A DNA stretch of 64,000 bases from Polytrichum commune. Its lineage: Eukaryota > Streptophyta > Polytrichopsida > Polytrichales > Polytrichaceae. A model generated the notes under the pieces. That model was not told the origin of the DNA and did not search any database. It worked only from the letters and a program-made list of their open reading frames with translations. Position numbers and translations under genes: made by a program. The stretch is from the NCBI GenBank assembly GCA_950295325.1, contig OX485804.1:67310033-67374032 (forward strand), read 5' to 3'. Shown here in pieces: positions 1 through 64,000 of the stretch. Each line of letters opens with the position of its first letter. Within the stretch, counting starts at the first letter, position 1.

Positions 1-447
1 TCATGTTTCATTTTTGTCTTATATCAAATATTTAATAACACTGAAAGAAGACTTGTTGACTACAATCATCCATTCCGACTTGTCCATTGTGATTCATGAT
101 GAAGAAATGCATAGGTATATCATTTTGACTTTCAACCGGAGAGCTTAGTTTGAACTTTTGACAAAGCCGTCTCCAAATGCATTCCAATGATCTCAGTAAG
201 CCGGGCACATCTTCATTCGTGTTTGCAAGCGCAACTTCCCTCAACAATAGGGCCTCAAAGAAGTGAGTCAGGTGGCCCATGGTTTTTGGCCTATAATCCT
301 GAACTCTGATATGATACCCGCCCACCAGTCACATGGAATTGTTTAGATCACATTTATACAATGGCGGCATGAGCAATATTAAGATCCGGTCACCTTCTTA
401 AAGTAACATCAAGAAATTCTCACTGTGGACAACCCCCTCGTACCCAT
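1..447. other. No recognisable gene
   Basis: A minus-strand open frame of 97 codons (32-325) is present, but I recognise no domain in it and it has no gene context. The rest of this stretch shows nothing beyond the left target-site copy (GTACCCAT, 440-447) of the MITE that follows. Confidence 0.4.
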
Positions 448-1096
448 CTATGTTCGGGGAAAACCGACGGCTAGTTCATTATCAGCCGATGGATTTCCCC
501 TCGTGGCCGGTCCAAATTTCCAACCATCGGATGGCAATCCGACTGTAATTTCAATCCTCCAGCAATTAGCCGATGGACCAAAAAATGTCCCGGAAATGTA
601 GCCGATTCTTCTTGTGAGTTACTGGATTTTAGCCGGAAGCATCCAGAGCGTTATTTGTCTGGGGCATCTGATGATGCACTTGAGGAAATACCCTAAACCT
701 TAAACTTTTTGAATTATGCAACCTTTCCATGACCAAATCCAATTGCTTCTATGAAGAATTGGGGGACCCTTGGCCTTCAAGCGGTGAAGGCATTGCTAGG
801 TTCAATTCCTGCCAAGGATATTAACTCTTCAAATTTAAAGTTTTGAACATTCACTTATTCAAGATTTTGTACTAAGAAATGATTTCTAATAAATTTTCAT
901 ACATTTTTTAAACAATTAGTGCCAATATGAATTCCATTTAATCGGATATTGACCAATGAAAATATGAAAATATAGGCAATTGGCCGATTGATTTTACAAA
1001 AGACCGGCTCTTGCCAATGTAAATTGGAAAAAATCCGACCCTTCATAGCAACTACCGGCAATTAGCCACTAAGGCTTCAAAAACTTCTCGAACTCT
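448..1096 (+). mobile_element. Non-autonomous hAT-type MITE, copy 1
   Basis: This 649-bp non-coding element is flanked on both sides by the 8-bp direct repeat GTACCCAT (440-447 and 1097-1104), the target-duplication length typical of hAT transposons. It starts CTATGTTCGGGG and ends CGAACTCTG, so the ends form an imperfect inverted repeat around GTTCG. A second copy at 12992-13651 is nearly identical along its whole length and has its own different 8-bp duplication, which fixes the boundaries independently. No transposase is encoded; movement must have been in trans. Confidence 0.85.
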
Positions 1097-1181
1097 GGTA
1101 CCCATCAAGCCAAGGACAACCCCCACCCCACCTACTAGGGACAACCCCCATGCCACCAACAACTACCTGAGTCAAGAAAAC

Positions 1182-1967
1182 CTAACTGCGTTGCCGCTTC
1201 CAATTCCAAACAATATGTAAGTTGTTCCTCTTACATAAGACATTCCTGGCTTCCCACGTTTGGTCAAAACCTTGGAGCATAGTCGCAGCAAAGAAGGTGT
1301 TGTTGATCTTGACTTGCTTGATCATCCGTTCCCACGCCGCCTTCGCGTAGGTGATGAGTTCATCCGAGATATGGTGTTTGACCTTCAACTCATGCCATTG
1401 TTCATGATTGAACACTTTGTCATTGCGTTCAAACCAAATGGTCCAAACCGTAATATCACATAGAAGGTGTCAGATAGTAATATTTTTAACAATTTTCTTA
1501 GGGATCCTTTCCCCAAACAAGGCTTGCTTCCAATTAAAACTATCGTAATTGTCGGTTCTAACCCCACAAAGTTCATGCATGATTAATGTGGCCCATCTCC
1601 ATGCCCTCCTAGCTTGAATGTGGTCCTAAAATTTATGTTTGACTGATGCACTCGTATTAGGGAGGCAAATGGGACATTGTTTGGAGATAGACGCTAGCAA
1701 AATGTAGGCCCTCCATTCGTAAACTGCCACCGCTTTATGCCAGATGGACCACATGATCGCGGCTTCTTTGCCAGACCGAGGCATATCCCACACTTGAGAC
1801 CAGTATAACTTGTAGTTTCCTAGGAGATAGCCCTGCCATTTATCCGCCGTGCGCGTGGTTCCCGGGATCTTGTTGATAACAAAATATTTTCCAAACTTTG
1901 TGGTATAGTTAAGAAAGTGGTATCCCTCCACCCATCGCCAACGGTCCAAGTCCCATCTAAGGGGCAC
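1182..1967 (-). pseudogene. Decayed LINE reverse-transcriptase tail (zf-RVT region)
   Basis: Read on the minus strand, three open pieces (1626-1967, 1385-1576, 1182-1415) follow one another with stops and frame changes. The first holds a CPIC zinc-finger start typical of the reverse-transcriptase zinc-binding domain at the C-terminus of plant LINE polyproteins. The last resembles the tail after it (tryptophan-rich, with a WFERNDKVF-type motif). The upstream part is cut by the MITE at 1961-2519: on the far side (2523 onward) the frame appears to continue, so the LINE fragment was there first. No RT core or endonuclease is visible. Recognition is by motif pattern only. Confidence 0.6.
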
Positions 1968-2519
1968 TTTATATTAGGGCCCATTTGGAGTTGAGCCCAT
2001 TTGGAGTTGAAGTGGGCCTTAACTTTAGCCCTACTTTACAAAGTGGGCCGTAGAGTGGGCCTTGCAATATAAAGTCCATAGGCCCACTTGTAGGGCCCAA
2101 ATTGGAAATTCTACTTATAAGTGGGCCTTCCAAATGGGCCTAGGGACTTTATATTGTAAGGCCCAATCTACGGCCCGCTTGGGCTTAAATGAATTATGCC
2201 CTTGCTTGAACTAAAGTCATAAAGTCATAAAGTCATAAAGTCATAAATGACTATGACAGAAGTTGAGTGAAGTGGGCCGAAGGTGCGAAGTGGGTCTCCA
2301 TAAACCCTCGACCCAATTTTTTGGTATCGGCCCATTTCTTTCCCTCCAAAATGCCGCCATGTCACCCGCCACGTAAGCTTTAGGAGAAGTGGGCGGACTC
2401 TCAATATAAAGCCCTTGGGCCCATATTAGGGCCCATTTGGGCAATCTAAGCACTCTCATTGGTTGATGCCTAGGGTTTGGAAATGGGCCCTAGAAATGGG
2501 CCCTAATATAAAGTGCCCC
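1961..2519. mobile_element. PIF/Harbinger-like MITE inserted in the LINE fragment
   Basis: The ends are a near-perfect inverted repeat of about 26 bp beginning GGGGCACTTTATATTAGGGC. They are flanked by a 3-bp TAA direct repeat (1958-1960 and 2520-2522), as expected for PIF/Harbinger insertions. The 559-bp interior is non-coding and rich in further GGGCCCATTT and AAGTGGGCC motifs in both orientations. A short run of an 11-bp repeat (ATAAAGTCATA) lies at about 2218-2250. Confidence 0.8.
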
Positions 2520-2522
2520 TAA

Positions 2523-2946
2523 GAGTGGCCATCTTACCCTCGAAGAAGATGATTTCTCCTTTTCCCCTTCCTTCTTAGGACCTCTAGTAGTATACATGAT
2601 TTTAACTTCATGAAAGAGACCAACCATATCACATGTGGGGTTTTCCCATTCCCTAAGAGGTTAACCTTTCTTTGTTTATCAATATTATAAACATCATCAT
2701 GGAGGTTAGCAGTAGTTATTTCTAGTTTAGCCCTTGTATTTAACTCCTTTCTTTTGTGCTCTTTCGCTTTTCATTTACTATATCGCTAGTAGAATTTATT
2801 TACGTGCCTAATTTTGTAAAAGAATGAGGCTTCTTCCGGGAGTATCTCCCATCTTTCCCTTAGCTTATCAATGGTGTTCCCCTTTAGGTGCAATACATTC
2901 CATTTGAATGTGAATTTCCTAACATCTCCACTACCAATGCTTACTT
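2523..2946. other. No gene seen; possible upstream end of LINE fragment
   Basis: The first ~50 bases continue the minus-strand LINE-like frame beyond the MITE. The remainder is AT-rich with no recognisable coding, RNA or repeat structure. Confidence 0.35.
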
Positions 2947-4050
2947 CTATCTAAACTTGGGAGTGTGAGATGGCCATGTGAGAAGATCTAGACCTACTTT
3001 CATAGTCTTCTCCACAACTTCGAATGCGACATGAGAGTTGTCGCCATCTACTATGAGTAGATGACGATTTGTAGGTGAGATGCCTCTTCTTCTTTCTAAT
3101 GCCCTGATGAAATGTGAGATCCAACATGAGAATAAATGTTTGTCATCCAAACTTCTAGTTGCATAGCCATGCTAGCTCCATCCTCACAATGTTTTGTGTA
3201 AATCTCTTTCATTCGCTTGCTTTTAAAGATGTAATACCTTAGAATGCTCTCACCAACATTATTGATGCATGATAAGACAATAACATGTTCTCTCTCATTT
3301 GGTGTTAAGATGTGCACAGATCTAAAACCTCTTTTGACAAAGATGATCCCTCCACCACCCCTACCAGCTTCTGTACCAATTTGTCACGGTTCCGCACATG
3401 ATTCGCTAGATAGCCATTCCCCTCATACATTTCTTGTAAGTTGGTGTAAAAGGATGCTACATTTTCTACGCAAAGTCCCCATTCTCTTGCCATGTGTAAC
3501 TCTTGTGCATTTATTAATGTCAAGTCAGGATGTCTCTTTCTAAACCACCTAATCTAGCTACTCCTTGGAAGATCATTAGTGAAGGGTGTGGCTCTGTCTT
3601 GTGTAATCATAGCAACCTTAATACAAAGTTGTCTAGGAGAGAGGGGGTGACCTATCTCTTGCATTTTCATCAAATATGGAACTAATTCTTCTTCCTCTAC
3701 ATGTGTGAGAATTTATGGTAACCCTCGTTCGGTTGTAGGCGTGATCTACGAGGCATTTCAAAGTGGCATGCGACAAAGAAAATCCTCTTGCAAGCCTTGA
3801 TTGCCTTTATGGCTGTGGATAAGGCATCATTGGTCCACTTTGCAAACAACCTCTTCCTCACAAGCTCACTACATTTTGCAAGTGGAGTAACCCCAACACT
3901 GTTGGCACAAGGTTGTGGCCCATGTTGTTGCCCCACAAATGCAAGTCTTCCATTTGGAATGTGAGTTCTCTCAAATGTTGCATGCACAAATCCTTGCATT
4001 GAGACGCCGTTGATCGATCCATCGTCATCACCCTCACGTTGGATCACAAC
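2947..4050 (-). pseudogene. Decayed pogo/Tigger-type (DDE_1) transposase
   Basis: Four minus-strand open pieces can be ordered from 4047 down to 2947. The N-terminal piece (3697-4047) has a psq/CENP-B-like helix-turn-helix pattern (W-x-NDALSTAIKAIK). The middle pieces (3305-3523, 3096-3317) resemble the region preceding and starting the DDE_1 nuclease. The last (2947-3150) holds a HLLIVDGDNSH motif, which carries the second catalytic aspartate of this family. The pieces are in different frames with stops between them, so no functional protein is possible. I see no terminal inverted repeats framing it. It differs from the pogo copy at 58831-61895. Assignment is by motif recognition. Confidence 0.6.
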
Positions 4051-4311
4051 TTTGACTGAAAAAATAGATTGTGCATTTAATCAACATGCCAATGGAGTTG
4101 CAACTTGAAATGTTGCCCATGTTGTTGCCCCACAAATGCAAGTCTTCCATTTGGAATGTGAGTTCTCTCAAATGTTGCATGCACAAATCCTTGCATTGAG
4201 ACGCTATTGATCGATCCATCGTCATCACCCTCACGATGGATCACAACTTTGACTGAAAAAATAGATTGTGCATTTAATCAACATGCCAATGGAGTTGCAA
4301 CTTGAAATGTT
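3918..4311. repeat. 197-bp tandem duplication inside the transposase relic
   Basis: The segment 3918-4114 is repeated almost exactly as 4115-4311 (both start GCCCATGTTGTTGCCCCACA). The few differences include GCCGTT versus GCTATT near the end. It duplicates the N-terminal coding part of the decayed transposase plus upstream bases. Confidence 0.9.
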
Positions 4312-4713
4312 GATGACATCGCGCCCAATGTAGGTGGGCGATATGAAGTTATTGGTACAAGGATGCTTAATAGCCTGCCATCAAATCCTCTCCCTTCACC
4401 AAGTCGATGCAAGCGGTTGCCTAACGTGATTTCTTCCAATGGACTCTCCTTCACACCAAATTCGTTGGCTTATTTGCTCCATGATTATGCTCACAACTAC
4501 CTCGACACTACACTTTAATTAGAATACAATTCCCCAATTTCATTCACTACTCCATTGACTCATAAGCTATTGTAAATCCTCATGCAATCTCTGTGATTTT
4601 TTTTAATGTTGTGGTGTCATCCTGAAGGTTCACTTATACATGAGCTCCTCACTATAGTAAAAGTGCACGCCATAAGAGTCAATAACATGCTCCACCATTC
4701 TAATTCCGAGTTG

Positions 4714-5059
4714 CTCCGGGGGGGGGGGGGTAGTCATTGGTTGGAGTAGCAATATACGTGCGAACAAATGATAGGGTATTTTAAAAACATGGGGGCAAAA
4801 AAATATAATTGGACTTAAGAGTAATATAGGGTATCAAAAATGACAATGGACATCTTAAAAGTACCATAGGGTATCGAATAATAGGTAATTTGGAATTATA
4901 AGTAATGCAAGCCATTTTTCTATTAACCCAAAGTAGAAAATCACATAATGATAGCATGTGAAAAAAAGAAGAGAATTGAAAGTAATACCCCCCTATAGAA
5001 TAGTGGTTGTTCGCACCTATATCCTTAACTTTTTAACACACTGCCCCCCCCCCCCCGAG
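4714..5059. mobile_element. hAT-type MITE with poly-G/poly-C ends
   Basis: This 346-bp element is flanked by the 8-bp direct repeat CCGAGTTG (4706-4713 and 5060-5067). It begins CTCC followed by a run of twelve G and ends with a long C run followed by GAG, so the termini are inverted repeats built on a homopolymer. Inside, GTGCGAACAA near the left end is mirrored by TTGTTCGCAC near the right end. It is non-coding. The 8-bp duplication places it with hAT-like elements. Confidence 0.8.
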
Positions 5060-5067
5060 CCGAGTTG

Positions 5068-7317
5068 TAGTGTTGAATTAAGCAACGCTCACAATCCATA
5101 ATTGTGATTAGTTGCTCCTAATTGTGGTTGTAACAGCTTTAATTTTTGGCCACCTCAATAAGCATGTCCCATGCATTTAAACAACGATGCCGTCACCTAA
5201 TTTTGATGGCCATTCCGATGGCCATGCCTCTTAATTTCATATGAGTAAATGCATACATTCCTCTATATTGTACATACACCTGGCCTAATAATCTCAAATT
5301 CCATTTACATTCCTAATTGCACAAGATTTGACAAGACAATCACGGCAATCAACCCTCTTATAGGTCATGGGAATAGGTACATGCTTGGGAATACGTCCTC
5401 CTACCTTAATAGACCTTCATGAAGAATTGGCAAGCCCATTGCAAATTAATTTAATTCACCTTTAAACTCTACCCACAATCATAAATTACCGCCGCGGTCA
5501 AAATCTGCACTTGTGAAAGCCACGACACGATTGACATCCCGGTTCCTAAAAAATAAGATTGGTCCAGGATGACACCTTGTTCACAGTGGCTGGAACCTCC
5601 ACGACATGAATGCCGGTCACTTAAAAATGTCAGTTTAGTGTCCTTTTTGTGTGGAAAAGGACATGGTTTCCTTCTAGGTAAAGCTCGACCTAAAAGTACG
5701 CATAAAGTGAGAATCGGATTTCTTAATGCAGAACAAATTAAAGCCATTATAATGTTGTACAAGCTCTCTTTAAAAGTTAAGCAAAAGTAAGTCACAAATG
5801 ACCACGACATGAATTGGAGGTAAGTTGAAAGGGCCAAAAGGTTTAACTTACCAAAGGGTCCGATGGTGTTCAATGGTCTTTTGAAGGCCCCGTGTGGACC
5901 CAACAAGGACAAGCGGACCAAATATCCTACAATCTTAAGGTAAGTGTGCCTAAAAGCAACACTTTCAGGCAATTTCAAAGTTCAGAATAGTTTCAACAAT
6001 CCCCATAGATCTGCAAAATTGTGAAGAATTTTCAAACACGTGATAAATCAATATGTGACTCACAAAATTTCATAACGTTATTTCAGGTTATGAGCCTTGG
6101 GTACGGTGAGAGTCTTCTATTAAATGCAGGTATTGTTCACCTTTGTGGAACACTTCTTACACTACCTCGATCAACATTGGGGAGCACAAGGGAAGGGCTG
6201 GGGAGAGTTTTCTTTGAGAGTTGCAACCCTGCTACGTGCGTGCAAAACCCCTTATTAAAGGCCCCAATGTATAAAACTTTGTTACTAAAAAAAGAAAATG
6301 TATAAAATTGTATGATAGTCTCTTGTATGTATACGACAATTTTAGACTTCTAGAGTAAATTGTGTTAATTATGTATACATAATCAAGCTGATGAGGAAAA
6401 AACAAGGTATTCTTTGGATATATGCTCATAATACACTTTGTATTGACAAAGTCATTGAAGTGTAACGTGGGGGAATAACAAGTATTGGTTTATGGATTAG
6501 GATTTATGAACATTTGGGGACATAAAGTACATCTTAATGAAATAAACTCTTATTGTGGAAAACCCTAAGGGAGCCTTTGGGCATACTTACCTCTTCCAGT
6601 GTCCTGGAAGATTTTTGGGCATAATTGGTCAAGATCCCAGTGTTTCCAAGTCCAAGTGGCTACATGTTTTTTGGTTTTTCTTTGTTGATTTGAGGTATAT
6701 TTTTTAAACTCGTCTAGAATGGTCGGTAATTTTCCTAGAGTCTTAAACTTCAACTGGTTATTTCTCAAACTCACATGGTTCATCTATAACTAGTGATCAA
6801 TTCTCCCCATTCATTGACCTCTCCCCCCAAAGTTCATAGTGCCCTATTATTGCACACCCATGTGACACATTGTAACATATGGGTTACATTGGGTAGCCCC
6901 CCCCCATCTCGTTGAGCAGGTAGATCTACTACCAACATAGGAGCATTAGCCAATTATCCTATGTTGGTGAGAGAAATATGCACATCTACCCATATCATTC
7001 ATAGATTTGCAAATTTCTAATTACATAGGACAATTTCTCAATACGACATGTCAATTGCTTAAAACTAGTATATTGGTAGTGATCCTAAATTAGCTAGTGG
7101 GATTGGCCAAGATTAGTGATCTCCTCGTTCTAGATCCTTCTTACACTGCCACTATGATTGGCCACTACTGTTATTTTGTATTAATGCTGCATGTAATAAG
7201 TTGCTTCTAAATTTGATTTACTTAATGTACCCGTCACACTCATTTGTTAACAGTTTCAAGATGAAAAGTAGGTGTTGTCAAAAAGCTAGTGTTACTTTTA
7301 GACTTTGATGAGCCTTA
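5068..7317. other. No gene supported
   Basis: The longest frame here is a 169-codon minus-strand reading (5469-5978) with no recognisable domain or gene context. A short C run (6899-6905) and AT-rich sequence are present. I find no RNA gene or clear repeat boundary. Confidence 0.4.
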
Positions 7318-7320
7318 TGA

Positions 7321-7553
7321 ACTAAAATGAGCCAATTGGTCCACTCAATTTAATGTAGGGAATGTGATGGGAATGTAATGATTGTTGGTTGGTACAAGAG
7401 AATACCCATTGAGGGTTCTTAAAATACAACTCAACCAATTCAATACACCCACACATGTTTATAAAATCATGCAAAGAATCAATTGTAATATGGAAGATCT
7501 CATCATTGTGATAAAAGGATTGTCTCATAATGGCCCAATTGGCTCATTTTAGT
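7321..7553. mobile_element. Small MITE with 3-bp TGA duplication
   Basis: A 233-bp non-coding segment begins ACTAAAATGAGCCAATTGG and ends with its reverse complement (CCAATTGGCTCATTTTAGT). TGA lies directly outside both ends (7318-7320 and 7554-7556). A 3-bp T-N-A duplication with such inverted repeats fits a PIF/Harbinger-type MITE. Confidence 0.75.
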
Positions 7554-7556
7554 TGA

Positions 7557-9371
7557 TAAGGCCATCTCACTTTGCTTAAATAGATACTCAAATGTTGAGT
7601 TGAAATAAAGATCTTGTGATGCAGATACAGTTCTAAGTTACCCATTATTTGTCTTTGATTTTCATCTCTTCAAATTCTAGTATCATTATGAATATAAACC
7701 ATAAGTACACCATAAATTTTGTATTATCAACCTCCGTAATGCCGTTCACTCTCTAATATCCCGAAACCCTAGGGAACAGATATTCTTAGTTCAAATCTCA
7801 CTCATTATTGTTAAATTCCTCTCCCTTATATCATGGGTTCTGCCATTAACGCAAACCACCAAAAAAGTCAACCCACACACTTGCATTGTGCCACGTGTCT
7901 GCACTTTTCAAACTAGATCAATGTCTTGCAGAGGCTATGAAACATCAAGTTTTTGGTGGCTTTCAATGACAAACTCCATATCCTTCACTAAGTCGTTTAG
8001 TTGCATCAGTTGTTGCCTAAGTTGATTGTCAGTAGCAGTAGATACATTCTGAGAGAAGTGGATGTAGATAGGTAACCGAATTTTAGGTGACATAGTGTTC
8101 CATTGCTCAAAGGTACTTTGTTGCCAATAAAGCCATGGAACATATCTTCAATAGTTTTTGATACGCAATGGAGGCTAAGTATAGTATTAGACGATGTAAG
8201 TACTCGGTGACTTTAGATATGCAATGTTTCTAAGAGAATCTTAAGTTTTTTGCCATGATGTTGGCCGAGGCTGAGTACAACATTAGATAGTGTAATTCTA
8301 CTCCTACTAACTAGGGAGTAATTTGACATCCATGGACTCCTTTCTTGTTGACTATAAGGAGGATGAAATCTAAGTTTTTTTTGGCAATATTCAAATTGTT
8401 CACTAAGTAGTACCGGTAGCATCAATCATTGCCTAAGTTGATTGCAGTGCTAGCTTCAAAGACAATCTCAAAGAACAAAATGAGGGTGCATAGCTAACCA
8501 AATTTCAGATGACATAGACGGTGGCTAGATGGAGAATGTCTTGTGCCTTGTATGGACGCAAGGGTCGTTGATGAGGTCATTGCTATTGAGATCTTGTAGA
8601 ATAATCCTCATTTACTACTTTCAATTGCCTCAAGTGGTATAGAAAGACGCCCCTGTGAGGATTAGGATCAAGGTCAAGGGTTGAATGACTACAAGGAGAG
8701 TGTGAACTTTTGAGTTTCTTTGAAAATGTGTAAATTGTTCACTATGTAGTTCGGTAGCATGAGCCGATTGTAATGACTAGCATCAATCGTAATTTGAAAG
8801 AAGATAGTTGATGTAGATAGTAGATTGAATTAGGTATAGATGCCATATTATTACCCTGTTATGTTGTCCATAAAGTTACATCATCCTAGAAAGTTAGAGC
8901 TTTGCACATGTGTACAACTTTGAGAGATCATCCATGTTCCATGTATAAAATCATCAATTTGAGCATTGCAATGTTGCACTTTGTGTTATTCCATAATGTC
9001 ACATGCTACACTAATTCTCTAGTATCATGCATTCATGTTAACACTATGAAGGTAGACCGTAACAGATGGTAGGAAGCTCAATACTGTCCCTTCATATATT
9101 ACTCACTGAAATGGCAATCTAACAGTTTTACATTTGATGTAGGTTAAGTATGTTTCTATCATAATATCATGGATATGCATGTAATTATCACCACCTTAGT
9201 CCACCCAACTATGATGGGGGGTCCTTGGACCTTGTTGTATGGGTACCTCAAAGCCCTTTGGGGGGATACCATGTCCGGTATCTTCAAGGCACTAGTGGCT
9301 AGCTAGGAACTAGTATAGTGTGTCACTATAGTGCCCATCCTCGAAAGGGGAGAGTAGTATTGCCCCAATGT
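7557..9371. other. No gene; degenerate repeats
   Basis: Partial repeats with the shared core TTGCCTAAGTTGATTG occur near 8013 and 8430, with a weaker relative near 8760, each followed by related text (GTAGATA...CCGAATTT / CCAAATTT...GACATAG). This looks like an old, decayed tandem array. No coding region is supported. Confidence 0.4.
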
Positions 9372-10532
9372 CCCCTTGTCCGATGGGCATTGGGTCATTG
9401 ACATTACAAACGGACACTTTATTCACGCCGGCCCCTTGCTAAAAAGGGACCGGAGCTTCTCTTCTCTTCTTCTGCATGTGATTAACCCCAGTGTTTGAAT
9501 TACGCGTCTTCTTGATAGCAAAGTAAACAAATAAGCTTTGCAAGTGAGCATTTCTACACTTAAGCACATGAGTCTCTGTTTGCTTTGATTGTGCAAGTAA
9601 CAAAAATCATCTGGACTGCTCTCAAAGAAGAATGCTTTTGTCACTAATATACTTGGGGGTTGAATGATGGTGTACATCACAAATTTGCTTAAATTTCAGA
9701 AATTCACTTTGGATTTTACTCCTTGCCCAGGGCTTGGAGGTGACTTACAGCATATGAAGAAATATGCACACTGTTTCTGTTGAGTGAAGCATAATCAATG
9801 TTGGAGTTGGTTTGAAGTTGGTAGACTATAATGGCGGCAATGGAATTTTTTCATGTCAAGCTCACCTTCCAGTTGAAGGTGTCCTCACCAGCATCAAGAT
9901 CTGAGAACTTTTATCAGAAGCTTCGTTTATTAGCACTACACCGATTGTCCCAAATAGTGAGGGAGGATTAATACTGCGTGTGGGAGATTAATACAGGTGA
10001 TAATAAATTTCTTCACGCTATGAAATTTGGTGCCACCAAAGATCTAGGAAACACTATTTACTAAACATATCATTCATACAACACTCATCATTGACAAGCA
10101 TGTGTTTGCATATAATTTTTTTAATCACACTACAAGCGCTTTTGAGAATGCATCAAACTTTCTGAAATGTGTGGTAAATGAACATGTTTTCATGAATTTA
10201 GTATCATTGCGTAAATTTTTTGCCCTCACTAACTTTGAGGCTTGACAAAATAGTGTATGTTTTTTTTTTGGGGGGGGGGGGTAACCACACACACTAATTG
10301 GCGTAGTATCCCTCTTCCTCAAAGAAGAAAACAATGGTTCACATCACGTCAAATTTGAAGTACTCCTTGGCATACAACCCCAAGTGCAAAGAAGAAGTCC
10401 CAGTGAAAAAGACTGGTCTCATATACGTGTAGATAGATAGATAGAAACTCCGGTCCCTTTTTAGCAAGGGGCCGGCGTGAATAAAGTGTCCGTTCGTAAT
10501 GTCAAATGACCCGATGCCCACTGGACAAGGGG
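9372..10532. repeat. Foldback structure with ~84-bp inverted arms
   Basis: The segment 9372-9455 (starting CCCCTTGTCCGATGGGCATT) returns in inverted orientation at 10448-10532 with only a few differences. Shared features include CACGCCGGCCCCTTGC and AAAAAGGGACCGGAG. The 1-kb interior is non-coding, with a T-run/G-run near 10260-10281 and a short GATA microsatellite at about 10431-10443. I could not find matching target duplications outside the arms, so it may be the core of a larger element (Mutator-like or foldback). Confidence 0.65.
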
Positions 10533-10792
10533 AAATATACGTGTACTTATAATTGCCTTCTATTCTCAAGCTCCTAAGTATTGCGGAGACTAACCTATTT
10601 GGGAGTTAGTCTCCCTACTCAATATAGGCAATTGCTAACATGTATGTTCAAGTTCACTCCCAAGTGGCACTAAAATGGGAAGGATATTGGGTCCAAAATG
10701 GGTCATCTTTTTGAAATCCCTCTTTAAGAACTCATATGTAAATGCCATCTAATCATGATGGATGTAAAGAAGTTGAAGTCTAGATGATTCAA

Positions 10793-10992
10793 CAAATTTT
10801 CAAGTTTCACAAGTTTCACTGTGTCACAAGTTTGACAACTTTCAGTGTTTCACAAGTTTCACTAGTTCACTGTTTTACAAGTTTCGTTGTTTCACAAGTT
10901 CCACAAGCTAGGTTCACAAGATCCACAAGTTTCACAAGTTCCACATGTTCACAAGTTCCACACGTAAGTTTCACAAGTTCCACATTTTCACA
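10793..10992 (+). repeat. Minisatellite of CAAGTTTCA/CAAGTTCCA units
   Basis: About 200 bp consist of irregular 9-12-base units such as CACAAGTTTCA and CACAAGTTCCA. The open frame across it (10784-11029) is only a reading of the repeat and is not annotated as a gene. Confidence 0.85.
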
Positions 10993-11656
10993 CAAAGATG
11001 CCCGTAATATCACGTCATTAACTCCGTAATATCATGTGCACTTTGGTTGCTATAGATGTGATATTACAGAGTTTAGAGTGTAGCACCATGGCATATTCAA
11101 CAGTTTGCATGTCAAATCATAATTTATGTTTGTGCCACATCAAATTTACAATAGGCTTTGCTCAGTGATTTGGTGACACGTGGCACTTTCACCTCGTGAA
11201 TGTTTGAATTATTTTTAATGTTGCCATGATACAATGGCCGTATAGTGCCTCACAATAAGGTCACACTAATTTCTCACTCACATGGTAAATAAATCATCGC
11301 ACAATAAAGAGCATGAAGTAAAAAGGAAGTCGTAAATGGATTGTTCTAGAATCTAGTAAGGTCTAAGGTAGGTTTCTCTAAGGTTGCTACCAATTCAAAC
11401 TTTCAAACATTTCATTTATGATGGTGAAAATTATGACCTTGTTAGCCCTAATTGGATTTTGACTTAAGTCTTAGCCACGCAAATGCCCGATATATACATG
11501 TCGTGTGCCGAAAGTCAATGACAGTGACATAGATAGACACTTCATCCCATGTGATTATCGAATCCAAGTTGTTGAGAATATTTACAAGTGGTAGGACTTC
11601 GGGAGTTTCGTGAAGTCAACAAGTATCAATCAATTTATAAATCCATGAATTTGTGG

Positions 11657-11800
11657 ATAACATTACTCAACTTAGCCATGGCGTTCTATGTGGGCCATGG
11701 CCAAGATTCTTGAATATTTGGTGAGAGAGCGAGCTCACCAAGTACTCAAGAATCTTAGCCATGGCCCACACAACGCCATGGCTAAACCGAGTAATGTTAT
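11657..11800. repeat. Near-perfect 144-bp hairpin (MIRNA-like or foldback MITE)
   Basis: Two arms of about 65 bases pair almost completely. The left arm starts ATAACATTACTCAACTTAGC, the right arm ends GAGTAATGTTAT, and both contain GCCATGGC twice and AAGATTCTTGA. The loop is only about eight bases (AGAGCGAG). Mismatches are few and mostly single bases. It could be a young microRNA-type precursor or a very short MITE; the sequence alone does not decide. Confidence 0.75.
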
Positions 11801-12196
11801 GTGTCCAATCATGTTGTTTGTTTTATTAAACTAGATTGTATGTACTTTGAACGATACTACATTTGTGTTCAAAATGTGCTCTTCGTAATTTACTAGTATC
11901 CGCCAAACTATGTCCAAATTTATATCATCTAAATTGAGGAATACAAACTATGTATGATCAAGGGAGCAACTTTTCATGACCATAGACAAATCAAGTAACA
12001 TTTGTGACTAAATTAATATTGTCAATGTACTTGACTTCTCTCCTCCTTTGAAATAACTTCTAGTTGTTAGTGTGCATGATAGCGGCAAACTTATGAGCAA
12101 TCGACTATCCATATAAAATCAAATTCCGTCCATGCAAATTACGCACTATAAGGAAGTAACTTATTAGAAGAAAAAATTTGAAGCTCCACCCAGCCC

Positions 12197-12367
12197 TAAA
12201 TAATTGGAGAGAATTATCACATAGAAGCACACCTTTCTTTCATCCAACATTAAAAATTAAAAATTAAAAAACCTTAAATAGAATGGAGTCTAAATGATTG
12301 GAGAGAATGAATTATCACATATAAGCATATCTCTCTTTCATCCAACATAAAAGTCCTTAAATAGTAT
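12197..12367. repeat. 94-bp imperfect tandem duplication
   Basis: TAAATAATTGGAGAGAATTA at 12197 recurs as TAAATGATTGGAGAGAATGA at 12291. Both are followed by ATCACATA(G/T)AAGCA, TCTTTCATCCAACAT and CCTTAAATAG. It lies in AT-rich non-coding sequence. Confidence 0.75.
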
Positions 12368-12991
12368 GCATCCTATACTTCTTTATTTATAGGCTATGTG
12401 TTACTAGATTAAATATCAAAGGCCCCAATTAAGTCCAACGAACAAGGATAATCAACTGCTAATTACAAATGAACCAGTTGAAGTTCAAGACTACATGAAA
12501 ATGACGAATCGTTTTAGAGGAATTTGTGAAATATACCTCAACTTAGTATAGAAAAAAAATTGAAAAATCACAACACGTAACGGTTTGGACTTGGAGACAC
12601 TAAGGTTTGGACTGATTATGCCCAAAAGTCAACCGGGACAGTGATTTACTCTTGACTCTTGATAAAGTCATTTGGAATGACACGGCCAAAACCCTGTAAG
12701 TTGTAAGGAGTCAGATTTTTATGTTGGATGGATGAGAGATATACTCGAGTCTTTAATGATTCCCGCTCTTCTTAAATAATTAGGACATTATTCTCAAGAG
12801 TACCTTGCAATTTATACGTTGACTATGATTTGATGAGGTCACTGAACGAGTTTTTAGAGTCTAATAGGTAAACCTTAGCCTCACATTTAAGTGTACTTAT
12901 TGTACTTAGCTAGTACGGAAATGTAGTTTTAACTAACTTCAGGTAGTTCATGGCATTAAAAGTGGTCCATATTGTGGGCGAGAGTCCACAG

Positions 12992-13651
12992 CTATGTTCG
13001 GGGAAAACCGACGGCTAGTTCATTATCAGCCGATGGATTTCCCCTCATGGCCAGTCCAAATTTCCAACCATTGGATGGCAATCCGACTGTAATTTCAATC
13101 CTTCGGCAATTAGCCGATGGACCAAAAAATGTCCCGGAAATGTAGCCGATTCTTCTTGTGAGTTACTGGATTTCAGCCGGAAGCATCCAGAGCGCTATTT
13201 GTCTGGGGCATCCGATGATGCACTTGAGGAAGTACCCTAAACCTTAAACTTTTTGAATTATGCAACCTTTCCATGACCAAATCCAAATGCTTCTATGAAG
13301 AATTGGGGGACCCTTGGCCTTCAAGCGGTGAAGGCATTGCTAGGTTCAATTCCTGCCAAGGATATTAACTCTTCAAATTTAAAGTTTTGAACATGCCTTT
13401 CTTTTCACTTATTCAAGATTTTGTACTAAGAAATGATTTCTAATAAATTTTCATACATTTTTTAAACAATTAGTGCCAATATGAATTCCATTTAATCGGA
13501 TATTGGCCAATGAAAATATGAAAATATAGGCAATTGGACGATTGATTTTACAAAAGACCGGCTCTTGCCGATGTAAATTGGAAAAAATCCGACCCTTCGT
13601 AGCAACTACCGGCAATTAGCCACAAAGGCTTCAAAAACTTCCCGAACTCTG
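12992..13651 (+). mobile_element. Non-autonomous hAT-type MITE, copy 2
   Basis: This is the same family and orientation as the element at 448-1096, at 660 bp. The extra length is an 11-base insertion (GCCTTTCTTTT) at about 13395. Its own 8-bp direct repeat GTCCACAG lies at 12984-12991 and 13652-13659. The two copies differ by scattered substitutions only, so both are fairly recent. Confidence 0.85.
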
Positions 13652-13881
13652 GTCCACAGGGAAGTCTTACATTAGCACCTCTGATCCATTTGAAAAGGAT
13701 TTGGGGGAACCAACCCATACACTCGTTCCTTGTTGGATGCCTAAACCCTTGCCTCCAAGGAACCAGTCTATAGGTTGTTTCGTCCTAGCTTTTGAAAAGC
13801 ATGTCCCCTGAAAATTTGTGGTTAATAGAGTTAATCATGAAGTAAAGCAAATGAAACCATGGGTTTGGTTTTAAACTCTGA

Positions 13882-14362
13882 GGGCCACTTCACACACAAG
13901 ACTGAGAGCCCGTGACCATCACACTTCAAGCACTCTCATTGGTGGAAAAGGCGGAGTTGGTCCAAGTTCGCTTCACGCTTGATGGACCAACGGAGTATGT
14001 GAATGCAAGATGGATGTAAAGTCTACATGGATTCCTACATGGCATCGAATGGATCATATTTCATGGTCACTTGGACTATTTTCAAAAACAACCTCTTGGA
14101 GGTAGGCATGACACTAAACCGGGAGACCATGGCACTCCGAATGTTCACAATTGTTGATTTATTCTATTTTATCATGGTGAGGACCCACATGAATAGAAAT
14201 TCTTTGAAACAACATTTGGTTGAGGGCCTGGTCACATATGACTTCACACTACACTTAAGGATCCGTGACCACATACATGATCTTGAGACGGCCTTTGGAC
14301 ACTTTCTTTTGGGTTCTCACAACTTCATGGTCACGGCTCTTGGCTCGTGTGTGAAGGGGCCC
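13882..14362. mobile_element. PIF/Harbinger-like MITE (GGGCCACTTCACACAC family), copy 1
   Basis: The 481-bp element starts GGGCCACTTCACACACAAG and ends in the inverted version (GTGTGTGAAGGGGCCC). TGA lies directly outside both ends (13879-13881, 14363-14365). A related copy lies at 46741-47344 with TAA duplications. The 120-codon frame inside (14003-14365) runs into the terminal repeat and matches no protein known to me, so it is not called as a gene. Confidence 0.8.
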
Positions 14363-15353
14363 TGAGTTCATGAGAATTAACACAAAGTTACTTGAGTTTT
14401 CTCAATGTATAAAACATCATCACAAAGAATAGTGTCGGGTTATTAAAAACTAGCTTTCTAGCTCATCCTTCTAGAATGGGTGGGGCAAGCTAACCTTGCA
14501 TGAGTTGATCCAAGATTTAGGACAATGAGTCCCATGCACACATAATGTTTTAAATTAAACAAATATTTCAAAGTGTGAGAGGTGGACACGGGAGGTCCTA
14601 AAAGCTCCAAGAGGACGCTAAGTCCCCCCCCCCCATGAACATTTTAGGGGAGGAATATTCGGGCAGGGGCAGCCGCCCGTCCAAAAAATCAAGATTTTTT
14701 GGACCCAACCAAAAAATGCTGCCCACCCGCCCGACTTTGAAAAAACTATTGCCCTTGCATTCTTGAAGGCTATTTATCCACAAGTCCCACATTGAGTGCA
14801 CTTCATCTTCAAGGTCCCAAATCTAATATATATGTTCACTTCCATTGAATAAGAAATCAATTGACTAGGTTTTCATTTTCAAAGTGAAACCACCAATAAA
14901 GCATGTAATTAACTTGGAAGTCAAAAATATTACAAAATCCTCATTAGCTTTCTGATTTATTTGGTCTTAATTAAGATTAATCATAATTAATTAGACTTAG
15001 TTACAGTCAATCACACTTAATTACTTTAAATGCATATGAATACTTTGTGAAAGTAGAAGGTATTAATTAGACTATAATATTTAACATATTAAAACTAAAT
15101 CGCTAATTTTAGTTCCATATTAGAATGACAAAGACCCTTTCAATGGTAAGTCACAAAATTTATAACCTCAGTGCTAGTGAGGATTTTGTAATATTTTTGA
15201 TTGTCAAGTTAATTACATGCTTCATCGGTGGTTTCTCTTTGAAAATGAAAACCTAGTCAATTGCTTACTTACTTAATGGAAGTGAACATATATAATATGT
15301 TTGGGACCTTGAAGATGAAGTGCACTCAATATGGGATTTGTGGATGAGTGGCA

Positions 15354-17652
15354 TGTCGAGGTCACCTTCAACCCTCAGCCTTAGACGGTGTAACCCGCTG
15401 CTGAACCGGTTTACATGGAAGTTACTCCCACCAAAATTAAACATCTCTAGGTTTCCTTTTCTATGAAGGTGGTTGCTTGTATACTATTATTTAGATTCGT
15501 GATAGTTTGTTTCCGTGCTCTTTTAAACTCTCAAGGAGCAGATGACCTAAGTTTGCAAGCTTATGTTCCTTTAAATTCTAATGTCAAGGTTAAGTGTATT
15601 TAAAGGAACTTCATTCTTGTATATAATGTCTTTCATGGTTTGAATGATTATAATCTCTGTGGAGGCCATCTCCTAATAAGTGGTATGGTGTTTCCTCTTG
15701 GATGAATCTCTAAGGAAAAAGTAGCCTAAACTTTCAAACTTATGTTTCCCGAAATCCTAATGTCGAGGTTAAGTGTTGTGAGCGTAGAGAGTACTTTTGC
15801 AAGTAATATATTAGGAAACCAATATACTTCAATTCCATTTCAATTCCAATATCCTCAACCAAAGTTCACAATCTTGAGTGTTTTATCAATCATGTTTATT
15901 AGTATATCTAGATTGTAATAACTTAATCGTAAGATTGGACTACTTGATAGTCTTCGAATTCTCCTATTCTCGAATGATGGTTTGAATCCCTCTCAATGTC
16001 TTCAATCTCTAATGATGAAAGTTTAATTCTCCGGTCTCGAGAAATTCCTTTAGACTTCACTCTTCAAAAGAATCTTCTTAGTCTTTGTAAAATCTTCTTA
16101 GCCATCACAAGTATCCCCAGTCTTGACTTTGAAACACCTTAGTCTTTAGCTTTGAGAACCTCCTTGGTCTTTGACCCGCAAAATCTCCTTAGTCTTTTGT
16201 CTTCTCGGTCCTCCAGTCTCATGGGCCCTCAGTCTTGTGGTCCTTTAGTTTTTCATGTTCTCCCGGTCTTCAAAAGTCTTCAAGTACTTCATAGGTCTTT
16301 AGTCTTCGCTCCTACGGTCTTGTGATCTCTCAGTACCTCGGGCCCTCAATCTTCAAGGTACACCCAAAAGGGGTTTTCATATCTCCGAGTCTTCGGATTC
16401 GTTAAGAATCAGTCTTCAAGTCTCGGAAACTCGCCATCCGGTTCCGCGGTCCTCCAGTCACGGTCTCTAGTCCGCGGGCCTTCAGTATCGCGGGCTCTCA
16501 GTCTAAATTCGGTCTTCAAACTCGAAGCCGTTCGTCTTCGAGTATCTTCAAATATCGCTAAGTCTTCGGTCTTCGTCTTCACGCCTTGCGGCCTCGTGGT
16601 CCCTCAGCCTCGGGCCTTCGGTCTTCGAATATCTCTAAAAGTTTTAGAGTCTTCAAATTTCTCTAAAAGTTTTAGAGTCTTCAAGGTTGTCGAAAAGATC
16701 TTCGATTCCTCGAGTAAAATCGCGAAGCTCCGATTGTCGTCAAATCGCTCCCGATAATGCTCCAAATCGGTCTTCGTTAAAAACGCTCCCGATAATGCTC
16801 TTCTTGACGCTCACGTTGGATTGTTGAAATGAATAATGAGGTGAATTAGGACTCCTAAGTGCCCTCTTTATATAGGGTATGAAATCTATTAATTTCCTAA
16901 TTAGGCGGTAAGGCCCTAGTACCCTATTGCCACATGTAGGATTTGGCTATTTTAAGCTCTGTATCTATCTACATTCTAATTTTAGCCCGGCATATCTAAT
17001 TTAATAATGAGCACATGCTTAATTTGAATGTTCGTGTGGTGTTAATTAGGATGCAATCCTCCTTATTCCTAGATGTGCCTAAGGTAATTGGTTATCATTC
17101 ATAACATCCGTTCATTCAAAAGGTGGATGTTCATTGCCGCATGGATGGTAGTTATGTTCGTCCAAGGGATTTTCATCCCTTGGCAGTGTTTTCCATCTAC
17201 ATCCCTTAGACTAGTGAGTACGTGTTCACTAAGAGTACCTAGATGTTCACTAAAAGAGAACTAGATGTCTACTAAGTAGTCACTACATAGCTAGGTGGCT
17301 ACTACCTCTAGTTACTAATGTGCTCACTTCCTACTACTAGCATGCTTGCCTCCTATCCCAAAAAGGTGACTGGGTACTCACTATTTCGGCCGTTCCCTAT
17401 GGTGTGTCTTGTTCCCACCGGCTTAGCCCGTTCCCGCCGGTCTTCAGTTCGTTCCCGGGACGTTCCCCTACTGCTCCCTTCTCTCGGCGTCGTTCCCACG
17501 CTGCTCCTACGTTCCCGGGCCGCTCCCGGTGACGCTCTCCGTTCCCAGCCTCTCGGCCGTTCCCGGTGTGCTCACAGTGACGCTCTCCGTTCCCGGTGTG
17601 CTACTCTCAGTGTTCCTAACACCGCCGCCGGTGCGGTGCGGTGCACTCATCA
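15354..17652 (-). repeat. Solo LTR of a related Ty3-type element
   Basis: Read on the minus strand, the end of this segment (15354-15440) closely matches the last ~85 bp of the LTRs of the big retrotransposon, including GGGAGTAACTTCCATGTAAA. A TATA box followed by AAGAGGGC, like that LTR's TATAAAGAGGCC, lies at 16868-16875. The leader downstream is rich in GAAGAC units and palindromes. No internal retrotransposon genes adjoin it, so it is a solo LTR left by recombination, inserted in the foldback arm. The imperfect duplication is GTGGC/ATGGC. The family is related to but diverged from the 20.8-43.7 kb element. Confidence 0.7.
16868..16875 (-). promoter_or_regulatory. TATA box of the solo LTR
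   Basis: On the minus strand it reads CCCTATATAAAGAGGGC, placed like the TATA of the large element's LTR. Confidence 0.55.
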
Positions 17653-17831
17653 ATGGCTACACATGGCCTTCAAAAATGCAAGGGCAATGGTTTTTTCAAA
17701 GTCGGGCGGGCAGGCAGCAATTTTCAGTTGGGTCCAAAAAATCTTGATTTTCTAGACGGGCGGTTGCCCTTGCCTGAATATTCTTCCCCCAAAAAGTTTG
17801 TGGGGGCGAACTCAAAGTCCTCAGAGCTCCA

Positions 17832-20770
17832 TCCAACTTCCAAAATAGGCTACGATACACGACGAGCTAACTAGCTCTTATTAGAAAAACTTCTCAAAGA
17901 AGGATCAAACCTACAGTTCCGTCCATCTTTGAGGGACTTTGTGGATAAATCTAATGTATCTTTGATATTCTTCACTACATTACTACACTTTTTTTCTTCT
18001 CATTAGTGAATGTACCATCAAATTAGAGTGGTCTACTTTAACTGAATTAATTCTTTTCAAATAAAGTAGTTCACTATAATAATAATAATCTTCCGCACAT
18101 GTCATTGCATCGACTTCCGCCACCATTGTTTACCACCATTTTCAAAGTGAACAATATCATTAAAAATCTCAAGACTACTTGTCATGTTTTCATGCCGTCA
18201 CAACTCATCACTGTACTTAAACATTGTGTTTGGATGATCTTTTGTGAAGTTCAAGCCCTCTTTATATCGTAAAGCCCACTTTTGTAAAGTGGGGTTGATG
18301 TAATGTTTTGCACACCACACAAATTTCTATATGTAGTAGAATGATAGGGTGTTCTACTATAGTGTGCACCACGTCAAATCTAACTAACGAAAATCTTGAC
18401 AAAAGTTTGAAACAATAAATCCCACACTAAAGAGAACAAATAATTTAGTGGTGGTCTGGCACGGGGGGTGGACTCCTCATACCACGTATGAACTAACTAC
18501 GTTGTAAGAAGGGATATTATTTGAGGTATTAGTGTACATAGTATACGTAAAGGAGAGGTGTTATTTTTCTCTAGTGTGTACATCTTAAAAGGCTATTAAA
18601 TGTAGGTGTACAAAAAGGGTCCTAATACTTAGAAATATTTGACAATAGATGTGTTGGTTTCAGTTTATCATGGTTTCATCCATTATTGTCATATGGTCAA
18701 AGTCCTCAACGACTACCACGTATGTTTTTGTGAGGGTTTGCATTTGGGTTCTAGGTACTTACAAACTAGAGGGTCTTGCTCGGGGCGATCACACCCCCTT
18801 ACGTTTTGTAACCACGTGCAATAATGGGGTATTTAATGGGGGGGATATTTATGCACCTCTCAATATTTTCCTGCCCTATTTGTAGATATAAAGCTACTTT
18901 GATGTACTTTTAGCACCCTATATTTATTTGTAATTATTTAGAGAGGCTAATTTTTGGCACCATAGTTTTTTTATAAATCGTACAAGTACCAAACAGTGGA
19001 CAGAATACTATAGCATTGCAAAATCGACTATGTGAGCAACAAACATTCCATACCATCCATCTTGTCATTCAACTGGTTTCAATTAGTTATACCAATCCTA
19101 AACCATTCAAAGTACCGCTCAAAACACAACCAATAGCATTTGGGTACTAGTTAAAGGGTTACCAATAAACATGGAGATGACAAAATATACAAGCTAACAT
19201 AGACAAGTTGTAAACACGGATAGGACAAAACAAGAAATACAATCAGTTGTGACAAGACATAGAATTTTGCACAACTACCTACTCCAAAAACAAAATTGCA
19301 TTCAAATACAAGAAAGCTAAATACAAAAGCCACAATTATTGTATTGATCCTACTACACACTTTTAGGGGGATCCAATATCTATAACCCTATTTTTTTTAT
19401 TAATTACTAAAATGAAGGAATTATTCACCACCCTATTTTACATATAATCGTGTAGGGGACAAATTTATAATTTTTACCCTCAACGAATTAAATTGATCCT
19501 ATTTTTTTATCTCACGTGGTTTCTAAAATTCCGATAGTCACCTCCCCAAGGGGTCTTGTGAACGCTCATGGGCTTCCTTGAGTTATGCTCTCCAGTTTGT
19601 AACTAAGTTATTGTGCTCTTGTCTTTTTTTATTTGCTACAAACATTGAGTTACATGCTATGCATGAAAATGATTTTTTAAGAGGAAAGTGAAAGTGGGTT
19701 GCATGTGTAATAAAATGCCTAGTCAATTCATAATATATATTTTGTGTATATAATGGAGGCATTTGTCATATTACATTGGAAATCTTAGTATACATACATG
19801 AATCCATTTTCTAGCCTATAATTAGTACACTTTCACTTTTCTTCTCTATAAACTTATCATATATAGGGGGTTTAATTTCCTCGGGGAGTTCACTAGACAT
19901 GTATATATGTATACACGGGCATGACAAGGGTATTTATTCAAGGGGTATTTAATTATCCATCCTTAATTTTTTGTGCCATATTATTATATAATTTTCTATT
20001 TTTTTAAAATGACCCTATAATTACTTTTAAATTTGATGAAGCTATAATTTTAAGCTAGGTATGTTCATTATGATTATTTGATTTTGCTCCAAAGGGTTTA
20101 AGAGCATTCAAAGTACTAAGTCACCAAAATCCAAGGCACAACAAGGTTTTACATTAAGAGTGTTCATAAACAGTTTCAAACAACAAAATCAGCCCATGTT
20201 CCTCAATCAAGTTACACGCACAATTAAACACAACGATACTGAGTGTAAAAAAAAAAAATTAAAACACCAACAACAAAGCAAGCAAAAATAGGGTCCATGC
20301 AATAATGTAGAAGGGTATAGAGTTAATACTACAACATCTTGCTTGAAGCAGACATACACAAGACCAACCAAAACTCCTCTAATTTATCTTGAGAAATTGT
20401 TTCTAGCATTTAAAAACACTAGCAAAACTGTTCATAGCAAATGAAAGATGTCATGTTCATCTTGCAAAACAATTCCTAGCTTTTAAGAACACTAGTATAT
20501 AATCAACAAATAATGCATGCCTTTAATCCTATACCCAGGAATATGTCATCCGCCCTCATCAATCTTTCATCCCATTTTTTCAACTGAATCGACGTATTTT
20601 TTCATCCAAAATCTTCCCGCCTCTGAACACAAAGTTCACCCTATTTTAAAAAAAACCTAGGATCCTTAAATTCTACGGTATATTTTTACAAATATTTTAA
20701 AAATATGCGTTATTTGTATCAAGCCTATATTATTTATAATACAAATTTTATCATACATACTCACCTATAT
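17832..20770. other. No gene; fragments of a dispersed repeat
   Basis: The region 18469-18780 begins GGGGGTGGACTCCTCAT and carries the ATTATTGTCATATGGTCAAA and GCATTTGGGTTCTAG block that recurs near 44240-44570, 48230-48370 and 51000-51360. The region 19553-19890 matches the other half of that repeat and ends near ATATAGGGGGTTTAATTTC. The rest is AT-rich with no gene or RNA that I can support. Confidence 0.5.
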
Positions 20771-20896
20771 TACTTTGGTGAGCTCACTTCTCCCCCCCAA
20801 GATGGAAGAGGAGGCCGGCGAGCAAGAAGCTGAGTGGTGAAACAAAGGAGAGGCGAATCGGGGAATGAAAAGGAGCAGCCGCGTGGCGAAAGGGGT

Positions 20897-20940
20897 CCCT
20901 GGAAATGTAAGGGAGCCCGGGAAACGTAAGCGAGGCCTGG
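20897..20940 (+). repeat. 20-bp GC-rich minisatellite in the 5' LTR
   Basis: Units of the type CCTGGGAGCGTAAGCGAGGC stand head to tail. Two fewer units are present here than at 41390-41472 in the 3' LTR, which accounts for the 40-bp length difference between the LTRs. Confidence 0.8.
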
Positions 20941-21390
20941 GAACGCACGGGAACGAACAGGGAACGTAGGCGTACGAGGACGAAGAGCCGAGACCCCGGG
21001 AACGTGGGCGTACGAGCTGGCGAACGAGCCAGGCGGGTTTAAAGCCGAGCTGGCGGATGGGCAGACTGGTTACTAGTGAAGGCAACGGATCAACTACTGA
21101 GGGCCGGGTTTAGGGCCTATATATATATCCGGCCGAAATAGCTAGGTAAATGAGAATAGGACCATTTTGGAGAACCGAGGGGGCACGGCCCTATTCCCAT
21201 TTTACAACACATGTCAATTAGGTAGCTAGAAGATATGAAGAGATATGTAATTAGGATTTACATATTGGACTTTATAGATTTAAACTCTACGAATCAAAGA
21301 CATTTGAATTCGGCTATTATTAGATAACAGAGCTAAATTTAGCCGAAGTAACATTTACAAAAATCCTAGGAAAATATAGATTTGTAAGAC

Positions 21391-21398
21391 TATATAAA
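21391..21398 (+). promoter_or_regulatory. LTR promoter TATA box
   Basis: TATATAAA in the context GACTATATAAAGAGGCC suggests transcription starting about 25-35 bases downstream, near 21425. That would make the upstream part U3 and the hairpin array the start of the RNA leader. The promoter role is inferred from position and consensus. Confidence 0.65.
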
Positions 21399-21493
21399 GA
21401 GGCCAACTAGAGGGCCCTAATGCACTTCATTCGCATAAGAAGACTTTACATGAGTGTCCGAGCTCCCGAGTCTTGAGTCTTGAGTTCGCAATA

Positions 21494-21710
21494 GGCACCC
21501 GAGGTGCATTAGGAAATTCATAGGCACCCGTGGTGCATTAGAAGTTCTATAGGCACCCGTGGTGCATTAGGAGTTCTATAGGCACCCGTGGTGCATTAGG
21601 AACTCTATAGGCACCCGTGGTGCATTAGGAAACTTTAGATAGACAAACGGCACCCGCGGTGCAATAAGTTGTGTCTAGAGATCGCATTTGGCAACCACGG
21701 TGCGGTAAGG
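21494..21710 (+). repeat. Hairpin-forming 29-bp repeat array in the LTR leader
   Basis: Five units spaced exactly 29 bp (starts at 21494, 21523, 21552, 21581, 21610) and two looser ones (21649, 21690) share GGCACCCGTGGTGCATTAG. Each has an inverted pair GCACC/GGTGC around a 3-base loop. In the regular units the loop changes (CGA, CGT, CGC) but the stem does not, which argues for a folded RNA or a palindromic protein-binding site. The seventh unit is degenerate. The array sits about 70-280 bases after the inferred transcription start. Confidence 0.85.
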
Positions 21711-23190
21711 TATGAGGCGGCAATCAAAGAGCAACATACTCACATAGGCTTAGGCCATTGCCGAATTGTAAGACAAGCAAGGTTTTGGGAAAGAGACGAC
21801 CCGAGGACTTGCATGCGGCTCATTGGCCAAACACCATATAAAGGAACTCCGATAAATACTTTGTGAAATTCATATAAGGAGAAGTAAATCGCGTGCGACA
21901 AACTTGAGGTTATTTCATAGCAACTTGGATTACGCATGCAATACGGTGAAATCGCCCACACTTGGCAAGAGGTTGAGGCAAGAGAATCTAAGTACATCAA
22001 ATCACCTAGGTAGTGCTCATTGATGGAAAAGGTAATGATGCCTCAAGCCGAAGCTTGACACCTTAGCATAAGTTCACATCATTACCTCTCACGCCATTGG
22101 ATTTGAGGCACCTAGATTAGTTTGCTTGAGAGGACTTGATAAGACTAATCAAATCATAAAGCAAGCAAAGGATTGGAACCAAAGGAGGCCAAGTTGTGGC
22201 CTCGTCATCAAAATCTCCTACCTTAGCACTTAGGGATTTTGGCGGCCTAAGAGAATATTCTGGGAATTTAGCCGGCCTTAGCCAAATATTGGGAATCTTC
22301 TAAGGAGTAGCAATTATGTGCTAAGCCTTAGAGATTTGGCTCGAGAGCATACACTTATAATTTACGGAATGTAAAAGGGATTTTAATTATGTCAACATAT
22401 CTTCCGCGAGCTAGGTGGACTTAGCGAGGGAATATGCTACCTTATGAGGGTATTTAGGCGACGTGTTTGAAGACTTGAATGGAATAGAGATTATGGCATT
22501 GGAATTTAAAGGAATGAATAAGGATTCTATATAGGATTACAAATCGAGATGATATAAATTCAAAACATGAAAGATATTGTAGGTAGGGGAATATAGATGG
22601 TTTCAAAATACGAGAGTTATAAACTTGAAATATGTTTTAGATGAATTCAACCATGAAAGATATTGTATGAGGATATTTCTCTCGGGGAAAACACTTCACC
22701 TTGACATTACACGTTTGAGAAACATTAACTTAAGGTCTAAGGTACCTATCCATTTAAGAGACTATTTAAAAGAAGCTACATATATACTGAGAGTATTGTG
22801 GAAGTGTTCTCGTTAAGGGCACTTTCGGGGAACATAAACTTGACAACTTGGACACTTTATCCCTAGGGATTTATCAAAGGGGTCTTGAACACAATATTCT
22901 TGGTTAAGAAAAGTATTGTGTTACTAAATCTATTTAAAGGTTTAGGAACACCAAACCTTGACATTAGATTCAGGGAAACATAAACTTGTAATCTTAGACC
23001 AACTACTCCTAGAGAATTTATAAGAACATTGAAACTATATGTTACGGATTGAGACACCGAAGAATGCAAACACCTTCACGAGACTTAGAGAGAAGATCTA
23101 ATTTTGGTGGGAGTAACTTCCATGTAAACCGGTTTAGCAACGGGTTACACCGTCTGAGGCTGGATGGTTGAAGGTGGCCCTCCAACATTT

Positions 23191-23208
23191 TGGCGACCAT
23201 GCTGGGGA
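23191..23208 (+). promoter_or_regulatory. Primer binding site, tRNA-Arg-like
   Basis: TGGCGACCATGCTGGGGA starts three bases after the 5' LTR. TGG complements the tRNA CCA end, and the flanking GCGAC and GCTGGGGA match the complement of a plant tRNA-Arg 3' end as I remember it, with the three middle acceptor bases differing. tRNA-Arg priming is known for some Tat/Ogre-type elements. Confidence 0.7.
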
Positions 23209-23266
23209 TACGCCACATGGACGTTACACTTGCCTAGATTAGAGATAAAATTTACAACATATTGTT

Positions 23267-24412
23267 TTGGGAGAAAGAGATGGATGGCAGGCACCTATGG
23301 AGAACTTGTACTACCTGTATAATGGGAGACGCCAACAGGAGGCAAATGAGCAACGAAAGTGGGCAGAAACATTTGGACCGCGGAAACAAGACCGGATAGA
23401 AAGAGCTGTGCAGCGGAGACTCGAACAGTTCAACCTACGAGGATTCATTTTGCAAGGACGTGAAGAAGAAATAGAAGAAGAGAACTCGGAACAACAAGGA
23501 ACCTTGGCCTTAGGAAGATGGCCGTGGGAGTATCCAAAAATATGATACAAGCAAACCAGCGTTGAGAATATGGGAAGGAACCAAGAAATTTCACGATTTA
23601 ATGTGGGATATGCAGAAGATCTATGAAGATAAAACATGGCAACTATATAAGGAGAAGGAAATAGGTTTTACATACCAATCCCAATTTGAGAGAAGTCTTA
23701 ATGAGTTACCTGAGGAACTGCAAGCCTTGATCATTTCCAAGGTGTGGAATGACGGAAGAGAGGGAATTAGCGCCTATGTACTAGGAACAACTCGACATCG
23801 AGGTTATCATTATAAACAAGAAGGATTATTGTACGATTTGTATGTTAAGAGGATATTTTTACCTCTGTATGGTGGTTTGAATGGTAAGGTGGGAGACCAG
23901 GATTCGGAATAGAAGCATAACCAAAAAGAAACAAGGCAAGGAGAACTTAACTCCAAGTGAATCATCCATAGGCAAACAGGTGAAGTACGGGTGCATTGAG
24001 GCGTCAGTGCTGGGAGAGCCGGCCAAGACATGATCCCGAAACACTCTCAGTAGCGTACATGGTTGACCATGAGGACACATCTAGCACGAGAAGCACATCA
24101 CCAACCCCAAGGGAACAAGAAGCAGAGCGGAGGCATGTGGAGCGCATGCACTCTAGAGAGGATTCCGTGAGACGGAACGAACAACAGAAAAGAGAGAGAG
24201 AAGAGAGGTACGCTAGGCGTACGCGTCAAAGAACTACATGAGAAGAAGAAAATCGAAATGCTTCTAAACCACCGGCAATAGGTTCCCATACCACCAAACC
24301 CATCCACCATAGAAGTCAAAGCGAAGGAGGAAGTAACGATAAGACCTACAAAGAAGATAAAGACACGAATGAGGACGACTTAGCTCAAGAAGAAAGCGAG
24401 GACGAAGATGAT
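23267..24412 (+). pseudogene. Decayed pre-gag ORF (ORF1-like)
   Basis: Three open pieces (23267-23545, 23562-23912, 23996-24241) lie between the primer site and gag. The first and third share a frame with gag and the middle one is shifted, so at least two frameshifts separate them. A single TGA (24239-24241) divides the last piece from the gag frame. The pieces are Glu/Arg/Gln-rich (for example EERYARRTRQR) and match no domain I know. Some Tat-lineage elements carry an extra ORF in this position. Alternatively this may simply be the N-terminal part of a longer Gag. Confidence 0.5.
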
Positions 24413-27400
24413 TTGATAATAGGTACCCCTCTTGGGACCTATGTTCTAAGAACAAAAGGTACAGGTAAAAGCACCGGTACGCATACCCCGGTAAGTGGGG
24501 CGCAGGATAAAGGTAAGGCTCATCACGGAAACACGAACAAGGAAGACCCTCTCAACCACAGGACTTGGGAAGAGTTAAAAAGAAATTTTGAGACACAATT
24601 TAGCTACGAGGATTCCGGCTTCTCCGGAGGAAGCACACAGAACAACACGGACCAAGAAGCAAAGAAACCTATCAGTCAAGAGGAGTTTGACGAACTTAGG
24701 AGGAAGTTTGAGGAGAGACTCATGCAATTCCAAAACCTTGGAAATAACCCCGGAGTCAGCCCGCCACCAGCCAACAACAACACAGTACCAAGTTTTGGAA
24801 ACAACCCATCTAACCCGGCCAACATGGCCGCTCAACCACGGAGAACGAAGGTTCCCTTACCGACCTATAAGGGTAAGACTGATCCTGATACGTATATGCA
24901 GGAGTTTAACAATGTTTGTCTTGCCAACCAGGAAGACACCGACGCAATCAAGCTACAATTATTCCCAGTTACCTTGAAGAAGCGGGCACTAGAATGGTAT
25001 TCTCAATTTGGCCCACACCATTTTCCAGATTGGGCCTCCTTGGGAGCTGCCTTTCTGATGAGATTTAGATCCAAGAAGTCCGAGGGAGAAGTGATTGAGA
25101 GTCTAGGATCCCTCAAGCAAAAGAAAGATGAAACTGTTGAAGAATTTTACGAACGGGTGATGGTGGAATCATCAAAGATCAATCCACAGCCCAGTGATCA
25201 TTTCAAGAAGGCATGGTTTCTTAACGGCCTCAAAAAGAAATACGCCAAGCATATTGATCTCATGCCAACTGATGACTTAGAAGAAGCGAAGGCCTCAGCT
25301 CGGAAATTGGAGCTAGGTCAAATGAGGAAGGGAAGATTCCTCGATGAAAGTGACAGCGACGACTCGGAAGAAGAGCGCAAGAAGAAGAAGAGGAAGTCAA
25401 AGGGTAAGAGAAACGACTCTACCAAAGACGACATAAAGACCCTTAGGGAAGAGATTGAAGGACTAGCTCTAGGGAGCAGGAAATTTCGAACAGGCATCAT
25501 TTGCCGGAGATGCCGAAATGAAGGACACTACGTGCAGGAGTGTCAAATGAAGCAGTGCACCAACTGCAACAGCCTAACGCATAACACAAGTGAATGTGTC
25601 TATGAACGGCACGAATCTCGGAGACCTCGGGAGAGGAGATATGGGGTAAATCAAGTGCAACCCCAAACTAATCGAAGGCCAGGAGCAATAACTCCTAGGC
25701 GAGACATGAATGATCGAAGGGTTCGGTTTGAACCAAGGACTGAGTTTAGAAGAGAAGAAAGATCCCCTTATGGGGAAGGCGATTACCGGCGGGAGGCGGG
25801 AGGCCCCTACCGGGGAAATGAATATCGCAGAGATGATCGGCCTTATTACAGGCCCAATGACAGCTACAAGGATGAATTCAGAAGGGAAGGCTATTTCCCT
25901 TACAAAACCCAAGATTTCCGGAGGGAAGATGGATACCCCTACCGAGGAGGCCCCAGAGGACCTATCAACCATGACAGGTATGAGTATACCAGAAGCCTGA
26001 TGGATAGTAACAACACCAAGGCAGCGCCGAGAACTGGGTTCACTGGCGGACCACAGCGAGAAGGCAACCCCGACGAGTGTTTTTATTGTCATCAGAAGGG
26101 ACACCGGAAGCCGGACTGTCCGCACTTTATTAAACACCAACAGGAGTTGAGTGGATTTAGAAACACGAAACCGGCAGTAGGAGCCAATGTGGTGTCCCCT
26201 GCGGTTTGTGTGATGACGAGAGCCCAACGGGCTGCAGCCGAGGAAGGCAAGGAAGATAGTGAGAGCGACAACAGTGATGACGATGATGAATCGAGTAGTG
26301 GCAGCTCGGAGGAGCAAGAAGACCACCAAAAGAGAGAGGAGAACTCTGAAGACGAAAGGGATGACGCGTTCGAGGATAACGAGCGCAACAAAGTGATTGA
26401 GGAAAGGCCGATAGGAGCCAACAGTGAAGAATGGAAAGCGGATAGGGAAGTCCACCGGGAGGTGAGTAAGACTATCCATGAGATACAGGAGGAAGAGGAC
26501 GAAGCTCTACCCACGCCAGAGGAGTTCGCACCTTGGTACCCGGAAAAGGAAGAGGCAGAGAAGCCCGCAGAACGGAGCCCCGAGAAAGGAGGCGTCCCAA
26601 TAGCTACCCATGCAAGGGTAGATAAGATCTTGGAGAGTGTGATGAATCACACAAAAGCAAACATATCAATCGGACAGTTACTTGAGATAGCCCCTTATTG
26701 CAAGAAGCAAATAATGGCGGCATTAACACATGATGAGAAGTCAAAAGAACCGACGCAAATATACCAAGTCACGGCAAAAGCATTTGATGAAGAAATGCCC
26801 ATGATATCCGTGATTGTGAAAAATAGGCAGGTACCAAACGCCTTAATCGATGGTGGATCAGGAGTGAACATCATTACTGACACGTTAAGGAAGAAATTGG
26901 GACTCAAGAAGATAGAGCCCGCACCATTCACCATAAAAATGGCAGACCAAAGAAAGGTCATGCCCAAAGGAATTATCCGAGATGTACGCCTTGATGTTGG
27001 CAGAATTGTAATCCGGACGACACTCACAGTTATAGACATGGTGAGTACTGAAGACAGTTACTCCCTGTTATTGGGAAGACCTTGGTTGAAGGAGGCTCAA
27101 GCTCAACATGACTGGCCCCTCAACAAACTGACCTTGACCCAAGGAGGAAACAAGGTAGAGATAAGTACCCAGAGAACTCCAGCGCTATCACCTGCAAAGA
27201 GACCTTTGCATTGGGAAGATTACGACTGGGAGATGGGCCTATCGGATGAGGAAGAAGCCATAGTTTATGAGGCCTTCCCCGAACTACTCCCCATGGGAGA
27301 TTTCGATTTGAAAAGCTTGAGGAAGCTACAAGAACCAAGTTGCAATACAATGGAGATTGATATTATCGGAACACCTACACCACAGGGAGGTAAATCCGAG

Positions 27401-28903
27401 AAACCCCGGTCGAGGAAAGCAACCAAGAAAGAGCAGGAGGCTATGGAGGAGAAACCCGTATACCCCTCTCAGTTTTACAAAACAAAAGAAGGAGACATAA
27501 TAGTGGACCGTACCCCTGCTGCAGAAGCTGTCAAGGGGAAGAAAATAGCCGGATGGACGGTCGAAGATGAAGACTTGGTAAAAAACTTGAACTTAGGTAC
27601 TCCGGAGGATCCTAAGTTGGTCAAGATAGCCAAGGATTTAGGTGACTATGAAGCACAAGTGAAGGAACTACTTTTGAGATTTAAGGACGTATTCGCATTC
27701 ACATACAAAGATATGAAAGGAATACCTCCGCACATATGCGAGCACAGGATCGAGTTGCAGCCTGAGGCCAAGCCTGTAAGGCAAATGCGCTATAGAATGA
27801 ATCCCAATTATGCCGCCAAAGTCAAGGAAGAAATCGACAAATACTTGGAGGCAGGATTTATATACCCTGTTGACAAAACGGAATGGTTATCACCAATTGT
27901 GATTGTGCCCAAGAAGAATGGAAAACTACGAGTGTGCGTCGACTACCGCAAACTCAACGCAGTCACCAAGGTAGATCCTTTTCCTCTACCTTTCACAGAA
28001 TCAATTTTGGAAGCGGTTGCAGGACAAGAAATGTACACGTTAATGGACGGGTACAGCGGCTACAACCAAATCATGATCGCGCTGGAAGACCAACTGAAAA
28101 CCTTTTTCATCACCGAGTATGGAGCATTTGCATACCGAGTGATGCCCTTTGGATTGATATGTGCACCAGCCACCTTCCAAAGGGGTATGATGAAAATCTT
28201 TGCCGATTACCTCGACAAATTTATGAAGGTCTTTCTGGACGACTTTACCGTATATGGCACCAAGGAAGACCATATTGAGCACTTGGAGAAGTGTCTCATT
28301 AAATGCCGCAAACATGGAGTGAGCTTGAACCCGGAGAAATGTTATTTCTGTGTAAATTCCGGGAGGCTCCTTGGACATGTGGTGTGCAAGGAAGGGTTAT
28401 TGGTGGACCCTAAGAAAGTGGGAGTCATAAAAGAACTACCCCCACCAACCACAGTACGGGGAATCCGGAGTTTCTTGGGACAAGCCACTTACCATCGCAA
28501 ATTTATATGGATGTATGCGGATATCACTCGGCCTTTGTACTTATTGCTCAAGAAAGGAAAAAAATACATTCGGACCAAACCTTGTCAAGAGGCCTTTGAA
28601 GAGGTAAAAAGGAGGCTCACGACTACACCCATTCTTATAACCCCTAATTGGACTATGGATTTTCACGTACACTGTGACGCGTCCAACATAGCTATTGGAG
28701 CCGTTTTGGCCCAAAACATACATGGAGATAGAGATTTTCCGATTCATTATGCAAGCCGACTGTTGAACAGTGCTGAGAAGAACTACAACACAACGGAGCG
28801 CGAAGCTCTAGCAATGGTTTATTCAGTGGGCAAATTTAGGCACTATTTACTGGCCAACCATTTTGTCTTCTACGTGGACCATCAAGCGTTGATAGACCAG
28901 TAG
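24413..28903 (+). CDS. Gag-protease-reverse transcriptase-RNase H polyprotein (1496 codons)
   Basis: The domains run in order. A Retrotrans_gag capsid domain covers about residues 145-300. Two CX2CX4HX4C zinc knuckles (CRRC..., CTNC...) lie near residues 364-395. An Arg/Tyr/Pro repeat region (RRE...PYRG) is at about 435-510, a third knuckle (CFYCHQKGHRKPDC) near 550, and an acidic stretch at about 615-660. The aspartic protease has ALIDGGSG near 812. The RT has FLDDF at about 1274, and RNase H has HVHCDAS near 1420 and EREALAM near 1460. The frame ends just after DHQAL, where an indel shifts the frame before the RNase H tail. The start is the first Met of the open frame; the true start may lie upstream in the decayed ORF. 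Proteins would form virus-like particles and make cDNA. Confidence 0.9.
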   Translation: MIIGTPLGTYVLRTKGTGKSTGTHTPVSGAQDKGKAHHGNTNKEDPLNHRTWEELKRNFETQFSYEDSGFSGGSTQNNTDQEAKKPISQEEFDELRRKFEERLMQFQNLGNNPGVSPPPANNNTVPSFGNNPSNPANMAAQPRRTKVPLPTYKGKTDPDTYMQEFNNVCLANQEDTDAIKLQLFPVTLKKRALEWYSQFGPHHFPDWASLGAAFLMRFRSKKSEGEVIESLGSLKQKKDETVEEFYERVMVESSKINPQPSDHFKKAWFLNGLKKKYAKHIDLMPTDDLEEAKASARKLELGQMRKGRFLDESDSDDSEEERKKKKRKSKGKRNDSTKDDIKTLREEIEGLALGSRKFRTGIICRRCRNEGHYVQECQMKQCTNCNSLTHNTSECVYERHESRRPRERRYGVNQVQPQTNRRPGAITPRRDMNDRRVRFEPRTEFRREERSPYGEGDYRREAGGPYRGNEYRRDDRPYYRPNDSYKDEFRREGYFPYKTQDFRREDGYPYRGGPRGPINHDRYEYTRSLMDSNNTKAAPRTGFTGGPQREGNPDECFYCHQKGHRKPDCPHFIKHQQELSGFRNTKPAVGANVVSPAVCVMTRAQRAAAEEGKEDSESDNSDDDDESSSGSSEEQEDHQKREENSEDERDDAFEDNERNKVIEERPIGANSEEWKADREVHREVSKTIHEIQEEEDEALPTPEEFAPWYPEKEEAEKPAERSPEKGGVPIATHARVDKILESVMNHTKANISIGQLLEIAPYCKKQIMAALTHDEKSKEPTQIYQVTAKAFDEEMPMISVIVKNRQVPNALIDGGSGVNIITDTLRKKLGLKKIEPAPFTIKMADQRKVMPKGIIRDVRLDVGRIVIRTTLTVIDMVSTEDSYSLLLGRPWLKEAQAQHDWPLNKLTLTQGGNKVEISTQRTPALSPAKRPLHWEDYDWEMGLSDEEEAIVYEAFPELLPMGDFDLKSLRKLQEPSCNTMEIDIIGTPTPQGGKSEKPRSRKATKKEQEAMEEKPVYPSQFYKTKEGDIIVDRTPAAEAVKGKKIAGWTVEDEDLVKNLNLGTPEDPKLVKIAKDLGDYEAQVKELLLRFKDVFAFTYKDMKGIPPHICEHRIELQPEAKPVRQMRYRMNPNYAAKVKEEIDKYLEAGFIYPVDKTEWLSPIVIVPKKNGKLRVCVDYRKLNAVTKVDPFPLPFTESILEAVAGQEMYTLMDGYSGYNQIMIALEDQLKTFFITEYGAFAYRVMPFGLICAPATFQRGMMKIFADYLDKFMKVFLDDFTVYGTKEDHIEHLEKCLIKCRKHGVSLNPEKCYFCVNSGRLLGHVVCKEGLLVDPKKVGVIKELPPPTTVRGIRSFLGQATYHRKFIWMYADITRPLYLLLKKGKKYIRTKPCQEAFEEVKRRLTTTPILITPNWTMDFHVHCDASNIAIGAVLAQNIHGDRDFPIHYASRLLNSAEKNYNTTEREALAMVYSVGKFRHYLLANHFVFYVDHQALIDQ

Positions 28904-29237
28904 ACCAGTAGTATCCGGGCGTATTGCGAGATGGATGCTTTTGTTTCAAGAATACGACTTTGAAGTGATCTACAAACCCGGTAGAAGCCATGTCATGGCC
29001 GACCACTTATCAAGAATCGAAAGTGGAGAAGAACCCTCAGGGGTGCAAGATCAATTCCCGGATGCGAGTTTATTCATGGTACATGTGCAACCTTTCGAAG
29101 ATTGGCGAGCACCATTTATCGAGTACCTTACACACGGAAAACTATTATCCGCACTCGCTACCCCGGAAGAACAGACAAAAATTAGACAACTGAGTGAACC
29201 ATTCGTTCTGGACGATGAAAAGCTTATGCGGGTTGTA
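28904..29237 (+). pseudogene. RNase H tail, linker and start of zinc module 1
   Basis: In the frame shifted relative to gag-pol, the sequence resumes with the conserved end of RNase H (RIARWMLLFQEYDF), then ADHLSR, then the first DWRAPFIEYL block (29100 on). A local TAGACCAG duplication and apparent loss of a few codons mark the break at about 28890-28915. The reading is cut at 29237 by a 2.7-kb insertion, and module 1 resumes at 31933. The 139-codon open frame from 28935 continues to 29354 only by running into the insertion. Confidence 0.8.
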
Positions 29238-31926
29238 GATAGGTTTTTAGATTGGGTTCCAATTAAGAAAACCACACAGGGAAGACCAAATGAGTGTCAG
29301 GTGTTGCATCTAGGGATCACCATTGAGTTAATTGATAGATTACAAGAGAATTAGGATGTATTTAGGACAACAAACACAGAGAAGAAGACTTCTAGAGCGA
29401 GTTTTAGGATTGATTCAATTAAGGTTGAAGATCACTCACAGCAGTACATGCAATTGATCAGTCACTCCCTCACAACCCACTCTCATCAGTAACATCACTC
29501 TTATAATGTGTTTTGCAATTCAGGGAGTCACAGCTCAGCAATTGTCATTTGGTGACGCCATAGTCTTAGAAAACCCAAGGCATGAACTCCTTGAGTGAAC
29601 CATAGTCTCTTCAGTAAAGTAACCAAGTACCAAAAGGCCACACCACAATTAGTAAGGATATCATGTTCACACTTGACTCCTCCTATGGTTAAGTGATTGA
29701 TTTAATTAGATAAAGACCACAGAAATGAATTATTTCCTTAGTCAATTTTAGACTTAACACTTTCACAGTGGAATTGAATGCATTAAAATAAATTATTAAA
29801 ATTAACAAAAGTCTAACGTGTGACAGTAATCTGGTGACCGAGTCTAAGCGAAGCGAACTGAACCGGACCGGGACCGTAAGAGTCTAATCGGTAGGACCAT
29901 AGTCTGCACGGCACGGCCATAGTCTAGTCACCAGTAACAGTCACAAGTAACCAGTATCAAGTCACGTCTCATAGAGAGGGCCATAGTCTTAGTATCCAGT
30001 AACCAGTAACAAGTAGCCAGTCACCAGTAACCAAGTCAACGTCAAGTTCTCGAAGGTGATACTGGCCACTCCTCCTTTTATGCTTGCCCTATTAGCCTCA
30101 CCCAAACCATATGGGTTAATGGGCGGCTTAGTTCTCGCTCACGGCTTCTTCCTCGGGATCAGCCGCGTCGGCTCCGTCAGCAGACTCCACTCGCACGCGG
30201 CACCTTCTTCTTCTTCGCCAGGCGCATCATTCCTTTCACATGCAATCTTCTCCTTGTGAAATTGAACTGATCCTTCGTCTCCACGTTTCTACCAGTGCAC
30301 TCTTAGAGAATTCATGGAACTAATTCCAAAGTTCCACTAGCTCACATCGAGAACTATCCTCATTAGTAGAAAAAGAGGACCATCACAGTCACTTTCTTGC
30401 TTCTCAAACTGCAATCCACCTTCATCGGGGAGAATCACTCGTCCGGTGGCATTCGATCGTTCTCCGATAAGGTGCTTTATTCATATGTTGATGAACGAAC
30501 CAAGGTAACAATCTGCCACCCTTTTTTCTGCGAAGGGGAGACTAACAGGAGATTGTTTCCCTCTCCTTTTCGGTGCAAGATCATAGTTTGAACGAATTAA
30601 TTCTCACAGACTTTTCAATCTCTCTTCACAGAAGTTAGATCTCAACGTGCGCACTAATCGAAATTTCAGATTGGGTGGGAAGTTGGTGCTTAAGCATTTG
30701 TTCTAACTTCACATCAGATAGCTCGAGATTGCCACAGCCAAATCACATGGCCGAACACACCCAGAGAGAATTAACTTCACACTCACAAGATTCATTCACT
30801 TCACTACCAAGGGAGACGATACACCACTCGATATTACTTCTCACCGTGCTCATAAGATTAAGGGTAGTTACATCACCCCTTTCACAGGAGAAATCCACCG
30901 CACCATCATACTCAAACTCAAACAGATATCAGAATTCTATATCTGAGGTTCTCTCAGACTGATTCTGCAAGACCACTTCAATGGGTGGACAATTATTCTC
31001 GACTAAAGTAGGTGTTCACACTTCTGAAACCTACGAATATGTTGCAACATCAACTGCAGTAGCACGGTGACAGCATCTCCCTCTGACATTCTATGTACCA
31101 GACAGAGGGACACTTACAAACTATACCAATTTACTTTGACAGGATTCGAGACACAGTCCGTGTATCTTCTCAAACAAACTCCTTTCACCGGATTACATTG
31201 TTAAAGCACTTCCTCGTACTTAGATACATTCACAACACGACTTATTACAACTAGAGGCTTTCAGGACAATTCATGGAATTCCATTCACTCCAATGAACCC
31301 GGAAGGATCTCTTCCTTCTCAGAAGAGACTCAACATTCCCACAAGCAATTCCTCTCAATTCCCTTGAGAGAAACAACCACACCTCAAGACTCACTCCCTT
31401 CACAAGAATAAGGTATCACAAATTCAATCTGGATTCTTCCCGAACCAGGAAAGTACGATTTTGGTGTAAACGATTCACGACCAGCACCAACACAACATAT
31501 TTAATCCTCACACACACAAGTAATAATATAACTTCACGCTTATGATATTATGCAAAGTAAAATGTACATTCAAAAAGGCTTCACACCCAAGCCAGACTCG
31601 CTCAAAAACTAAAAGACGAGGGAGACTCTCTTCTCGGGAGGAACTACTTTCTCCTCTCTTTCTTCTCCTCTATATCCCCTGAACTAGCTTCCTTGCCTCT
31701 TGGGGCCAGATTTCATAAGTCTCTTCGACTTGGTCACATGTCTATTGCCCTGCCCAAAAGACTCTTCCTCTTGGAAACTGTTTCATATGAACTAAATGTC
31801 TCACCCTTAGCTCATTTCGGATAATTGGTCACTAATGACTTACTTTAGTGTCCATTTCACATTTTGAGTGTCGATATGAATTCATATCCTATCAAAATCC
31901 TAAAATGACTATTTTGAGACCAAAAA
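29238..31926. mobile_element. 2.69-kb insertion splitting zinc module 1
   Basis: The integrase-linker homology stops at 29237 and restarts at 31933. GTTGTA stands on both sides (29232-29237, 31927-31932) and may be a target duplication. The inserted sequence has no open frame that I recognise and no clear terminal inverted repeat or LTR. Its last bases are A-rich (GACCAAAAA), which would also fit a retroposed sequence. The middle has many TCTC/CACA-rich stretches and AGTCT/ACCAGTAA repeats at 29825-30050. The class is unknown. Confidence 0.65.
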
Positions 31927-33719
31927 GTTGTACCACACGGGTCAGTATCTCCGGCAAAATACATGAATGCATAGCCGGGGACATCATCGAAGAAATTATA
32001 AGTGAGGCTCATAAACAAGACGGAGTGCATTACAATCTGTCTACTACGTGGCACTATGTATTACGCGCACCTTATTGGTGGCCTACACGGCGAAGGGACG
32101 TACTGGAGTATTGCGATGAATGCCCAGTATGTAAGATGTCAGACAAAGGTGACGTAACTAGGGACATCACCCCATATGACTCCGAAGACGACGATGACCC
32201 ACTTCCTGTCAAACCTTTGGAGGCACAAGGGGACATGAATGGGAAAGCGGAACCAGATTGGACAACTCCCTATGTCCAATATCTAACCTGTCAAATGTAC
32301 GGGACCCCATGGGTGAGTTCCCTACCCCTAGAGGAAAGGAGATTGCTTGCTTACCGCAGTCGATTCTTCATACTCAAGGAAGGGGAATTACATCGCATGT
32401 TTCACAACGGCATCATAAAGAAATGTATACCTGGAAGGTATGTGAGGAGTTACATCAAGACCCTCCATATAAAGGAGAATCGGCATTTCTCGATAAACGC
32501 CACCAGGCAACTGGTGCTGCAAGGCCCTTATTGGTGGCCAACCATAGCGGAGGATGTTTCACTACTCATCACGCTATGCACTGAATGTGAAGGACAGGGG
32601 GAAGAGTTACCAACGGAAGGAAGCTCTTCACAACCTAGTAATGAGACGGACATGATACCGTACAAAGAAACCTTCAATGATTGGAGAACACCCCTGGTTG
32701 AATACATGGCACGGGGGAAGTTCAAGATGGACACAGAGACTCAAAGACGGCAACGAGAGCTCATACGAGAGAGTGAGATCTTCACATTGGAGAAAGGAAA
32801 ACTCCGGAAATTAGAGAAAAACGGAATGGCCAAGATATGCATTGCGGATTACCAAATAAAGCGTTGGATAGGAAAAATGCATGTATATCGACGAGCACAC
32901 CTGAACGACCAACACACCTGGCTACGATGTTTACAAGGGAACCGGTGGTGGCCCACGATGGGGCTAAGTGATATACAATTCTACATTGAGTATGATTGTC
33001 GATCCTGTCGAGAGCAATTTACAGGCCCATACCATAACATAATTTGCGGGTCCATTGCCGCACAACCACAGGACAACAAGGATTGGAGGAGATTATTGAT
33101 AGAATACCTCACCTACAGGTACCTTAAGGGGCCCCACATCTCGAAAGGACAACACAAGAAGATTGCCCGCCAGAGCTGGGAATACTTCATCGAAGAAGGC
33201 AAATTGAAAAGAATACTATCAAATGGTGAAATCAAGATATGTATTGCCGGACATGAGGTAAACAAATACCTACAAGAACTACATGTCACGGACACAGGAG
33301 AGCATCTTAGCATGGAAACCACATGGCACCTGTCCATGTTTGGGCCATATTGGTGGCCCACATGCGGGTCCGACATCAAGAACTTATGCAACGAGAAATG
33401 CCCGGTTTGCAGCAACCAAGTCGGGCTTGCAACAGAAAAGGAAACACAAACACTTCTAGGTGAGAAGAGCCTAGATTGGAGACGTCCATATTTGGAGTAC
33501 CTGACATGCAGAAAAATCTTTGACCAAGCCTTACCACTAGAGGTGAGGAGAGCGGTGGAGCAAAGCCATAAGCATTTTGTGTTCACCAACGGTACTTTGC
33601 AACGGATACGCAAAGGAGGGAAGAGTAACCAAACGTGTATACCAGAGACTCGAGTACCCGCGTACTTAGCTAAGATTCATGGACAAAGCATGCCCCATTT
33701 GGCAGCCATAGAAACCTAG
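31848..33719 (+). pseudogene. Integrase-region ORF part A: zinc modules 1-5
   Basis: This 623-codon open frame starts inside the insertion (its first ~28 codons are not element sequence) and runs through the second half of module 1, all of modules 2-4 and half of module 5, ending at TAG 33717. The same frame continues beyond the stop with module 5's WWPT and CDSC, so the stop is a single nonsense change, not the protein's end. Spacers between modules are acidic or Ser/Gln-rich. The presumed role is nucleic acid or integrase-multimer contacts, by analogy with the single zinc domain of retroviral-type integrases. No function has been shown for extra copies. Confidence 0.8.
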
Positions 33720-34148
33720 AAGGCCGTAGCCACCGGGGCGTATTGGTGGCCAACGTGGGGACATGACGTATGCAACTACCTAAAGCACTGTGATAGTTGT
33801 AGAGGAACAGAGAGCAAGACAAAACACCCCGAGGAAAGTCAAAGCGCGGCGCTCCCAGAAACAACATCCGAGCCGGATTGGAGGCACTCAGTCATACAAC
33901 GACTGGAAAGCTTTGAAGATTGGAACTTTATTGACACCCATGCAAATGTGGGATTACTTGACCCCAACGCTGAAATGTATTTCATAACCAAGGATGATTT
34001 GAAGTATCAATTACCCGATGGCGAAGTGAAAATGTGTATCACAAAAGGAGACGCCGTCGATTGGGTAAAGAGGGTACACGAATATCAAGTACCACACTTG
34101 ACTGCGAAAGAAACAACCGCTCAAGTGCACGAAGGCCCGTACTAGTGA
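33720..34148 (+). pseudogene. Integrase-region part B: rest of module 5 and most of module 6, between stops
   Basis: This in-frame stretch lies between TAG (33717-33719) and the TAG TGA pair (34143-34148). It holds AYWWPT and CDSC of module 5, then a more diverged DWR block and the two His of module 6. The stop pair sits exactly where the other modules have Trp-Trp followed by Pro-Thr, so it derives from TGG TGG. Confidence 0.8.
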
Positions 34149-34166
34149 CCAACTGTCTCTCTAGAC

Positions 34167-36506
34167 GTGCAACGTTTAGTTGACGAATGCCGGATATGTC
34201 AGCTCGGGACGACGTTAAGCTCTCAAACTGTGAAATATGGAGCCATCCCGGTCAGGAAAGGTGAAGCACAGGATTGGCGAGAACCAATTATACAACACCT
34301 CAAGCAACTGATGGAATTAAGCGAATTGGCATTCCAAGAGGAATTGGGGATATTGAAAGAGGAAATACCTGATTATTTCCTGGAAGAAGATATATTGAGC
34401 CGAAGGTTAAATGGAGACATCAAATTGTGTATATCCCAAGATGAGGGAATCAAATGGCTAACAACTATTCATCAACAGAGATCCCCACATCTCTCGATGG
34501 ATGAGATGATCTCGCGGGTCGCTTCAGGACCTTACTGGTGGCCTACGATACCGCCAGACATCGATCATCTCTGTAAGAACTGTGTGCATTGTCAGCCTCG
34601 AGAATCCCCAAAACATGTGATCGACTGCAGAACGATCACAAGCAAAGACAAGGAGGAACCCGATTGGAGAACTCCTTTCATTGATTATCTACGACATGGT
34701 CGATTAACCACGGAAGCGTCGACCACCCAACGACAACAAATAGCGATACGCAGTAGGCCGTATTGGTTGACCCACAATGGGACCTTGATCAAAGAAGGCC
34801 CTGATGGCTTACGGAGAATATGTGTGAATGGGCCAATAACTACTGCCATTATTGCTGAGGCTCATGAGGGAATTGCTGGAGGGCATTTCTCAGCCAACAT
34901 TACTCTACACAAGGTATTGACCACCTTGTATTGGTGGCCCACCATGAAAAGAGATGTTTATTTATATTGCACCCAATGCGATATTTGTCAAAGAGTTGGC
35001 CCCAAGATTTCAACCAACCTCCAACCCTTACATCCCACAATGCCCACTGAGGTATTTCAGAAATGGGGTTTGGATTTCATTGGACCAGTCAACCCTCCAG
35101 CTAAAGGTACCAAGAATCGGTGCATTATTACAGCAACTGACTACACCACCAAGTGGGTGGAAGCGAGAGCTTTGAAGGACAACACGGCTAAGTCGACAGC
35201 CAAGTTCCTCTTTGAGGAAATAATTACAAAGTTTGGATGCCCATTGGAGTTTGTGAGCGATCAAGGAAGTCATTTTATTAATGACACCATGAAAATACTT
35301 ACGCAAGAGTTCATGATTTTACATCGGAAATCCACCACGTATTACCCACAGGCTAACGGGCAAGCCGAAAGCACCAACAAGGTAATCAAGATCGCCTTGA
35401 CCAAAATGGTTAATGCCAATCGAACAGATTGGGACACCAAGTTGCATGCAACACTTTGGGCATATAGGACAGCCTATAAGGTGACAACAAAGCACACCCC
35501 ATTCTCTTTAGTGTTTGGGACAGAGGCTTTGCTACCGATGGCCTACCTACATCCTGACGTTCACCAACAAAGGAGCCAGGATATACATCCCATTCTTAAG
35601 AAAAGGATGGAACAACTCCAAATCATTGATTTAACCCGACATGAAGCGGAAGAAAACATGAGGCACATACAATTATTGCGCAAAGAAAGGCATGACCAAC
35701 CTCGGAAACGGACACATTGTAAGCAGTGTCACCACGGAACAAGCAAAACTTCCCAAAAGAAAGCCAAACGGCATGATACTTTGGAGGAAGGAATTATGCA
35801 AGACACGGATAAATCCAAGCACTCCCCAAGGAGTGAAGATCCCGAGCTACCAGCCGTACCCAAAATACGATTTTACCCCGGCCAAAGAATCTTGTGGCAC
35901 TTACGCCATAAAATACCCGGACCGGGCAAATTTAAAATACGTTGGGCAGGACCATACCTAATCAAGCAAGTTTACGACAACGGATCAGTGGAGGTTACCA
36001 CCCTCCAAGGGGACAGTTTGGGGCGAGTCAACATGAACAAACTTAAACCCTACCACGAACCGGAGACCACCCAAGCATATGCTTTACAGATTTTAGCATG
36101 TCGTATTTTGGAAGCAGAGATTAAGGAGAGACAAAATCAATTACCCAAAAGGAGTGGCATAACCCAATCCCCAACTACCCCATCTAAAGACAAGGTCATC
36201 CCGCACCCCGGATCTACCACTCCCCCAGATCAAGCAACCCTAGACGCAGAGGACTTAGAAATCCATAGAGTGATGTTAGAAGTATACGGGGCACAACCTT
36301 CCACACTCGAAGATGACAACCCCCAACACATGTGGGATGAAGAAACCAATTCACGGAGAGGGATTAATACCCCCGTAAACCACTTAAGGAACACCTTGGA
36401 AAATTTAAGACTTAGCCTAATAGAAACCCCTAAGAAAGATGCTAACACGACTTACCCCACCCCATTAGACTGGATAGAGGGGAAGACGGACCATTATCCT
36501 AAGTAA
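34167..36506 (+). CDS. Integrase: zinc modules 7-8, catalytic core and GPY/F tail (779 codons)
   Basis: The open frame begins inside module 6 (CRIC) and contains modules 7 (34272) and 8 (34662). The rve catalytic core follows, with GLDFIGP (about 35072), SDQG (about 35260) and QAES (about 35368) supplying the D-D-35-E triad. Then comes a basic region and a tail with RWAGPYLI...NMNKLKPYH (about 35940-36055), the GPY/F module. There is no chromodomain; the last ~150 residues are Pro/Thr-rich and unrecognised. The Met is only the first in frame after the stop pair. The core itself looks intact, but it cannot be made as part of the polyprotein in this copy. Confidence 0.87.
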   Translation: MQRLVDECRICQLGTTLSSQTVKYGAIPVRKGEAQDWREPIIQHLKQLMELSELAFQEELGILKEEIPDYFLEEDILSRRLNGDIKLCISQDEGIKWLTTIHQQRSPHLSMDEMISRVASGPYWWPTIPPDIDHLCKNCVHCQPRESPKHVIDCRTITSKDKEEPDWRTPFIDYLRHGRLTTEASTTQRQQIAIRSRPYWLTHNGTLIKEGPDGLRRICVNGPITTAIIAEAHEGIAGGHFSANITLHKVLTTLYWWPTMKRDVYLYCTQCDICQRVGPKISTNLQPLHPTMPTEVFQKWGLDFIGPVNPPAKGTKNRCIITATDYTTKWVEARALKDNTAKSTAKFLFEEIITKFGCPLEFVSDQGSHFINDTMKILTQEFMILHRKSTTYYPQANGQAESTNKVIKIALTKMVNANRTDWDTKLHATLWAYRTAYKVTTKHTPFSLVFGTEALLPMAYLHPDVHQQRSQDIHPILKKRMEQLQIIDLTRHEAEENMRHIQLLRKERHDQPRKRTHCKQCHHGTSKTSQKKAKRHDTLEEGIMQDTDKSKHSPRSEDPELPAVPKIRFYPGQRILWHLRHKIPGPGKFKIRWAGPYLIKQVYDNGSVEVTTLQGDSLGRVNMNKLKPYHEPETTQAYALQILACRILEAEIKERQNQLPKRSGITQSPTTPSKDKVIPHPGSTTPPDQATLDAEDLEIHRVMLEVYGAQPSTLEDDNPQHMWDEETNSRRGINTPVNHLRNTLENLRLSLIETPKKDANTTYPTPLDWIEGKTDHYPK

Positions 36507-38386
36507 ATGATATAGGAAAGGAGGCCTAGGTAACAACTCACCTAGGACTACCCTTTGAAACCATAAGAGTTGTTTCACTGTAGTTAAAGACGAGAGATAG
36601 TGACGAGTAAATTACAATTTGGAGAGAAAGTAAACAAACCATAGGTCTAGAATTAAACATGGAAACTAGATGTTAACCCATTTGGGGATTATTAGGAAAA
36701 GAGAAGAGATTTTGGTGACCACGTAGTAATTAGGGAACACCTATGACGGACATCAATATAGAGACCACCTATAGACGGAGAGAGTCGCCGAGGGGGAGTT
36801 GGGACACTCGCCCCAAAGGACCTAACCTCTCCACTCAAGAGTATATCTACAGGAAGTTTTTCAACACGAGGAATGTACGTAACCAATACACAACCACGAC
36901 ATAAGTTTTTGGGAGAAAGTGAAGCCGAAGAAAAGCATTCGAAGAAAGCAGCTGACAAGGGCGTTTTTAAGGAACTAACATATGAATGAAAAAGGACCCA
37001 ATTGGTGATGGATGTAATCCAGCAAAGGCGAGGATGGATAAAGCTCCATCGAACACAGTCACTGACAGACAATACTTGTGATGCATAACAAGGGATGGAG
37101 ATAAGGAGCTTAGGGATGAAGGTGATGGTAGGGTGGAAAATATTGACGGATGTATGACCTAGATGACGAGCGGGATGAACTCGCAAAGAGGACTAGTTAA
37201 CGGATGAAAACTGAAGTCCTTTTGAAAAAAGAAAAAAGAAATCGTTTGAATTCGACTCAGGTGGATGTAAACGGTTGATTGGACGGATGAACAAAACTTG
37301 GATGCAACCGGGTTGAAGTATTAATCCGATTATTAAAGATTTATAGATACCGCAACAGAAGGAAAATATTGATTATGAGAAGCCGCAATGAAAGAGTCAT
37401 GGTGGATCGCGAACCGCGTATGAGGAATTACGTAAAGTTATTGGAGGTTCATGGAAATATCGTCTCCTGGAGACGGACAACGAAAAAAAATCTCGTATTA
37501 GAGGCCACAGTTAGGTAATGAGGACAGATGTGGCTTGTGGATGAAGTTTTACAGCAGCTAGACGAAGTACGAACGAGCAGAGCAAAGTGAATGAAATTTC
37601 AGGATCCGAAAACCTTAGTGGCCCACTGGAATTGGACAATGCTTTACACGTGTAAGATAGGCCTTGCAACACTGAGGCGTTCAAATAAGAACACATGAAA
37701 AATGACACATGGGTGTCACAGTAAAAGCCTGACCAGTTTCACATCTGGAAGGACATACAAGCTATTCACAAGAGGATGTTCCGAATGAGGACTGAGAATG
37801 CGATGAGATTATAGACAAACAGCTCAAATTCTTATAATTTACAGAAATGGAATACAAGAAAATTTACTTTATCTGATTTTGTTGTCTTTGATGACAAATC
37901 TATGACATTGTCTAGGAAAGAGAACATGAGACAAGTGCAGATTCCAATTTGTTTTTGGTTGGAGGGGTCCAACAAGTGGACCCCAAAGAAATGGGGACTC
38001 AACCCACCAAGGTGGGGAGTCCCACTGAAAGAAACTTACAAACCTGTGCCAAACCACTTACACGGAGTCAGTAAGAGTGAAAGAAATTTAACTTCAAGAA
38101 CAAAGAAAAGGAGGAAGGGGAATACCTGGTTTTCAAATTGTGGGCCCCACCCAGCTGCAGCTGCGGAGAAAGGCCCAGCTGGCCTCTTCGTTTCCAACGA
38201 CCATGTTCAAGAAGCTTAACTGCCGGGTATCAGCTGAACCCCCTGTTCAACGCCAAAGAGAAACGTCCCAGCAGATCTCAGGCACTTTGAAACAAACAAC
38301 CCACAGTTGCAACATCAAACTGAAGAAGGGAAGTTAAGCAGGATTCAACTGACAATTGGGAGCTACACACAAGACGAGCAGCTGCG
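36507..38386 (+). other. Non-coding spacer between integrase and ORF3
   Basis: No conserved frame spans these 1.9 kb, which are internal to the retrotransposon. A purine-rich run lies at about 38096-38122 (AAGAAAAGGAGGAAGGGG core), short of the ORF3 start. A spacer of this kind could serve a spliced or separate ORF3 transcript, but I see no decisive splice or promoter signal. Confidence 0.5.
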
Positions 38387-41254
38387 ATGGAGTGCCCCCA
38401 TACCTTCCAACCAAAACTGGATAAGTTCAGAGAATCCTGGAAGGAAGTGCAGAGGAGCAGTCTACAAGCCTTCACCTATGTGCGTTGGAATCCAAGTGAG
38501 TCTCATTGGTATTTCCCAGCTTGTAAGTCTCACATTTTCCAAGCAGTGCTTAGAAGGGCATTAGCAGCAGGTGATTCTGAGTTCACAAAAATCATGAAGA
38601 GGGGGCCAGAGGCAGAGCAAAATGTTTTGTATGCCTTCAACATCGACCCAGCTCTGAAGTATCAACTAACCCCAGCAAAGAGAGATTTTCTCAAGAAGCT
38701 AAACTTGGAAGACTTCGTCACTTCCAACTCATGGGGCGTGCTACACCCCCAGTTGGTTACAGAGGCCATTGCAGCCCTGAAGACAACCACTTTCATAACA
38801 ACAGTGAAGGGAGAAAGTGTGCAGATCATTGCAGCAACTTGGAGAGAGCAATTCCAGCAAACATTTCACCTCACTCAAAAGAAACCACATCCGGTTACAA
38901 GGGAATGGCAACCCACTGAATTGTTTCCTTCACTGAAGGACAACCCTGAAGGGAAGGATACCGTGCACATATCAGATTGTCACTACCCAGGTGCAAGAAG
39001 ACCTCTGAGGCTCTTAAGCTCACTTTTCTGTCTCAACCCGACACACCAGAATCACATCACTCTCACATTCGTGGATATGGTAATAGCAGCACTCAACGGC
39101 CAGGAAGCAGATTGGCCACAGGAGTTTTATCAAGAGATTACAGAGGAACTTACAACCTTGCACAACAAGCATCAGGCTGATAAGGTAAAGGTGGAGAAGA
39201 CCTCCATTGGACCCCACATCACATTGATTCTTAGAGCAGCGGGCATCCTTAACATCCGAGAAGAACTAGAGGCTGGCTATAGGAGTGAGAAAGCTCTCAC
39301 TCTAGAGGAGCAGTTGCCCAACCCGAAGAAAACCAAGACCAAGCAGGCTAAAGGGGCATCAGAAGCACAAACCTCAGCCCCAGTACCATCAAACCAGCGG
39401 ACAGAAGCGGCCATAGACCCCGAACCACAACTGGTCACCCCAGTTTATTCGGTGATCCCACAGTCTGCCGAAACCAGCTCTGGAAGGCCAAGAAGAGTCG
39501 TCGTGGAGACCATGGAAAAGAGACAACCCCCAAACGAGCTGCCTGGGATGGTGGAGCAGATCTGCCAGGCACATCGCAGGTTAGAGAACTTATTATTTTC
39601 TTTCACTGCCAAGGCCCCACATGGATTAGTCAGTAAAATGAACAATGAGTTCCACAAAATTCAGAGGGAAGCCATACTCCGTGAGGGCATGGAAGGACCA
39701 CCCGAGCATGGCCCAGATGTGTTACTCAAATTTCAGGGCGTCCAACTTCAAAATCTGGCAAAGCAGCTAGATAATTCAGAAAGCCTCAACGAGGTAAACA
39801 TTGAGGCCATTTTCCAACTTCAAGAGGAAGTAAGCACATTCCAGCACAAATTGGCCCAGGCTGAAAAAGAAGTTCTAGCCTTGAAGGGCCAGAAAGGAGA
39901 TCAAACCCTGCTGGCAGACCAGGACAAGGAAATGACACGTTTAAAAATGGAGATTCAGGCTATCACTGATAGGGATAAGAAGGAGCTGAACACCTTACAA
40001 GAGAAATTAACACTAGCTGAGGAAGAGGTGTTAGGCTTGAAGGGCCAGAAAGGTGAAGCTTTTCACCAGATCGGCCAACTCAAAGAGCAACTGGTTGCTC
40101 ACGCTCAGAAATTGCGGGACAAGGAGGAAGAACTGACCGACCTCAACAATCACATTACATACCTGAACAGCGTTATGGTGAGGCAAGATGCCCTGGATGT
40201 CCGCAGGAAAGAAGAGATAGCTCGTCTCGAGGCCCAGGCAAGTACTAATCAACATGATAAAGCCCACCTCCAAACAAAAAATTTCAGGTTAAAAGCGGAG
40301 ATTTCAGCAGGTAAAGCGAAGACACACCTGTATTCATCTAGCAGCCACCCCGAATCGGATCGTACCTCAACCCACCCCATTATGGACAAGGAGAAACATA
40401 CCTTGGCAACCGGGATAGCAAATCAACTCCTCAATGAGCTAAGGGCAGATCTGGCTCGCACACAGCAAGAAAACACAGATTTAGCACAACAACTTATCAA
40501 GCAGCGAGAGGAGTCTGGGGAGGAGGCCATTCCTCACACGGCCATCCAACCCCGCACAGAGATCATTCAGCAAATTATGAAGCACACTGAGCCTCTGAAA
40601 TCCATAATGCAGTATCACAGAGCATTTGGAGGATTGAACCTCGTTCTCAATAATATTCCTTTATTGAAAACAGGGTGCAGTCTGGAACTGACCCAGGTAC
40701 AAGGGATCTGGAGCCATGCCAATGCTGCAGCCCGAGACACCCTAGTATTCATGTGGTGTTTAGGGGAGCTCAAGACACCTTTGGGTGTGATGGAGATGCT
40801 CACAGGCTCTCCCCCTTTCTATATAAGGAGATACATTTTGAGATGTATCAAACTTCTAGGTCAGCATCACAATCTGACCAGGGCACCCAGGGAACCACTC
40901 CCTACACTGAAATCCTATTCTCATGGCCAGTACTACCAGATCAAGAAGGCCCAACAATGCGGGATCGATTGCTTCAACCGGGCCCTGGCTACCCTAGCCG
41001 CGGAAGACACCAGAGTTTGCTTCAAGGCCGTCCAGCAGTACCAAGAGCTCATCAACAAACACCCCAGCCCGGCCCTGCAACCAACTTTGAGCGAGCTGAA
41101 GAATTTTGTCGATGGGGCTCTCGAAACTCAGCAGACGACCTTAACCACCAGGAAATTTGGCGTCATCAACAGTGGCACATTGTTGTTTCGCCCCAGATCA
41201 CATGCAATTGATCAGAAAGGCGGACAGCAAAGCATGGGGACATGCTTTCTCTGA
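38387..41254 (+). CDS. Extra retrotransposon ORF3: 955-aa coiled-coil protein of unknown function
   Basis: This is an uninterrupted 955-codon frame on the sense strand between integrase and the 3' LTR. It ends at TGA 41252-41254, which already overlaps the polypurine tract. The N-terminal ~310 residues look globular (FVTSNSWGVLHPQLVTEAI, LFCLNPTHQNH) and faintly recall the putative plant transposon protein domain of other plant elements. A Pro/Thr/Gln-rich linker follows. Residues ~430-690 are a long coiled coil with a ~50-residue internal repeat (EKEVLALKGQKG and EEEVLGLKGQKG). The C-terminal ~180 residues are again globular. There is no signal peptide or membrane segment, so it does not resemble an envelope. 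It is intact while the integrase frame is broken. Function unknown; a structural or trafficking role is a guess. Confidence 0.85.
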   Translation: MECPHTFQPKLDKFRESWKEVQRSSLQAFTYVRWNPSESHWYFPACKSHIFQAVLRRALAAGDSEFTKIMKRGPEAEQNVLYAFNIDPALKYQLTPAKRDFLKKLNLEDFVTSNSWGVLHPQLVTEAIAALKTTTFITTVKGESVQIIAATWREQFQQTFHLTQKKPHPVTREWQPTELFPSLKDNPEGKDTVHISDCHYPGARRPLRLLSSLFCLNPTHQNHITLTFVDMVIAALNGQEADWPQEFYQEITEELTTLHNKHQADKVKVEKTSIGPHITLILRAAGILNIREELEAGYRSEKALTLEEQLPNPKKTKTKQAKGASEAQTSAPVPSNQRTEAAIDPEPQLVTPVYSVIPQSAETSSGRPRRVVVETMEKRQPPNELPGMVEQICQAHRRLENLLFSFTAKAPHGLVSKMNNEFHKIQREAILREGMEGPPEHGPDVLLKFQGVQLQNLAKQLDNSESLNEVNIEAIFQLQEEVSTFQHKLAQAEKEVLALKGQKGDQTLLADQDKEMTRLKMEIQAITDRDKKELNTLQEKLTLAEEEVLGLKGQKGEAFHQIGQLKEQLVAHAQKLRDKEEELTDLNNHITYLNSVMVRQDALDVRRKEEIARLEAQASTNQHDKAHLQTKNFRLKAEISAGKAKTHLYSSSSHPESDRTSTHPIMDKEKHTLATGIANQLLNELRADLARTQQENTDLAQQLIKQREESGEEAIPHTAIQPRTEIIQQIMKHTEPLKSIMQYHRAFGGLNLVLNNIPLLKTGCSLELTQVQGIWSHANAAARDTLVFMWCLGELKTPLGVMEMLTGSPPFYIRRYILRCIKLLGQHHNLTRAPREPLPTLKSYSHGQYYQIKKAQQCGIDCFNRALATLAAEDTRVCFKAVQQYQELINKHPSPALQPTLSELKNFVDGALETQQTTLTTRKFGVINSGTLLFRPRSHAIDQKGGQQSMGTCFL

Positions 41255-41264
41255 GGGGAGGGGG
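41252..41264 (+). promoter_or_regulatory. Polypurine tract
   Basis: TGAGGGGAGGGGG followed by TAAA stands immediately before the 3' LTR start (41269). This is the expected second-strand primer, and it overlaps the ORF3 stop codon. Confidence 0.8.
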
Positions 41265-41923
41265 TAAATGGTGAGCTCACTTCTCCCCCCCAAGATGGAA
41301 GAGGAGGCCGGCGAGCAAGAAGCCGAGCGGTGAAACAAAGGAGAGGCGAATCGGGGAATGAAAAGGAGCAACCGCGTGGCGAAAGGGGTCCCTGGAAATG
41401 TAAGGGAGCCCTGGGAGCGTAAGGGAGACCCTGGAAGCGTAAGCGAGGCCCTGGGAGCGTAAGCGAGGCCCGGGAACGCACGGGAACGAACAGGGAACGT
41501 AGGCGTACGAGGACGAAGAGCCGAGACCCCGGGAACGTGGGCGTACGAGCTGGCGAACGAGCCAGGCGGGTTTAAAGCCGAGCTGGCGGATGGGCAGACT
41601 GGTTACTAGTGAAGGCAACGGATCAACTACTGAGGGCCGGGTTTAGGGCCTATATATATATCCGGCCGAAATAGCTAGGTAAATGAGAATAGGACCATTT
41701 TGGAGAACCGAGGGGGCACGGCCCTATTCCCATTTTACAACACATGTCAATTAGGTAGCTAGAAGATATGAAGAGATATGTAATTAGGATTTACATATTG
41801 GACTTTATAGATTTAAACTCTACGAATCAAAGACATTTGAATTCGGCTATTATTAGATAACAGAGCTAAATTTAGCCGAAGTAACATTTACAAAAATCCT
41901 AGGAAAATATAGATTTGTAAGAC

Positions 41924-41931
41924 TATATAAA
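41924..41931 (+). promoter_or_regulatory. TATA box of the 3' LTR
   Basis: TATATAAA at the position equivalent to 21391. It could in principle drive transcription out into the 43.7-kb flank. Confidence 0.55.
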
Positions 41932-42026
41932 GAGGCCAACTAGAGGGCCCTAATGCACTTCATTCGCATAAGAAGACTTTACATGAGTGTCCGAGCTCCC
42001 GAGTCTTGAGTCTTGAGTTCGCAATA

Positions 42027-42243
42027 GGCACCCGAGGTGCATTAGGAAATTCATAGGCACCCGTGGTGCATTAGAAGTTCTATAGGCACCCGTGGTGCAT
42101 TAGGAGTTCTATAGGCACCCGTGGTGCATTAGGAACTCTATAGGCACCCGTGGTGCATTAGGAAACTTTAGATAGACAAACGGCACCCGCGGTGCAATAA
42201 GTTGTGTCTAGAGATCGCATTTGGCAACCACGGTGCGGTAAGG
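42027..42243 (+). repeat. Hairpin-forming 29-bp repeat array, 3' LTR copy
   Basis: The same units and spacing as at 21494-21710, with no differences seen. Confidence 0.85.
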
Positions 42244-43725
42244 TATGAGGCGGCAATCAAAGAGCAACATACTCACATAGGCTTAGGCCATTGCCGAATT
42301 GTAAGACAAGCAAGGTTTTGGGAAAGAGACGACCCGAGGACTTGCATGCGGCTCATTGGCCAAACACCATATAAAGGAACTCCGATAAATACTTTGTGAA
42401 ATTCATATAAGGAGAAGTAAATCGCGTGCGACAAACTTGAGGTTATTTCATAGCAACTTGGATTACGCATGCAATACGGTGAAATCGCCCACACTTGGCA
42501 AGAGGTTGAGGCAAGAGAATCTAAGTACATCAAATCACCTAGGTAGTGCTCATTGATGGAAAAGGTAATGATGCCTCAAGCCGAAGCTTGACACCTTAGC
42601 ATAAGTTCACATCATTACCTCTCACGCCATTGGATTTGAGGCACCTAGATTAGTTTGCTTGAGAGGACTTGATAAGACTAATCAAATCATAAAGCAAGCA
42701 AAGGATTGGAACCAAAGGAGGCCAAGTTGTGGCCTCGTCATCAAAATCTCCTACCTTAGCACTTAGGGATTTTGGCGGCCTAAGAGAATATTCTGGGAAT
42801 TTAGCCGGCCTTAGCCAAATATTGGGAATCTTCTAAGGAGTAGCAATTATGTGCTAAGCCTTAGAGATTTGGCTCGAGAGCATACACTTATAATTTACGG
42901 AATGTAAAAGGGATTTTAATTATGTCAACATATCTTCCGCGAGCTAGGTGGACTTAGCGAGGGAATATGCTACCTTATGAGGGTATTTAGGCGACGTGTT
43001 TGAAGACTTGAATGGAATAGAGATTATGGCATTGGAATTTAAAGGAATGAATAAGGATTCTATATAGGATTACAAATCGAGATGATATAAATTCAAAACA
43101 TGAAAGATATTGTAGGTAGGGGAATATAGATGGTTTCAAAATACGAGAGTTATAAACTTGAAATATGTTTTAGATGAATTCAACCATGAAAGATATTGTA
43201 TGAGGATATTTCTCTCGGGGAAAACACTTCACCTTGACATTACACGTTTGAGAAACATTAACTTAAGGTCTAAGGTACCTATCCATTTAAGAGACTATTT
43301 AAAAGAAGCTACATATATACTGAGAGTATTGTGGAAGTGTTCTCGTTAAGGGCACTTTCGGGGAACATAAACTTGACAACTTGGACACTTTATCCCTAGG
43401 GATTTATCAAAGGGGTCTTGAACACAATATTCTTGGTTAAGAAAAGTATTGTGTTACTAAATCTATTTAAAGGTTTAGGAACACCAAACCTTGACATTAG
43501 ATTCAGGGAAACATAAACTTGTAATCTTAGACCAACTACTCCTAGAGAATTTATAAGAACATTGAAACTATATGTTACGGATTGAGACACCGAAGAATGC
43601 AAACACCTTCACGAGACTTAGAGAGAAGATCTAATTTTGGTGGGAGTAACTTCCATGTAAACCGGTTTAGCAACGGGTTACACCGTCTGAGGCTGGATGG
43701 TTGAAGGTGGCCCTCCAACATACTT

Positions 43726-45272
43726 CTAAGAAAATTCTAAGTTTTTCCTTTTGTGAATATAAATTACCCTATATTTTCCCGCACGTTGTTTTCTAATATT
43801 ATCGCAATGAACTCCCCGAGTTAATTTCATAGTGACCCAAGGACGTCATTTAGGTTTCCAATGAAGAGTCCACCCCCGGGGATATGATTCCTCAAAAGCA
43901 CTTGCATACGCACTATGAAATTAAACCCCCTATATATGAGAAGTTTATAGAGAAGAAAAAATGAATGTGTACTAATGATAGGCTAGAATATGGACTCATG
44001 TATTTATACTAAGCTCTTCGTATTTATATGATAAAGGCCTCCACTACCTATACAAAACATGAACTATTGATCAAATAGACCTTTATTACACATAAAATCC
44101 ACTTTCACTTTATGGTGAGAAAGTCATTGACCACGTTTTCTTTCATAGCACGCAATTCAACAATTGTATCAAACAAACATAGACAAGAGCACAATAACTT
44201 AGCCACAATCCAGAAAGAGCAAAACACACGGAGCACGTGCTTGCTCCAGAAGCCTCTAGTTTTTAAGTACCTAGAACCCAAATGCAAACCCTAACAAAAA
44301 CATACGTGGTAGTCATTGAGGACTTTGACCATATGACAACAATGGATGAAACTAAGACCTTTTATTGGCATTATTTTCTCTAAACCTTAAGGGCCCCTTT
44401 TGTACATCCACCTTTACTCCAAATTCTTTAAAATCTTTTAAATGTACACTAGAGAAAGAATATAACCCCTCCCTTACGTACACTATGTATGCTAATGCCT
44501 CAAATAATGCCCCCTTCTTACACTCACGTCACTTCATATGTGTTATGAAGAGTCCCCCCCCCCCCCCCCTCCCTTGAGTTCAGGAGGACATCTATGACTA
44601 AGAAAAGTCAAATGAGCTTCGTGACTTTGAACATTTTTATATATGCTCTAGTTCATTTAATCTTAATATCATTGTGCACATAACGTATTTGTTATTCAAA
44701 TGTATTGTACACTATGTACGCTAATGCCTCAAGTAATACCCCTTTCTAACTTTCACAAAAGTTTGTGCGTGGTATGAAGAGTTCACCCACTAGGTGGCCC
44801 AACCCATGATAAGTATCAAGCCAAGCCTCTTTCCACTAACCCCCTAGTTGTTGCCATCGGTAACCCATAGTTGGGAGCAACATTTTGAGCTTGAGGATTG
44901 GGAAGAGAACATGGTTTTACCATTGAATAAAACCATGTGATTCAAAGTATTTGAAGCTCATTTGAGTATCAAAACAACTTCAATGAATCCCAAATAAATA
45001 AATAAATAAGTTGTATGTTGTTGTAAAAGTCTTTTTGGGTGAACAAGAGTGCACACATATTGTTTTCGAAGGGCCAAGATAACCAACTCTCCTCCCTTCC
45101 CTCCCTACCAATGTGTATGTTTGATAAATTTCATTTGACGTTCAACTTCAAATCCAAAGTGTCACGTGATGTTTTTTAAAACAAAATAAAATGTCAATTG
45201 ACATGTACATTTGATTTTAAAATGTTGCCTCAACATTGGATTACACAAAATTTCAAACAACCAATACTATAA
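43726..45272. other. No gene; copy of a dispersed repeat
   Basis: From about 43917 (CACTATGAAATTAAACCCCC) to about 44570 (ATGAAGAGTCC plus a long C run) lies a minus-oriented copy of the repeat also seen at 18.5-19.9, 48.1-48.7 and 51.0-51.4 kb. Just before it, 43830-43875 carries one end of the same family (AGTGACCCAAGGACGTC ... AATGAAGAGTCCACCC). Nothing coding is seen. Confidence 0.5.
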
Positions 45273-45850
45273 CTAATAAAAATATGTGCTTGATTTGTAA
45301 ACAAAAAACCATTGATTGAGTATAAGTATCCTTTGCTGTGGCATATTTCTCCAAATGTTACAGATGGTAGACCAATCCATTGCATCCACTACAAACCCAT
45401 AAAGAGGGACCCGCATAAGAGCATAGAGGGTCTTCAAGTTCAACCTATTGTGCAAGTGGCTTTTGATTGCATTTTGCTTTGAAAAATCTCGCTCACAAAT
45501 AGCTATACTTCATAGAATGAGTATAACCTTTTGCCAAAGCTGCGTAAGTTTAGGCCAATTTGTATGCCACTCCAAAATGCTACCACATACACGCCAAGCC
45601 TCAAACATTACCAATGTCGAAGTGTTTCCATGAATTCCAAAATTTCTCCCTTACACACGTCACTTTCTTTTGCAATTAATTGAAACTTCAACAACATCCT
45701 TTTGAGCCATAATTCAGTATTCGTGATTCGATCACTATCATCACTTGGATAATGACGAGGGTTGGAAAATTTGGCTGCATTGAAAACTGGAAGGTTTGGA
45801 AAATGATCGTTCAAAGCATGAATTACTTTTTGCACATAAGCTCCATCCAA
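45273..45850 (-). pseudogene. Decayed hAT transposase C-terminus
   Basis: The minus-strand pieces 45608-45850 and 45273-45455, joined by reading across stops, resemble the end of hAT transposases: LPVFNAAKFSNPRHYP, then a WPKLTQLW region, then LKTLYALMRV at the dimerisation (hATC) domain. Several stops and frameshifts are present. The catalytic core is not seen, and no terminal repeats frame it. Its sequence does not resemble the hAT relic at 57.4-62.4 kb. Confidence 0.5.
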
Positions 45851-46740
45851 GAGCTCGCATTTGCAATTGTCATGGGATATGTTTTCAAAGACGTTTGTAG
45901 CCCATTACATAGTTCTCCAACTGGCATGGGATTTATTTGAGTTGCTTACTAGTACAAGTCACTTCAATTTCTAAAATGTCAATTGACATGTCAATTTTTT
46001 CTTCACACGTCACAATACATGTCAAATCTTAAAACATGTCTGTCAATTAACATGCTCTTTTTTATTTCAGCAAGTTTTTGCATGTCAAATGCCAAAAACT
46101 TGCAAAAACTTTCTCTAAAATACACACTGCTCCCTACCCCACCCAACGAGCACCAACCTCTCTTCTTCAAGTCCCTAGTGACCTTATTTGCTTATTTGGC
46201 ATAGGAATAAAGCCTTATTTCAATTCTCTTTCAAAAAAAGTAAAAAATGAAATAAACAAAAGAGGGGTACGCTTGTATTGTATTCGAATTCTCGCCCCTA
46301 TAAAGTTCACAAACAAATATATGAGAAAAATATAAGTCTTTAGAAAATGTAGTCCTTGTATTGTGTTCAATAAGTGGTAGCTTTTCATTACAACATGTGC
46401 ATAGAAGATGATATAGATATGCACGTGCAGACACGGCTGTCCATGAAGATCGAGACTCCGAAGATGCCGGAAGTAGCAGCCAAGTGCAGATGAGATGTGA
46501 AATAGGCCACGGGGGCAATCCACTTTTATGTGATGGCTTGTGGATGGGGCTGCCTAACTTATGTACTCATAGAAAACATGCGTCCGGAACAACACGCTTT
46601 TGAACAACACACTTTCAAAATCAACACGACCATGGAAATGGACATAAAACAACGTAAAACTGTGAAGCTTTGGACTCGGTCATCATGTCGATGTTACAAT
46701 TTTGTTGTTTAGATTTGAGACATCTTTTTTGGTACTCTAA

Positions 46741-47344
46741 GGGCCACTTCACACACAAGGTTGAAGGCCCTTGACCATGGCAATGTAAGAGCTCTCATTG
46801 GTTGAAAAGGCGGAGACCGTCCAAGTTCACTTCACACTAGGAGGTGAAGGCCTAAAGGCCCAAAGAAAAGTTCGTGGATGAAAAGCCTACATAGAGTCCT
46901 ACATGGCTGGTTGTGGATAAGGGTGCATGGTCTACCGGAATTTGCGTCAAACCCACCTCCAAGAGGTGGGCTTGACACAAATTCCAAGAGACCATGACTT
47001 TTTTAATAATTTTTTCCAGCAGGACAGATTTCAGGACAGACTACATGGCAAATTCCAAGACAGATGCCAAGACAGACAAACACCACCAAGTAATTATCTT
47101 AAATTGATAAACTTGGAGACATATTATATTAAACCAAATCCTCCCCTCTTTTTTCCGCCAACAAAATATGCAATGGTCCCGCAACATGGTTCATTCTCAC
47201 TTCACACGTGACTTCACACTATGCTTGAGGGCCCAAGACTGCATAAAATGGCTTTCCCAACACCCATGGTACGGCCTTTGGATGAGAGTCAAGGGTCCTC
47301 ACCATTACAAGGTCACGGCTCTTGGCTCATGTGTGAAGTGGCCC
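46741..47344. mobile_element. PIF/Harbinger-like MITE (GGGCCACTTCACACAC family), copy 2
   Basis: Starts GGGCCACTTCACACACAAGG and ends GTGTGAAGTGGCCC, with TAA outside both ends (46738-46740, 47345-47347). It shares terminal and subterminal sequence (CTCTCATTGGT, AAAAGGCGGAG, GTCACGGCTCTTGGCTC) with the copy at 13882-14362 but has a different, longer centre. Non-coding. Confidence 0.8.
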
Positions 47345-47347
47345 TAA

Positions 47348-50300
47348 AGAATGGTATTATTATCAACGTATGCGATCTTATGATTGTAGACACTTCCAAC
47401 TTCACATATGGTTTTCACTGTTGGATCACAATGGGAACTTCAATACAAGCATAGGAGATGTGGGTAACATATATGTTCTACGATGATGAAAATCGTCTTG
47501 CGTCACTTCAAATTGTGTAAATCTACCTTGGAGGTAGTTTGGTTGATTCTTTCATAGATGTGGGATTATTGTTCAGTATAATTGTATTGGGCAAAAAGTG
47601 TGTTGTATAATACCGTATAATACCATTTGTATTACACATAGCATGCGATCAGACGTAACCTTTGATTCATGACATGCCAAACATTTACAATACGAAGATT
47701 TGTTGCCCTCCGGCTTGAATATGACCTCAAAGTGATTCCATGATTTACATTTGTTCTTTCCCATCGTTGGTACACACAAGGTGACCTCACCACTCACTGC
47801 AGACAAAATGATAAAGAAACCACGGAGTTTGTATTATAGATATATCAATTACACAAATATAGATGGATTTGAGGGTGGTATAACACCATGGGTATTTTAC
47901 CGAAATTAATTATTCACACCAATATATGAGTTGTGTTGTCCAATCATCAGATGCTTGTAGTGCTTGGCTCCTCCAATTGGTATTTGCAATTCGATCAAAT
48001 TATCATTTCAACTTTCAAAATTAAAGTTTCAGGAGATGAACAAGTTATAAGATATCAAACATAGTGATCTCTCTCTCTCTCTCTCTCTTCAAGTGATCAC
48101 ATGGGACATCATGGTTTAGGGTAATTTTGTTTTGTCTAGTGTGTACTTTAAAAAGGCTACTAAGAATTATAAAGTAAAGGTAGATGTACAAAGGAGGGTT
48201 CTAAGTTTTAGTTAAAAGATTGACAATACATGGGCTAGTTTCATCCAACTCACATTTTCATCCATTATTGTCATATAGTAAAAGTCCTCATTAACTGCTA
48301 CATCCATTCTATTTGGGGTTTGCATTTGGGTTCTAGATATTTACATACTAGAGGCTCTTGGAGCGCTTATGGGCTCCCTTGTGTTTTGCTCTCTAAATTG
48401 TGCTAAGCTAATATGCTATTATCTTTGTTTGTTTGATGCATTTGTTGAGATACATGCTATGGATGAAAAGATATTCAATGACTTTCTCATTGGAGAGTGA
48501 AAGTGGATTTTATATGCAAAAATAGCCTATTTAATTCATAATTTATGTTTTGTACATGTAGTGGAGGCATTTATCACATTGAATTGATGATCTAAGTATA
48601 AATACATGAGTCCATTTTCTAGTGTGCCAATAGTAAGTATACATTTGTTCTCCTCTGTAAATTTCTTGTATATAGGGGGTTTAATTTCATAGTGACCCAC
48701 ACACGTCATTTAGGTTTCCAATGAAGAGTCCACCCATTGGGGCATTAAACAAAGCTATAAAGCTTTATTTTGATACAAAGCTAAAAGCCTATACAAATAC
48801 TTTGAAACCACAAGTCAACAAAAATAAATGTCTCTTAACATTGTGATAATAAATACTCAAAATAGTGTGAAACATCATTTAATTAACGTGAAGCAATAAA
48901 TTGCACACATCAATCTAGAAATTGATATTGAAGTATATTTGAACAAACCACTTGCCCAAAAATAATAAGGAATTTGCACTTTTGGGGACAAAAACATCAA
49001 ATGACAACAAAGAAAGCAACAACACTACAACCACAAGTTTGAAAGCTTGTATTCCATGTTCACCAACCACCATAATTGTGTAGTTTTGGGATCTAGTGGA
49101 AGTCATATTGGCGGTTGGAATTGTCCAAAAGTCATGCATAAATCCAAATATACTTAAATCCTACCTAAGGCGTTGTGGAATGAAATCTCCATTTCTCAAG
49201 TCTTATAGATACCACTCCAATTATAAATGTCCCATCCTAGGGGGTGGACTCTTCATTGCAAACATAAATAACGTGTATGGGTCACTATGAAATTACCCCC
49301 CCGCTCTCCTTATACAAACAATGTATAGAGATAGAACAAAGATGTTTGTACTAAGTGTAGGCTAGAAATCGGATATGTGTATTTATAATAGCCTTTTGTA
49401 TTAATGTGATAAATGCCTCCACGACAAATATAAAATATAAAATATAAAATAAATAGGCATTTATCACATATAATATCCATTCCAACACTCCAATTGGAAA
49501 GTCATTGTACCATTTTGTTACATATTGGCGGTTACAATCCCCTAAAACTTCCGGTTAATGCTTGAAAACATGCCCTGGACACTACCTACCAGCTCATGTT
49601 TTTGGCCCAATCGGCCAACTTACGGAGGTCATTTCCACAATATAAGCGTGGATCTACCATCTCTAACCTCCTACCAGCCTACATTTCGGGCCATTCTGAC
49701 CACTTTCATATTTCCAACCAGCTCACGTTTTTGGTCAGATCCGCCAACTTCTGGAGGTGGTTTTTGCAAACCGAGTCCAGGTTTGACCTCTCTAACATTC
49801 TACCAACCTATGGTACATTGTTTTATGTCATTCTAAGTACTTGCTTTGGACGTCCTCTCATAAGCATCACGTCTGCGCATACCCACCCATTCTACATTCG
49901 AATGCACTCCTTGGTACTACATCACAAGTTGTCTGATGCACATTTTCAATAGCACATTCAACTCTTTCGTCTTGTCAACACTAGGACTATGTTAGCTTCC
50001 AAGAAGGTTTGTGGTAGGAGAACACCAACAATGAATCTACTCTTCAAATACCTCTTTCAACACTTTACTGCTTGTTTTTCCAGGATTGTGGTTTTGTCCA
50101 GACTGCAATACACTTCCAAATTGCCACCCGTCCAGATCTAAAACTCACAAGCATACATATCTTCTCTAAGAGTCTAAGCCATCTCCGCATATGTGTACTA
50201 AGAGAGCCAAAAGGCTCTAGGACCATCCTTATATATTTCAAAACAACTACCACTAGGTGGATCAACTTGGTAGGTTGCCAACCTGTCAAAACACTGCAAC

Positions 50301-51985
50301 TAGCTGTCCTGACGCGTTCTTGCCCTCTGTCCAGTTCATGACCAGCTGGCACACTGAGGTCATAAAAAACAATCAACTAATAAAAGACTCCCAATGTCAT
50401 GTTAATAACTTTGGACCTACAAGTCATTTTATGATCACCTGAGTTACTAACACCAAATACTTACTACTACTGAATAGACAGTTCAGTAATAAAACATTAA
50501 AAACCAACCAGTGGACGTTCTAACAATTTATTGCATCAAGGGTAAATTTGACGTCAACTAGTAAACTAGCATTTTTTGCCCTTTTGACAATTTGTGACCA
50601 ACTAGGCAGTTTTTGACAGCTTAAAACACAATGCTAAATTCTACCTTAACACATTTTTCATCCATAATCTAGGATTTAAGTATATTTGGATTATGCATGA
50701 GTTTTGGACAATTCCAACCGCCAATACAAGATACGCTATATCGCAAAACTACACAAATATGGTGGTTGGCCAGTGAATGGAATACAAACATTTGAAGTTG
50801 TGGTTGTTGTGGTTGTTGTGATTTGGTTTGTATTGTTGTTGTTTGATGTTTTGGTCCCCACAAGTGCACATCCCCTAGTATTTTTGGACAAGTAGTTTGT
50901 CCAAGTATACTTAAATGTTAGTTCATAGCATGTAATCAACAAATGCGTCAAACAAACAAAGACAAGAGCACAATAGCTTAGCGACAATCTGGAGAGAAAA
51001 ACTCAAGGAGCCCATGACGGCTCCAAGAGCCTCTATTTTGTAAAAGACCTAGGACTAAAATGTAAACCCTAACAAAATGGATAGGGAAGTCGTTGAGGAC
51101 TATTACCATATTGAAATGGATGAAATGGATGAAATCGTGAATTGGATGAAACCAACACATTTATTGTCAAGAGAATTCCTCTAAACCTCACGGCCCCCTT
51201 TTGTACATCTACATGTACTTCAAATCCTTAACAACCTTTTTGAATGTACACACTTGAGAAAACTATAACCTCTCCTTTATGTATACTATGTATTCTAGTG
51301 CCTCAAATAATACCCCTTCTAACATTCTGTTAGTTCGTACATGGCATGAAGAGTCCACCCCCCCCCCCCCCCGCTCCCCACCCCACCCCACCCCACAGGG
51401 CATCATGAATTTCTCTAGTTTTACGAGTATCCGCATGTTGAATGCACAACGCGGAATGAAGAATGCTATTTGATTTTCTATTATTTCAAAGATGACGATA
51501 GGATGCCACATTCTTCTGAAAATCAGAGATAGGTCATAAGAGAGGAGCTATCTTGATAGATTTGTTGACAACAACATAGGTTGCATTCGTGACCTCTAAT
51601 GCAGAGATGACAATAACCCGCCGAACCACGTTGCTTCATTAGCCTTTTTTTTCCCCTTTTTTTTTCCTTCAAGTTTTTGTTCTAAAGGGAGAAAGAATTC
51701 ACCTGACAATTTGCCCCCATGAAAGCCACTTAAAAAACAGTGCCGGGCCTGTTATCAAAAGTGTCATGCGGCCATAGGGGCATGTTGTGAATCCGGATGG
51801 AGGCACTACTTGTAGTAGTTGGACCAACCAAAATGGGGAAGAAGGAGGCGCGGCTTTGACTGCCACTAACTTATGCCACTCAGGCAAACAGACAAAACTT
51901 TTGACCCACTCGCTCACTCGCCCCTCCCTCAAATCAATGCTCGGAACTAACCTCTGTGCGCTCCAGTACTCGAATGTGAGCGGGC
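47348..51985. other. No gene; several dispersed-repeat copies
   Basis: The region 48100-48740 is a plus-oriented copy of the 18.5/44-kb repeat, ending TTTAATTTCATAGTGACCC ... AATGAAGAGTCCACCC. The region 49236-49500 is an inverted end of the same family (GGGTGGACTCTTCATTGC ... GTCACTATGAAATTA). The region 50960-51365 is a further minus-oriented partial copy ending ATGAAGAGTCCACC plus a C run. Nearly the same ~130 bp (CCACCATA..., GGACAATTCCAACCGCCAAT) occurs at 48990-49150 and, inverted, at 50690-50860. A CT microsatellite lies at 48069-48088. No coding region is supported. Confidence 0.5.
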
Positions 51986-52220
51986 TCAACAATTTCCACG
52001 TATAAGTAGCCGAACCACATCCTCAGCAGATCAAAGTTGCAGCTCCATATCCTTGACTCATGTGCTGAATGGGTAGTGCAAGCATTCAAGTTTGAAGGAT
52101 TCAGCTCCACAAGTGTGCTAATTGCAGTTCTAGTTGCAGTATTCATCGCCGGTTTCGGAAGCTGGATAGTGATTGGTGGTGGAATAAGGATCTGTTTCTT
52201 TCTTTATGATCGACTCATAT

Positions 52221-52228
52221 TGACGTGG
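52221..52228 (+). promoter_or_regulatory. TGACGTGG motif, first copy
   Basis: TGACGTGG combines a TGACG (TGA-type bZIP) core with ACGTGG (G-box/ABRE-like) core. It lies about 450 bp upstream of the dioxygenase ATG and is preserved in both units of the duplication. Function is inferred from motif only. Confidence 0.4.
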
Positions 52229-52505
52229 TGGCGCACAAACCCAGCAGTTCAGAAAAAACCTTACATTGCTCCCGCAACGACAGATTGTGCAGACAGTTGA
52301 GAAGGGTGGGATACGGTCCCAACTCGATCATCGAGAAGGGTGGACTTCTATTTCTTTTCGGGAATTGCTTTTGGATGCTCCAGAAGTACTGTATTGGTTG
52401 CAGCCCGGTTGCAGTATTCATCAAAAGTGGTTTTTGAAGCTAGAAAGTGACCAGCCACCGGTGATTGGTTCCGAAGGATCTGCTTCTTTCGTTATCGATT
52501 CATAT

Positions 52506-52513
52506 TGACGTGG
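52506..52513 (+). promoter_or_regulatory. TGACGTGG motif, second copy
   Basis: The same octamer 285 bp downstream of the first and about 160 bp before the ATG, in the second unit of the tandem duplication. Confidence 0.4.
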
Positions 52514-52674
52514 TGGTGCAGAGATTCAGCGGTTCGAAGAAACCTTATTACTCCCGAACCGAAAGGTTGTGAATTACTGAAAAGGATACTCCTGGAATTC
52601 GATTTCAAATCGATCTGATCGAGAAGGGCGAACTATTCAATTTTGCTTAGTGAAATTCCTTTTGGGAAGAAGCT

Positions 52675-55600
52675 ATGGCGGAATCGATGCTTATGTCGCG
52701 ATCAAAGATCTTCATCCCGAAAGTGACGATTCCCGCGTGGGGATCTCCACGGGAGGCAAACACCAGTACTTTCCCTGACCCGATCTCCACACCTCGCTCC
52801 TACTTCGCCTCATTGACACCCCCATCCTCTCCGTTTTCGGGAAGCAGCCCTCGCCAGCTCACCACCACCCCGAGGGGCGGGGTAGCATCATGCATGTCTC
52901 CCTCAATTTCCCGAATACCATCATCAACGTCGAGATTGGAACAGCAGCGGCGAAGGCCGGGTGTTTCGGATGCGTTTGTGTGGCCGACCCAGCAGCGGCC
53001 AACAATAAGCCACGACGATTTTACGGCCCTGGAGATTCCCACGGTTGATTTGGCGCGACTGCATGAGGCAACAAATTCTAGTGCGCAAGATTATGAGGAG
53101 GTAAGGAAGCAGATCGTGTGTCAAGTCCGAGACGCGTGCCGCGACTGGGGTTTCTTCCATGTTGTGAACCATGGTGTCCCGGCTGAGCTTCTGGACCGAG
53201 TGCAAAAGCAGGCCCGGCGATTCTTCTCCCTTCCCAAAGATGAGAAGCTCAAGGTGCAAAGAGATGCGGGAAGCATCACAGGGTATGGCCATGCGGCTGT
53301 CAAGCCGACGGACAGCCAGCCGTGGTCGGAGGGCTTCTATCTCGCCAACGACTCAACAGTTGACAAGTTTGCTCAGATTTTATGGCCGCATGGCAACAAC
53401 CAGGATTTCAGGTGAGTTTAAGATTTCTCAAGTTTGGGATCCACATACTCACAATGTTCTCAAGACAAGTCACCAAAGGTTTAGCCCTCCGTTTTGTCTA
53501 GATCAGAAAGAATCGAACCACTTGTAACGTTCTTGGACAAATCACAACGCACCTTCTTCAGTCTGAATCTGAGAGTTTTGGCGCACAAAGGTAGTGGAGG
53601 TTGAATGGTTGGCAAGTTTTTCTTTACTTTGAGAAAGATCAGACAGTCAAGTTGAACGGATCCACACTGTTGCAGCTCTACGCACTACATGACGGGCGAG
53701 AGGAGAGTGTGATAACGAGCTGCTCATCGTCCACCCTCCTCTCGTCCGTTATGGACATAATCGGTCTGCTCGTGGATATAACGGTAGGCTAAACATGAAA
53801 TGTATTCCGTGTGGATAGAAAAGCGCAAAAGAATTGTTGGAAGTGAGCTCCACTTGGATGAACAATCGGTTATTGTAACTTGTGCATGTACACTCAATTT
53901 GAGCATTATTAGTTGAAGAATGTTGTGAATTACCAGAAATTTTCACTTGGTTATAGACTTTAAGTTCATAATGTAGAAATTTTTGGTTTTCACCACTACC
54001 CAAATGTTTACAAGGTCATCCGACCCAAAAAAGAGAGAGGGGCAGCTTTCTAAGGTGTAGGGAGTGGACTTAAATGACCCCAAAGAAGATGAGTAGACAC
54101 CTAAGCGTGTTCTACTTTGCCAACATTCTAAGTCGACTAAATATTTATATAATCCAAAACATTTGGACTCGACAAAAAGTAAGTAGATTGGGCACATGTG
54201 ATCCAAGCAAGCCTTGCCAAATAGGTCGATAATGCATCTTCATCCCATCCCACCTGTAGTTGTTGAAGGACAACATTTTGTTCCTCCCAAATAGACCCGA
54301 TAGTCATTCTCCTAAAACAGAGCTCGAGGGATGCCAGCATTTTTAAGTGCTAGACGGCTGTGCTACCGATTTTAATTACAGTGTTTTCTCGTTGTTGCAG
54401 TAACTCATACAGGGAGTACAATGAGATGGTTGAAAACTTGGCCAAGAACCTCATGTCGATCATCATCGAGGGCTTGGAAGTGAATGCGGAGCACTTTGTC
54501 AAGTATCTGAACAACAGCTCTGGTCTTTTACGATGGAACCATTATCCGCCATGCCCTCAACCCCACAAGACTCTGGGAATGTCGGCTCACACAGACTTCA
54601 ACCTATTGACAGTGTTGCACCAAGGAGAAATTGGAGGATTGCAAGTGGAGAAAGATGGCAAATGGATTGCTGTTAGACCTCGAAATGATGCTCTGGCTAT
54701 CAACATCGGTGATACTTTACAGGTAAGAAATCGTATCTTCACAGATTAATTTGTTACGATTTATACATATAAATTATCCAAGAGAGTCACTTCACGTCAA
54801 ACCATCTTTCACTGAAAGTTTAAACTTCCCACTTTTAAGCACCATAGGTTACAATTACAGGATCCGCCAAAGAGTTATCTGCTAAAGTAGGAGAGTATTG
54901 AGTGATAAACAAATTTGTTGTGCGATGATAAGCTGGTCTAACAGCATTAAGCTTTGTGAGCTTGTTCCTTTAGTATCTAAACTCAAGGAATCAATCTCCA
55001 AGAAGCTGGGTCCTAGAAATGAATGCTAAGCATAATCAATGGAAAAAATCCTATTAGTCTTCACCCCATTATCAGCCTATCCTAAGACATAAAATATTCA
55101 CATGTTCTCATATCAAAATCACAAAGTACTGTAGAACCTTGGTCCCATGGAACGATGTTATGAAGCTTAATACTGCAAAGTGATGCACGATTCAACACCT
55201 TAGGTTCCGAAAGGTAATTCCATGTAGGAATCGATAGGTCTGAACCAATGTGACCCTGATATTCATAATTAAATGTCAAACCAAATAGTACACACAAGAA
55301 TGTTTACAGTAACTCATAACCCGTCTTGTTTAAACTAAAGGTTTCATATGGTTCGGTTGCTGGTTTTCAGGTTCTCACAAACGGTCTATACAAGAGCGTT
55401 CCCCACCGAGCAGTTGTGAACCGGAATCAGGCACGGATATCGTTGGCCTACTTCTTCGCGCCCAATCTGGAGGCGGAAGTAGTTGCTTGTCCAGAACTCA
55501 TCAAAGCAGACAAGGGGGAGCACTATAAACACTACACTCTGAAGGAGTATCTGGCAGTGAAGCGAGGCCAGCTGCTCAACACCCTCGACCACTTTGCACT

Positions 55601-55676
55601 TCAGCCCCTCTTGCGCACGTTAGCACTTCCTCTTAGATCACCGCCTCGGATTCCAGTTGCAACTCGATTCGCATGA
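52675..55676 (+). CDS. 2-oxoglutarate/Fe(II)-dependent dioxygenase (GA20-oxidase-like DOXC class), three exons
   Basis: Exons are 52675-53411, 54401-54722 and 55371-55676. Both introns are GT-AG (CAG/GTGAGT..TTGCAG; CAG/GTAAGA..TTTCAG), and the frame is continuous for 454 residues. A Ser/Pro-rich N-terminal ~100 residues is followed by FVWPTQQRP, the DIOX_N domain (about 118-235, with CRDWGFFHVVNHGVP), and the catalytic jelly roll. Iron ligands are H309, D311 (SAHTDF) and H365 (VPHRAV); R375-x-S377 (RIS) binds 2-oxoglutarate. The enzyme would couple 2-oxoglutarate decarboxylation to oxidation of a small molecule. The WP-x4-RP motif, YPPCPQP, LLTVLHQ..GGLQV and the two-intron layout recall gibberellin 20-oxidases, but the substrate cannot be fixed. 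All catalytic residues are present, so it looks functional. At 454 aa it is longer than the usual ~350-380. Confidence 0.9.
53412..54400 (+). other. Intron 1 of the dioxygenase gene
   Basis: 989 bp with donor GTGAGTTT and acceptor TCGTTGTTGCAG, splitting a codon after its second base. Open frames inside it are not genes. Confidence 0.85.
54723..55370 (+). other. Intron 2 of the dioxygenase gene
   Basis: 648 bp with donor GTAAGAAA and acceptor GCTGGTTTTCAG, falling between codons, after the NIGDTLQ motif and before VLTNGLYK. Confidence 0.85.
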
Positions 55677-57259
55677 CCCACCAGATTGCACCCACAGATT
55701 CGACATGGAGAAAAAAAACGAATTACTTCCATAGTCAGCCTTGCAACTAACAGACACGCTAAGGCCATTAAGATGGATTGCATGCGTGGCTTCATTGTGG
55801 AGAATTGAAATCCAAAGAACTATGGAACTCCTTTGAATTCAGAGAAGTTCCATATTTCTTTGGATCCACAGGCCCAATGATTGAGATTACTACACCATAC
55901 AGATGCACGCAGGGTAATATTCAGTTCAGTGTTCAAAGAGGTGTCTGCCTTTGGCACTTCAAAAGGCTAGTTAGTAGCTGATGTTCCCGCAACATGAAAA
56001 GGTTGTTATTTGACATAAAATTAAATTGTGTCTGTGCAAGGAGCTCTGCTTGAATTGCTTGAAGTGGATTTTGGAAACCATAACTTTAAAATTTTAACAT
56101 AAATTGCACGTCACATGCATCGGTAATATTGGTCAATTATTTGAAGTGTTGGATTGATATCTTGATCAAATCTTGACTTCCTTCAATGTGCATCCAATGT
56201 TTGTTGTGGAGTTCCTTGCAGTGGGGACACTGTCGAATTAATAAAATCAATACAACAGCTCATTCATTGGCATAGCCATAAAACTTGATGCTCAACACCC
56301 ACTCAACACTAACCACTTTAGGCCAACCTATATAACCACTCCATAAGATTGCATATATGTTCTTTGGAAATTTGTCCCAATACCTCATTCTTATGGCATT
56401 AGATTGTACAAGATTTTTCCCCTGAATTTAATGCACCTCAAATGAAGCCAAACCTCTTGGAAGTAAATGTAATAGGCTCATCTACCTTAATCGGTCAACA
56501 TGGTCTTCTTGCCAACACCTCCTTTGGCTAACCTTGTAGTGACCACAAAAAAATTAGCAAAAGCATTTATTAGAAGAAAAATTCAACATCTATGCGGTTT
56601 GGATGGTACCCTTGTCTTGCAAGATTCGCTTCTTATTTGTTTTAAGAATGACATTTGAAAGTGCAAACCTTTTTCTAATGCAAACACAAATCATATCAAT
56701 GGATTCCTCTCAATGCCTCCTTTCCAAGCATGTCTCTCCTCTTTGTGAAAAAGCAAATCATCAATACATTAAAAGCACATTTGAAGTGTTAGAAATGATT
56801 AAGAAATAACATCTCTAAAAGGGAGAGTTGTCACACCAGGATCTCCTTCTAGACATCCACCCGCATACCAACCAAAACAAGTCGGCCATCTCAAGCTGTA
56901 AGCTTGTGCCTCCAAACATCCCGTACATGAGCACCCACAAGTAGAAAGAAGGTATCAAAATGGCACGACCATCTAACATAAATGACCAGAATGACACCAA
57001 CACGTGTCATTATGGTCACTTCGTGTTGGATGGTCGTGCCAATTCGATACCTTCTTCTACTTGTGACCTCGCCCCCATGCCGCACACTCACAATCGAATT
57101 CTCCGTCATCTCACCGGACACCGTGTCAAGGGGCGTCCATTGGTGATCTCCCCTCACTCTCACAAGTAAGTCCTCTTCTCAAAGCACAAGACCAGTCACT
57201 TGAGTTCATCTCTTTGGTTGGCCCTCCGCACTACATCGATGGTTCCCATGGCCACATCC
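55677..57259. other. 3' flank of the dioxygenase; no further gene
   Basis: The 3' untranslated region begins here. An AATAAA lies at 56240-56245, but its use is uncertain. Apart from the hairpin at 56936-57065, I see no feature before the hAT element's target duplication at 57260. Confidence 0.45.
56936..57065. repeat. 130-bp hairpin (MIRNA-like or foldback MITE)
   Basis: CACAAGTAGAAAGAAGGTATC on the left pairs with GATACCTTCTTCTACTTGTG on the right. The inner stem TGGCACGACCATC pairs with GATGGTCGTGCCA, then AATGACCA/TGGTCA and AATGACAC/GTGTCATT close on a loop of about six bases. Small asymmetric bulges interrupt the stem. No transposon ends are obvious outside it. Confidence 0.7.
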
Positions 57260-58830
57260 CAATGCTTCAAACCTTGGACAACTAACCAACTATTAGTTAA
57301 CTAGTTGCCTTTTGTAAGTATAGTTGTTCGCGATTTGACCTGCCAAAAAAATTAGTTAATTATAATTATACATATCTAGTTAACTAAAGTTAAGGGTAGC
57401 CTGTTCACGGAATTTTGTTGTGGTGTTATAGTGTCACTAGTGTATTATTTGTGTTGGTGGTGTACATGGAGGTTGTTCCAGAGCCCAACAGTGTTAATGA
57501 TCGTATAAAGGCATTTCTTGATGATCCTCAGTGGCCCGAGCATATTAATGGCCCTCAACTGAAGCAAATCAAGAGGCGGACTTCTTCAATTTTGACAGAG
57601 AATGGGGTACGCGTTGTGGATGTGACGGTTGCGAATGGTTCCTTTGTCTATTGGGACAATGCTCCGAAAATACCCAACCTGTTTGGATCAAATGTAGCAA
57701 GAATGTTTCATCGAATGCTACCGAACATTTGAAAACTCAACATTGTATTGTCTCTAGCAAAACGATACCACAACAAACAATACATCAAAACTCTAAGCAA
57801 ATCAATCTCTCCTATAATTCTTTCAAAGCCGACTCGCTTAGGTGGTTCCAGGTGCAGATTTTTGCTTGGATAGCCAAGCAATTGTTATCGTACCGCACTT
57901 TCAAGACACAATGTTGGAGACTTATTGCTTTCCAACTGCCTATTGGACTTGAAGGGCTGACTAGTTTCAACCCTTGTAAGCACATGGTTAAGCTATATGA
58001 AACGCTCAAGCGAAGAATACTAGAGGTGATCAATCTTGCCAAGCAACAATTCCATATCCCTTTCATATCCATCAAACCTAGATCTTTATTTGAACATGTT
58101 TAAAAATATAAAATTCGTCGTTTTACGTTTAAGTTGGCTTTAGTGGTCATCATCACGTAACTACAACTTAGCCATTCGTTGATATGCTCCAACAATCGAG
58201 GAGTGCAACAGTCATCATGCGTCTGATAACTTGTTTAGTTGGGCTAGAGGCATTCTTTGGACATTTGATATCGAGCTCTCTGCGCATGTGCTAACCAGTA
58301 ATTCTAATTTTATCTCCAATGTCAAACAATGCATTGAAATTGTCATAGCGCTTATGCGCAAGTGGTGTATAACCCACTTGTCTCACCTCTTCCTCATCAA
58401 TGCTTTTGGCACCCACATTGATTCAACCAAGTCTTCGAAAGCTCCTATGACAAGCGTATTGTAAGAGGTTCTATGATTGATATCATCCCATTAATACTCT
58501 AAAGTACTCCAACATGTTCTACCATGTGCGCATGATCGATGACGAAACCATAGGATATCCATGCTATTCTCGGATCTCCAGAATGGTGAACTCATCGACA
58601 ACATGGTGCAAGCGTTGGAGATCAAGGACCAAGACGTACCAAACAGTTGGTTAGTGCAGGACTTGCGCAAATTGTTCATCGGCTTTCTCAATAACTGCAT
58701 TTGGAGTTCCATTACAGAGTGATGGCCGAGGGCTTGATCAGGGAGAAACAATCGAGCACAGAATGCGTTTCTTCCCCTTCAGCTAATGATATTGAACCTA
58801 CAGCCAAGCACCCAAAGACTTGGATGACTA

Positions 58831-61800
58831 CAGTCCTACCTCTTTAATACGACACTCGATAATACGACAACCTCAATATTATGACACAAATTTCGTAAAC
58901 CAAACTTCCTAGTTCAAATCTACCTCTATACTACGACTATGACAATGTTAATACGACACTCCTAGACCCCCCAAATGTCATATTATAGAGGTAATAAATA
59001 CATTTATATGGTAGGTCCCACACACTTAGATAGACATAAATACATAATTTATTTTAAATTCATAAATTTTATACATATGAAGTTTGGATTAAGGAAGTTT
59101 AAATGTAAAATGATGAAATAAACATGAGAACCATGGGAACTAGGTTCTCTTTCTAAAACCCTACTTACACTCACAGCACTCATCAGCTGGTGTCTATTTC
59201 GCTGCAGCTCTTACCCTAAACCCTAAACTAACATCCACAATCTGGATTCGAGGTTTTTAGATCAATTTTTATTTGATTGATGTGTTTTGCATATTGTTGG
59301 AAAGCTATTAAAATTTTGCTTCTTTTGGTGGCAGTCTTGCTTAATTCCGAGTTGTATAGACAAAGTTATGAGCATAATATGAAGGTCGCCTAGTTCCAGA
59401 AATTGATCGATTTGGTTTTGCAATTTGTGAGATCAGTTCTTATCCGATTACACCCTTCTTTATATTTTTGGAAAGTTATGAAGATTTCGTTTCTTTTGGT
59501 GGTTGTTTTGCTCAATTTCAGATGTGTATTGGCAGAGATGTGTGGATTTGAAAACTGCTCAAGTTCCAGATATTGATTTCGAGACAACCATTTGGTTTTG
59601 CAATTTGTGAGGTGAGTTCTAATCCGATTACTCTGTTTTGGATCTTGTTGGAAAGTTGTTTTCACTGTGCTTCTTTTGGTTGTAGTCTCGCTCGATTTCA
59701 ATGTATATCAATTGAGTTACAATAGTTTAAAGGGTGATATCTGAATTGCAGTTTCATAATTTCATTGTGGTATATTGTTGTCACTTTCAGGATGGAACTA
59801 GATGGGAAGAGAAAGAGAACAGATTTAACTCTATTTGAGAAGAGAGAGCTAGTACAAATTCACCGATGAAATCCCAATTGGACTCAACAAATGATAGCAA
59901 TTGATTTTAATAAGAGACACAAGGGGAAAGAAGTTAAGAGAAACACTATCTCTCAGATCCTTAAGAATTCTACAAGGATCTTGGAGGCTGGTGACAACCT
60001 CAAAGATATGAAGCGAGAGAAGGCACCAGTGTATCCAGAGCTTGAGAGCGCTCTATTAACTTGGTTCAAACAGGTCCACATCTTTATCTGAATCTCAGTT
60101 TGATATTAATGTTGTTATCTCTTATGACTCTATGCTTTTGAGTTTGATGTTGCTTGGGGTCAACCTCCGAATTGTTATGATAAATTTGCAGATTCGTAGT
60201 AAAGATGGATCGGTTTCAGATGAGCATTTGGTTAGCAAGGCCAAGAAATTCAAAGAAGCATTTCTGGAGCAAACTGGAGTCACTGCAGAATTTGTGAGCA
60301 GGTATGAATCATTCAAGTTTTCAAATGGGTGGCTTGAGAAATTTAAGAATAGGCACCATATTCAGAAGTAAGTTTTAGAAGTTGTTGCATCAACAATCAT
60401 AAGATTTTAGGTGTTGTTTTAAGTGAGTAAATTAACCCTTTGCTTTGATTTGTAGGGTCAACTTCCATGGAGAGAGTGGTGAAGCTAATGCAGAAGTTGT
60501 TGCTCAAGCAATGAATCGAATGTCTGTATTGTTAGCAACATACAAACCTAAAGATGTTTATAATGTGGATGAGACAGGCTTGTATTTTCTTGCACAACCA
60601 GCCAAAACTCTTGCACAAGGAAAGGTGAAGGGCAGGAAGATACAAAAGGATCGGTTTACTTTAGCATTTGCAGTGAATTTCACAGGTACAGACAAACTGA
60701 AACTCTTGGTAATTCACAAGTCACAACGACCGAGATGCTTTGGTCGATGGAGTCTTTCCGACATTGTGTATTGGCATGTAAATACTACTACATGGATGAG
60801 GTCAGATATTTTTGAGACTTGGATGCAAAAACTTAACAATCATTTCAAAGGACAAGATCGTAATATCCTGCTGATTATGGACAATGCTTCATGTCATTCC
60901 TTGTCTTGTGTGCAACAGAAACAATTGTCAAGTTTTACGGCATTATCCATGACAAATGTGACAATTGTTTTTCTGCCTCCTAATTGCACAAGTGTAATGC
61001 AACCGTTGGACCAAGGCATAATTGTTGCTTTCAAATTGCGATACAAGTCCAAGTTGTTTGAATGAGTTTTATCGCAGTTTGATTTAGATCAGCAACAGGA
61101 TTTGAGAAAAGTTGTACCCAACGTTAAACAAGCAATTCTCTGGAGCTATAAAGTTTGGACATATATGGATATTCAGATTATTTGAAATTGTTGGAGAAAA
61201 TCAGGATTGTTGCCACCTGATTGGAGTGCACACTTTGCTAATGAGGACCAAAGAGAAAAATCAAGACTGATCAAGGAGTCCAAAGACCTAGCCCTTCTTA
61301 TATCAAAACTGCAGCTTGAATCAGATGAGATGCCATTTGAAGAGTATGTGCTAATGGAAGGTGAAGACATCATTGAGGCTGAATATTGCATGTCAAAGCT
61401 GGTTGATATGGCCTTAGGACAAAGAATAGAGCCAGCTAGTTTGGACCTTACTGCTAAGACCGTAAAACCTTTAGATGTTGATGAGAGACCTCCACCTGTT
61501 GTGAAACTGACGGATGCTCAACATCATGCTCAGCTATTAACTACATTTTTATGGACAATTCATTAGACTTCACTCCCGCAGATCTGATGAAATTGCAGGG
61601 CATAATAGAGAAGCACAATAAGATATATGTTGCTAACTTGAAGTGGCAACATCAGCGGACTATTGATTCTTTCTTCAAGTCCACATAGGTTTAGTGAGGA
61701 GAATTTCCATATTTGTAATACATTTGAAAGAATACTCATTTTTATATATGGAAAAATATCTCAAGTGTGTTTTTATGAAGTACCTCGTTATTGTGACAAC

Positions 61801-61895
61801 CAGGTCCAATTTGTCATATTATTGAATATGTGACACCTCAATAATACGACCTTTTTCTCGTTTCCCAAACGTGTCATATTAAAGAGGTAGGACTG
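58831..61895 (+). mobile_element. pogo-type (Tc1/mariner superfamily) transposon
   Basis: Ends CAGTCCTACCTCTTTAATA and its inverted copy (…AAAGAGGTAGGACTG) are flanked by TA on both sides (58829-58830, 61896-61897). Length is 3065 bp. A second motif (TAATACGAC / GTCGTATTA) repeats inside both ends. It lies inside the decayed hAT transposase gene, so it is the younger insertion. It encodes a multi-exon pogo transposase now broken by point mutations. Confidence 0.92.
59792..61688 (+). pseudogene. pogo transposase (CENP-B-like HTH + DDE_1 + PIP box), recently inactivated
   Basis: Probable exons are 59792-60073 (HTH; KRTDLTLFEKRELVQIH), 60192-60367 (second CENP-B-type HTH; WLEKFKNRHHI) and 60456 onward (DDE_1 nuclease: VDETGLYF, ILLIMDNASCH, FLPPNCTSVMQPLDQGII). 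They are joined by GT-AG introns that keep frame. Defects are TGA at 59870, TGA at 61063 just after the core, TGA near 61181, and a frameshift near 61550 that leaves the last ~40 codons in another frame. Those end QRTIDSFFKST (61653-61688), a Q-x-x-I-x-x-F-F PCNA-binding motif of the kind known at the end of pogo transposases. Catalytic aspartates are present. Confidence 0.82.
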
Positions 61896-62576
61896 TATCT
61901 CATTCATCATGTCGCATCTGCGTCAGGACCAGCCATTTTTTCAAACTAAACTAACTCCAGAATCTATAGCGAAGGCGGAGATCCGTATATTGAGGGTACT
62001 AGATCTCAAGACAGAAATGGAGCCTCAGCGGCTTGTAAGTGGTCGGGTATGAAGTCTTAGCGGGAGTTGATGCCATGTTTGTCGAAAGTCGTGTTGGCGC
62101 TCCTCACTAATAAGACTTCATCTAGCATGTTGGAGTGCAATCTTGGTGATATGAATGATGTCATTTGCTCCAAAGTGATATTCTCTGCGAGCAAGTTTGG
62201 TTGAGGTCAACATGTTCCTGAAGATGAACAAGCATTTATCCAATTCTGACGTATCTAAGGTAGTCAAGCTTAACCCGCAATGGGAGTTTTTTATTCCCAA
62301 GCGACCAACAATGTTGGAATACAACACCAACAATGAAGATAACGACGACATGGAGACAGATGATGAATATGAGGTTTAACATTTATATTTAATAACTACA
62401 ATTGACTATAGGGATTCTTGAAACTTAATTTTTTTTAAGTTAACTATAGTGAGTTAGTTACATTATAATAGTTGTCTAAAATTCTTCTAATTAACTATAG
62501 TTGCTTTCTAAAATGTGTTGAAAAAAATCTAGTTAACTATAGTTATTCTGGCAGTTGTCCAAGGTTTGCAATGCTT

Positions 62577-64000
62577 GGCAAGCCATCACCTGCCAGGGTG
62601 GCAACTCTCCCATTTAAATCAATTGATTGTAAATCACTTCTAATACTTCTAATGGATCAATGAATAGTCACAACACATAGAGGAGCAACATTCTTAGAAA
62701 AGGGGCATTGAGAGGAATCCATTGTTTCCATACGTGATAAGCAAGTTCGGCACAAAATAATTTAGATCTTGAGCAAAGTCTCATATGTTGTTTTTCTATC
62801 AACTAGGACCTCCACAAAATCAGCATTTTGATATCAAAAGCGTCAAACTTGCTTATCAACTACATACTATTCATGTTAGGATTAGGAAAGCTTTACACTT
62901 TCAAATATGTATTAAGTATTTTAGCACCAAAACCTTAATCTAGATGCTAGGAACAAGAAGACTTAAGTTTACACTTAAGACTTACGAAGTTTTCTTGTTC
63001 CTAGCACCTAAATTAATGACAAACCAAACCAACCAAATTTTATAATATTAGGTCATGGAGCAATTATGGTGGCACAACCCTGATAAATCCTTGATCTCAA
63101 TACATTGGGACGAATGTGGTTGAGACAACTCATCCCTCTCCACCCCATGTCACCCATTCCAACTGTCTACAACTTTCTCATCTCACTACTTCCCAATTGC
63201 TCACTTTCCATTTGCTTGGATCTTCGTAGTAAAAAATGATTCTTAAGATTTCTTGCAAGATCCTTAAAACATGATGACATGCATGACTTGATTATGCACA
63301 ACCAAGGCCATGCACGAGCTAGTCCCATTTGCTTTGAAAACCTAAACATGAAGTGCATGGCATGCACCCTACTACGAGGTTACTATGGACCTCATTGTTA
63401 ACAGAGCTTAGACTTGGTAATTACCCTGACTCGCAATCCTAGGAACATGCCTCATGATTTCACTATCTTCCTTGGTGATACTAACGTTGATCCTTTGTGT
63501 AGGACCCCCGCCTCATCAGTAATGAAAAGGAATTTCCACCTCAAAGTGAGGCCAATCACCACTTTTAGGCTAACTACCCTAGCAGAGTTTTGACAAGCTA
63601 TGCAAGCTACATCCTTTATTTGATTGGGACATTCTTATAGCGTTGGAAAGGCCTTAATAACAACTTTTAATGATATTTAATCACCCAAATCGGATGGAAT
63701 CTAGGTTTTAAGATACCAAAAGAGTGTTAATGTCCTAAAACATGTGTTCTACTAGTAGGCATCATGTGGGGGCTCTCAAGGGGGTCCCACAATTAGCCTT
63801 CATGAGGCTTGATGTGATCCTTAGCACATTTGTACTGCCGCACATGCATTTAACCACCCTTCCATACGCGTGGCCATAGCTTTGTCGTTTTATGGGACTT
63901 GAGCGTCACGTTAAGGTCCACCCCGCAATCAACGTGTTAGGTCACTCCAATTAGAGACACAACATTGTCATGCTCCACTCTAAATGTTTTGCATGCATTG
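62577..64000. other. No gene; one short hairpin
   Basis: AT-rich sequence without a supportable gene. A 66-codon minus-strand frame (63167-63367) matches nothing known to me. The hairpin at 62946-63005 is listed separately. Confidence 0.4.
62946..63005. repeat. 60-bp hairpin
   Basis: GCTAGGAACAAGAA (62946-62959) pairs exactly with TTCTTGTTCCTAGC (62992-63005), extended inward by ACTT/AAGT with one bulge. An inner ACTTAAGT/ACTTAAG palindrome lies in the loop region. It could form a small stem-loop RNA, but no transcript evidence exists here. Confidence 0.55.

What the first reader, a model, noticed from the sequence alone, without database searches (positions are those of the whole stretch)
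29100..34997. Eight tandem integrase-type zinc-finger modules in one retrotransposon polyprotein
Seen: the DWR...HHCC...WWPT module that normally occurs once ahead of the integrase core is present eight times, with a period of about 130-140 codons. All eight keep both His and both Cys although the copies have diverged strongly elsewhere. Known: the single N-terminal zinc domain of Ty3/retroviral integrases helps multimerise and contact cDNA ends. Inference: the array was amplified long ago and has been kept under selection, perhaps as a multivalent nucleic-acid or target-binding arm or an integrase assembly scaffold. I know of no described element with such an array.
Basis: partly seen in the sequence, partly recalled or inferred. 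Interest (0 to 1): 0.88.

Follow-up and report, generated by a model that had tools for sequence, protein, structure and literature searches.

The report
Retrotransposon integrase with zinc-module arrays
A family of plant jumping genes carries five, eight or eleven copies in a row of the zinc-binding front domain that integrases normally have once, and selection has kept the copies as working protein parts, which points to an undescribed way of building an integrase.

Summary
Eight copies of the integrase N-terminal module (DWR segment plus HHCC zinc site) lie between RNase H and the integrase core of a 22.9-kb Ty3/gypsy element. The window copy is broken: a 2.7-kb LTR-like insert in module 1, a small frame-shifting rearrangement and three in-frame stops. 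The array is no local oddity. The 408-Mb genome gives 28 near-full matches (window included; 65-100% protein identity), some in open frames of 3,264-3,716 codons. Of 30 loci read, 20 have 8 modules, 7 have 11, one shows 10 before its edge, two are truncated. A sister family has 5 (two loci read). Modules group by position, so the array is old. Median dN/dS is 0.085-0.18 for every extra module and 0.05 for the terminal one; six of ten linkers measured give 0.43-0.67. Neutral amplification is refuted. In one clade module 6 has lost its zinc ligands, and its constraint looks looser there (few pairs). My literature searches found no such array described. New variant of a known kind.

The parts
20776..23187 (+). 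5' LTR (TG...CA); TSD TACTT just before it (20771-20775)
24413..28903 (+). gag-pro-RT-RNase H open frame (1,496 codons)
   Evidence: Retrotrans_gag, aspartyl protease below cut-off, RVT_1, RT_RNaseH
28893..28908 (+). small rearrangement, seen as an 8-bp tandem repeat, at which the frame changes ahead of the array
   Evidence: read by eye
29100..29233 (+). module 1, first part (DWR segment)
29234..31937 (.). 2,704-bp LTR-like insert (TG...CA, 5-bp duplication CGGGT) splitting module 1
   Evidence: no other copy of it in the window
31943..32123 (+). module 1, second part (HHCC part)
32256..32588 (+). module 2
32679..33008 (+). module 3
33081..33410 (+). module 4
33474..33800 (+). module 5 (TAG at 33717)
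33876..34199 (+). module 6 (Trp-Trp codons read TAG TGA at 34143-34148)
34272..34583 (+). module 7
34662..34979 (+). module 8: the integrase's own NTD
   Evidence: groups with single-module integrases
35046..35348 (+). integrase catalytic core (rve, Pfam hit)
38387..41254 (+). extra ORF, 955 codons, no Pfam match
41269..43720 (+). 3' LTR (3 mismatches plus gaps to the 5' LTR in the aligned stretch); TSD TACTT follows at 43721-43725

Best explanation
This is a lineage of large Ty3/gypsy (probably Tat-type) LTR retrotransposons whose integrase carries, ahead of its own N-terminal domain, an arm of four, seven or ten further NED-NTD-type modules, giving 5, 8 or 11 in all. SHOWN: the modules are homologous by sequence to the integrase NTD, lie in long open pol frames, arose in steps inside the lineage, mostly hold their positions, and are under purifying selection as protein beads, many on looser linkers. 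INFERRED: the arm works inside the integrase, giving in one chain the NTD contacts that other integrases recruit from extra subunits. The beads pack against each other, the core and the cDNA ends or target, and so set the stability or reach of the integration complex of a very long element. Individual positions are specialised: M1 and M8 are the best kept between families, and net charge differs from bead to bead.
For: Homology to integrase NTD/NED: Pfam PF17921; module profiles hit PFV integrase residues 30-106 at E 7e-07 to 3e-06 and Ty3 integrase weakly at 0.015 and 0.054. Built into pol: array matches with no stop inside lie in open frames of 3,652, 3,716, 3,306 and 3,264 codons (L015, L033, L016, L022); for three of these (3,652, 3,716, 3,264) the integrase tail also matches in a frame of the same length at the same place. 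About 970 codons upstream of the first module in L015 are open. Old and stepwise: positional clades; extra modules E1-3, M1-7, F1-4 form one clade (0.999) apart from M8/F5/single modules; F4 is sister to M6+M7 (0.962). M1 and M8 against their counterparts in the 5-module family: 55 and 76% (L040). Selection: median dN/dS E1-E3 0.131, 0.085, 0.163; M1-M7 0.098-0.179; M8 0.048; no kept pair >=1, highest 0.85; bootstrap upper limits all below 0.28. Baselines: RT end plus RNase H 0.031 (9 copies), start of core 0.028 (18 copies). Linkers M3-M4 to M7-M8 0.43-0.64. Ligands kept in 695 of 702 covered sites in E1-3, M1-5, M7, M8. Zinc-less M6 clade 0.362 (9 pairs) against 0.181 in zinc-bearing M6 (62 pairs).
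Against: No structure or assay. Net charge is mixed (medians M1 -10.5, M3 +8, M5 +5, M6 and M7 -6, M8 +4), which does not favour DNA contact by every module. Constraint on M1-M7 is about 3-6 times looser than on the catalytic parts. One clade dispenses with the M6 zinc site and the 5-module family with the CxxC of F3, so not every bead needs zinc. The looser M6 in that clade is partly clade-wide: M5 of the same copies gives 0.269. Not all linkers are loose: M1-M2 0.107, M2-M3 0.192, E3-M1 0.013, E1-E2 0.309. Two database proteins (P0143, P0145) keep M7 and the integrase tail but lack M8 and the core, which could mean that the arm has a use apart from catalysis, or only that these are defective derivatives. 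Module number changes between 8 and 11 among close copies, so no fixed stoichiometry is needed.
Confidence: 0.48

Rival explanations
1. Multivalent nucleic-acid arm: the modules bind the roughly 20-kb genomic RNA or cDNA along its length, packing or chaperoning it like a large nucleocapsid, and integration proper uses M8 only.
For: The element is very long (22.9 kb); M3, M4, M5, E3, F2, F5 and M8 are basic; zinc modules are kept.
Against: M1, E1, F1, M6, M7 and F4 are acidic; gag already shows zinc-knuckle-like sequence (a zf-CCHC_2 match below cut-off); positional identity of modules argues for specific rather than bulk contacts.
Confidence: 0.22
2. Protease-released accessory proteins: the linkers are cut and the modules act as free small zinc proteins or as a separate array protein.
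For: Linkers average 16-41 codons and six of the ten measured are loosely constrained; core-less P0143/P0145 keep array modules without the catalytic core.
Against: Linkers M1-M2, M2-M3 and E3-M1 are constrained (0.107, 0.192, 0.013). No search for cleavage-site motifs was made.
Confidence: 0.15
3. Host or chromatin tether: positions recognise several host factors and steer integration.
For: Positional specialisation; unequal rates between positions.
Against: No host factor or target bias was examined.
Confidence: 0.12
4. Neutral tandem amplification.
For: The window copy itself has stops and an insert, and 9 of the 28 near-full genome matches have one or two stops; several linkers are loose.
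Against: Median dN/dS 0.085-0.18 in all extra modules; 19 of the 28 near-full matches have no stop in the matched stretch; a neutral simulation of 487 codons to 70% protein identity gave 0 of 200 stop-free runs.
Confidence: 0.02

Closest known systems
Ty3/gypsy Tat lineage of land plants (Neumann 2019, PMC6317226: passages only; Biryukov and Ustyantsev 2023, PMC10508981: abstract and part 1 of 2 of the Results section)
   Different: No passage seen mentions more than one zinc module; the held main text of the 2019 paper has the words zinc and HHCC nowhere; the same look-up in the 2023 paper failed. Here there are 5, 8 or 11.
Spumavirus (PFV) integrase NED-NTD
   Same: Sequence profile of the module matches PFV residues 30-106.
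   Different: PFV has one such unit per chain; further units come from further subunits (recalled).
Two-module plant elements found here (P0016, P0018, P0019, P0022, P0023, P0024, P0055, P0090; Adiantum P0056)
   Same: Two DWR-HHCC modules ahead of the core.
   Different: Their first modules form a clade beside second modules of such elements (0.913; node without a printed support), so the doubling looks independent.
Imagin, an integrase-like gene from a Ginger1 DNA transposon (PMC12863088, search listing only)
   Same: Uses an H2C2-type integrase domain, to judge by the listing.
   Different: A host gene from a DNA transposon; whether it holds module arrays was not read.

Membership tests
Ty3/gypsy LTR retrotransposon | paired LTRs with TG...CA ends, target duplication, RT-RH ahead of IN | tested here: met
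Tat lineage | added (archaeal-type) RNase H, in most branches | tested here: not met
Tat lineage | place in an RT tree with named Tat references | not tested
   no named references in hand; a tree of M8 plus core puts the array proteins with an intact core in one clade (1.0) among mostly single-module plant elements, the core-less P0143/P0145 falling outside for want of that part
Integrase N-terminal zinc domain (PF17921) | HHCC with WWPT | tested here: met
   M6 of one clade fails
NED-NTD unit | three-dimensional fold | not testable with these tools
   structure prediction switched off; sequence match to PFV only
Autonomous element | intact gag-pol in this copy | tested here: not met
   insert, frame change and stops; other copies have long open frames

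The most novel reading that the evidence does not exclude
The array is a single-chain integration machine: the element has replaced recruitment of extra integrase subunits by tandem copies of the NTD within one polypeptide, adding or dropping blocks of three modules by recombination while the intact copies read so far have 5, 8 or 11. It would be the first integrase known to me whose assembly state is written in its own sequence.
Probability: 0.25. Interest if true: 0.92.

Novelty: new variant of a known kind. Interest (0 to 1): 0.82.

Why it matters
Integrases form complexes of 4 to 16 subunits for reasons that are debated (recalled); much of the difference lies in who supplies the outer N-terminal domains. 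A natural series with 1, 2, 5, 8 and 11 such domains on one chain, with selection measurable at each position and with natural zinc-less variants, would make that question directly testable. It is also a clean case of domain-array growth inside a viral-type polyprotein.

Tried and rejected
Local artefact or assembly error: rejected, since 27 further near-full matches lie elsewhere in the genome (two of them, L022 and L023, are identical and 17 kb apart) and 25 of 32 related database proteins show two or more modules. Random resemblance: rejected. Neutral amplification: rejected. Fixed number of eight: rejected. Universal ligand retention: rejected for M6 and F3. The ligand table had its H columns misplaced and is not used; only its charges are. 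A possible core-less copy in the own genome (C4:42271317) proved to be an integrase-tail fragment without any module. Literature: of ten searches, eight bore on the question and showed no description of such an array in their listings; two were on host and intasomes. Only open-licence PMC papers are held and mostly listings were seen, so this is weak evidence of absence. Host: seven large contigs make up nearly all of 408 Mb; a moss with seven chromosomes such as Polytrichaceae fits, but this is recalled, not shown (one search gave no such paper among its 8 listed). Not done: RT phylogeny with named lineages, protease-site search, insertion-site preference.

Full report
WHAT IS THERE. The window holds one 22.9-kb LTR element: LTRs 20776-23187 and 41269-43720 with 3 mismatches plus gaps in the alignment, target duplication TACTT. 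Frame 24413-28903 carries gag, an aspartyl-protease match below cut-off, reverse transcriptase and RNase H. Behind it, in another frame after a small rearrangement (an 8-bp tandem repeat), come eight modules and then the integrase core.

THE WINDOW COPY IS BROKEN. Module 1 is split by 2,704 bp that start TG, end CA and are flanked by CGGGT; modules 5 and 6 hold three stop codons. LTR identity shows a young insertion, so part of the damage may have been there before the copy moved, which would mean help in trans; this is inference.

THE ARRAY IS NOT LOCAL. A protein search with modules 1b-5a found 13 proteins, and two more searches brought further relatives. I treat 32 as array-family proteins (P0001-P0015, P0129-P0145); 25 of them show two or more modules, the other seven are fragments with one. 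One search lists their module hits. None bears an organism name; sources are ena, jgi and lgn. Compared with the own-genome loci then held they are 62-93% identical at best, so they seem to come at least partly from another genome, though not all own-genome copies were held. One search scanned 128 proteins (the best 120 of 1,712, plus those). Among those with a plant's name most show one module, some none; two hits appear in Adiantum (P0056), Prunus (P0033, about 900 residues apart) and Malus (P0038, one partial). None of the named ones showed more than two.

OWN GENOME. G000 has 407.8 Mb; the window lies on contig 2. The query M1b-M5a gave 98 matches; 28 of them, the window's included, cover nearly the whole query at 65-100% identity, 19 with no stop inside and 9 with one or two. 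The tool says that such counts are lower bounds. Its 30 best loci were read: 20 have eight modules (three of them with one module in two pieces), seven have eleven, L034 shows ten with the edge of the locus cutting the first, and L011 and L029 are truncated. The choice of loci by this query favours copies with M1-M5. In L015 the 2.9 kb upstream show no twelfth module and are open for about 970 codons. The three added modules E1-E3 match M1-M3 at 69, 65 and 58%: a three-module block was doubled. L035-L037 carry E1-E3 followed by M4-M8. In a tree of M4-M8 for 28 copies the 11- and 8-module copies are mixed, so the block was lost or gained more than once. Two loci of a second family (L040, L041) have five modules; other matches at about 30-54% look like more of that family but were not read. 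Single-module relatives are plentiful in the same genome: of 76 matches to P0019, 65 start near its second module; the six loci read show one module.

HISTORY. All extra modules form one clade (0.999) apart from the terminal module and single modules; F1 groups with M1/E1 (0.896), F4 with M6+M7 (0.962), F5 with M8 (0.721). In that protein tree E1 nests inside M1; in the DNA tree E1 is its own clade (0.999). I read this as 1 to about 5, then 8, then 11. The two-module elements seem to be a separate doubling. Deep supports come from FastTree on 113-114 columns and are modest.

SELECTION. Pairwise Nei-Gojobori dN/dS on 23 of 30 loci (seven closely similar copies left out; modules with stops or partial coverage left out; pairs with pS below 0.05 or above 0.7 left out): E1 0.131, E2 0.085, E3 0.163, M1 0.098, M2 0.172, M3 0.135, M4 0.137, M5 0.172, M6 0.179, M7 0.162, M8 0.048 (medians; highest single pair 0.85, in M2). 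Codon-bootstrap intervals all end below 0.28. Baselines: 0.031 for RT end plus RNase H (9 of 15 loci tried; six with stops or a shifted frame dropped; 20 pairs) and 0.028 for the first 56-74 codons after M8 (18 of 22 loci tried). Of ten linkers measured, M3-M4 to M7-M8 have medians 0.43-0.64 and E2-E3 0.67, but E1-E2 gives 0.31, M2-M3 0.19, M1-M2 0.11 and E3-M1 0.01. Zinc ligands: 695 of 702 covered sites kept in E1-3, M1-5, M7 and M8; 63 of 77 in M6, where seven copies of one clade have H to Y and H to P. Sites without an aligned letter are not counted, and in M6 eight of 22 have none at the last Cys, so the loss there is undercounted. In that clade M6 dN/dS is 0.36 (6 copies, 9 pairs), against 0.18 in zinc-bearing M6 (12 copies, 62 pairs); M5 and M7 of the same clade give 0.27 and 0.18, so part of the rise is clade-wide. 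F3 of the 5-module family lacks CxxC in both loci read. Pairs are not independent, and dS is near saturation for some.

HOW IT LIKELY WORKS. Module profiles match PFV integrase 30-106, which spans the end of the NED and the NTD (domain names recalled). In known intasomes NTDs reach across to partner subunits and cDNA ends (recalled). A chain with extra NED-NTD beads, many on loose linkers, joined directly to the integrase's own NTD, is best read as an assembly arm. Mixed charge speaks against a uniform DNA-binding arm. Array stretches 99.8% identical on different contigs, L022 and L024, point to recent movement of elements with arrays.

LIMITS. No structure, no assay, one genome, no named lineage tree. 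The neutral simulation ignores that databases list open frames. Novelty rests on eight relevant searches of an open-licence library, mostly seen as listings, and on recall.

Noticed in passing
P0143, P0145 (database proteins, jgi source): Module 7 runs in frame straight into the integrase C-terminal tail: module 8 and the catalytic core are missing, with the same junction in two diverged proteins. No such junction was recognised among the 73 own-genome matches; the one candidate read was a tail fragment.
   Followed up: partly
P0018, P0055, P0061: In two-module and fern elements an aspartyl-protease-like stretch follows the integrase (Pfam names for P0018; sequences, read by eye for the other two).
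   Followed up: no
window 38387-41254: 955-codon ORF behind pol, coiled-coil-looking by eye, no Pfam match; P0064 and P0020 also run on far behind the integrase.
   Followed up: no
window 29234-31937: 2.7-kb LTR-like insert with 5-bp target duplication; no second copy in the window.
   Followed up: partly
window 440-1104 and 12984-13658: 96-97% repeat pair 12.5 kb apart, probably the LTRs of another element.
   Followed up: no
all modules: A fifth Cys (xCI motif, about 14 residues before the first His) is kept in nearly every module, including the zinc-less M6.
   Followed up: partly
window 52675-55676: Pieces of a plant 2-oxoglutarate oxygenase-like gene (named from recall, by eye).
   Followed up: no
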